Assembly (NCBI GenBank): GCA_938020445.1
Contig: CALIIC010000025.1
Coordinates: 1 to 37,778 of the forward strand
Length of the DNA: 37,778 nt
Origin: an uncultured Flavobacteriaceae bacterium
GTDB lineage: Bacteria; Bacteroidota; Bacteroidia; Flavobacteriales; Flavobacteriaceae
Direction of reading: 5' to 3'
The position numbers and the translations under genes were made by a program. Of this stretch, positions 1-37,778 are shown in pieces (within the stretch, counting starts at the first letter, position 1; every line of letters begins with the position of its first letter). The notes under the pieces are model-generated. The model did not search any database, was not told where the DNA came from, and was given only the letters and a program-made list of their open reading frames with translations.

Positions 1-62
1 GTCCCGACGCTTGGGGATTATATTGTTAAAGCTTATTGTTTAGTCTTATTTTCTTGTCCAAA

Positions 63-83
63 GCTAAATCCATAAGATTTAGC
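63..83. repeat. Perfect 8-bp hairpin in AT-rich end
   Basis: GCTAAATC (63-70) and GATTTAGC (76-83) are perfect reverse complements around a 5-base loop. No run of T follows on either strand, so this is not a standard terminator. It lies in the AT-rich 160 bases beyond the stop codon of the first minus-strand gene, a stretch where I find no credible gene. It may be part of a structured repeat or cassette boundary. Confidence 0.5.
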
Positions 84-145
84 GACATTATAAATATACA
101 CAGACCATTCGTTTTAGCCCTAAATTCCGCATTACGTTTAGGTTT

Positions 146-160
146 TGTTGTAACACGTTT
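146..160 (+). repeat. Inverted repeat, left copy, flanking the first gene
   Basis: TGTTGTAACACGTTT here matches the reverse complement of bases 711-725 at 14 of 15 positions. The two copies face each other across the small AT-rich gene at 162-698, one just past its stop codon and one just before its start. The arrangement resembles the ends of a mobile unit or gene cassette, but no recombinase is visible. Confidence 0.5.
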
Positions 161-161
161 T

Positions 162-698
162 TTACCACTTGCCTTCTTCAGCTACTCCGTTAAAATCCGT
201 TGCTTTTTGAAAAGTAAAGTCCATAATTTTTGATGGTTTATTCAGAAAATTGCTCTTAAATTCCGTATTCCGTTTCTTTAAAGCGTAAAGCTCAATGTCC
301 GTGGTTTGTCCTTCTTTGGTTAGAGCATCTTCATATTTTTGCACAAATTTGATATTCTTTAGAGTCACTCTATAACGCTTTTCTTTAAATTGAATTAGCA
401 CAAATGTTTTGACATAACTTCTTGAAACATACATAGGAGTTGACATTTCCGAAACTCCGTAACCTTTAAAGTCCATCGAGAGCTGATTTATTTTCGCTGT
501 CAAGCTTTCTTCATTTTCTGAAATATTTTCAAATTGGCCTGATGTTTTTATTCGTCCGATTAGATTTTCGTTTGTCAAGTCCGTTTCGTAAACTTTTTGC
601 CAGATTACTTTTCCATTTTCTATTGTAAAATTGTCTGTTTCAGTTAAGTTAAAACTGAAAAAAAAGATTGAACAAAAGAAAATAATAATTGACTTCAT
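162..698 (-). CDS. Small secreted protein, possibly DUF4468-like
   Basis: A 178-residue protein with an N-terminal hydrophobic signal segment (MKSIIIFFCSIFFFSF) and no lipobox, so it is probably exported to the periplasm. An upstream ATG would add 14 residues of poor signal-peptide character, so I chose the ATG at 698. The middle of the protein (FVLIQFKEKRYRVTLKNIKF) recalls the basic, strand-forming core of Bacteroidota DUF4468 (TBP-like fold) proteins, but this is only a resemblance. The gene is visibly richer in A and T than its neighbours and is bracketed by inverted 15-bp repeats, which suggests recent acquisition. Function is unknown. Confidence 0.6.
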   Translation of the reverse strand: MKSIIIFFCSIFFFSFNLTETDNFTIENGKVIWQKVYETDLTNENLIGRIKTSGQFENISENEESLTAKINQLSMDFKGYGVSEMSTPMYVSRSYVKTFVLIQFKEKRYRVTLKNIKFVQKYEDALTKEGQTTDIELYALKKRNTEFKSNFLNKPSKIMDFTFQKATDFNGVAEEGKW

Positions 699-710
699 AA
701 ATGATTTTTT

Positions 711-725
711 AAATGTGTTACAACA
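711..725 (-). repeat. Inverted repeat, right copy, flanking the first gene
   Basis: Its reverse complement reads TGTTGTAACACATTT, one mismatch from bases 146-160. It sits 13 bases upstream of the chosen start of the 178-residue gene, so it may also overlap that gene's promoter. Confidence 0.5.
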
Positions 726-801
726 ATTAGATAGCATCATTACTACTATCCACTTGTTAAAAATACGCTTTAAATCCCTAGTAATTTTCCTACATCATTT
801 T

Positions 802-1284
802 TTAGTCCACCCGCACATATTCCCCATAGAAGTACTCCATTTCCGGTGCGGCTCCTTCGTAAGACAATCGCATGGTGGTCGCATCCAGAAAGCGTATCGC
901 CGGCGTAAAGAGCTCCTTTCGGCCATCGGTATACGAGAAGAACAGGCTGAGACGCTCCTTTTCCAAGAGGGCCCAGCTCCCAGTTTCAATGCTTGCCGCT
1001 GCTGTATTCGGTTCGCAACTGCCCTGCTCATTCTCCTTGAATTCTTCCTTCGAAAAGCGGCCGCTCGGCGCAAACGTCCAGCGGTTGCGTTCGCCGCAAT
1101 CTTTATAGCTGTCCAGAACATGGGAAGTCCCATCTTGCCGAACGGCCACCAATCGCATGGGTTTCCATGTCCCGATCAATCGTTCCGAATCGGGATTTTC
1201 CTCCAGCGCTCGTTCGGCATCCGTTGAGCAAGCGCCCAAAAGAACTGCTACGGTGAGTATTAAAATGTGTTGCATTGATTTCAT
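802..1284 (-). CDS. Lipocalin-like small lipoprotein
   Basis: A 160-residue protein starting with a lipoprotein signal peptide and a lipobox (LLGAC, acylated Cys at residue 19). The mature part opens with ERLIGTWKPMRLVAV and continues with short strand-like segments (WTFAPSGRF, GSWALLEKERLSLFF, MRLSYEG). This is the pattern of Bacteroidota lipocalin-like proteins (DUF5004/lipocalin-4 type), where an initial LxGTW segment is followed by a beta-barrel. It should sit in the inner or outer membrane facing the periplasm. No ligand or partner is evident. A second in-frame ATG at 1275 is also possible. The other long frames over this stretch encode no recognisable protein. Confidence 0.7.
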   Translation of the reverse strand: MKSMQHILILTVAVLLGACSTDAERALEENPDSERLIGTWKPMRLVAVRQDGTSHVLDSYKDCGERNRWTFAPSGRFSKEEFKENEQGSCEPNTAAASIETGSWALLEKERLSLFFSYTDGRKELFTPAIRFLDATTMRLSYEGAAPEMEYFYGEYVRVD

Positions 1285-1369
1285 TTTTTCATGGTTTTGT
1301 ATGATACTTCTGTGTATTACTCAAGTTAGCATCGGTGGGCAGCCTGCGGGAAAATAGAAAGCCAAACGC

Positions 1370-1678
1370 CTACCATTCAATTCCCCAGCAACGCACCCCT
1401 AGGATCACCACTGTAAAAAAAGTGGCTGCTAGGAACACAGATAGTAGCGGACTTGGTTCTCGTTCCTCCTGTAAATTCCGTTCGAACCCATGCCCCTTTT
1501 TATCCACTTGGCACCCGACGGGGCTGTTAGCTACCCGGTGCTTTTTAGGCTTTTTTTGGGGCCAGCCCAGATTGTAGGCCTCGGCAATAACCTGCAACCG
1601 TTTTTTGGTGCTATGCCATTTACTTGGTTCCTCTTCACTGTTGAAAGTTCTATTTGAAACGTTTGATAGGCTACTCAT
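1370..1678 (-). CDS. Unknown 102-residue protein with C-terminal membrane helix
   Basis: I do not recognise this protein. It starts at the ATG at 1678, which has AAGGAG just upstream and lies 16 bases from a conserved promoter block. A longer reading to 1873 would run through that promoter, so I rejected it. Residues 1-75 are polar and basic (for example STKKRLQVIAEAYNLGW), and the C-terminal 25 residues form one hydrophobic segment (SVFLAATFFTVVILGV), suggesting a single-pass tail-anchored protein. It lies just past the terminator of the LytTR kinase/regulator genes. Its promoter region matches that of the 69-residue ORF at 4620-4829, so both are probably controlled by that regulator. Confidence 0.55.
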   Translation of the reverse strand: MSSLSNVSNRTFNSEEEPSKWHSTKKRLQVIAEAYNLGWPQKKPKKHRVANSPVGCQVDKKGHGFERNLQEEREPSPLLSVFLAATFFTVVILGVRCWGIEW

Positions 1679-1694
1679 GGCTCCTTGACTTTGA

Positions 1695-1797
1695 TGATAC
1701 CCCAAAGGTATTCCCAACAAGCCCCTATTGTAGGGCAAAACCAACTCAAACGCCAAAAATGGCCGGTGAAACACCCCTCGTAAAAAGTGAAGTGAAT
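1695..1797 (-). promoter_or_regulatory. Conserved promoter region, copy A, with putative LytTR site
   Basis: On the minus strand, TACCTTTG (1710-1703) fits the Bacteroidota -7 element TAnnTTTG, followed by GGGTATCA and the ATG 16 bases on. Bases 1766-1791 hold direct repeats TTCAC spaced 21 bp, with a third TTCAC at 1796-1792. Copy B at 4847-4949 aligns without gaps, with the -7 element and repeats in identical register. The repeat spacing is what LytTR-family regulators such as AgrA and AlgR use. A hairpin (GCCCCTATTGTAGGGC, 1721-1736) is present only in this copy. Confidence 0.6.
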
Positions 1798-1871
1798 CGC
1801 CGACAGACCCTGGGTTTCGAACGTATTTTTGGTAAGAAAAAAGGCAGTGCAAACAACGGTAAGGTGCAGAC

Positions 1872-1905
1872 AAAAAGGAGCTAAAATGCCCTTTAACGGC
1901 TCCTT
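1872..1905 (-). terminator. Rho-independent terminator after the LytTR regulator gene
   Basis: On the minus strand AAGGAGC (1905-1899) pairs perfectly with GCTCCTT (1881-1875), and the 3' arm runs into a TTTTTG tract. It lies about 40 bases beyond the regulator's stop codon and separates the kinase/regulator transcript from the separately promoted 102-residue gene downstream. Confidence 0.7.
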
Positions 1906-1942
1906 GGAACCATTTGCTGATGGTACAAGTTATTGGGAGCGG

Positions 1943-2704
1943 CTAGGAGTTCACCCAATTTTTAAAGGGAGTCGCCTTGGCTTTGCTAACGACAATGCGT
2001 TCTGCGGAGGGCGGATTTACATTTACGATCAGCTTGCCGCCAAAATACTGTTTGATTTTTACGATGGCATTTCTATTGACGATAAACTGCCGGTTGGCCC
2101 GATCAAAGACGCTCGGATCCAATTCTTGCTCCAGATCCTCGAGCTTTTTATCCATAGCGAATACCTTGTTCTGTAGGGTCACGACTTTGACGATTCCGGT
2201 GTCAATATAAAAATAGGCGATCTCTTCGGTCTTTACGGGAATCAGCTCGTCCCGATGTGCTATCAGGTAATTCGACTTGTATGTTTTCTGCTGTCCTTTT
2301 AGCAACCGCATCACCTCTGTAACGTCCGTCTTGGACAAGGTCTGTGCATTCGTCAAGTTTCTGAACTTTTCAAGGGCCTTTGCGAGTTCTTCTTGGTGCA
2401 CCGGTTTCAAAATATAATCGATGCTGTTTACCGTAAAGGCCTTTAAGGCATATTCATCATAGGCGGTAGTGAAGATGATGGGAATGGATACCGTTACATG
2501 GTCAAAAATCTCAAAGCTTAGCCCATCTCCCAAATGGATGTCCATAAAAACCAGCGCCGCATCGGTGGGTTTGGAGAAGTAGGCAATGCATGATTTTACG
2601 GTATCCAACACCGCTACTACTTCTATATCGGTATCCAAGGCATTGAGCAGGTAAGTCAAATGGTCACTTGCCGTAAGTTCATCTTCTACTAGTACAACTT
2701 TCAT
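1943..2704 (-). CDS. LytTR-family DNA-binding response regulator
   Basis: A 253-residue two-domain regulator. Residues 1-115 are a receiver domain: acidic pocket E7-D8-E9, phospho-acceptor D55 in VFMDIHLGDG, Thr at 79-80 (FTTAYDEYA) and Lys100 in YILKPV. Residues about 145-250 form a LytTR DNA-binding domain, with the typical ELIPVKTEEIAYF and FDRANRQFIVNRNAI segments. It should bind direct repeats two helical turns apart when phosphorylated. The gene starts 6 bases after the sensor kinase gene, so the two are co-transcribed, and a clear terminator follows. Probable targets are the two matching promoter regions at 1695-1797 and 4847-4949. Confidence 0.93.
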   Translation of the reverse strand: MKVVLVEDELTASDHLTYLLNALDTDIEVVAVLDTVKSCIAYFSKPTDAALVFMDIHLGDGLSFEIFDHVTVSIPIIFTTAYDEYALKAFTVNSIDYILKPVHQEELAKALEKFRNLTNAQTLSKTDVTEVMRLLKGQQKTYKSNYLIAHRDELIPVKTEEIAYFYIDTGIVKVVTLQNKVFAMDKKLEDLEQELDPSVFDRANRQFIVNRNAIVKIKQYFGGKLIVNVNPPSAERIVVSKAKATPFKNWVNS

Positions 2705-2710
2705 AGCTTT

Positions 2711-3832
2711 TTAATTCAATGGGAGCCTCACCCTAAAGATATTGTTTGTATTTGAAATAACGATGCGCTTTTTTTCTAACAGATCATAGCGTTTGGCCAA
2801 ATTGGCCAATCCGTTGCCGGTACTATCCACATAGGTGCTTTTGGGCTGTATGTTGTTTTCCACTGTCAGGTGGTTCCCCTCGGTAAAAACGCGTACCTGA
2901 AGGGGTTGGTCCTCCGAAATCTCATTGTGCTTCACGGCATTTTCGACCAGCAGTTGCAGTGATAAAACGGGGAGCTTCGTTTGAAGCCACTTGTCATCGA
3001 TCACAAGGGTTATTGAAAAACGCTCCCGATACCTGGTTTTGATCAGGTGTACGTAGTTTTCCAAAAAAGTAAGTTCGTCTTGCAGCGGTACGGTATCTTG
3101 GCTGCCACTTTGTAAAATATAGCGGTACAGGGATGATAGTTTGTTCACAAAGGTGGTTGCTTCTTCATTGTCGCGTACCAAGGTATTCAAGGAGTTCAAA
3201 GAGTTGAACAAAAAATGGGGGTTTACCTGGTTTTTTAAGGCGGCAAGCTCACTTTTTAATTGCTCTTGCTTCAGCCGTGCGTTCTCCATGGCATCTGCTT
3301 TGTGGATGATCTGATAACGCAGTACGCCAGATACAAAGACCAGGATCAAGGCAACGATACCATACACGAAATGCACCAGGCCCAGTTCATTTTTGGAGAT
3401 TTGCTGCTGTACCAACAGCGGATAAAAGAAATTGAACAGCACTGTAAAAAAAACAAAAAGGAGGGTGTTTGAAAAAATGAGGAGTCCTATTCTCGTAGTT
3501 TTACTTTTGCTATTCGAGACATACTTCCAATTCGTATTGAGCTGCAATACGGTCCAAAAAAGGGCAGTGGCAAAAATAAATCGAAAGGCAATGTCATTAA
3601 AAGAAGCAGTCGTAAAGGCATCGGTAAGTTCTTCGGTAATCCGGTAGTGTGTTAAAACCCTGGGCAAGGTCAGTAGCAACGCCACTAACAATGCAATGGG
3701 CAAAAGTACCTTTTGTTTTACTCTTTTAAACTTCAACGCGATGCTAATTTTGGCTGATTGGACTTGCAAACTGGTATACGAATGTAACGCAAATTGCCTT
3801 AGTCCCCTTCCCATATTCTTGAATACTATCAT
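2711..3832 (-). CDS. LytS/YehU-type membrane sensor histidine kinase
   Basis: A 373-residue kinase from the ATG at 3832; the frame stays open to a TTG at 3865 that falls in a terminator T-tract, and an ATG at 3814 is also possible. About four hydrophobic segments fill the N-terminal half (for example LLPIALLVALLLTLP, LVHFVYGIVALILVFVSG). A short coiled-coil linker follows, then the His_kinase box NQVNPHFLFNSLNSL with phospho-acceptor His206. The C-terminal ATPase region has LLVENAVKH as the N-box and GNGLANLAKR as the G-box. There is no obvious extracellular sensor domain, so the signal is probably perceived in the membrane. It partners the LytTR regulator 6 bases downstream. Confidence 0.92.
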   Translation of the reverse strand: MIVFKNMGRGLRQFALHSYTSLQVQSAKISIALKFKRVKQKVLLPIALLVALLLTLPRVLTHYRITEELTDAFTTASFNDIAFRFIFATALFWTVLQLNTNWKYVSNSKSKTTRIGLLIFSNTLLFVFFTVLFNFFYPLLVQQQISKNELGLVHFVYGIVALILVFVSGVLRYQIIHKADAMENARLKQEQLKSELAALKNQVNPHFLFNSLNSLNTLVRDNEEATTFVNKLSSLYRYILQSGSQDTVPLQDELTFLENYVHLIKTRYRERFSITLVIDDKWLQTKLPVLSLQLLVENAVKHNEISEDQPLQVRVFTEGNHLTVENNIQPKSTYVDSTGNGLANLAKRYDLLEKKRIVISNTNNIFRVRLPLN

Positions 3833-3860
3833 TTGAAATACATCTTTAGGAGCTATTTTA

Positions 3861-3903
3861 AACAAAGAACTGCCGAAGTTAGGGGGAATCCCTCCGGCAG
3901 TTC
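3861..3903 (-). terminator. Terminator or attenuator between lipoprotein and kinase genes
   Basis: GAACTGCCG (minus strand 3903-3895) pairs perfectly over 9 bp with CGGCAGTTC (3875-3867), followed by TTTGTTT. The 19-base loop contains a further GGG/CCC pairing. It lies 53 bases after the stop of the lipoprotein gene and only about 30 bases before the kinase start. Kinase transcription therefore needs either read-through or a promoter buried in this stretch. Confidence 0.65.
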
Positions 3904-3955
3904 ACCAACAGCATCATCCATCTCAACCTATCCAACCAAATAGCAGTTCTAATTT

Positions 3956-4597
3956 TTACTGAAGCAAGTTTTTGACAATCCCCTTGGAAAAATCCTCTGA
4001 AGTAATGCTTAGGTTATCGGGGTCGTCTACTTCGGAGGTGATGACCGAAATTAATTGGTCTTCGCTTGGTTTGGTCAAATCATACACCAAGGTTTCAAGG
4101 ACATAGGTCACTCCTTCTTTTTCCGTTGTATGGTATTGGGTGTAGTACGATCCCGTGTAACCGTAAAAGCTTCGATAGCCTCTGTACCGATAGGGAAACG
4201 GTTCTAGGTAAACGGTTTCACCGGTGGTGACCAGAGTGGTATACTTTTTTGAATCTACCAGATGGGATAAAATGACGACATCTATATCATTATTGCGCAG
4301 CTTCGTGATCACTTCTTTGATCTGCTCTTTTTCAACCTTCTCGGTGGGATCGCTAAACGGAAATCGTACATGGCTTTCTATAGATGTAAATCCGTTCTCA
4401 GAGAGTTCTTCGACCAAATCACGTTCAAACCGTATTTGCACGCTCCGCTCTTCCGTTTTGCTGACTACCAAAATATTCTTGTCTTTGATGTCGAGCGTTT
4501 TTAGCCCCCGCCAAGAGTCGGTCACCTTCACAGATGAACACCCGACCAACAGGCCTAACAATACCCCAATGATTCCTACTAATTTTAAGCGTCTCAT
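3956..4597 (-). CDS. Paralogous lipoprotein family, copy 1
   Basis: A 213-residue lipoprotein with signal peptide and lipobox LLVGCSS (Cys at residue 20). The mature part begins KVTDSWRGLKTLDIKDKNIL and contains LVVSKTEERSVQIRFERDLV, SIESHVRFPF and, near the C-terminus, TYVLETLVYDLTKP. The same landmarks in the same order occur in the proteins at 29119-29778 and 31115-31723, so all three are paralogues. The middle of this copy is rich in Tyr, Arg and Gly (RYRGYRSFYGYTGSYY). Function is unknown; the conserved N-terminal part resembles a small alpha/beta domain with periplasmic exposure. It lies 22 bases downstream of the 69-residue ORF, with a near-identical start region, and should share that gene's LytTR-type promoter. 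Confidence 0.75.
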   Translation of the reverse strand: MRRLKLVGIIGVLLGLLVGCSSVKVTDSWRGLKTLDIKDKNILVVSKTEERSVQIRFERDLVEELSENGFTSIESHVRFPFSDPTEKVEKEQIKEVITKLRNNDIDVVILSHLVDSKKYTTLVTTGETVYLEPFPYRYRGYRSFYGYTGSYYTQYHTTEKEGVTYVLETLVYDLTKPSEDQLISVITSEVDDPDNLSITSEDFSKGIVKNLLQ

Positions 4598-4619
4598 GAT
4601 TTCTAGGTTTTAAAATGGT

Positions 4620-4829
4620 TTAGATAAATAGCGGGTCGGTCACCTCATATCTTTGATGTGGTTTTTGAGTGCTATGCCCTCTTGTCTTAGAAGGGAATTG
4701 CTTGACCCAAATGGATAATTTCTTACTCATTTTTAACACAAACTTGATCAAGGTGTTTTCATTTGAAATAGGACCTACGCCAAATCCGGTTACGTTTCCT
4801 GTACTGATACTTATTGAATTGTTTCTCAT
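4620..4829 (-). CDS. Unknown 69-residue protein, first gene before the lipoprotein
   Basis: I do not recognise it. The protein begins MRNNSISISTGNVTGFGVGP, then becomes basic (KMSKKLSIWVKQFPSKTRG), and has no signal peptide or membrane helix. Support for it being a gene comes from context. A conserved promoter block ends 17 bases before its ATG. Its start region (TTTAAAATCTAGAAATCATGAG) is almost identical to that of the lipoprotein gene 22 bases downstream. It may be a translated leader or a small regulated protein. It does not resemble the 102-residue protein that has the same promoter. Confidence 0.5.
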   Translation of the reverse strand: MRNNSISISTGNVTGFGVGPISNENTLIKFVLKMSKKLSIWVKQFPSKTRGHSTQKPHQRYEVTDPLFI

Positions 4830-4846
4830 GATTTCTAGATTTTAAA

Positions 4847-4949
4847 TGATACCCCAAAAGTACCGCCATTGCAAAGGCCAAAAAGGGAGATAATACCTCA
4901 AGCGACTAAAATCACAGTTGAAACGCCCCATTTGAAAAGTGAACCGATT
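4847..4949 (-). promoter_or_regulatory. Conserved promoter region, copy B, with putative LytTR site
   Basis: On the minus strand, TACTTTTG (4862-4855) matches the -7 consensus TAnnTTTG and is followed by GGGTATCAT 17 bases before the ATG. The direct repeats TTCAC (4943-4939) and TTCAA (4922-4918) lie 21 bp apart. The distance from the -7 element to the first repeat is 56 bases, exactly as in copy A at 1695-1797. A further block (ctcaaRcg, 4897-4904) also aligns without gaps. Confidence 0.6.
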
Positions 4950-4960
4950 TTAAAAGAATG

Positions 4961-5043
4961 GTGAAATGACAAAATGAAAAATTAGGCCCTTGGGTCCTTT
5001 ATAAAAGGGCAGGTAGCGCTCATTTTTTGTTCGGTCATTTCAC
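4961..5043. repeat. Nested inverted repeat, candidate structured RNA or cruciform
   Basis: GTGAAATGAC (4961-4970) is the exact reverse complement of bases 5034-5043. Inside it, ACAAAATGA (4969-4977) pairs with TCATTTTTTGT (5020-5030) allowing two bulged bases. At the centre, GCCCTT (4986-4991) pairs with AAGGGC (5005-5010). The element lies between divergently transcribed genes, where a terminator is not expected. No protein is encoded in it. Confidence 0.5.
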
Positions 5044-5177
5044 ATTCGGGTCAGGGCGTTTCGGGGATCGTTTTGGATGCTTCACATAGAAAGGCAAGAT
5101 AGTACCAAGTACTTTTTTTCACCTTTGATGTGTAAACAAAAAAGCAACAACCATTAGAACCCTTAAATAGCACAGCG

Positions 5178-5273
5178 ATGGAAGTACTCATATCACTATT
5201 AAAACTGTTTGTCCCTTTCTTGGTCCTCATAGGAATCGGCCTCAGCGGCTTACGGGAAAAGTATAGAAATTAG
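5178..5273 (+). CDS. Putative 31-residue membrane peptide
   Basis: An ATG-to-TAG reading frame encoding 31 residues. It begins MEVLISLLKLFVPFLVLIGI and ends in a basic tail (LREKYRN), so it is a single hydrophobic helix with positive charges at the C-terminus. No strong ribosome-binding site is visible. Its amphipathic, membrane-peptide character and lone position in an otherwise empty 760-base divergent region argue for a real small protein, but chance cannot be excluded. It could be a small membrane regulator or a toxin-like peptide. Confidence 0.35.
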   Translation: MEVLISLLKLFVPFLVLIGIGLSGLREKYRN

Positions 5274-5594
5274 CAAGCCATCTCACACTAAAAACCGTAT
5301 TGCAAAATGCGATTTTGTGAACAAAAGGAGGCTAAATCAACTGTCTAAAAAGGCTTTACGGAAAATCTGGGAGTCATTAGAAATGTTAATACAAATGATA
5401 AGATTCTATTATAATAAATAACATAGATTTAATACACAAGTATTTCAAATTATCATTATTTTTAATAGTCCTAGTTTTTTTTAGATAGCAACGACCCTTT
5501 ATACACACCCATTGACGTTGCGGACCGAATCTATTACAGGTTGATTCAACCCTCTTTGGAACCTACCTTAATAAAATAACTAACAAATAACACG
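5274..5594. other. Non-coding leader upstream of the asparagine/fumarate operon
   Basis: No gene is visible in these 320 bases. CAAAAT/ATTTTG (5303-5308, 5312-5317) forms a small hairpin that could end the 31-codon gene. Overlapping it, TTTTGT-GA-ACAAAA (5313-5326) is a perfect 14-base palindrome that could be an operator. Bases 5395-5485 are very AT-rich. No convincing -33/-7 pair could be assigned, although the operon promoter should be here. Confidence 0.35.
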
Positions 5595-6023
5595 ATGATG
5601 AACCTCAAAAAAATTACACTAAGCATTTGTGGATTCCTCTGTTTTTTTACTGCATCGGCGCAGGACTTGACAGCGGATCAGAAAGAACAACTCGAATACA
5701 AGGTATCTGTCTTTACATCCAATGATAAAGAACTTCAAGAATTATGGTATGAAGACCGTCTGGATGAAATGAAGGTCAAGGGAAAGTTGCGCGAAGACTA
5801 TCTCAGAATAGTAAAATACCACGCCCTAAAAATGGAACAGCTCAAAGGAGACAAATTTAAAATTGGTGCGGACCAAATGAAAGCGAAACTTCAGGAACGG
5901 GTCGCGCTGATGGAGGCAGACGCAAAAGAGGTGTTAGATCAGCGGCAGTTCGAAATACACCAAAAAACCTGGAAAGCGATCATCAAGGCGATCATTCTTA
6001 GGGAAGGCCTAAATGTAAAATAA
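5595..6023 (+). CDS. Small secreted helical protein
   Basis: A 142-residue protein with a Sec signal peptide ending in TASAQ (cleavage near residue 23). The mature part is almost entirely helical and charged (LTADQKEQLEYKVSVFTSND, MKAKLQERVALMEADAKEVL). The LTADQKEQL start is reminiscent of the LTxxQ helical periplasmic proteins related to Spy and CpxP, but the similarity is too weak for assignment. It precedes the C4-dicarboxylate transporter gene by 55 bases and may be the first gene of the operon. A second ATG follows immediately at 5598. Role unknown; a periplasmic chaperone-like or sensor role is possible. Confidence 0.7.
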   Translation: MMNLKKITLSICGFLCFFTASAQDLTADQKEQLEYKVSVFTSNDKELQELWYEDRLDEMKVKGKLREDYLRIVKYHALKMEQLKGDKFKIGADQMKAKLQERVALMEADAKEVLDQRQFEIHQKTWKAIIKAIILREGLNVK

Positions 6024-6078
6024 GCAGCTATTGATTGCTCTCAATAAAACATACTACAAATTTTAAAACAAGAATATT

Positions 6079-7380
6079 ATGATTTGGATAGAATTACTCG
6101 TCGTGCTCTTTTTTATCTTCCTTGGTTCCAAAATGGGAGGTATTGGCATCGGCTACGCCGGTGGTGCCGGGGTGGTGGTGTTGACCCTCATCTTTGGATT
6201 GGAAGCCGGTTCGGTACCGGTAGATGTCATTCTCATTATCATGGCAGTCATCTCGGCCATCGCCGCCATGCAAAAAGCGGGGGGCTTGGATTACTTGGTG
6301 CACCTCTCGGAATCCCTGCTTCGCAAAAATCCGAAGCGCGTTACGTTTTTGGGGCCTACCGTCACCTATTTCATGACCTTGTTCGCTGGTACCGGGCATA
6401 CTGCCTATGCCGCATTGCCAGTGATTGTCGAGGTTTCCAAAGAAGGGAATGTACGGCCCTCAAAACCCTTAAGTATTTCGGTAGTGGCTTCGCAAATTGC
6501 CATAACGGCTTCCCCCATTTCGGCTGCAGTCGTAATTTTCGCAAGTTTTTTAGAACCGCTAGGGGTCTCGTATCTGCAACTCTTGGCAATTGCCATTCCC
6601 GCTACCCTATTAGCCTGTGTAGCAGGGGCTATCGTGGCCAACAGATTGGGGAAACCACTTGACCAAGACCCCGTTTATCAAGAACGCTTAAAAGCCGGTT
6701 TGGTAAAACAGAAAAGCACCGAAACGCATAAGGATACCAAAGAGGCCAAAAGGTCTGTAGGTATTTTTTTGATTGCCATTGCCATCATCGTGACCTATGC
6801 GACCATCATCTCTAAAAAAGTGGGCTTGATCGAAAACCCGACAATTCCCCGCAATGAGGCCATTATGGCGGTCATGTTGTTGGCAGCCACTGTAATTGCG
6901 TTGGTTTGCAAGCTTAAAATGGCCGATATCCCAAGCATGTCGACTTTTAAGTCGGGCATGAGCGCAGCGATCTGTGTCTTGGGCGTCGCTTGGTTGGGAG
7001 ACACTTTTGTCAGCAACCATATTGAAGAAATCAAAGAGGCCGCAGGAGGCATGTTGAACCAATACTCCTGGCTACTAGCAGTGGTGTTGTTCTTTGCCAG
7101 TATGTTGTTGTATTCGCAGGCAGCCACCACGACTGCTTTGATGCCGGCAGCCTTGGCCTTGGGAGTAAGTCCCATCGCCGCCATCGCCTCATTTGCCGCG
7201 GTAAGTGCCTTGTTTGTATTGCCTACCTACCCCACCCTTTTGGCAGCGGTAGAAATGGATGATACGGGCACCACCAAAATAGGTAAATATGTATTTAATC
7301 ATTCCTTTATCATTCCGGGTACCGTAACCATCGCGGCCAGTGTACTATTCGGATTTCTCATAGGAAGTATCGTACTATAA
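6079..7380 (+). CDS. dcuA: DcuA/DcuB-family C4-dicarboxylate transporter
   Basis: A 433-residue polytopic inner-membrane protein, full length for the family. It matches DcuA-type sequence closely across the N-terminal half: GGIGIGYAGG, DVILIIMAVISAIAAMQKAG, GGLDYLV, FAGTGHTAYAALPVI and SQIAITASPISAAVV. DcuA/DcuB proteins exchange external fumarate, malate or aspartate for internal succinate during fumarate respiration and also take up aspartate. The substrate fits the downstream genes: aspartate from the periplasmic asparaginase enters, aspartase makes fumarate, the SdhCAB complex reduces it, and succinate leaves. The aspartase gene begins 18 bases after the stop codon. The choice of dcuA over dcuB rests on the GIGIG and SAMQ-type motifs. 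Confidence 0.92.
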   Translation: MIWIELLVVLFFIFLGSKMGGIGIGYAGGAGVVVLTLIFGLEAGSVPVDVILIIMAVISAIAAMQKAGGLDYLVHLSESLLRKNPKRVTFLGPTVTYFMTLFAGTGHTAYAALPVIVEVSKEGNVRPSKPLSISVVASQIAITASPISAAVVIFASFLEPLGVSYLQLLAIAIPATLLACVAGAIVANRLGKPLDQDPVYQERLKAGLVKQKSTETHKDTKEAKRSVGIFLIAIAIIVTYATIISKKVGLIENPTIPRNEAIMAVMLLAATVIALVCKLKMADIPSMSTFKSGMSAAICVLGVAWLGDTFVSNHIEEIKEAAGGMLNQYSWLLAVVLFFASMLLYSQAATTTALMPAALALGVSPIAAIASFAAVSALFVLPTYPTLLAAVEMDDTGTTKIGKYVFNHSFIIPGTVTIAASVLFGFLIGSIVL

Positions 7381-7398
7381 TTCAAAAAAAAGAAACAG

Positions 7399-8823
7399 AT
7401 GAAAACAAGAACAGAAGAGGATTTGTTAGGGAAAATGGAGCTCTATGATGAACTCTATTACGGAGTACATACGAAGAGGGCCATCGATAATTTTAAAATA
7501 TCGAACTCAAAAATCGGGGACTTCCCAATGTTTGTAAAAGGGTTGATGTTGACCAAAAAGGCTTGTGCTGCCGCCAACAAGGAGATTGGCACCATTCCAG
7601 GGGAAAAGGCGGATATGATTCTGCAAGCCTGTGATCATATCTTGGACAACTTAAAAAAGTATTCGGAGTTCTTTCCCTCCGATGTTTTCCAAGGTGGTGC
7701 CGGTACGTCGGTAAATATGAATGCCAATGAGGTGATTGCCAATGTCGCTCTAGAATTGAATGGGCATGCAAAGGGAAGTTATGACATTTTACACCCCAAC
7801 GATCATGTAAACAAATCACAATCTACCAATGATGCCTACCCCACGGCATTTAGGGTGGCCGTCTTTTACTATATGAACCATCTGTTGGAAAAGATCAACT
7901 TGCTTACCACAAGTCTTGATAAGAAAGCGGCCGCTTTTAAAAACGTTATCAAAATGGGAAGAACGCAGCTACAGGATGCGGTACCCATGTCGCTCGGAGA
8001 TGAATTTGGAGCATGGTCTACCAACCTGAAAGAAGAAACGAAAAACCTAAAACATTGTCGTGACCTTATTTTGGAGGTAAATCTAGGGGCTACGGCGATC
8101 GGAACAGGGGTAAATGCGCCAGATGGCTTTACCGAGCTTTCCATTGGATACCTGCAACAGTATACCAAGGCAAGTTTCGTAAAGGCCGAAAACCTGATAG
8201 AGGCTACCTCCGATTGCGGTGCCTATGTTATGATTTCCGGGGCTTTAAAAAGAACCTCGGTCAAGCTGTCCAAAATATGTAATGACCTACGATTGCTCTC
8301 TTCTGGGCCACGTTGTGGATTGAATGAAATCAACCTGCCGGAAATGCAGGCAGGTTCATCCATTATGCCGGCAAAAGTAAACCCGGTGATCCCGGAGGTA
8401 GTGAATCAGGTATGCTTTAAGATCATCGGGAACGACGTTACCATTTCGTTTGCCGCAGAGGCCGGTCAATTGCAACTGAATGTCATGGAGCCCGTAATCG
8501 CACAGTGTATGTTCGAATCGGTCGAATTGCTTTCAAATGCCTGTGTGACCCTTGCCGAGAAGTGTGTGGATGGCATTACGGCCAATGAGGAGCACACCAA
8601 GCAAATGGTTTTTAATTCCGTAGGAATCATCACTTTTTTAAATCCGTATATCGGACATCATATGGGTGATATTTTAGGAAAGGAAGCCGTTGCCACCGGG
8701 AAGAATATCAGAGAATTGGTACTTGAAAAAGAGCTGCTTTCCGAAGAAGAATTGGATAAGATATTGAGTGTAGAAAACCTTATGCATCCAAAATATACGG
8801 CAACGCTGCACAAACAGAACTGA
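7399..8823 (+). CDS. aspA: Aspartate ammonia-lyase (aspartase)
   Basis: A 474-residue member of the aspartase/fumarase superfamily that converts L-aspartate to fumarate and ammonium in the cytoplasm. The superfamily signature [11 protein letters not shown] is at residues 319-329; Ser320/Ser321 belong to the mobile loop carrying the catalytic base. Other conserved segments are [14 protein letters not shown] near residue 100, [12 protein letters not shown] near 139 and [11 protein letters not shown] near 188. The length and the N-terminal RTEEDLLG start fit AspA rather than fumarase C, and the neighbouring asparaginase and Dcu transporter agree. It is the third gene of the operon. Confidence 0.95.
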
Positions 8824-8863
8824 TTCCAAAACGAACAAATACACACCTATAAATTCCGTTATT

Positions 8864-9934
8864 ATGAAAGCGCTAAAAATGAAAATAATCGCCTTCCTAA
8901 TGGTAGTTGCCATGACTACTCTTGGGTTTGGGCAAGACACCGCACTTCCCAATGTTAAAATCCTGGCAACGGGAGGCACCATAGCCGGATCGGCTTCATC
9001 TGCCACTTCGGGGAGCTATTCCGCAGGGCAGGTCGGTATCCAGACCATGATCAATGCCGTACCCGGAATCCGGGAAATTGCAGATGTCTCGGGAGAGCAA
9101 ATTGCGAATGTAGGTTCACAAGACATGTCTGTCGCAATTTGGTTGAAGTTGGCGAATCGCATTAATGAACTACTGGCTTCCGATGAGGTCGATGGCATCG
9201 TCATAACGCACGGTACCGATACCCAGGAAGAGACCGCTTATTTTTTGAGTTTGGTAGTCAAAAGTGACAAGCCCGTGGTAACGACCGGTTCTATGCGTTC
9301 TTCGACTTCGATAAGTGCCGAAGGTCCTTTGAATTTATACAATGCAGTGGCCATAGCCGCCGACCCCCAGTCGAAAGGAAAAGGTGTGATGGTGTCGCTC
9401 AACGACCAAATACACGCCGCCCGTGATGTGAGCAAAATGAACACCACCAATGTCAATAGCTTTCAATCGCCTATCAAAGGAATGCTCGGCGGGGTATTTT
9501 ATGGCAGACTCGGATTTTTTCGCGAACCGAACACAAAATTCGGGAACACGAGCGAGTTTTCCATCGCCGGTGTTGCAGAATTGCCGCGTGTCGATATCGT
9601 GTATGCCTATGCGGATATGTCTCCTGACTTGATCGACATGCACGTGAAAGCCGGTGCCAAAGGCATCGTTATTGCGGGTGTCGGGAATGGAAATATGACC
9701 GATGCGATCCTAAAAGCGGCGAAAAAAGCCTATGAAGATCAGGGGGTAATGGTGGTCCGAAGTACCCGCGCGGCCACAGGCTGGGTTTTGCGCGATAACG
9801 AATTTAAGGATGCCGATTACCACACCATTGCATCGGGCGATTTAAACCCCGCCAAGGCGCGGATCTTATTGATGCTTTCGCTTTCCAAGGGGAAAGAATT
9901 GAAGGAGATGCAACAGCTTTTTGATACGTATTAG
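8864..9934 (+). CDS. ansB: Type II periplasmic L-asparaginase
   Basis: A 356-residue protein with a signal peptide (cleavage near residue 24, FGQ-D) followed by the full asparaginase fold. It hydrolyses L-asparagine to L-aspartate and ammonium in the periplasm. Catalytic residues are in place: Thr39 in ILATGGTIAG, Tyr52, Thr118-Asp119 in THGTDT and Lys191 in RDVSKMNT. The closing segment (DLNPAKARILLMLSL, then QLFDTY) matches the E. coli AnsB C-terminus. The signal peptide marks the high-affinity type II enzyme, which feeds aspartate to the Dcu transporter in anaerobic metabolism of other bacteria. The start could also be the ATG at 8879. Confidence 0.95.
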   Translation: MKALKMKIIAFLMVVAMTTLGFGQDTALPNVKILATGGTIAGSASSATSGSYSAGQVGIQTMINAVPGIREIADVSGEQIANVGSQDMSVAIWLKLANRINELLASDEVDGIVITHGTDTQEETAYFLSLVVKSDKPVVTTGSMRSSTSISAEGPLNLYNAVAIAADPQSKGKGVMVSLNDQIHAARDVSKMNTTNVNSFQSPIKGMLGGVFYGRLGFFREPNTKFGNTSEFSIAGVAELPRVDIVYAYADMSPDLIDMHVKAGAKGIVIAGVGNGNMTDAILKAAKKAYEDQGVMVVRSTRAATGWVLRDNEFKDADYHTIASGDLNPAKARILLMLSLSKGKELKEMQQLFDTY

Positions 9935-9951
9935 TATAATAGAAATGGATC

Positions 9952-10620
9952 ATGGCGATGAATCAATTGTTTTTTAGGAAAACCATTATTGCGGGCACGG
10001 GCTTGTTCCTGTGCATTTTCTTGGTGGTTCATTTATCGGCGAATTGCATTTTGTTGCTTCCAGAGGAAACGGCAAGGGGGTTGTACAACTCGTATTCGAC
10101 CACATTAAGGGAAAGCCCTTTGATAAAGATCGTTGCCTATTTGTTATACCTGTCCATTGTTCTTCACGTGGTGTATGCCTTATTGATCACTATCAGAAAT
10201 AGGAAAGCAAAGCCGCAAAAATATGTGGTGAACCATTCCAAGGAGAATAGCAGCTGGACTTCTCAAAATATGGGCCTCATCGGTACGATGATCCTACTTT
10301 TTATTGTAGTGCATCTGGCCAATTTTTGGGCAAGGATCAAGTTGGGAATGGGCGATGTCGTAGGCTTGGATGCTGCGGGGAATGTAGATGTGTACGAGGT
10401 GACCAGTAGCCTGTTCCATAATATCTATTATGTGATTTTCTATACCGCCTTGGCAATTCCATTGGCATTGCACCTGCATCATGGTTTTAAAAGCGCTTTT
10501 AAGACCTTGGGTTTTTACCATAAAAAAGGGCTTCGGATGGTTGCCAAGATAGCGCTGGTCTATGCCATCATTATGGGGGTAGGCTTTGGAATCATACCTT
10601 TTATCGTATATCTCAAATAG
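9952..10620 (+). CDS. sdhC: Succinate dehydrogenase/fumarate reductase cytochrome b subunit
   Basis: A 222-residue membrane protein with five predicted helices, the size and layout of the single-polypeptide di-haem cytochrome b of Bacteroidota SdhCAB/FrdCAB. Four well placed histidines could ligate two haems: H27 (FLVVHLSAN), H72 (IVLHVVYAL), H121 (FIVVHLANF) and H174 or H176 in the LALHLHHG segment. It anchors the flavoprotein and iron-sulfur subunits and exchanges electrons with menaquinone. It begins 17 bases after the asparaginase gene and ends 9 bases before the flavoprotein gene. No sdhD is present or expected for this type. Confidence 0.92.
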   Translation: MAMNQLFFRKTIIAGTGLFLCIFLVVHLSANCILLLPEETARGLYNSYSTTLRESPLIKIVAYLLYLSIVLHVVYALLITIRNRKAKPQKYVVNHSKENSSWTSQNMGLIGTMILLFIVVHLANFWARIKLGMGDVVGLDAAGNVDVYEVTSSLFHNIYYVIFYTALAIPLALHLHHGFKSAFKTLGFYHKKGLRMVAKIALVYAIIMGVGFGIIPFIVYLK

Positions 10621-10629
10621 TGTAGGAAG

Positions 10630-12540
10630 ATGAAATTAGACGCAAAAATCCCGGAAGGCAGGCTCGAAGACAAGTGGCGTAATTACCAAGTAAAGTCACA
10701 GCTCATCAACCCTGCCAATAAAAAAAAGTTGAGTGTTATTGTCGTTGGTTCGGGTTTAGCGGGAGCCGGTGCGGCATCCACCTTGGCAGAGTTGGGATAT
10801 GATATAAAATGCTTTTGCTATCAAGATTCGGCCAGAAGAGCACATTCGGTAGCCGCACAGGGGGGAATCAATGCAGCTAAGAACTATCAACACGATGGGG
10901 ACAGCGTTTGGCGTATGTTTTATGATACCTTAAAGGGAGGTGATTTCCGATCAAGGGAAGCCAACACCTATCGGCTTGCCGAACTTTCGGCGCCGCTCAT
11001 TGACCACTATGTGCAGCAGGGAGTGCCCTTTGCCCGTGAGTACGGCGGTACCTTGGTCAATAGAAGTTTTGGCGGGGTGCAAGTACAACGAACCTTTTAT
11101 GCAAGGGGGCAGACCGGGCAACAGTTATTGATGGCGGCCTATTCGCAGCTGTATAAAATGGTACGCGCCAAAAAGGTAGAAATGTTTCCGCGGAGCGAGA
11201 TGTTAGACCTTGTAGTCATCGACGGAAAAGCCAAAGGGATTATTGTTCGTGATTTGGTTACGGGCGAACTCAAACGCTATGCGGCCGATGCCGTAGTTTT
11301 GGCTACCGGAGGCTATTCCAGGGTGTTTAGACTCTCTACCCTAGCGATTGGCTGCAATGGCAGTGCCCTGTGGAAAGCGCATAAAAAGGGTGCGTTTTTT
11401 GGAGCACCCAGTTTTACACAAATACATCCCACCGCCTTGCCCCAATCTAGTGAGGCACAATCAAAACTCACCTTGATGTCCGAATCCTTGCGGAACGACG
11501 GACGAATTTGGGTGCCCTATCAAAAAGAAGATACCCGAAGGGCCAACGATATTCCCGAAGCGGAAAGAGATTATTATTTGGAACGCCGCTATCCCAGTTT
11601 TGGAAACTTGGCTCCTAGAGATATTGCATCACGCGCTGCCAAAGAACGAATTGACGCCGGTTTTGGGGTAGGAAGATTAAAAAATGCCGTGTATCTCGAT
11701 TTCAAACACGCAATCGAAAGATTTGGTTTGGAAACCATTAAAGACCGCTATGGCAATCTCTTTAAAATGTATAGGAAGATTACGGGCATTGATGCGTATA
11801 AAGAGCCGATGCAAATTTCCCCGGCCGCACATTTCTCTATGGGCGGACTCTGGGTCGATTACGAACTAATGACCACCATTCCCGGATTATATGCCGTGGG
11901 AGAATGTAATTTTTCAGACCATGGCGCCAATCGCTTGGGAGCCAATTCTCTGTTGCAAGCAAGTGTTGATGGATATTTTATACTTCCCAATACGATCAAC
12001 AATTATTTGGCCAATGAAATGAAGGCAGACCATCCTACCACAGACCATCCGGAGTTTGTTAAGGCAGCGCAGGAAGTGAAGGCAATTATTGACCGCGTCT
12101 TAGCGGTAAACGGGACAAAGACCGTAGACCACTTTCATAGGGAATTGGGGAAGGTCATGTGGCAAGAATGTGCCATGAGCCGAAATAAGGCGGGATTGGT
12201 AAAGGCGATTGCACAAATACAAGGAATTCGAGATGCTTTTTGGAGCGATGTAAAAGTTACAGGAGATAGCAGTGAATTGAACACGGAACTGGAAAAAGCA
12301 TTGCGATTAGCCGATTTTATAGAATTGGGAATGCTAATGTGCACGGATGCCCTGGAGCGAGACGAATCTTGTGGAGCGCATTTTCGCGAAGAATTTCAAA
12401 CGGAAGAGGGCGAAGCCGTTCGGGTGGATGAAGCCTATTCCTATGTATCTGCTTGGGAATATACCAACGGAGACTTCAAACTGCACAAAGAAGCATTGGA
12501 ATTTGAATTTGTACAACCGTCCGTACGAAGTTATAAATAA
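10630..12540 (+). CDS. sdhA: Succinate dehydrogenase/fumarate reductase flavoprotein subunit
   Basis: A 636-residue FAD protein interconverting fumarate and succinate at the cytoplasmic face of the membrane. The dinucleotide-binding motif [13 protein letters not shown] covers residues 39-50. His72 in [12 protein letters not shown] is the expected covalent FAD attachment site. HPTALP and [19 protein letters not shown] carry the substrate-binding and proton-transfer residues, and [11 protein letters not shown] is the usual C-terminal part of the active site. Sequence alone does not say whether it works mainly as fumarate reductase or succinate dehydrogenase. Placement after aspartase and Dcu favours fumarate reduction in vivo. 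Confidence 0.95.
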
Positions 12541-12546
12541 GACACT

Positions 12547-13290
12547 ATGCAAGTAACATTCAAAATTTGGAGGCAAGAGGGGCCGAATGACAAAGGTGCC
12601 ATCAGAGCATATGAAGTGGATGGTTTAACCGAGGATATGTCTTTTCTTGAGGCATTGGACCATTTGAACGAACTACTCGTTCTTAAGAATGAAAAAGTAA
12701 TCGCATTCGAGTACGACTGCCGTGAGGGAATCTGCGGGCAATGCGGTGTTTTCATCAATGGGCGTGCCCACGGCCCACTCGATAATATGACCACCTGTCA
12801 ATTACATATGCGCAGCTTTAAAGATGGCGATACCATTGTGATAGAGCCCTGGCGGGCGGCATCTTTTCCAGTCATCAAGGACCTGATCGTAGACCGTTCC
12901 GCTTTTGACCGGATTATTGAGCAGGGGGCTTTTATCAGTGCGAAGACCGGTACGGCACCGGAGGCAAATGCCATCCCTATTCCTAAAGAAGTCTCGGACA
13001 GGGCAATGGATGCTGCTGCCTGTATCGGTTGCGGAGCCTGCGTCGCTACCTGTAAAAATTCTTCGGCCGCTCTTTTTACCTCGGCCAAAATAAATCATTT
13101 AAATGGTTTGCCACAAGGGCGGGCAGAAGAGCATAAGCGTGTTGCCGAAATGACGTTTCAAATGGAAATAGAAGGTTTTGGTAGCTGCACCTTTACCGGT
13201 GCCTGCGAAGTGGAATGCCCCGAAGGGATTTCCGTTATCAATATAGCAGAAATGAATGCAAGAGTTACGAAAGCAAAATTTTTTGGATAA
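12547..13290 (+). CDS. sdhB: Succinate dehydrogenase/fumarate reductase iron-sulfur subunit
   Basis: A 247-residue electron-transfer subunit. The [2Fe-2S] cluster ligands are C58, C63, C66 and C84 (DCREGICGQCG and TTCQL). C159, C162 and C165 (ACIGCGACVATC) with C224 bind the [4Fe-4S] cluster. C169, C214 and C220 (CTFTGACEVECPEG) fit the [3Fe-4S] cluster. All three clusters are complete, so electrons can pass between FAD and the di-haem cytochrome b. The gene starts 6 bases after the flavoprotein stop and is followed after 17 bases by the porin gene. Confidence 0.95.
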   Translation: MQVTFKIWRQEGPNDKGAIRAYEVDGLTEDMSFLEALDHLNELLVLKNEKVIAFEYDCREGICGQCGVFINGRAHGPLDNMTTCQLHMRSFKDGDTIVIEPWRAASFPVIKDLIVDRSAFDRIIEQGAFISAKTGTAPEANAIPIPKEVSDRAMDAAACIGCGACVATCKNSSAALFTSAKINHLNGLPQGRAEEHKRVAEMTFQMEIEGFGSCTFTGACEVECPEGISVINIAEMNARVTKAKFFG

Positions 13291-13307
13291 AAATCAAATA
13301 CTACCCA

Positions 13308-14444
13308 ATGAAAAAATTGATCGCTACAAACGGAAAAATGATATTGTTAATGACTGTATTGCTCTTTATGTCAGGAATACAAGCGCAGACGCCCCAGGAC
13401 AACAAAGAATCGAATACCAATTGGATTGATGCGATTAGCTCTCGTGTAACCCCCTATGGCAGTCTCCGAATCGGCGCCGGTTTTGCCGAAGAAGGTGAAA
13501 TCGGGATTTCTAATAATGCACCTCGTATTGGTATAAAGTTAAAACATGCGCTGTCTAAAAATGAGGTCGATAATTTTAATGTTATCGGAGGAATAGAATT
13601 GGGGCTGAACCTGGTCTCAAGAGATGAAACCGTTGAATTTGCGGTTGATCCGGGGGCCGGAATTGCACAAGTGGGTGATGCGGTATTTGCAAGGTTGGGC
13701 TATGCGGGCTTCTCCTATAAAGATCTGGAATTTACGTTTGGGAAGCAAAATTCGGTGTACTACCAATTGGGCGCCAATCAAGTGGATAAATTCTCGGCCT
13801 TCGGAGGGGCGGCCATCGGGGTATGGAATATTTCGGATGGCGGTGTCTCGGGAACGGGAAGGGCCAATCAATTATTAAAACTGACCTATGCCCATGCCGG
13901 TTTGAAAATTGGCGTTCAAGGGCAAGCACGGAATATTTCCGTAAACAGCAAATCTTTAGACACCTATGGTCTAGGTGCCAGTTATACGTTTGGAGGCTTT
14001 GCAATCGGTTTGGGATACAACAAAGTACTCGACGGGGTTGAAGACCCTTTGCCCAATCAGGCAAAAGATGGCGATGAGGCTTTTGTCGCCTCGGCCTCCT
14101 ATGAAAAAAATCGCTTTTCAATTGCGGCCTCCTATGCCGATTTAAAACAACACCAGCGGTTGGGAGACGATTTCTACGATGCATCGGGAGTGGAGTTTTA
14201 TATAGGGTATATCTTTTCAAAGAACAAACGTTGGAAGGCGGCAACGGGATTTAACTATTTAAGCCCAGAGGATGACGAAGGCTTGGGCGATTTTAACACC
14301 GCTTTTGCCATCGGCGAAGTCAGTTACGCTTTTAAAAAAGGAAGCAAAATATTTGCAGCCACTAAAATTGACCAAAGCAAGGATGACATTGGCGACCGCA
14401 GAAATCAAAGTGTTTTTGGTATCGGGGTTAAATTTGATTTTTAA
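13308..14444 (+). CDS. Outer-membrane porin
   Basis: A 378-residue beta-barrel protein. The ATG at 13308 gives a clean signal peptide ending in IQAQ (about residue 26); an in-frame ATG at 13215 would lie inside sdhB and was rejected. Alternating hydrophobic strands run throughout (for example YGLGASYTFGGFAIGLGYNK) and the protein ends in Phe (GVKFDF), the usual outer-membrane assembly signal. It resembles general gram-negative porins. Because it sits in the same operon 17 bases after sdhB, it may admit asparagine, aspartate or other dicarboxylates to the periplasm, where AnsB and Dcu act; that role is inferred. Confidence 0.8.
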   Translation: MKKLIATNGKMILLMTVLLFMSGIQAQTPQDNKESNTNWIDAISSRVTPYGSLRIGAGFAEEGEIGISNNAPRIGIKLKHALSKNEVDNFNVIGGIELGLNLVSRDETVEFAVDPGAGIAQVGDAVFARLGYAGFSYKDLEFTFGKQNSVYYQLGANQVDKFSAFGGAAIGVWNISDGGVSGTGRANQLLKLTYAHAGLKIGVQGQARNISVNSKSLDTYGLGASYTFGGFAIGLGYNKVLDGVEDPLPNQAKDGDEAFVASASYEKNRFSIAASYADLKQHQRLGDDFYDASGVEFYIGYIFSKNKRWKAATGFNYLSPEDDEGLGDFNTAFAIGEVSYAFKKGSKIFAATKIDQSKDDIGDRRNQSVFGIGVKFDF

Positions 14445-14470
14445 TCCAATAAATTTACCAAAAATTACGA

Positions 14471-15085
14471 ATGGGATTTTTCGATATTCTTGATATGCTG
14501 GGTACGATCGCTTTTGCCATCTCTGGGGCATTGATGGCCATTAAACGGGAAATGGATGTGTTTGGCATCTTCATTGTTGCCTTTGTTACGGCATTGGGAG
14601 GAGGCATTTTAAGGGATGTCTTTATCGGAAATACACCTGTTTGGTGGATGGGACATTTTTATGTCGTCCATTTTATAAGTGTTTCCGTTCTTTTGGCGAT
14701 TCTATTTCGAAACAAGATCTATTTTTTGGCAAAATCGCTCTTTATATTCGATACCATAGGCCTTGCCATATTTAGCATAAGCGGCGTACAAATCGGGGTT
14801 TCCGCAAACCTAGACCCAGCGGTGAGCGTGGTGCTCGGAATTATGACCGGATGTTTTGGCGGGGTCATTCGGGATATTTTATGCAACGAGATTCCCATCA
14901 TTTTTAGGAAGGAAATCTATGCTTTGGCGTCCCTAGCGGGAGCAGTGTGTTATATTATTCTATACTCTTTGAATTTTGATAAAAGCATATCCTATATAAG
15001 TACGATTTCCCTAGTAGTTGTTATTCGGGTTTTAGCGGTAAAATATGGCATTGCCTTGCCTACCTTTACCATCAAAAACAAATAA
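14471..15085 (+). CDS. UPF0126/TRIC-type membrane channel or transporter
   Basis: A 204-residue protein with about seven hydrophobic segments in two homologous halves. Each half contains the family's glycine-rich signature: TALGGGILRDV in the first, GCFGGVIRDIL in the second. This is typical of the YadS/YicG family (UPF0126), related to trimeric intracellular cation (TRIC) channels; some members have been linked to glycine transport. It starts 26 bases after the porin gene and is followed after 22 bases by the lipid A deacylase, so it seems to belong to the operon. Its substrate here is unknown. Confidence 0.88.
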   Translation: MGFFDILDMLGTIAFAISGALMAIKREMDVFGIFIVAFVTALGGGILRDVFIGNTPVWWMGHFYVVHFISVSVLLAILFRNKIYFLAKSLFIFDTIGLAIFSISGVQIGVSANLDPAVSVVLGIMTGCFGGVIRDILCNEIPIIFRKEIYALASLAGAVCYIILYSLNFDKSISYISTISLVVVIRVLAVKYGIALPTFTIKNK

Positions 15086-15107
15086 AACGTCCTTTAAAAT
15101 TGTATCT

Positions 15108-16256
15108 ATGGCTAGACTCTTGACCCTTTGTTTGCTTTGCTGTTTCGTTGCTGTGAAGGCGCAGACCACCTCCGACGGAGAAATACCTAATAAGTTCCGA
15201 TCCATCGAGGTCAAATCGAATTATGGGAGCTATCTCTATACGGGAACGGCCTTGAGCGAGGCCGGGTTCTTAGATGCAGGCTATGGCGCGATCAATGTAA
15301 AAATTGGATGGCAGTCGAGCAATACGGAAAGTTGGTCCGCCTATTACAAATATCCTACTTATGGTATTGGGCTGTATTCAGGATTCTTAGGAAATGCGGA
15401 AGTTTTTGGTAACCCAAGTGCGGTTTATGGGTTTGTTGATTTTCCGATTGGGAATCCGAACCGGCGCAATAAGTTCAGTATTGAACCCTCTTTGGGAATA
15501 ACCTATAATTTACAGGAATACAACGCCGAAGAAAATCCGATAAATGATGCTTTTGGCGCTAGGGCAGCGGTGTATTTTGGTCTTGATATTGGTTTTGAAT
15601 ACCGTTTTACCCGAGAGTTGGATTTGACCTATGGGGTCGATTTTACACACTTCAGCAATGGTAGCAGCTATCAGCCCAATTTGGGGTTGAACCTCTTTGG
15701 AATCAACCTGGGCGTAAAATACCATTACAATGCTGCCCAAAGAGCGGTCGACAATGACCCTTATACCAAAAACCTACTCCAAGCCAGGTATAAATCCCCC
15801 AAAAAGACCAAACCGACAAAAATCAACGAAAATTCAATATCGATATATCTTGCAGGCGGAGGAAAACAAACAGATGAAGACGGCGGCACCGACCGACAGT
15901 TTGGCGTTTTTTCGGGTGTTTTAGATTATGAACACCGCTTCAATGCCATACATGGCATCACAGGGGGGCTTGATTTCTTTTATGATAACTCCTTACAAGA
16001 GTTTGACCAGGCGGTGGACAGAACTTCCATTGGAATACATGCGGGCTATGATTTCAATTTTTGGAAAATGGTCATAAAGGCGCAGATAGGGACCTACCTT
16101 ACAGACAATTTGGGCAAGGGTGCCTATTTTATGCGGCCCGCCCTTCGCTATAACATCAACAAAACACTCTTTGCCCAGTTTGGGTTAAAGACCCTTGATG
16201 GCGGGGCGGCGGATTATATTGAATTCGGAATCGGGTTGAAGCCATTTAAATGGTAA
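15108..16256 (+). CDS. PagL-like lipid A deacylase (acyloxyacyl hydrolase family)
   Basis: A 382-residue outer-membrane protein. The ATG at 15108 gives a signal peptide ending in VKAQ; an upstream in-frame ATG lies inside the preceding gene. Residues 20-205 match the PagL barrel, including the catalytic THFSNGSSYQPNLGLNLFG with His181 and Ser183. PagL removes the 3-O-linked acyl chain of lipid A at the outer leaflet. Residues about 240-382 form a second run of barrel-like strands not found in minimal PagL proteins, ending in aromatic residues (KPFKW). It is the last gene of the tight operon; the next gene encodes a different type of lipid A deacylase. Confidence 0.8.
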   Translation: MARLLTLCLLCCFVAVKAQTTSDGEIPNKFRSIEVKSNYGSYLYTGTALSEAGFLDAGYGAINVKIGWQSSNTESWSAYYKYPTYGIGLYSGFLGNAEVFGNPSAVYGFVDFPIGNPNRRNKFSIEPSLGITYNLQEYNAEENPINDAFGARAAVYFGLDIGFEYRFTRELDLTYGVDFTHFSNGSSYQPNLGLNLFGINLGVKYHYNAAQRAVDNDPYTKNLLQARYKSPKKTKPTKINENSISIYLAGGGKQTDEDGGTDRQFGVFSGVLDYEHRFNAIHGITGGLDFFYDNSLQEFDQAVDRTSIGIHAGYDFNFWKMVIKAQIGTYLTDNLGKGAYFMRPALRYNINKTLFAQFGLKTLDGGAADYIEFGIGLKPFKW

Positions 16257-16361
16257 ACCAAAAATCGTAAACTGCCAACGTTTTTCCCGGCTGTTCTCAA
16301 AAATTTGACCTTTTGTAAATAAATAGGGCTTTGGTTGACTAAGGTTCAAAGGAGTAGCAAT

Positions 16362-16379
16362 ATGAAAAAAATCCTATGA
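16362..16379 (+). other. Five-codon leader ORF overlapping the next start
   Basis: ATGAAAAAAATCCTATGA encodes MKKIL and its stop overlaps the ATG of the LpxR-like gene as ATGA. AGGAG (16350-16354) is spaced 7 bases from this ATG but 21 bases from the downstream one. One extra A in the A7 tract would fuse the leader in frame with the downstream protein. It may act by translational coupling, reflect slippage in the A tract, or be a sequencing error. Confidence 0.4.
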
Positions 16380-17356
16380 AGTCAAGCAAATTTGGTAGTG
16401 GTTGCATAGGGTATCTATTTCTTTTGCTTACTCATTGGGGTACTGCTCAAAATACGCCTGCTTTTGATAGGGAGATTTCATTTTCCTCAGCAAATGATGC
16501 CTTTGTGGTCTGGCAGAATTCGGATCGGTTCTATAGCTACGGACTGGGGCTGAACCTGAAATTTAAAAAGGAGAAAATCCTGGGGCTACAACGGTATTTT
16601 CCCAAAAAGACGGGATATTTTTTTGAGGTCGGCCTCCGCTTGGAAGGCTATACCCCCACCAATAAAACGGTCAGCGAGGCCGACATACAACAAAATACCA
16701 TTTCTTTTGACCGCCCCTATGCGGGCTTGTTGTTCGGAAATTTTAACGTCACCTATGCTTTTGACCGCTCTTTTTTAAGGGGAAAGGCCCTGCTAGGGGT
16801 TATGGGGCCGGCTTCCTTCGCGGATGATTTTCAAGGGTGGTTTCATGATAATGTGACCGATGACCCCGTATTTGAAGAATGGCGGTTTCAAGTGCCGAAT
16901 CAGCTTATCGCAAACATAGCCCTTAGCTATGCCTACGATTTCATCCCGGAACACCGATGGTTCGATCTGTATGGAATGCTCCACACCCGTTTGGGGAACC
17001 TGTACATCGATGCGAGCCCGGCCTTGGGGCTGCGACTTGGAAAGTTCAATAAATTGGGGGAATCCGTTGGTATGGATAATAACATCTTATCCAATGCCGG
17101 TACAGAACTCTTTTTGCAATCGACCATTAGCAGCTCCTTGCATATTTTTGACGGTTCGGCACAGGGAAATCTGCTCAACAACGATTTTGAATATGGCGTT
17201 GCCGATTTAAACCCCGTTAGTGCCACCATGATTCAAAGTGTCTATTTTTCAGCAAGGCGCTTTTCCTTGGGAATCGAGCATTATTTCACCTTTGGGAAGG
17301 TAGTATCGCACGAGCGACATCTCTATGCAAGAACAATTTTAAAATATAAATTTTGA
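16376..17356 (+). CDS. LpxR-like lipid A 3'-O-deacylase
   Basis: A 326-residue outer-membrane protein of the LpxR type, which removes the 3'-acyloxyacyl group from lipid A. The expected landmarks are present: Asn40-Asp41 in SFSSANDAFV, the DRFYSYGLGL strand with Ser54 where Thr is usual, DRPYAG (112-117) and a GPASFADDFQGWFHDN segment with His157 as candidate catalytic base. The N-terminal hydrophobic stretch ends in GTAQ and serves as signal peptide, and the C-terminus is aromatic (KYKF). The ribosome-binding site fits an upstream five-codon ORF better than this ATG, so the true start may involve coupling. Confidence 0.8.
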   Translation: MKSSKFGSGCIGYLFLLLTHWGTAQNTPAFDREISFSSANDAFVVWQNSDRFYSYGLGLNLKFKKEKILGLQRYFPKKTGYFFEVGLRLEGYTPTNKTVSEADIQQNTISFDRPYAGLLFGNFNVTYAFDRSFLRGKALLGVMGPASFADDFQGWFHDNVTDDPVFEEWRFQVPNQLIANIALSYAYDFIPEHRWFDLYGMLHTRLGNLYIDASPALGLRLGKFNKLGESVGMDNNILSNAGTELFLQSTISSSLHIFDGSAQGNLLNNDFEYGVADLNPVSATMIQSVYFSARRFSLGIEHYFTFGKVVSHERHLYARTILKYKF

Positions 17357-17490
17357 GGGAGCCAAAAGTCCTTCATTTACAAGGATTTCCTTACTTTAGA
17401 AACGATTTGAAGGTGGGCTGTTGCAGAAAGGAAGGAATAGAATGGCCTTTAAAAAAACGGCAACATCAATTGAACCATAAAAACAACAAA

Positions 17491-17934
17491 ATGTACAAAA
17501 TAGCAAGTCTGGCACTGGTAGTGCTTCTATTTGGTTGCAACGGGCTTAAAACAACCGAAAATCAGAAAAAAGGAAATACGCCCAGCGAAAACAAAATTTT
17601 GATCAATGATGTGTGGGCTTTGACAGAAATACTCGAAGTCCCCCTATCCGATGACATCGCGAAACGGCCGCAGTTGGAATTCAACCATAAGGAGAATTCA
17701 TTTTCAGGAAATAACAGCTGCAATCAAATTACCGGAAACCTAAAGGAACTCACAAATACCGATATGGAGTTCGGGATCATCAAGGAAACCAAAATGGCCT
17801 GCAAAGAGATGAAACTGGCAAGCACCTTCGTACAGCAACTTCGCAATACACGTAGCTATAAAGTAACAAACGGAAACCTACACTTGCTAGACGCCGATGA
17901 AAAGGTACTGCTGCGGTTTAAAAAAATAGATTGA
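17491..17934 (+). CDS. META-domain (HslJ-like) lipoprotein
   Basis: A 147-residue lipoprotein with lipobox LLFGCNG (Cys at residue 16). The ATG at 17491 was chosen because the longer frame to 17353 has no signal peptide. Residues about 40-145 form a META domain: VWALTEI at the start, SFSGNNSCNQITGNL (the GCN-type signature) and KETKMACKEM. META-domain proteins such as HslJ are small beta-rich periplasmic proteins connected with stress resistance in other bacteria; the biochemical role is not established. No close operon partner is evident. Confidence 0.85.
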   Translation: MYKIASLALVVLLFGCNGLKTTENQKKGNTPSENKILINDVWALTEILEVPLSDDIAKRPQLEFNHKENSFSGNNSCNQITGNLKELTNTDMEFGIIKETKMACKEMKLASTFVQQLRNTRSYKVTNGNLHLLDADEKVLLRFKKID

Positions 17935-18005
17935 TGTTCTTTTTCGTTTGCCAACCAAGCCCTCTTAAGGTTTTAAGCCGATTCTAAATTAAAAACACCA
18001 CCCTA

Positions 18006-19955
18006 ATGACAAGGAAAAGGAGTTGTATGTTATTCGTGGCCCTTTTGTACGCAATGTGCGTTTTTGGCCAACAAAAAATTTTGCTTGAACATCGGGTACA
18101 AGAGAAGATCCTTCATACGGATACCGGAATTTTACTGGTGAAGACTTCGGGATCCGTCTACGGAATTGATCCCGAGAAACAAGCTATCATCTGGGAAAAT
18201 AAAGACATACGATCATTGGGCTTTGGGCGCTATTCCGAGATTCCACTTACGTCCTATGTTTTTTTTGAGGACAAGCCCCTGATCAACTCCAAAATTCTTT
18301 CCAAGACCTTAAATACAAAAGGTACTTCTCGTGCAATCGTTGATGTCACTACGGGAAGAATTGTTTTCAAGTCGAGCGACCAAGGGTTTCAAGCCGTTTT
18401 CAACACCCTCTTATTGCCTGAGCAAAAGGCGGTTTTGGTAGATGGCAAAACCGCCGAAGGGTTCGGAATTGGCCTCTTCGATATCGAAACGGGAAATCGC
18501 AAATGGGGTACCAATGTGACCAGTGATTTTTTTACCAGAACAAAAGGCGCAATCCTGAATGAGGAGAAGGTGGTATTGGATGCCGATGAAAATATTTTTT
18601 GGCTAAAGAACCGGCGCTTGCTTAAACTAGATCTTAAAACAGGCGGTATTGCATTCGACAGAAAGGGTATCACCGGCATTTTATTCAATGAGCTGGGAAC
18701 CAAACTCTATGTATCCTCTAACTATGTAAGCAGCAAAAAATTGAATCAAGAAACCGCCATTTACGCATTGAATCCCAAAACAATGGACAGTTTGTGGTCA
18801 GGTTCAGCCGTGCGCGTTCTAGGGAACATTTCAGAAACGACTTTGGACAAGAATCAGTTGATTGTAATTACTTCCAAAGGTTTTACCATCATAAACGCGG
18901 AAAATGGAAAGAAAAAATGGGACAAATCGCCCCCTTTGCCGCTAATCAAAAAAATAGTCCCTACGAAGGATAGTTATTTGGTTGTGCAGGAAAATAAGTT
19001 AACACGAATAGATCAGTTCGGTCAGAACGCATGGGATACACCATTGAAAATCACCTATTCGGATAGTGAAAACCCAGTGCATATTTTTGAGAATGACCAG
19101 CACGCGCTCTTTATTACACCCTCAAGGGCAAACAGGGTCGAGATCGAATCAGGTAAGAACATTTGGAAAGAAGACCTTACCCTCTTTGACGCCGCTTTTA
19201 TCAATAGAAATTTAAAACTCGAATTGCCGTATCATCGTGTATGGTTCAATCCTGAAACCAAGCAATTTCCCGTTTACAGCGAAAACAATTTCTATCTCTT
19301 TAACAATCAAGATAGCATCGCGCCGCAATCGTTATACCGTTTTGATTTTGGTAGGGAATTTCCAGAATTAAAAATCAGGGACAAGGGGTATCTGTTGTCT
19401 GAAAGCAATCATTTCTATTTATTCGACTTTTCAGGAAACTTGGTGTACAAAAAGGAATATCCCGCCCTGAAAAGCGGCTCTTTTGTCCGCAGGTCTTTTC
19501 GAGATTCTTTCTACTGGCTCCGAAGAAGCCTTCAAGTAACATCGGCAACGCTGCTTTTCGCACCTACCCAAGCAAATCGTGCGCTCAGAAGTGCCGTCAC
19601 ATCGAATAATTTAGGTGTTTTGGGCACAGGGGTTTCAGGTATTTACGGTACATACCATTCATACACCCGGGGCTTGAACAGCGTTACGGATTTCGATGTA
19701 GATGTAGGTTCCAATTTGGAGTACATCTTCAAAAGAATTCGCAAAAGCAGAAAAAATGAGGGCGCTATGCTTATCACGGTTCCCCAAGACGGGCAACTAC
19801 AAATTATTGATTTTCATATTGATACCGGAAATGAAAAGCTATTAAAGAAAATAGATGATAAGAATGATAATTTTATTATCGACGAGATCGAAAGGGTATT
19901 GTATTTGTTTGATCGGAAGGAAATTCATATCGAAAATTTGGTAAAGGAGGAGTAA
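18006..19955 (+). CDS. Secreted PQQ-type beta-propeller protein
   Basis: A 649-residue exported protein with signal peptide ending near residue 21 (CVFGQQ). The body is built of repeats typical of PQQ-like quinoprotein propellers, visible as D..TG...W units: YGIDPEKQAIIWENK, FDIETGNRKWGT, IINAENGKKKWDK and VEIESGKNIWKED. There are no dehydrogenase motifs, so it is more likely a binding scaffold than an enzyme. A less regular region follows (about 490-560), including FAPTQANRALRSAV, and then a final strand pair. Partner unknown; the META lipoprotein lies 72 bases upstream. Confidence 0.75.
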   Translation: MTRKRSCMLFVALLYAMCVFGQQKILLEHRVQEKILHTDTGILLVKTSGSVYGIDPEKQAIIWENKDIRSLGFGRYSEIPLTSYVFFEDKPLINSKILSKTLNTKGTSRAIVDVTTGRIVFKSSDQGFQAVFNTLLLPEQKAVLVDGKTAEGFGIGLFDIETGNRKWGTNVTSDFFTRTKGAILNEEKVVLDADENIFWLKNRRLLKLDLKTGGIAFDRKGITGILFNELGTKLYVSSNYVSSKKLNQETAIYALNPKTMDSLWSGSAVRVLGNISETTLDKNQLIVITSKGFTIINAENGKKKWDKSPPLPLIKKIVPTKDSYLVVQENKLTRIDQFGQNAWDTPLKITYSDSENPVHIFENDQHALFITPSRANRVEIESGKNIWKEDLTLFDAAFINRNLKLELPYHRVWFNPETKQFPVYSENNFYLFNNQDSIAPQSLYRFDFGREFPELKIRDKGYLLSESNHFYLFDFSGNLVYKKEYPALKSGSFVRRSFRDSFYWLRRSLQVTSATLLFAPTQANRALRSAVTSNNLGVLGTGVSGIYGTYHSYTRGLNSVTDFDVDVGSNLEYIFKRIRKSRKNEGAMLITVPQDGQLQIIDFHIDTGNEKLLKKIDDKNDNFIIDEIERVLYLFDRKEIHIENLVKEE

Positions 19956-20064
19956 TACTCAAATTTCGCACACTTAATTTTCCTAAAATGGCTATTGAGG
20001 AAGGACAAAATATATCACATTTGAACAAAAAAATCAGCAGCGAAAGTCGTATCTTAAAACGAAA

Positions 20065-21216
20065 ATGATTTCCCGAATAAAAGTAATGCCAAAACCGCTA
20101 GTGGTAATCGTGCTCTTGCTGTTTGTTTCAACTTCTAGCTGTTCGCTGTTAAAGCTCTCCCTTGAAGGCGATTCCGAACCATTTTCGAAAGCTGCCTTGA
20201 ATACCAGGTTGCTTGTTCGTGCTTTTCATGATGATTTTACCAATCAAGTGGTATTCGTTGCAGACTCTATTCGTAAGACCTCCCAAGATTTTGAAGTTCA
20301 AAAAAAGGCCATCCAGTGGAAAATAAATACGAACAAGGCTTCGGCCAAAGCTGCTTTTCAATCTATTCCTGAAATAGCCTTGGTAGACACCTGGATATTG
20401 AGCACTCAAATGGATGCCTATTTTAATACGGATGCCGGTAGTGTTGTCTTCAAAGCGGCTACTCCCCTAGCGGCGCAATTGGCCACCAAGATGCATCAAA
20501 AAATTCAAGAAACCGCGCGCGCCCTCTATCCCGAAAAGCGCTACGACCAGCTGGCTGGTTTTGTTGCGGACTATACGGCTAAGCACCCTTTTTCCTCCTT
20601 GGAATTTCCCAGACGAAATATTCTCAATGAACTTACACAACACTTGAATGTGGCCGACACAACTTATATTACCACCTTAGGTTCTGGATCTCAGGCCATG
20701 AGCGATCTTTCGGATCGGATCGGAGTTTTTAGGGAGCAGTTACAGTTGCAACTTGAATGGCAAAAGGAATTGATTTCATTAAACTGGGAAAATGATAGTA
20801 TTGCAGATAGCTATTTGGCGCGGGCCGATTCGCTTTCCGTACGCTTAGATCAGTTGGCTACCATAGCGCGGGAATCTCCGGAAACGATGGCCTTGATTGC
20901 TGAAAACATGCGTATGGAACTGCTGCCCATAGTATATAGTTTCAATGATGGCATTGACGGTTCGATCATTCGGTTTGCCGAGGAACGCAGTGCGTTGCAA
21001 AAGTTTATTGACGAACAAAGGGTATTGGCGGTCGATGACCTAAATACCTCAGGAAAGACCCTAATAACGGAAACTGGCGAAAGCATGACCGAAGTTATCA
21101 AGGAGGTAAGTTGGTTGCTCATTATTTTGGCACTTATTTTCGCGCTGGTTTTTGGTGGGATTCCATTTTATGCCGGGTATCTGGTGGCCAAGGCTCGGTT
21201 TCAGAAAAACGGATGA
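20065..21216 (+). CDS. Lipoprotein with long helical domain and C-terminal membrane helix
   Basis: I do not recognise this 383-residue protein. It has a hydrophobic leader with a lipobox-like end (VSTSSCS, Cys at about residue 27), a long Ala/Gln/Glu-rich helical region (for example IGVFREQLQLQLEWQKELIS), and a single C-terminal transmembrane segment (WLLIILALIFALVFGGIPFY) with a basic tail. It therefore seems anchored at both ends, with a coiled-coil-like body in the periplasm. The next gene, a small lipoprotein, follows after 29 bases and may work with it. A start at 20086 is also possible. Confidence 0.65.
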   Translation: MISRIKVMPKPLVVIVLLLFVSTSSCSLLKLSLEGDSEPFSKAALNTRLLVRAFHDDFTNQVVFVADSIRKTSQDFEVQKKAIQWKINTNKASAKAAFQSIPEIALVDTWILSTQMDAYFNTDAGSVVFKAATPLAAQLATKMHQKIQETARALYPEKRYDQLAGFVADYTAKHPFSSLEFPRRNILNELTQHLNVADTTYITTLGSGSQAMSDLSDRIGVFREQLQLQLEWQKELISLNWENDSIADSYLARADSLSVRLDQLATIARESPETMALIAENMRMELLPIVYSFNDGIDGSIIRFAEERSALQKFIDEQRVLAVDDLNTSGKTLITETGESMTEVIKEVSWLLIILALIFALVFGGIPFYAGYLVAKARFQKNG

Positions 21217-21245
21217 ATTCAATACGCTAAAAAGGAAGATTTTTG

Positions 21246-21566
21246 ATGAATAATACTGGTAACATACGAAAAGTTGCGACCGTATCCATATTGATTTCCA
21301 TGCTATTCTTAAGTGCATGCTCCTCGACAAAAAAGTGCGCCAATGGAGAAATGGGAATACTAAAAAAACTGGATTTGGATGGGTGCGGATGGGTCATTGA
21401 ACTCAAAAACGGGGAGCGGCTTCAGCCTATAAACCTCCATGATTTTGAAGTGCCCATGAAAGAAGGTCTCTCTATGAGTATTAGCTATAACAGGGTACAT
21501 GAAATGGCAAGCATCTGTATGGCAGGAATCATAGTGGAACTTAGTTGTTTGCAGATTCAAGAGTAA
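21246..21566 (+). CDS. Small cysteine-containing lipoprotein
   Basis: A 106-residue lipoprotein with lipobox LFLSACSS (Cys at residue 25). The mature part contains LDLDGCGWVIELKNGERLQP, a conserved-looking NL..F...MKEG.SM.ISY segment and SICMAGIIVELSCL. Besides the lipid-bearing Cys there are four cysteines, probably forming disulfides in the periplasm. Several short lipoproteins in flavobacteria have this DGC-W-I pattern, but I know no function. It follows the helical lipoprotein gene by 29 bases, consistent with co-transcription. Confidence 0.65.
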   Translation: MNNTGNIRKVATVSILISMLFLSACSSTKKCANGEMGILKKLDLDGCGWVIELKNGERLQPINLHDFEVPMKEGLSMSISYNRVHEMASICMAGIIVELSCLQIQE

Positions 21567-21679
21567 AGCCCTTAGCTGCAACAAGGCATTTTCGGTTTCA
21601 ATGGATGCTTGTCTATAGGGAACAGAAATTTATAAGCCCTTTATATCGAAGAAATACTACTTGATTAAAATGATAGTTC

Positions 21680-23500
21680 ATGAAATTTAAAGAGGAAAAA
21701 ATAAGGGAGTTGATAGCTCAAATAGAAACCATTTTGGAAGCGATCACGCTTGAAGAACCCAATTCTGATTCTTTCTTGGAAAAGGTACACCCTACTTACT
21801 TGAAGAGTGCCCAAAACCTAGTTCACTATGCGACGTTTAGGACCTTCGATTTAAGAACGACCCAGAAAAAGTTAAAGAATATGGGGTTGACCAGACTGGC
21901 AAAGGCAGAGGGACATTTGATGGGGAGTCTACTCAAAACAAGATTTATCCTTTATCGGTTGTTGGATTCGCAAGCCGTAGAAATTTCAAAGACGGGGCCC
22001 TATATAAAAAATGGCAAAAGGCTGCTGGCAAATCACACCAAAGAGCTTCTTGGGTACCGTTCCAAAGGAAGAAGGGTCCGGATCATGGTCACGCAGCCAA
22101 CCGCGTCCGCCTACGATTATCAAATGGTTCACGAGATGGTGCAGCATGGAATGAATTGCGCGCGTATTAACTGCGCCCATGACCATCCTGAAGTTTGGGA
22201 AAAAATCATTCAAAATGTAAAGCGGGCTTCAAAGGCCTTTGGTAAGAACGTAAAGATTGCGATGGACCTAGCCGGGCCAAAAATACGCACAGGGAGCATC
22301 ACGCCCGGGCCGAAGATTCGAAAATTCTCACCTGAACGCAATGAAAGTGGGAACATAGTGCGTCCGGCAGTACTCGTATTGATTCCTGAAATACAGCAGG
22401 ATTCGGAACCCAATGCGTTACCCGTGGGGTACGATTGGCTCAAAAAATTGGCGTTGGGCGATAAACTTAGGGTAACAGATACCAGAAATAAAGTGCGAAA
22501 GTTTAGAGTAGTCGAGATCAATGAGGAACGGGTACTGTTGCATTGCAATAAAACCTCCTATATCGCCACAGGTGCCGTCATCCACTGTGCGAACCGGGAA
22601 CTTGAAAATGGCATTATAGGAGCGCTTCCGCCGATAGAACGGTCCATTTTACTCCATACAGATGACCTGCTTACGATCACCAAAACCAATAGCCCTGGGA
22701 AGCGCGCAGTATTTGATGAAACCGGAAACCGTATCGAAAAACCAAGTATCGCTTGTCAGCTCCCGGAGGTTTTTAACAAAATAAAAGAAGGAGAGGCCAT
22801 CTTATTTGATGATGGTAAGATCGAAGGTTGCATAGAGGCCATATTCCCAGATTATTTTGAGGTGCGCATCACGCGGGCAAACGAAAAAGGGTCTAAACTA
22901 AAGGCAGAAAAGGGAATGAACTTCCCGACCACCGATCTCGGAATTAGTGGCCTTACGGCCAAAGATAAAATCGATCTGGAGTTTGTCGCCAAGCATGCCG
23001 ACCTGGTGAATTTTTCCTTTGTAAACTCCAAAGAGGATGTGGAAGAATTATTGGTTGAATTGAAAAAATGGGATGTGCTGAACAAGTTGGATATCATTCT
23101 TAAAATCGAGACCCGATTTGCTTTTGATAATCTGATAGAAATTCTCCTTACCGCCATGAAAGTCAAAAATATTGGGGTTATGATCGCCAGGGGTGACCTT
23201 GCCGTAGAAACCGGATGGGATACCATTGGAAAAGTACAGGAAGAGATATTGGCGATATGCGGAGCTGCACACGTACCCGTTGTATGGGCAACACAGGTGT
23301 TGGAAAGTTTCGCAAAAAAAGGCTTGCCTTCCCGGGCCGAAATAACAGATGCAACCGCTTCGTTAAAGGCAGAATGTGTTATGCTGAACAAAGGGCCTTA
23401 TATCAATGAGGTATTGCAATTACTGGACAAAATTCTTTCTCGCATGGAACGGTTTCATGAGAAAAACGAAACGATGCTTCCAAAAATGGAAAAATTATGA
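21680..23500 (+). CDS. pyk: Atypical pyruvate kinase without C-terminal domain
   Basis: A 606-residue protein whose residues about 130-590 are pyruvate-kinase-like. Substrate and metal motifs are recognisable: RIMVTQPTASAYDY and GMNCARINCAHDH at the start of the barrel, KIAMDLAGPKIRTG, the catalytic ILKIETRFAF with Lys475, GVMIARGDLAVETGWD, and WATQVLES followed by the SRAEITDA segment. The family's C-terminal regulatory domain is absent: the chain ends about 30 residues after MLNKGPY, where classical enzymes have MLSGETA. Instead there is an extra helical N-terminal region of about 130 residues. It probably makes ATP and pyruvate from phosphoenolpyruvate, but allosteric control should differ. 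No metabolic gene partner lies beside it. Confidence 0.82.
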   Translation: MKFKEEKIRELIAQIETILEAITLEEPNSDSFLEKVHPTYLKSAQNLVHYATFRTFDLRTTQKKLKNMGLTRLAKAEGHLMGSLLKTRFILYRLLDSQAVEISKTGPYIKNGKRLLANHTKELLGYRSKGRRVRIMVTQPTASAYDYQMVHEMVQHGMNCARINCAHDHPEVWEKIIQNVKRASKAFGKNVKIAMDLAGPKIRTGSITPGPKIRKFSPERNESGNIVRPAVLVLIPEIQQDSEPNALPVGYDWLKKLALGDKLRVTDTRNKVRKFRVVEINEERVLLHCNKTSYIATGAVIHCANRELENGIIGALPPIERSILLHTDDLLTITKTNSPGKRAVFDETGNRIEKPSIACQLPEVFNKIKEGEAILFDDGKIEGCIEAIFPDYFEVRITRANEKGSKLKAEKGMNFPTTDLGISGLTAKDKIDLEFVAKHADLVNFSFVNSKEDVEELLVELKKWDVLNKLDIILKIETRFAFDNLIEILLTAMKVKNIGVMIARGDLAVETGWDTIGKVQEEILAICGAAHVPVVWATQVLESFAKKGLPSRAEITDATASLKAECVMLNKGPYINEVLQLLDKILSRMERFHEKNETMLPKMEKL

Positions 23501-23562
23501 TCAACCTACCAAGGAATAATAGGATATGATAAGAAAGTTGTACAGGAACAAAGACCATTCGA

Positions 23563-25896
23563 ATGACAAGACTTTTTTTCTTTAAGGACGTACTGCCAGT
23601 TGTACTTTTATGCATGACGGTATGTATGCCAACTGCCCTTTCCGCCCAGGAGAAAAAACCTAAAATCGCCCTTGTTCTGAGTGGAGGCGGTGCCAAAGGC
23701 ATAGCCCATATTCCCTTATTGCAAACCCTTGATTCTTTGAACATTGTTCCCGATATGATTATTGGCACAAGCATGGGGAGTGTTGTGGGCGGACTCTATG
23801 CAATGGGCTACTCTGGCGATAGTATCGCCAAGCTGACACATTCGCTGAAATGGGGCGAACTCTTGGGCGGAAAAACGGATTTAAACGATGTAAGTGTAGA
23901 AGAAAAGAGCGAATTCAATAAGTATCTGATCGATTTTGATCTGGTAAAGGGAAAGCCAAGAGTAAATTCGTATTTATTGAACGATCAGAACCTTAGGGAT
24001 GTATTTTCTACCTTAACTTTCCCTGTCTATAACATAAACGATTTTGATGACCTTGCCATTCCTTTTCGGTCGGTTACCGCCGATATTGTCAAGGCAGAGT
24101 TAAAAGTATTGGCAACGGGCTCGCTGGGTACGGCCATGCGCGCCAGTATGTCAATACCTGGGGTTTTTGAACCCATGGTTTATGATAATAGCTTATTGGT
24201 AGATGGAGGAATCCTGAATAATTTCCCTACTGATATTGCAAAAAGCATGGGCGCCGATATCATCATTGGAAGTGATGTCTCTGGTTACGGTAAGTCTATG
24301 GAAGAACTTGATAACCTAAGTGCCGTTCTATCCCAGTCGGTCATGATGGCCAATTACGGCCTTTATCCGAAAAACCGGAAACTATGTGACATCTTAATTG
24401 ACCATGTGCCTAACCTATCATACGCCACTGCTGATTTTGTAAAGAGCAAAGAAATTTATGAAGAAGGTAAAATAGCGGCCTTAAAAAATGGCGCCCGTCT
24501 TAAAGAGCTCGCAGAAACGGTAAGGCATTATGAACAACGGTCACATACCTTGCCTTACTTGGAGGATAAGATTGTTTTTGACACCGTGGTTTTTAAGAAC
24601 ATTAGCCCTGCCAACGTACCCTTGGTCATAGAAAGGGCCAACATAAAACCCAATAAGGTATATTCCCAAAAAGATGTAATACGGTTTGTAAAAAGAACTA
24701 TGGGAACCAATATTTTTAAAAAGATAACCTATGAACCCATCTTAGAAAATGATAAAACAGGGCTGTTATTGACCGGGTTTGAAAAACCGGCACATCAACT
24801 ACGAGCTTCCTTGCATTTTGATCTGTATCGTGGTGTTGGTCTTATCGCCAATTATAGTGGTAGAAATGTGCTTGGCAAGGCCTCCCGTTTGCTATTGAGC
24901 ATTGATATTGCGGAACAGCCAAAATTCTTGGCACAATACCAGAAGAATTTCGGCAACAAAAAAGACTGGTGGTGGAAAGCAGAGGCCATTGGCAATCAAT
25001 TGACGCAAAAAGTATATGTAGACGGCAATGTAGCGGATGATTTAAGGGAGAAATCCTTTGTATTTTCCAACCAAATCAACAAAAATATAAACTCATTGAA
25101 CAGCTATGTCGGTCTGGGTATAAATTACAAGTATACCGATATAAAGCCAACGGTTTCGACCGATATAAATGACAATATTTTTTCATTGAACAAGTATTTT
25201 TCAAGTAGCCTGAGCCTTGACGCCCGCTATGTATTCAATACGATGAACAAAGTATTTTACCCCACGGCGGGGACTAGTTTTCTAACTAGCTTGAGCAGGT
25301 CGCTACGGCAAGATGTAACGGTCAATTTCTCTGACCCTACTATTGCAGATATAAAGGGGGCGACCAATGATTTTACCAAGTTGCAGGTGAATTTTGAAAA
25401 AAGGCTGTTCCTTACTCAAAACAGCACTGGAATTCTTACGACCTCTGCCGGCTTTGTTCTTGCCGACGAACAGCGAGACAACGACGTTTCCTTTTATGAC
25501 TTTGGCTATCCCGAGCTCTATTTCTTAGGGGGCAACCTGCCCATTCAAAGGGCCAATAGCTATGCTTTTCAAGGCTTGCATGAAGATGAATTATTGGTGA
25601 GTCAATTTTTGATGGTGAAGCTTGGTCTTCAGTATAACCCTATCAATAAATTTTATTTGACACCGCAATTCAATATCGCATCTGTGGGATTCAATAACCT
25701 TAGGGAATATACCAACAATGTCTTTTCTCCGGATGGCGATTGGCAGGTGTCGGAGGGGACCAGCCTGTTGGTTTCTGCGGGTGCGACAGTATCGTACAAG
25801 TCTATTTTAGGGCCGATCGATTTCAATACTACTTGGACGAACGATAGCAACAAACTTCGATTTTTTCTCAGTGTTGGTATTCCTTTTAACAGATAG
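23563..25896 (+). CDS. Patatin-like phospholipase with outer-membrane barrel
   Basis: A 777-residue protein with signal peptide (ending ALSAQ near residue 29). A patatin domain follows: oxyanion loop GGGAKG (41-46), nucleophile Ser70 in GTSMG and catalytic Asp214 in VDGGILNNFP. Residues about 350-430 resemble a POTRA-type segment, and the remainder is a 16-strand-like surface-antigen/BamA barrel ending in Arg after SVGIPFN. This is the architecture of PlpD-like proteins (type Vd), which expose or release a lipase through their own barrel. The catalytic Ser-Asp dyad is complete, so phospholipase activity is likely. The gene starts 62 bases after pyruvate kinase. Confidence 0.9.
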   Translation: MTRLFFFKDVLPVVLLCMTVCMPTALSAQEKKPKIALVLSGGGAKGIAHIPLLQTLDSLNIVPDMIIGTSMGSVVGGLYAMGYSGDSIAKLTHSLKWGELLGGKTDLNDVSVEEKSEFNKYLIDFDLVKGKPRVNSYLLNDQNLRDVFSTLTFPVYNINDFDDLAIPFRSVTADIVKAELKVLATGSLGTAMRASMSIPGVFEPMVYDNSLLVDGGILNNFPTDIAKSMGADIIIGSDVSGYGKSMEELDNLSAVLSQSVMMANYGLYPKNRKLCDILIDHVPNLSYATADFVKSKEIYEEGKIAALKNGARLKELAETVRHYEQRSHTLPYLEDKIVFDTVVFKNISPANVPLVIERANIKPNKVYSQKDVIRFVKRTMGTNIFKKITYEPILENDKTGLLLTGFEKPAHQLRASLHFDLYRGVGLIANYSGRNVLGKASRLLLSIDIAEQPKFLAQYQKNFGNKKDWWWKAEAIGNQLTQKVYVDGNVADDLREKSFVFSNQINKNINSLNSYVGLGINYKYTDIKPTVSTDINDNIFSLNKYFSSSLSLDARYVFNTMNKVFYPTAGTSFLTSLSRSLRQDVTVNFSDPTIADIKGATNDFTKLQVNFEKRLFLTQNSTGILTTSAGFVLADEQRDNDVSFYDFGYPELYFLGGNLPIQRANSYAFQGLHEDELLVSQFLMVKLGLQYNPINKFYLTPQFNIASVGFNNLREYTNNVFSPDGDWQVSEGTSLLVSAGATVSYKSILGPIDFNTTWTNDSNKLRFFLSVGIPFNR

Positions 25897-25958
25897 ACGC
25901 TCTATATTTATACCTATCAAAATGCTTGAAACGATTTATTAGTGAAAAGATTCTATAG

Positions 25959-27050
25959 ATGGAAAACTTTGAGCAATTTATCCTTTTATTGGTTTCTGGT
26001 CAAGGCCTTGTGGTTAGCCTCGCATTGCTTTCGGGCGTATTCAAGAACAAATATGCCAACTTTTTCTTTGGCCTTTTAACCGCAGTAATTACGATAGAGA
26101 TTTTAAATATTTGGGGAATGCGCGTCTCATACCATAATGTAGACAACGCTTTCCCTTTTTGGGTATTCGGCTCTTATCTGATGGTCCCCCCCGCTCTGTG
26201 GTTATTTGTGAGAACCAACATGCATCCCACATTTCAGCCCAAAGCGAAAAATCTACTCTTTTTTATTCCAGCCCTGCTAGAAATAGTGGTAGAATTATTT
26301 TCGTATTACTCCAATAGGTCGTTAGGAACGGGTTACCATTTAATGGAAAACTATTTTTGGTATGTTTTTACCGAAATAGTACCGGTAGTCACTATGATCC
26401 TAGTGCTTGTTCTTTTTGCAAAAGAATTAAAAAAAGCACGAGTGCGGTTCAAAAAAATGCTGGGTACTAAAAAGGGGCTTCCTCAGCTTTCGAAGCTATA
26501 TGTTCTTTTTATGGTCTTTTCATTTCTTACGCTCTTCTGGCTGCTTTTGGCAGTGTTCGATGTTCAGGTTTTTATCGTTATTGAAGTAATCTTGTTGATT
26601 TTCTTATTTTCCCTCGGATATCTGGGACATTTCCAACCTGCATTTTTTGACATTCCTCAAATACTAAAAACGGAACTTATGAATGATAGGTTTCCACAAT
26701 TCAACGATGAAAAAGAACTGGAAAAATTAAGGGTACTTTTTGAAGAAAAGAAGCTTTTTACGAAACAAAAATTAAGCTTGAAAGAAGTTGCGGGTCACCT
26801 TGCCCTTCCTGAAAGGTATGTGTCAGTACTTATCAACGGGTACCACAACAACAGTTTTAGTGCATATGTAAATTCATTTCGAGTCAAAGATGCCTTGCAA
26901 CGTATTGCCGACCCTACCGAGCAACACAAAACCTTACTAGGGATTGCGCTGGAATCGGGATTTAACTCCAAATCCTCTTTCAATAGTGTGTTCAAAGCTG
27001 TAACCGGAAAAAACCCCTCAGAATTTCTAAAGGAATCAACTGGTCCATAA
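25959..27050 (+). CDS. Membrane-bound AraC-type transcriptional regulator
   Basis: A 363-residue protein. The first 230 residues contain about seven hydrophobic segments (for example FILLLVSGQGLVVSLALLSG, FIVIEVILLIFLFSLGYLG) and no enzymatic motif. Residues 265-360 form an AraC double helix-turn-helix: KLSLKEVAGHLALPERYVSV, then LLGIALESGFNSKSSFNSVF and the KAVTGKNPSEF signature. Such membrane AraC proteins are frequent in Bacteroidota and probably sense a ligand in the membrane. The following gene encodes a secreted metallopeptidase, 85 bases on and in the same direction; regulation of it is possible but unproven. Confidence 0.85.
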   Translation: MENFEQFILLLVSGQGLVVSLALLSGVFKNKYANFFFGLLTAVITIEILNIWGMRVSYHNVDNAFPFWVFGSYLMVPPALWLFVRTNMHPTFQPKAKNLLFFIPALLEIVVELFSYYSNRSLGTGYHLMENYFWYVFTEIVPVVTMILVLVLFAKELKKARVRFKKMLGTKKGLPQLSKLYVLFMVFSFLTLFWLLLAVFDVQVFIVIEVILLIFLFSLGYLGHFQPAFFDIPQILKTELMNDRFPQFNDEKELEKLRVLFEEKKLFTKQKLSLKEVAGHLALPERYVSVLINGYHNNSFSAYVNSFRVKDALQRIADPTEQHKTLLGIALESGFNSKSSFNSVFKAVTGKNPSEFLKESTGP

Positions 27051-27135
27051 ACACGATTCTGGACGTCTACTATTTGTTTTCAGTGCATTTACTGTGTATA
27101 CTCGTAGTTGTTTTGAACGCTATAAAACGACTCGT

Positions 27136-28020
27136 ATGAAAAATTCACTTGTAAGTACACTGCTCATTTTGATAGGGTCCTTTGGTTTTACCCAAGAAAA
27201 CAGGTATAGCAACAATCCTGCGGAGGCTAAATTCATTACCGCCGATTACGAACGATTTTGGAAGGCATTCGACAAGGTGGAGGAAACGACCGCCAACCCG
27301 TTCGTGGAGTATCTAAAAAAAGCCTCAGAAGGTTTTAGTCCATATGTGAGATACTTCGATGCAGACACGCTTTATAAGACCGTTAAGGAGCGAAAAGGGG
27401 ATTATTTAAAATCAAGGTATGTATTGGATGGTTTGGGTGAAAAGGAGACGGAAATTAAAGATGTCTACACAAAAATGAAAGATTGGCATGCAGGCGCCCA
27501 GTTTCCCCCCGTGTACTTTGTTGTGGGCATGTTCACATCTGGCGGTACCGTTACCGACAAGGGTCTTTTAATTGGCGCTGAAAAGTTGGAGAACCTAAAC
27601 GGTTTAACAGGATTGGTAGCTCATGAGCTTATACATTATCAACAAAACATTACCGGAAAAGATAATCTTCTAAAGCAAGCAATACTAGAGGGCAGTGCCG
27701 ATTTTATTGGGGAGTTGATTTCTGGGCAACACATCAATAAGGTCCCATTTGAGTACGGTACTAAGAACGAGGTAAAACTATGTGAGGAGTTTGTAAAGGT
27801 AATGCACAAGGAAGACTATACCGATTGGCTATACGGAACAAGCGGAAAGGACGATCGGCCGAATGATCTGGGCTATTGGATGGGCTATAAAATAACGGAA
27901 GCTTATTTTGACAGGCAAGCGGACAAGCAACTAGCCATACATGCTATTTTAAACATTGAAGAACCTGAGGTGTTTCTTAAAAAGGCCGGGTATCTCGAAA
28001 AGTTTATGACAGATGAGTAA
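27136..28020 (+). CDS. Secreted HExxH zinc metallopeptidase-like protein
   Basis: A 294-residue protein from the ATG at 27136, which gives a signal peptide ending GFTQ near residue 20; a GTG at 27094 would spoil it. The zinc-binding HELIH motif is at 163-167 and a downstream Glu185 in ILEGSADFIGEL could be the third ligand, the layout of gluzincin-type peptidases, including the DUF2268-like group. The surrounding segment (GLTGLVAHELIHYQQ) is typical. It probably cleaves peptides in the periplasm or outside. The exact family is uncertain. Confidence 0.75.
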   Translation: MKNSLVSTLLILIGSFGFTQENRYSNNPAEAKFITADYERFWKAFDKVEETTANPFVEYLKKASEGFSPYVRYFDADTLYKTVKERKGDYLKSRYVLDGLGEKETEIKDVYTKMKDWHAGAQFPPVYFVVGMFTSGGTVTDKGLLIGAEKLENLNGLTGLVAHELIHYQQNITGKDNLLKQAILEGSADFIGELISGQHINKVPFEYGTKNEVKLCEEFVKVMHKEDYTDWLYGTSGKDDRPNDLGYWMGYKITEAYFDRQADKQLAIHAILNIEEPEVFLKKAGYLEKFMTDE

Positions 28021-28101
28021 ACAGGCATACAGGTGGTTTGCGATAGGCTGAACAGGGCTACGCCCCATTACTAGAAAATTGATGTAAACTTCGAAATTCC
28101 A

Positions 28102-29112
28102 TTAATTCCTAAGCGATATAATTTTACCGGCTCTCAAGACTTCCAATACAACCACATCTCCCGATTGAAGACTACTGGCAAAATCTCCCAATTTTTTGAG
28201 TGCCGCATCATTCATCTCAAAACGAATGCCGTTAAAAGCAAGAATAATATCACCACCCAACAGCACATCTGTACCATCTATGGTCGCCTTTACGGTACCA
28301 CCCCGTAATCCCATTTTACCATAGGGAGAGCTAGAAACCACTCGTTGTACCAGCAAACATGCATTTTGAGGTACGTTTAATAACTCGGCACTTTTACCGG
28401 TAAGGGGAAGAAAGTCGGCTCCCGACCAAGGGATTTTTTTGTCGATCAAAAGGGCCTTGGCAATGTTTGAGGTGGCTGCAAAACCAATTCCCTGAAAACC
28501 ACCTGTGACAGTTTTGATCTGACTTACGATACCAATGACCTCTCCCTGTAAATTAAACATGGGGCCGCCAGAATTTCCTGTATTTATGGCCGCATCTGTT
28601 TGAATGAACTCCGTATTCGTAAAGGGATTGGCGTCTTTCGTATTGTTTATTTTACTGCTAATATAACCTGATGACAATGAATGTGCTAGGCCGAACGGCG
28701 CCCCTATTACGACGACTTGTTCGCCTACTTTGCTCTTGTCAGAATCTCCCAAAGCAACCAATGTCGCATTTTTTTTTGGCCTTGTCAACCGAATCAAAGC
28801 CACATCAGCTTCATTAAAGGTCGAGACCACTTTTGCCTCAATCGTTTCACCATCCAAGAACCGAACAAAAAGCTTCTCGGCAACATCGACCACATGGGCC
28901 GCCGTTATGATTTCGGTGCTTGAAATCATAAAACCCGAACCCAATCCCTGGGAACTCACCATGGAGGTGGCATTCCCCTGTCTTTGAAGTTGTCGCTCCT
29001 CGGTGTAAATTACGACAACCGCTGGCTTCACCTTTTCATACAGGGCAGACAAGTCCTGGGCATTCCCCGCAGTATATAGTAGCAGAAAGAAAGTTAACAC
29101 CAAGCAGCGCAT
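28102..29112 (-). CDS. Trypsin-like serine protease of the DegP/HtrA (S1C) type
   Basis: A 336-residue secreted protease (signal peptide ending GNAQ near residue 19). The catalytic triad is His73 (TAAHVVD), Asp103 (EADVALIRL) and Ser181 in TGNSGGP. A PDZ-like domain occupies about residues 235-330 (GLRGGTVKA, LGGDIILAFNGI). One PDZ domain and no membrane anchor place it near DegS/HhoB-sized members. The gene starts 6 bases after the stop of the lipoprotein gene at 29119-29778 and ends the operon that begins at 31723. It could process or monitor the lipoproteins encoded with it. Confidence 0.9.
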   Translation of the reverse strand: MRCLVLTFFLLLYTAGNAQDLSALYEKVKPAVVVIYTEERQLQRQGNATSMVSSQGLGSGFMISSTEIITAAHVVDVAEKLFVRFLDGETIEAKVVSTFNEADVALIRLTRPKKNATLVALGDSDKSKVGEQVVVIGAPFGLAHSLSSGYISSKINNTKDANPFTNTEFIQTDAAINTGNSGGPMFNLQGEVIGIVSQIKTVTGGFQGIGFAATSNIAKALLIDKKIPWSGADFLPLTGKSAELLNVPQNACLLVQRVVSSSPYGKMGLRGGTVKATIDGTDVLLGGDIILAFNGIRFEMNDAALKKLGDFASSLQSGDVVVLEVLRAGKIISLRN

Positions 29113-29118
29113 TCGTTT

Positions 29119-29778
29119 TTATTTTAATTCGTTGGCAATGATTTTGGCAAATGCCTTCCGAACACCTTTTCCAGTGTCTGGGTTGGTAATTTCAGCCGTA
29201 CTTACCGATAACAGTCTTTTTTCTTCGTCGAGGCCTAAATTATAAGTTACCGCCTCAAGTACATAAGTCGTTTCGGTGGTATAGGTAATCTGCTCATCCA
29301 TTTCTCTTGGCCCCAAACGAGGTGGTGCAGTTACATCATCATAGTACCCCTTTAAGGTTACGTATTGATTTCCATAGTAATCCAATAGAGAACTATATCC
29401 TCCTTCCCGTCGCATCACATCTATTTCTTGCACGTCTTTCAGAGAGGTCAATGTCAAAATATCAAAACCTTCTTTTCGGAACAGGGCAATCACTTCCGCT
29501 ATGCGTTCGGCAGTTTTATTGTCGATACGTTTTAAATCCGGAAAAGCAATATGACTGGCAACGGCATTGATACCCTTGCTTTTTAACTTACTTACTAAAT
29601 CAACTTCATACGCCTTACGAACATCCTCAATTGGTGTTCTGGCAACAATCAGCATTTTTTTATTTCTCAGCGTCTCAAAATCATCTGACTTATAGGCGTT
29701 GGCCAATTTCATTCCAGAGCAGCCGGACAAAACAATTGCAGTAAACACAAGTAAAAAGAATTGATATGTAGTTTTCAT
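29119..29778 (-). CDS. Paralogous lipoprotein family, copy 2
   Basis: A 219-residue lipoprotein (lipobox VLSGCSG, Cys at residue 20) of the same unknown family as the proteins at 3956-4597 and 31115-31723. Shared landmarks in order are KKMLIVARTPIEDVRKAYEV, VASHIAFPDL, the LTSLKDV strand, a Tyr-rich loop (LDYYGNQYVTLKGYYDD), ETTYVLEAVTYNL and the terminal FAKIIANELK. It lies 62 bases after the DUF2235 hydrolase gene and 6 bases before the protease. Role unknown. Confidence 0.75.
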   Translation of the reverse strand: MKTTYQFFLLVFTAIVLSGCSGMKLANAYKSDDFETLRNKKMLIVARTPIEDVRKAYEVDLVSKLKSKGINAVASHIAFPDLKRIDNKTAERIAEVIALFRKEGFDILTLTSLKDVQEIDVMRREGGYSSLLDYYGNQYVTLKGYYDDVTAPPRLGPREMDEQITYTTETTYVLEAVTYNLGLDEEKRLLSVSTAEITNPDTGKGVRKAFAKIIANELK

Positions 29779-29840
29779 TTTATGAATTTTGGAGCGGGAA
29801 AATTAAGACTAATCTTTAAATTTTCCTCAATAAATAACCG

Positions 29841-31076
29841 TTAGTTTACCACATCGAAGCAATTGGAAGTTTCCAAATAATCGTAGCCTCCTCTGTTATT
29901 CTTCTCAAAACATTCTCCAAACAGTTTGATCAGATTTACCTCATAGGTTTGTAGCGAACCTTCTAACCGATCTAAAACGGATTGATGTAGTTTTAGCTTT
30001 TCCTTTTTGTATCCGTTTTTAGAAGTAAAGAAAACAAGCTTACGCCCTTTTTTGGGGTAAAAGAATTTCATCATACCGCTAATCGGATCGTTGGTAATAT
30101 CCATTCGATTTTCATACACTTCGGCCGATGGAGGGAGCAATTCAAATTCCTTTAATTGCCTGATCATCCAGTTCAAAGAAACACCACTGATGTTGGTATT
30201 CAAAGCACCGCCACCCACATCGGAATGTGCTCCAAAAAACCATACCTCATTCACAATTTCCTTGGGCTTTACCTCCTTACATTCTTGGACCAGATAATCG
30301 TCAACCAATATAGATGGTGTAAACACGGAACCTCTATTATCGTTCAAAGATAGCGCTTGCGCGGCCCTGTTGATATTACAGAGCTGGTCGTGATATTTAG
30401 TTTCTGCCACATAGTAATCATCTTTATAATCGGGAATCCCTAAGGAGGCAACCGTATCCCACAACCCCATGAACTCAATTTTATAATGATCGTATTCCAT
30501 ACGCTGTTGCGTCACTTCAAAAACCGCATTTCTTCTTTCTTGAAGGGTTTTATCCCCCTTGTGCGCATCAAATATTTTTTTTACAAATTTTAACCTTTTG
30601 TCTTTTGGAATTTTGCTCACATCCACGATACCCGCAACGTGAATCATGCCCGCCAGAATACGAGCAGAATAGGCGCCCCTGCTAAAGCCAAACAGATAAA
30701 TTTCATCTTTACGCTCATGATCATAGTGCTCAGCAAGATATAGATAGGCATTGCTTACCGTTCCACGAATACCAGAACCCGTTAGCATACCCGCAATATC
30801 AGCTCCGTTGCCAACTCCTCTTACATAGGCCGCGCCTACATTGGAATTATTTTGTAGTGTAACTAGGTTGTAGAGTTTTGAAACATTGGTATGGCTTCCC
30901 TCATTACTGGCCGTCCCATCCATGAAAACAGCCAACTTCTTTGGAGCAACTTCCAAAGAAATGGGTTGATGTACAATGGCTTTTTTGCTTCCGCAAGATG
31001 AAAAGAGTAAAACAATCAACAAGCAGGAAACCAGCCTACTAATTTGATCTGAAAACCTTTTTTTAATGAAAGACAT
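29841..31076 (-). CDS. DUF2235-type alpha/beta hydrolase lipoprotein
   Basis: A 411-residue protein with lipobox LLFSSCGS (Cys at residue 28), followed by a DUF2235 domain, the catalytic fold of Tle1-type phospholipase effectors of type VI secretion. Visible motifs are AVFMDGT (Asp53), YLFGFSRGAYSAR with nucleophile Ser132, FMGLWDTVASLG, AQALSLNDNRG and FFGAHSDVGGG (Asp286). Lipid anchoring is unlike secreted effectors and suggests a resident envelope enzyme, possibly a phospholipase or esterase. It starts 38 bases after paralogous lipoprotein copy 3 and precedes copy 2. Confidence 0.85.
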   Translation of the reverse strand: MSFIKKRFSDQISRLVSCLLIVLLFSSCGSKKAIVHQPISLEVAPKKLAVFMDGTASNEGSHTNVSKLYNLVTLQNNSNVGAAYVRGVGNGADIAGMLTGSGIRGTVSNAYLYLAEHYDHERKDEIYLFGFSRGAYSARILAGMIHVAGIVDVSKIPKDKRLKFVKKIFDAHKGDKTLQERRNAVFEVTQQRMEYDHYKIEFMGLWDTVASLGIPDYKDDYYVAETKYHDQLCNINRAAQALSLNDNRGSVFTPSILVDDYLVQECKEVKPKEIVNEVWFFGAHSDVGGGALNTNISGVSLNWMIRQLKEFELLPPSAEVYENRMDITNDPISGMMKFFYPKKGRKLVFFTSKNGYKKEKLKLHQSVLDRLEGSLQTYEVNLIKLFGECFEKNNRGGYDYLETSNCFDVVN

Positions 31077-31114
31077 ATAGCTAAAGTCGGTTTAATAGGA
31101 ATAGAAAGTTGGAG

Positions 31115-31723
31115 TTACTTAAACTGATCCGCTATTATCTTGGTAAAGGTTTTTTGAATTTTATCAGGCGCGTCCGGATCTGTAACATCTACCAGGCAAA
31201 CGTTCACCAACTGTTTGTCTTGCTCGAGCCCTAGATTATAGGTGAGCGCTTCCAACACATATGTTTTAGAAGTAGCCACAATAGGAACATCGGAACTGCC
31301 AGAATTAGGGCCGAAACTTGCTTTATCCTCATAGCTTTCAGGAATCCCCATCTGCCCTGCCATATTGCCATTTTGGGTCTCTATGGTCTGTTTCAGGGAA
31401 GTAAGTATAATTCCTGAGATACCAGCTTCCTTGAATGCTTTCACTATTCGTGTAGCTTCCTCAGGGGTTTTAGCCTCGGTCAATTCAGGAAAACGTAGGT
31501 GCGATTCGATGGCATCGAGGTTTTGAGCTCGTAGTTTGGTAGCGATCGCAACTTCATACGATTTTCGCACTTCGGGTTCCGGAGATTTCGATACCACAAG
31601 AATCTTTGAATTTGCAAGGGAATCAAAACTTTGAGATTTCCAAGAATCCATCAATTTGGTCGTGGAACAACCAAAAAAAAGGATGGATATCGAAAAGAGA
31701 ATCAAACTTTTTTTAAACTTCAT
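31115..31723 (-). CDS. Paralogous lipoprotein family, copy 3
   Basis: A 202-residue lipoprotein from the ATG at 31723, which begins directly with a lipoprotein signal (MKFKKSLILFS, lipobox LFFGCST); an ATG at 31780 would add 19 residues before it. It shares with copies 1 and 2 the segments SKILVVSKSPEPEVRKSYEV, IESHLRFPEL, ILTSLK, KTYVLEALTYNLGLEQD and FTKIIADQFK. The middle loop is shorter and richer in Gly, Ser and Asn. It is the first gene of the operon with the DUF2235 hydrolase, copy 2 and the protease. Function unknown. Confidence 0.75.
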   Translation of the reverse strand: MKFKKSLILFSISILFFGCSTTKLMDSWKSQSFDSLANSKILVVSKSPEPEVRKSYEVAIATKLRAQNLDAIESHLRFPELTEAKTPEEATRIVKAFKEAGISGIILTSLKQTIETQNGNMAGQMGIPESYEDKASFGPNSGSSDVPIVATSKTYVLEALTYNLGLEQDKQLVNVCLVDVTDPDAPDKIQKTFTKIIADQFK

Positions 31724-31823
31724 AAGCGCTGGTTGGTAAGTTTTCTTCAAGATATAAAAAATAGCAGTTTTATCACCCACAATTGGTTTTAAGATCGCAA
31801 TTTAAAATTCACCTTCCTAAAAC

Positions 31824-31854
31824 CAAGTTTATTGGTATCCTAAAAAAAACCAAA
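31824..31854 (-). promoter_or_regulatory. Putative promoter of the lipoprotein/DUF2235/protease operon
   Basis: On the minus strand TTTG (31854-31851), a 19-base spacer and TAAACTTG (31831-31824) fit the Bacteroidota consensus TTTG-N19-TAnnTTTG with one mismatch in the -7 element. The chosen start codon of the first gene is about 100 bases downstream. Confidence 0.35.
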
Positions 31855-31952
31855 GTAGAAAATGTAATTTTGAACTTATGGAAATTTTTTCCCGATTGAT
31901 AGAGCTGTAAATTCTTTTCTTACATTTTCATGTGTGCCGAACGGCCTTCAGA

Positions 31953-31970
31953 TTGGTGCGGAACCACCAA
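31953..31970 (-). terminator. Possible terminator hairpin after the unknown 248-residue gene
   Basis: TTGGTG (31953-31958) and CACCAA (31965-31970) form a perfect 6-bp stem with a 6-base loop, 9 bases after the stop codon of the 248-residue gene. The minus-strand continuation (TCTGAAGG) lacks a T tract, so intrinsic termination is uncertain. Confidence 0.3.
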
Positions 31971-31978
31971 ATTTTGTA

Positions 31979-32725
31979 TTAGTGTCTATAGTTTTTAATT
32001 GCCTCGGTAAAAAACAGGACCGCCTCTGATTGCGTTGTATTTTTAGCAGGAAGAATCGCCCCGGTAAAACCGCTCTTTTTCCATTCTCCCTTTGAGAGCC
32101 GTGAAAAGCCATCAGTTGAAATGGCATCATGCCCTTTATAGCCACTGATATAAAAGTAGTGCTCGTCACCAACGCTATCGGGAATTGCCAAACCAAAGCC
32201 TACCGCGCTATGCGCATTCAAACTTGCATAGGCTCCACTATCAAAATGGTGCGGCCAGATACGTATCGGTGATTCTAAGCCCGTTGATGCAAGCGTTTCT
32301 TCAAATGTAGACTGCGCAAGAATACGCAATTGCACTAGTTCCCCCAACCGCTTCGTATTTTGGAAATCAAATTTATAATCATCGCTTATTTCATACGGCA
32401 GGTCATAATGGAACCCATAGGAATAGGATTTGCCCAAAAACCGCTGCGATACCTCTTGAAGCCACTGCAATACGGCCTCGTGTGTGGTGCCATCCAACAC
32501 CAAAGATTCGGTATTATTTTGTGAAGTCCATTGCAAACCAACGTTTTTATAATGCAACGAAAGTACATCGCCCTTTTCTGAAAGCGGGTGCGTTTCCAAA
32601 CGCTGGTTTTCTATTGAAAAGCCTAGGTTGGTGTGACTGTCATCGGCCGTTTTAGGGACAAAGTTTATTCCGGCAGCAGCCAAATATTGAGCTGCCAAGT
32701 GCATATTTTTCACCGTGTTTTCCAT
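31979..32725 (-). CDS. Unknown protein coupled to the Rieske/glutamate-synthase-like gene
   Basis: I do not recognise this 248-residue protein. It is soluble in appearance, with no signal peptide or membrane helix, and has notable aromatic and His motifs: FHYDLPYEI, RIWPHHFDSGAY and EHYFYISGYKGHDAI, which could form a metal or redox site. Its ATG shares one base with the stop codon of the preceding gene (TAATG arrangement), so translation is coupled and the two products probably work together. A possible hairpin lies just after the stop codon. Confidence 0.7.
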   Translation of the reverse strand: MENTVKNMHLAAQYLAAAGINFVPKTADDSHTNLGFSIENQRLETHPLSEKGDVLSLHYKNVGLQWTSQNNTESLVLDGTTHEAVLQWLQEVSQRFLGKSYSYGFHYDLPYEISDDYKFDFQNTKRLGELVQLRILAQSTFEETLASTGLESPIRIWPHHFDSGAYASLNAHSAVGFGLAIPDSVGDEHYFYISGYKGHDAISTDGFSRLSKGEWKKSGFTGAILPAKNTTQSEAVLFFTEAIKNYRH

Positions 32726-34332
32726 TAGATTCCTGCGTACTTAATTCCTGTTAGTTTGTTCATTTCCCAATCATAGGTAGACAAATCATCCTGATTGAAT
32801 TTGCTGATATCATCATACCCGCAAGATCGGGCCACCACCTTTATAAGGGCGTTGGTCGCATCAAAGAAGTTGTGTAACTGCTTGGCCGAGGATTCGATAA
32901 TCAATCGGCTGCGCAACGATTCCTTTTGGGTAGCAATGCCCACAGGGCAGTTATTGCTACCACAGGCACGCATTCCCAAACAGCCAATGGCCTGTAGGGC
33001 GGAATTCGAAACAGCAATGGCATCGGCCCCCAGCATCAACGCTTTTGAAAAATCTTCTGCAACGCGCAATCCTCCTGTTATCACCAACGTAATATCGGTG
33101 GCGCCTACGTTGTCCAAATATTTTCTTGCACGTGCCAGGGCCGGTATGGTCGGCACATTGATGTGATCTCTTAAGATGGTAGGTGCGGAGCCCGTTCCAC
33201 CGCCACGCCCATCTAAAATAATATAATCGACCCCTGCATCCAGGGCAAATTGAATATCCTTTTCTATATGACTCGCTGCAATTTTAAATCCGATGGGAAT
33301 ACCTCCCGTTCGTTCCCGTACCTTATCCCCAAAATCCTTGAAATCCTTTGCCGTACGAAAATTTGGGTTCGCCGCGGGGGAAATGGCCGTTTCCCCTTCC
33401 TTAAGACCTCGTACCTCAGCTATTTCCTTACTTACTTTACTTCCTGGCAGATGCCCTCCAGTTCCTGTTTTCGCTCCTTGGCCGCCTTTAAAATGAAACG
33501 CCTGCACATGGTCTAGTTTATCCCAACTAAAACCAAATTGTGCAGAGGCCAATTCATAAAAATACTTACTGTTACTTGACTGTTCCTCTCGCAACATGCC
33601 CCCTTCCCCCGAGCAGATACCCGTACCTGCAAGCTCGGCTCCTCGTGATAGTGCTATTTTTGCCTCTCTAGACAAGGCGCCAAAACTCATATCGCTTACA
33701 AATAGAGGGATGGCAAGTTCCAGCGGTTTCTTGGCCCTGGGACCAATAACTACCTTTGTGATTACTTCTTCATGGTCTAACAAGGGTCTTGTCGCCAATT
33801 GAGCCGGTAAAAACTGAATATCGTTCCATTTGGGAAGTGTGTTTCTATCAACCCCCATAGAGGCCGAAAACCCGTGATGGCCTATATTCTTAAGTCCGTT
33901 TTTGGCAAGTTCCTTAATGTATCCTGTATAAGGTTCGGTAGCTTCAGGATGCGTATCGGCATAAGCCCCCAAATACGCATCTCGGTCAAAGGGTTGGGCA
34001 TGTTTTTCTAAATAGGCATCTATTTCTACCTCATCTACGAATAGTTCCCCATCCGCTACTTTTGTAGAAAACTTATGAAGCACTTCATTGTTGTTATATT
34101 CCGAAACCCCCGTATCATATCTATAGTCCCAGCCATGCACACCACAAATAAGATTATGACCATCTATATGACCGTCTGCCATTAGTGCACCGCGGTGCAG
34201 GCACCTCCCATAGAGGACCGAGATAAGCGCGTCATACTTTATCACCACCAGATCCAGACCCTTTACCAAAGCATGTGCCGGTTTCTTATTTTCTAACGAA
34301 TCTATGGTTGCTATTGCAATTGGTTTTTTCAT
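32725..34332 (-). CDS. Rieske domain fused to a glutamate-synthase-like FMN domain
   Basis: A 535-residue cytoplasmic redox protein. Residues 20-95 form a Rieske [2Fe-2S] domain with ligands C44-x-H46 and C63-xx-H66 (GRCLHRGA, ICGVHGWDY). Residues about 140-510 are the FMN-binding barrel of glutamate synthase large subunits: VSDMSFGALS, GEGGM, FKGGQGAKTGTGGHLPGSKV, PIGFKIAASH and ILDGRGGGTGSAP. CLGMRACGSNNCPVGIATQ carries the C-x5-C-x4-C ligands of the [3Fe-4S] cluster. The glutaminase domain of true GltB is absent, so it is not a complete glutamate synthase. Electrons could flow Rieske to Fe-S to FMN; the substrate is unknown. Confidence 0.88.
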   Translation of the reverse strand: MKKPIAIATIDSLENKKPAHALVKGLDLVVIKYDALISVLYGRCLHRGALMADGHIDGHNLICGVHGWDYRYDTGVSEYNNNEVLHKFSTKVADGELFVDEVEIDAYLEKHAQPFDRDAYLGAYADTHPEATEPYTGYIKELAKNGLKNIGHHGFSASMGVDRNTLPKWNDIQFLPAQLATRPLLDHEEVITKVVIGPRAKKPLELAIPLFVSDMSFGALSREAKIALSRGAELAGTGICSGEGGMLREEQSSNSKYFYELASAQFGFSWDKLDHVQAFHFKGGQGAKTGTGGHLPGSKVSKEIAEVRGLKEGETAISPAANPNFRTAKDFKDFGDKVRERTGGIPIGFKIAASHIEKDIQFALDAGVDYIILDGRGGGTGSAPTILRDHINVPTIPALARARKYLDNVGATDITLVITGGLRVAEDFSKALMLGADAIAVSNSALQAIGCLGMRACGSNNCPVGIATQKESLRSRLIIESSAKQLHNFFDATNALIKVVARSCGYDDISKFNQDDLSTYDWEMNKLTGIKYAGI

Positions 34333-34418
34333 CTGTTTTGTATTAGTGTTGGTTTATTCTTAGTTGCCTTTATAGCGCAACCTTACAATTATTTTTCGAC
34401 GGTGTAATCCAACCATAC

Positions 34419-37400
34419 CTAGAACCCGAAACCGAGCGTAAATACGATACGGCCACCATCACCACTGGTATAATATCCAAAATTCAGGGCAAAGGCATCT
34501 GCGCCCGTTACCCAAACAGACCCTCCTATGGAGTTGTGCCATTGATTCGAAGTGTCATTTTCTACCCATACCCGACCGTGGTCAAAACTTCCTGTTAATC
34601 CGAACCTAATGGGAATAACACTTGTTTTTAATCCTCCTAGGGAAAGTCGTAGATCGGTATTTTGATAGAAAGCGGTTTTCCCCGTAAAACGTTCATTACG
34701 GAAACCTCTTAAGCCATTATTGCCTCCTATTCGGGCTCCGTGATAAAACTCAAAGTCGTCCCCTAACAGTATTTTTCCGCCCAATTTAGTGGCGAATACC
34801 AGGTTGCCTTTTTTTGTGATTTTATGATCTATGGCCAAATGGGGCTGTACATACGCGAAACTATTTTCAGCCGCCGTATTGTCAATATTCGCCTTATAGC
34901 CGAGCGTAAGACCGAGGTCTACCCCTAAGGTAGGAAACGCTATGTTATCACTATTCTTGAAAAAATAACTTAGCTCGGCCCCGGCATAGGTCTGCCGTTC
35001 AAATAAAACGGCATCGTTTGGCAAACTATTGATAAAACGGTCCTGCGTATTTTCAACTTCAAACGATTCTACCAAGGGTTTGAATATGAAATGGCCTCCA
35101 TTGGCACCTCTATAGTTCAAAGAGACCGCAGCGCCGGCCTTGCTTACCCTTGTTCTATTGAAATTAAGGTCGACCTCGTCGTTGTCATAAGTGGTATCGT
35201 TGCCCAATCCGAAAAAGTTTTCGGCAAAATTGGGACTCGCATAGGCCCCCTCAATACCAAAGTTCCAGTTATGGAAAATATTGGCGAATTCTCCTTTATA
35301 CGCAAGATCATAGCCAGAAGTACCTGTGTAGTAGGCGGCACTGATACTATGCTTATAGGTGAAGGGATTGCGCTGCATTCCATAATAGGTATGATTGCTC
35401 AACACCCCAATTCGCAAACCATCATCCGGATTAAACGAAAACAATGGCAACAATTGATCAAGGGTATGTTTTACTTTTCTTTGGTCATAATTGTTAAGAC
35501 CATAGTCATCTACCAACCATTTTTTCGACGCCTTGTTTACGATCGTATTCTCCTTGCTTTTATAATCGTATAATTTTACTTTTCTGGTATTCTTAAAATC
35601 ATATACATCGTTCTTTTTACCGCCGACGATTCGAATTTTTATCAAGTTATCTCCAGAACCGTCTACCAAAAAGGTATCTTTCCCGTCGAGGCCATACACC
35701 CATATTTCTTTGGTGATATCCCGATCAAAAGTACGGTTAAGCAGCCCCAGGTCTTTACGCTCGATCGTTATCGTAGTTTTACCATTTGTGTGCCTTGTGA
35801 TATGAAACGTATCGGCCTTCTGCGTTCCTGTAATCACTTCGAACCTACTTAAATAATCGAAGTAGTCTTTGGCGATTTTCACGATGTTTCCCCTTCTAGC
35901 CTTCAACTTCATCTTGATATCTTCGATAGTCGTTCCTTTTATTTCCTCAGGAATTGCATCAAAGGCTTTTTCAATTTCAGTATCGGTCACCCCATTTTGA
36001 ACGAACATCGCCTGTTTTTCCCATTCACTCCAGTCAGAAGCATTTATAAGGGTCAAATCTAAGTGATAGGGTGAAGAAGCAAACCATTTTACACTTCTTA
36101 AATCAGCATCATAGCTTTGCATCTTCCGAAGTCCGGGGACGGCTCTGGTCAGAAAACTGATCAAGGTGCCGTCAAATTTGGAAAAGGCCTGATCTCTATC
36201 TCTAGGGATAGGCTTGCAATACTCCGTACCATCTTCATTTTCAAAAAGTGCCCACCGCCATTGATCTTCATGACGGTCCCAATCTCCCAACAACATATCA
36301 AAAATTCTCGCCCTAATATAAGAGGGTTCATCTACGACGGATTTGCCCGACTTGTTTATCTCTTGTAAAACATCGGCCGTACTCAAAATCTTTTTTGGGG
36401 CACCAAAACTTTTCAAACCAAGCTGCGTATCACCAACATGTTCTTCGACCATATACAATTCATCTCCAAAATCCTCATTGTAGGATCCCAAAATATCATG
36501 CTTCGGAATATAATATAACAACGGATTGGTATGATGTACGTCCGCTGCATCCGAAAGCCTACCAATGGCATAGGGTACATAGGGGTGTGAGGTGGTATAA
36601 AAATCAGATAGAAATTTATCTACCACCGTACCGTCTAACGCATTGCCGATATAGGTTTCCTGAAAAGCATTCGCCTGCAAAAACTTAATGGTACTCTTTT
36701 TTAAAGCGCGCATAACATATTGCTTACCAGCGGTATCTACCAAGCGAAGTGATTTTGATTGCTGCCCCCCTCCCCTTTTTATAGGTGTTAATCCCCCCAA
36801 TAGGGTGTCTAACAAGGCAACAGGAGCGTTTACTTCCCTCCCATAGTATTCCCGATAGTGATTGCCCCAGAGCGCTCGATAAAAACCGCTTTTCTGGGTA
36901 GCTTCCTTTGTATAAATCGATGCCAATTGACTTGTTGGGAAATTATCTTTAATGGTGTAGGATGCAGTCGGTTCTTCTTGCTCTCCTTTTATGACGGTAT
37001 TCTGATATACTTGCTCGGACGTGCCATTTTCCAATGCATAAAAATGAACAGTGACCTTACCGTCATGCCCGATATCCAATCGGGCAAACCCATTTTTAGC
37101 AGCAGCGAAACTGTCGGCATCCGTATGTTTCACCGATTGTAGCGAACCCGCCGCCCCACTGACAATTTGAGGCACATGCTCATTTATAAATTGTAAGTTC
37201 TTATCGTGGCCCGATAAAAAAATGATATGATCGGTACCCCGGGCGATGGTCTTTAATCGGTTTCTGAGTTTCCTAAACTGTTTGTTCTGAAAATCTTGTG
37301 TGCTAAAACCTGCAACATTCCCAAAGAAACCCTGCTTTGTTTTTGTTTCTATAGGATGATGAACGGCAACCAAAATTATTTTCCCTTGTGCTTTTTTAAG

Positions 37401-37778
37401 CCGATTTTCAAACTCTAAAAAGAACAGGTTCCGGTTTTGAATCTCGGTTTTATCATTGATATACGTGTCGTTGTTCCAATCTTCTAAAAACCATTGGGAA
37501 TCGATCGTAATAAGCACCGTATGTGCTCCGAGGTCATGGTGTTTAATGGGCGCGCCATCATCGGGATAAAACTTTGCCTTACTATTTTTCTGAATGTATT
37601 TTTCTATATCGGAAAGCCCGCGATGGCCATTTGTAGACCACTCTTGATTGCCGGGCATAAAAACCACATGCTTACCCAGTTCCTTTACGATGCTTAATTG
37701 TTTCTTTATCGAATTTTTATAATCCGTTTTAGGAGTCGCATTTCCCAAAATCAACAAGCTGGGGTTTTGAGCCGATTT
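34419..37778 (-). CDS. Metallophosphoesterase-like protein with kinase-like segment and outer-membrane barrel (partial)
   Basis: Partial: the reading frame runs off the right edge of the window, so the N-terminus and first metal-binding motifs are missing. At least 1119 residues are present. The first 250 are metallophosphoesterase-like, with FMPGNQEW, VAVHHPI and SGHDKNLQF at the usual motif positions, but His is replaced in GNH (Gln) and GHxH (Lys). The middle has KQYVMRALKK, ARIFDMLLGDWDRHEDQW and PIPRDRDQAF, which recall the Lys, catalytic-loop and metal-Asp motifs of FAM20/HipA-type kinases. The last 400 residues form a surface-antigen (BamA-like) barrel ending in LGFGF. It is probably an outer-membrane protein with a periplasmic or surface enzymatic part. 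Confidence 0.82.
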   Translation of the reverse strand, partial: KSAQNPSLLILGNATPKTDYKNSIKKQLSIVKELGKHVVFMPGNQEWSTNGHRGLSDIEKYIQKNSKAKFYPDDGAPIKHHDLGAHTVLITIDSQWFLEDWNNDTYINDKTEIQNRNLFFLEFENRLKKAQGKIILVAVHHPIETKTKQGFFGNVAGFSTQDFQNKQFRKLRNRLKTIARGTDHIIFLSGHDKNLQFINEHVPQIVSGAAGSLQSVKHTDADSFAAAKNGFARLDIGHDGKVTVHFYALENGTSEQVYQNTVIKGEQEEPTASYTIKDNFPTSQLASIYTKEATQKSGFYRALWGNHYREYYGREVNAPVALLDTLLGGLTPIKRGGGQQSKSLRLVDTAGKQYVMRALKKSTIKFLQANAFQETYIGNALDGTVVDKFLSDFYTTSHPYVPYAIGRLSDAADVHHTNPLLYYIPKHDILGSYNEDFGDELYMVEEHVGDTQLGLKSFGAPKKILSTADVLQEINKSGKSVVDEPSYIRARIFDMLLGDWDRHEDQWRWALFENEDGTEYCKPIPRDRDQAFSKFDGTLISFLTRAVPGLRKMQSYDADLRSVKWFASSPYHLDLTLINASDWSEWEKQAMFVQNGVTDTEIEKAFDAIPEEIKGTTIEDIKMKLKARRGNIVKIAKDYFDYLSRFEVITGTQKADTFHITRHTNGKTTITIERKDLGLLNRTFDRDITKEIWVYGLDGKDTFLVDGSGDNLIKIRIVGGKKNDVYDFKNTRKVKLYDYKSKENTIVNKASKKWLVDDYGLNNYDQRKVKHTLDQLLPLFSFNPDDGLRIGVLSNHTYYGMQRNPFTYKHSISAAYYTGTSGYDLAYKGEFANIFHNWNFGIEGAYASPNFAENFFGLGNDTTYDNDEVDLNFNRTRVSKAGAAVSLNYRGANGGHFIFKPLVESFEVENTQDRFINSLPNDAVLFERQTYAGAELSYFFKNSDNIAFPTLGVDLGLTLGYKANIDNTAAENSFAYVQPHLAIDHKITKKGNLVFATKLGGKILLGDDFEFYHGARIGGNNGLRGFRNERFTGKTAFYQNTDLRLSLGGLKTSVIPIRFGLTGSFDHGRVWVENDTSNQWHNSIGGSVWVTGADAFALNFGYYTSGDGGRIVFTLGFGF

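Follow-up and report, generated by a model that had tools for sequence, protein, structure and literature searches.

A conserved gene block with asparagine-supply genes and a second complex II as a probable fumarate-respiration module in Flavobacteriaceae

Marine Flavobacteriaceae are mostly regarded as aerobic polymer degraders. The question raised by the present locus, from an uncultured member of the Flavobacteriaceae, is what a complex II encoded together with an asparaginase, an aspartase and a dicarboxylate exchanger does in its host. The window, i.e. the whole stretch of DNA analyzed (37,778 nucleotides), contains between positions 5595 and 16256 ten genes, all on the forward strand, in the order u142-dcu-aspA-ansB-sdhCAB-porin-tric-pagL (Table 1). 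The gene set and the positions were as originally predicted, and the families were confirmed by Pfam and NCBIfam profiles. The gaps from dcu through the PagL-like gene, predicted to span 6–40 b, measured in order 18, 40, 17, 9, 6, 17, 26 and 22 b, when the starts at 13308 (porin) and 15108 (PagL-like gene) were used. The distance from u142 to dcu is 55 b and that from the PagL-like gene to the next gene is 119 b. The short gaps and the conserved gene order suggest that the block is transcribed as a single unit. A scan for promoters and terminators came out near chance (25 promoter-like sites versus 24.7 expected, and 18 terminator-like sites versus 14.7).

Table 1. Features of the block and of the neighboring candidate regulators, in positions of the window.
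Feature	Position	Strand	Evidence
u142, secreted-looking protein, 142 aa, heads the block	5595..6023	+	AlphaFold2 model, homologue counts
dcuA-type C4-dicarboxylate/aspartate exchanger (predicted)	6079..7380	+	TIGR00770, PF03605 above cut-off
aspA, aspartate ammonia-lyase	7399..8823	+	TIGR00839 equivalog
Type II L-asparaginase, N-terminal signal-like segment	8864..9934	+	TIGR00520
sdhC2/frdC, b558-type cytochrome b subunit	9952..10620	+	TIGR02046
sdhA2/frdA, flavoprotein, 636 aa	10630..12540	+	NF005749
sdhB2/frdB, iron-sulphur subunit	12547..13290	+	NF005746
Outer-membrane porin (Porin_4)	13308..14444	+	PF13609
TRIC-family (Pfam Gly_transporter) membrane protein, accessory	14471..15085	+	PF03458
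PagL-like outer-membrane protein, accessory	15108..16256	+	PF09411
LytTR response regulator (1943-2704) and histidine kinase (2711-3865)	1943..3865	-	PF04397, PF00072, PF06580

The three subunits of the block complex scored above the cut-offs of their families: SdhC with 140 bits on TIGR02046 (cut-off 96), SdhA with 1094 on NF005749 (866) and SdhB with 392 on NF005746 (243). Together with the conserved histidines of SdhC and the covalent-FAD histidine, these scores identify the complex as a b558-type (type B) succinate:quinone oxidoreductase/quinol:fumarate reductase. The window SdhA fell far short of the enterobacterial-type FrdA equivalog TIGR01176 (248.6 versus 932.7 bits). A search of the genome with Pfam Sdh_cyt gave no match; even the window SdhC has no hit among the Pfam families. 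The original prediction had proposed a search of the genome for a second sdhCAB, a lone copy counting against it; an ordinary sdhCAB was found on another contig (C187), so the one-copy outcome did not occur. The ordinary flavobacterial SdhCAB (C187, L006) belongs to the same families, above the same three cut-offs, but differs from the block copy in that its SdhA carries a 21-residue and a 7-residue insert, both missing from the block SdhA, and in that dcu, aspA and ansB do not adjoin it. The identity between block and ordinary copies is 33% for SdhC and 66/52% for SdhA. In the SdhA tree, the 72 window-type rows all lie on one side of a branch with SH-aLRT 100, i.e. window-type SdhA is a clade of its own. 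Exactly two SdhA, one window-type and one ordinary, occur in 40/40 carrier genomes searched; the ordinary one is 71–94% alike across all 40 and groups with the copies from relatives that lack the window type.

Concerning the direction in which the block complex works, His 27, 72, 121, 174 and 177 of SdhC, four of which are expected to bind two hemes, show no variation among the 76 window-type sequences or the 21 ordinary ones, and the catalytic residues, the covalent-FAD histidine and the conserved SdhC histidines are identical between both copies. At the position of FrdA Glu49, enterobacterial FrdA has Glu and SdhA has Gln; all 72 window-type rows, and likewise the 21 ordinary ones, show Gln there. 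Hence, neither this position nor the catalytic residues separate the copies or give the direction. It is the gene context that suggests that the block complex runs as a fumarate reductase: a supernumerary complex II linked to fumarate production makes most sense as a reductase, because in the oxidative direction it would yield the same product as aspartase. Since the FrdA of Campylobacter jejuni is described as bifunctional, in the part of the source available (PMC4178425), the block complex need not be purely reductive.

The supply genes were assigned as follows. The Dcu protein scored 609 bits on TIGR00770 (cut-off 331) and is 58% identical to Escherichia coli DcuA versus 37% to DcuB, which bears out the DcuA-type exchanger of the original prediction; the exchanger is DcuA-type by resemblance, and antiport is predicted. 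No further Dcu was found in the assembly. AspA reached 729 bits on TIGR00839, over the equivalog cut-off of 681, and a class II fumarase is encoded separately in the same genome (contig C60). The asparaginase, the only copy found in the assembly, scored 446 bits on TIGR00520, over the subfamily cut-off of 314, and stayed below the narrower equivalog NF008304 for L-asparaginase 2 (425.6 versus 506 bits); its best PDB matches are L-asparaginases, e.g., 5k4g and 1wsa. Its N-terminus, judged by eye, is signal-like, so the enzyme looks exported and is putatively periplasmic. The porin matched PF13609 at 8e-17, and a profile of 14 porin homologues matched OmpF weakly (7.6e-05).

Of the 75 loci from close relatives, 23 retain the order dcu-aspA-ansB-sdhCAB-porin, and this argues that the grouping is not due to chance; in two more of the 75, the dcu block is rearranged and lacks ansB. 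Counting the window, the 76 window-type loci divide into 26 of dcu type and 50 others. The porin is present in 26/26 dcu-type loci versus 0/50 others, and an exported-looking asparaginase in 24/26 dcu-type loci. Among the 50 others, the window-type complex follows aspA alone in three, A/V-type ATPase genes accompany it in 18 and Usp genes in 21. In one locus (L065), the complex follows an ATP-type PEPCK, by Pfam, and a Usp. Another locus (L066) has, at the equivalent place, a gene of the same length as that PEPCK, the likeness being one of length and position. The distribution is that of a patchy accessory set, which has probably spread laterally.

Another observation concerns nitrite reduction, as in several relatives the block lies near nrfHA-ccsBA (nitrite-ammonification) genes. 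NrfA is encoded 4.3–14.3 kb from the block in eight of the nine dcu-type genomes that have it, versus none of the four other carriers with NrfA, where both are on different contigs in all four. Five block-nrfA islands were mapped, and the NrfH, NrfA and ResB-CcsA domains were confirmed in the locus L052. As a test, the enrichment of NrfA was unpersuasive (13/43 carriers versus 9/37 non-carrier relatives), and it is the position that is informative. Five genomes with weak matches (E above 1e-5; two carriers, three non-carriers) had been set aside before these counts, two of which exceed the family cut-off by the reckoning of the tool. NrfA was not found in the assembly of the window itself, which is 82% complete.

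Taking the above together, we consider it probable that the block is a dedicated fumarate-respiration module. The porin would admit asparagine or aspartate across the outer membrane; in the periplasm, asparagine would be converted to aspartate by the type II asparaginase, which is presumed to be exported; DcuA would take aspartate in and let succinate out; aspartase would form fumarate and ammonia; and the second SdhCAB, acting as a menaquinol:fumarate reductase (FrdCAB), would reduce fumarate to succinate, which would leave via DcuA. This would take place when oxygen is short, presumably under oxygen control, while the ordinary SdhCAB on C187 would stay the aerobic enzyme of the TCA cycle.

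Other readings have to be weighed against this module. That the block sdhCAB is the ordinary TCA-cycle enzyme, with the asparagine genes nearby by accident, could be entertained insofar as Sdh and Frd are not distinguished by the family models in this case, but it is hardly credible: it is contradicted by the sdhCAB on C187, with its SdhA alike in all 40 carrier genomes and grouping with the copies of relatives without the window type. Reverse flow, in which imported succinate would be oxidized and the resulting fumarate aminated, so that nitrogen is assimilated as aspartate, would be allowed by aspartase and complex II, both being reversible enzymes; however, ammonium assimilation via aspartase is unusual, and the exported-looking asparaginase of nearly all dcu-type loci points to aspartate made outside the cell, so that we hold this flow very improbable. 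The strongest competitor, although still rather unlikely, is an aerobic or micro-oxic catabolism of asparagine and aspartate for carbon and nitrogen, in which the second complex II would be a bifunctional or alternative Sdh tuned to other conditions. It accords with the sharing of all tested catalytic residues by both copies, with the bifunctional FrdA reported for C. jejuni, as far as the accessible source goes (PMC4178425), and with an NrfA that shows no clear enrichment in carriers and was not found in the own assembly. Against it, a complete ordinary sdhCAB is already present in the genome, a DcuA-type exchanger would couple aspartate uptake to C4-dicarboxylate efflux, and the neighbors elsewhere include NrfHA, PEPCK, Usp and A/V-ATPase.

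The fumarate-respiration module may be compared with known systems. In E. coli K-12 (L167), as in the block, aspA adjoins dcuA, whose product is the 58% identical DcuA; unlike in the block, frd is about 12 kb away and has four genes, including frdC and frdD. E. coli Frd is heme-free, and ansB is presumably located elsewhere than aspA-dcuA. C. jejuni shares AspA, DcuA/DcuB, AnsB (secreted in some strains) and frdABC, with fumarate respiration fuelled by aspartate or asparagine, but its FrdA is described as bifunctional, it has an Mfr besides, and a single operon is not described in the part of the source available (PMC4178425). A further parallel is the ansB-aspA-dcuA cluster of Actinobacillus succinogenes (Asuc_0140-0142), with the same three steps, a DcuA-type exchanger for which transport data are given and the same proposed route from asparagine through aspartate and fumarate to fumarate respiration (PMC10634366). 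The claim that the components were known only separately has therefore to be dropped: judging from the available part of that paper, the asparaginase-aspartase-DcuA route is already known (PMC10634366). Three genes are named in that cluster, to which the flavobacterial block adds complex II and the porin, in a host with a separate ordinary Sdh (PMC10634366, available part). The novelty lies in the grouping of these genes, in Flavobacteriaceae, into one block with a dedicated complex II that has apparently spread laterally.

More broadly, we lean cautiously to the view that Bacteroidota share a second complex II clade, so far unrecognised and spreading laterally, which is dedicated to fumarate reduction in flavobacteria believed to be aerobic as well as in Saprospirales/Cytophagales. 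The supply cassettes that accompany it would be interchangeable, bringing either asparagine (DcuA-AspA-AnsB-porin), PEPCK, or A/V-type ATPase plus universal stress proteins. If the interpretation holds, a portable asparagine-to-succinate module would let flavobacteria dispose of electrons where oxygen is low, in sediments, on particles and in hosts, release of succinate and ammonia from protein-rich detritus would be predicted, and the block would mark, in genome data, strains capable of asparagine-fed fumarate respiration. Caution is also advisable against annotating each flavobacterial sdhCAB as a TCA enzyme.

Concerning the remaining genes, the TRIC-family protein (PF03458 at 3e-49) and the PagL-like protein (PF09411 at 2e-14) are encoded in 15/26 and 13/26 dcu-type loci, respectively, with the window counted in. 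They are thus accessory, and the common core stops at the porin. The original interpretation was partly supported, in its second sdhCAB, in its DcuA-type exchanger and by the nitrite-respiration genes close to the block in several relatives, but the stretch it took as one unit runs past this core, and the components were not known just separately. The u142 protein, with a start that is signal-like as judged by eye, has no Pfam or NCBIfam match; its AlphaFold2 model is all-helical, with six helices and a mean pLDDT of 80, and a fold search with it against the PDB gave nothing at E<=0.001. A u142 homologue was found within the fetched stretch in 25/26 dcu-type loci versus 0/50 other window-type loci. 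Direct repeats (20–23 b period) upstream of the block were considered as LytTR sites and rejected, as they reached <1% of shuffles only in 3/26 loci, from related Aquimarina. The LytTR response regulator and histidine kinase are candidate regulators of the block, the pair being present in the fetched stretch in 12/26 dcu-type loci versus 1/50 others.

The block lies on contig C25 (the window) of an assembly of 4.66 Mb in 207 contigs, 81.9% complete, and it consists of ten genes in a row on one strand, with the close spacing that had been claimed from the DNA alone (gaps of 6–40 bases from dcu onward). The exchanger shares 58% identity with E. coli DcuA and 37% with E. coli DcuB. According to PMC10634366, a DcuA-type transporter may be almost equally identical to DcuA and DcuB (43 and 41%), so the split found here is useful for typing, and the block exchanger is, by resemblance, DcuA-type. 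At the distal end of the block, a PagL-like and an LpxR-like outer-membrane protein adjoin, both families being named for lipid A deacylases.

Concerning a second complex II, the original prediction had asked whether the genome holds another sdhCAB, and one was found on contig C187 of the same assembly. It passes the same family cut-offs as the block sdhCAB, and its neighbours do not include dcu, aspA or ansB. The two SdhA share 66% identity over residues 3–369 and 52% over residues 361–636, and the two SdhC share 33%. The asparaginase and the Dcu of the block are the only copies found in this assembly, whose incompleteness makes absences provisional; a class II fumarase is on contig C60.

Copies like that of the block (window-type) were distinguished from copies like that of C187 (ordinary). 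Window-type SdhC (at least 77% identity) occurs in six of 99 genomes (the own genome plus 98 relatives), namely the own genome, four of nine of the same genus and one from a different genus; all six also carry an ordinary copy. At least 78 loci were obtained from a genome collection, a lower bound because a search from a single protein reaches close relatives only: 75 at 66% identity or more, in records named Flavobacteriaceae, Saprospiraceae/Lewinellaceae, Cryomorphaceae, Weeksellaceae, Cyclobacteriaceae and Flammeovirgaceae, and three at 37–40%. A sample of 149 genomes from across the class yielded no window-type SdhA apart from that of the own genome, since the best other full-length match was 67% (partial pieces of ordinary copies reached 71%). 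All 40 carrier genomes searched, from 43 of the 78 loci, hold exactly two SdhA (E ≤ 1e-20), one ordinary (71–94% identity to the C187 SdhA) and one window-type (60–63%).

A tree of 124 SdhA sequences was built by a quick method and rooted at the midpoint; 34 of its 119 inner branches are starred. A single branch with SH-aLRT 100 separates the 72 window-type rows, on a long stem, from all others, and 21 ordinary flavobacterial rows stand apart from them (99). Mean identity over 820 genome pairs is 86.9% for the window-type copy and 82.9% for the ordinary copy (Spearman 0.52), and Aquimarina algicola compared with eight other Aquimarina gives 94–96% for the ordinary copy versus 85–86% for the window-type copy. 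Because of these pairwise identities, the window-type complex II is read as having spread laterally; slower evolution within its clade may play a part, and the records include some MAGs. When loci with dcu (dcu-type) were marked on a tree of the 72 window-type rows, the label required 6 changes versus 21.5 in shuffles, which indicates that the block was largely inherited with its complex II, yet gained more than once. The 31 remaining rows are class-level or distant, and of these only L119 (genome G238) and L120 (G217) lie nearest to the window-type clade, just outside it. Both are additional second copies of complex II from other Bacteroidota; two more such copies, L023 (G087) and L025 (G095), are known from SdhC alone.

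The neighbourhoods of 75 loci plus the window were counted, the counts being lower bounds because contig ends truncate some of the loci; the names of unscanned neighbour genes were read by eye. The dcu gene is present in 26 of the 76, accompanied by aspA in 26, porin in 26, ansB in 24 and a u142 homologue in 25. The order dcu-aspA-ansB-sdhCAB-porin on one strand is kept in 24 of the 26, window included, while two Psychroserpens loci show sdhCAB-u142-dcu-aspA-porin without ansB. The 50 loci without dcu have aspA in 3, an A/V-type ATPase catalytic subunit in 18 and a universal stress protein in 21, as at L077, where both kinds of genes are near the window-type sdhCAB (ATPase A and B subunits by Pfam, further subunits by eye). 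In L065 (Allomuricauda) an ATP-type PEPCK (Pfam) is directly upstream of the window-type complex II, and L066 has a gene of the same length in the same place, judged from length and position only. Within the genus of the window, aspA-ansB is directly upstream of window-type sdhC in three other genomes (G001, G005, G009), and a universal stress protein gene is there in G003. In a Saprospiraceae MAG (L063), the aspA beside sdhCAB is split into two reading frames.

Coordinates of the features (window unless a locus is named)
Feature	Position	Strand	Remark
Block: u142, DcuA-type exchanger, aspartase, type II asparaginase, sdhC, sdhA, sdhB, porin, TRIC-family protein, PagL-like protein	5595-16256	+	family assignments by family models
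u142	first gene of block	+	142 aa, secreted-looking, no family match
PagL-like and LpxR-like genes	15108-17356
LytTR regulator, histidine kinase, lipoprotein-like gene	1943-4597	-	upstream of and divergent from block
17-b motif TTGAACCAAATTGATAA	L047:5591, L048:5470, L051:1825, L055:5429, L056:5432, L058:441, L059:5409, L097:5582, L113:5461
Window-type sdhCAB with ATPase and universal stress protein genes	L077:3956-13364
Split aspA beside sdhCAB	L063:8503-9962
606-aa protein	21680-23500
PF09994 protein	29841-31076	-
Paralogues flanking PF09994 gene	29119-29778, 31115-31780		family also present at 3956

A search for the nitrite reductase NrfA in 80 genomes gave a strong match (E below 1e-160) in 13 of 43 carriers versus 9 of 37 non-carriers, so its presence alone says little; the position of nrfA, unlike its presence, is informative. 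By coordinates, nrfA is 4.3–14.3 kb from window-type sdhA in eight of the nine dcu-type genomes with NrfA (G101, G105, G107, G108, G109, G112, G113 and G116), while the two genes are on different contigs in the ninth (G138) and in all four other carriers with NrfA. The rough chance of finding a given gene within 15 kb on either side in a 5-Mb genome is about 0.6%, the genomes compared being related. The proximity recurs in at least four lineages (two Flavobacteriaceae records akin to the window, Aquimarina, Psychroserpens and the L069 record). In the five of the eight that were mapped, nrfHA-ccsBA is divergent from u142 (G107), directly downstream (G116) or 11–14 kb away (G101, G105, G112); L052 was confirmed to encode NapC/NrfH, NrfA and ResB/CcsA domains. 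The window's own assembly gave no NrfA match.

An oxidative role is hard to explain for a second complex II beside a fumarate producer. Block and ordinary copies agree in the conserved histidines of SdhC and in the catalytic residues tested, and complex II enzymes working in both directions exist. Following established enzymology, the putatively exported asparaginase would act on asparagine, aspartate would enter and succinate go out by antiport, aspartase would act on aspartate, menaquinol would reduce fumarate, and succinate would leave. This kind of system is already known: the same route has been put forward for A. succinogenes (PMC10634366) and considered for C. jejuni (PMC4178425), and for Sutterella PMC11204068 describes an asparagine-aspartate-fumarate pathway as central. 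Apparently new, as not met in the literature searched, are the inclusion of a porin and a dedicated b558-type complex II in one block in Flavobacteriaceae, and the block's place in a patchily spread clade of second complex II copies with alternative neighbours.

Upstream of the block, the LytTR regulator/histidine kinase pair has counterparts near 12 of 26 dcu-type loci versus 1 of 50 others. A near-invariant 17-base motif (at most one mismatch) is located 93–219 bases upstream of u142 in nine loci; at up to two mismatches there are 16 raw matches in 1.43 Mb, one of them in the window, at 4702. Elsewhere in the window, the best pyruvate kinase barrel match of a 606-aa protein is confined to residues 350–570, and a gene encoding a Tle1-like phospholipase catalytic domain (PF09994) is flanked by two paralogues from a different family, one that also has a member at 3956.
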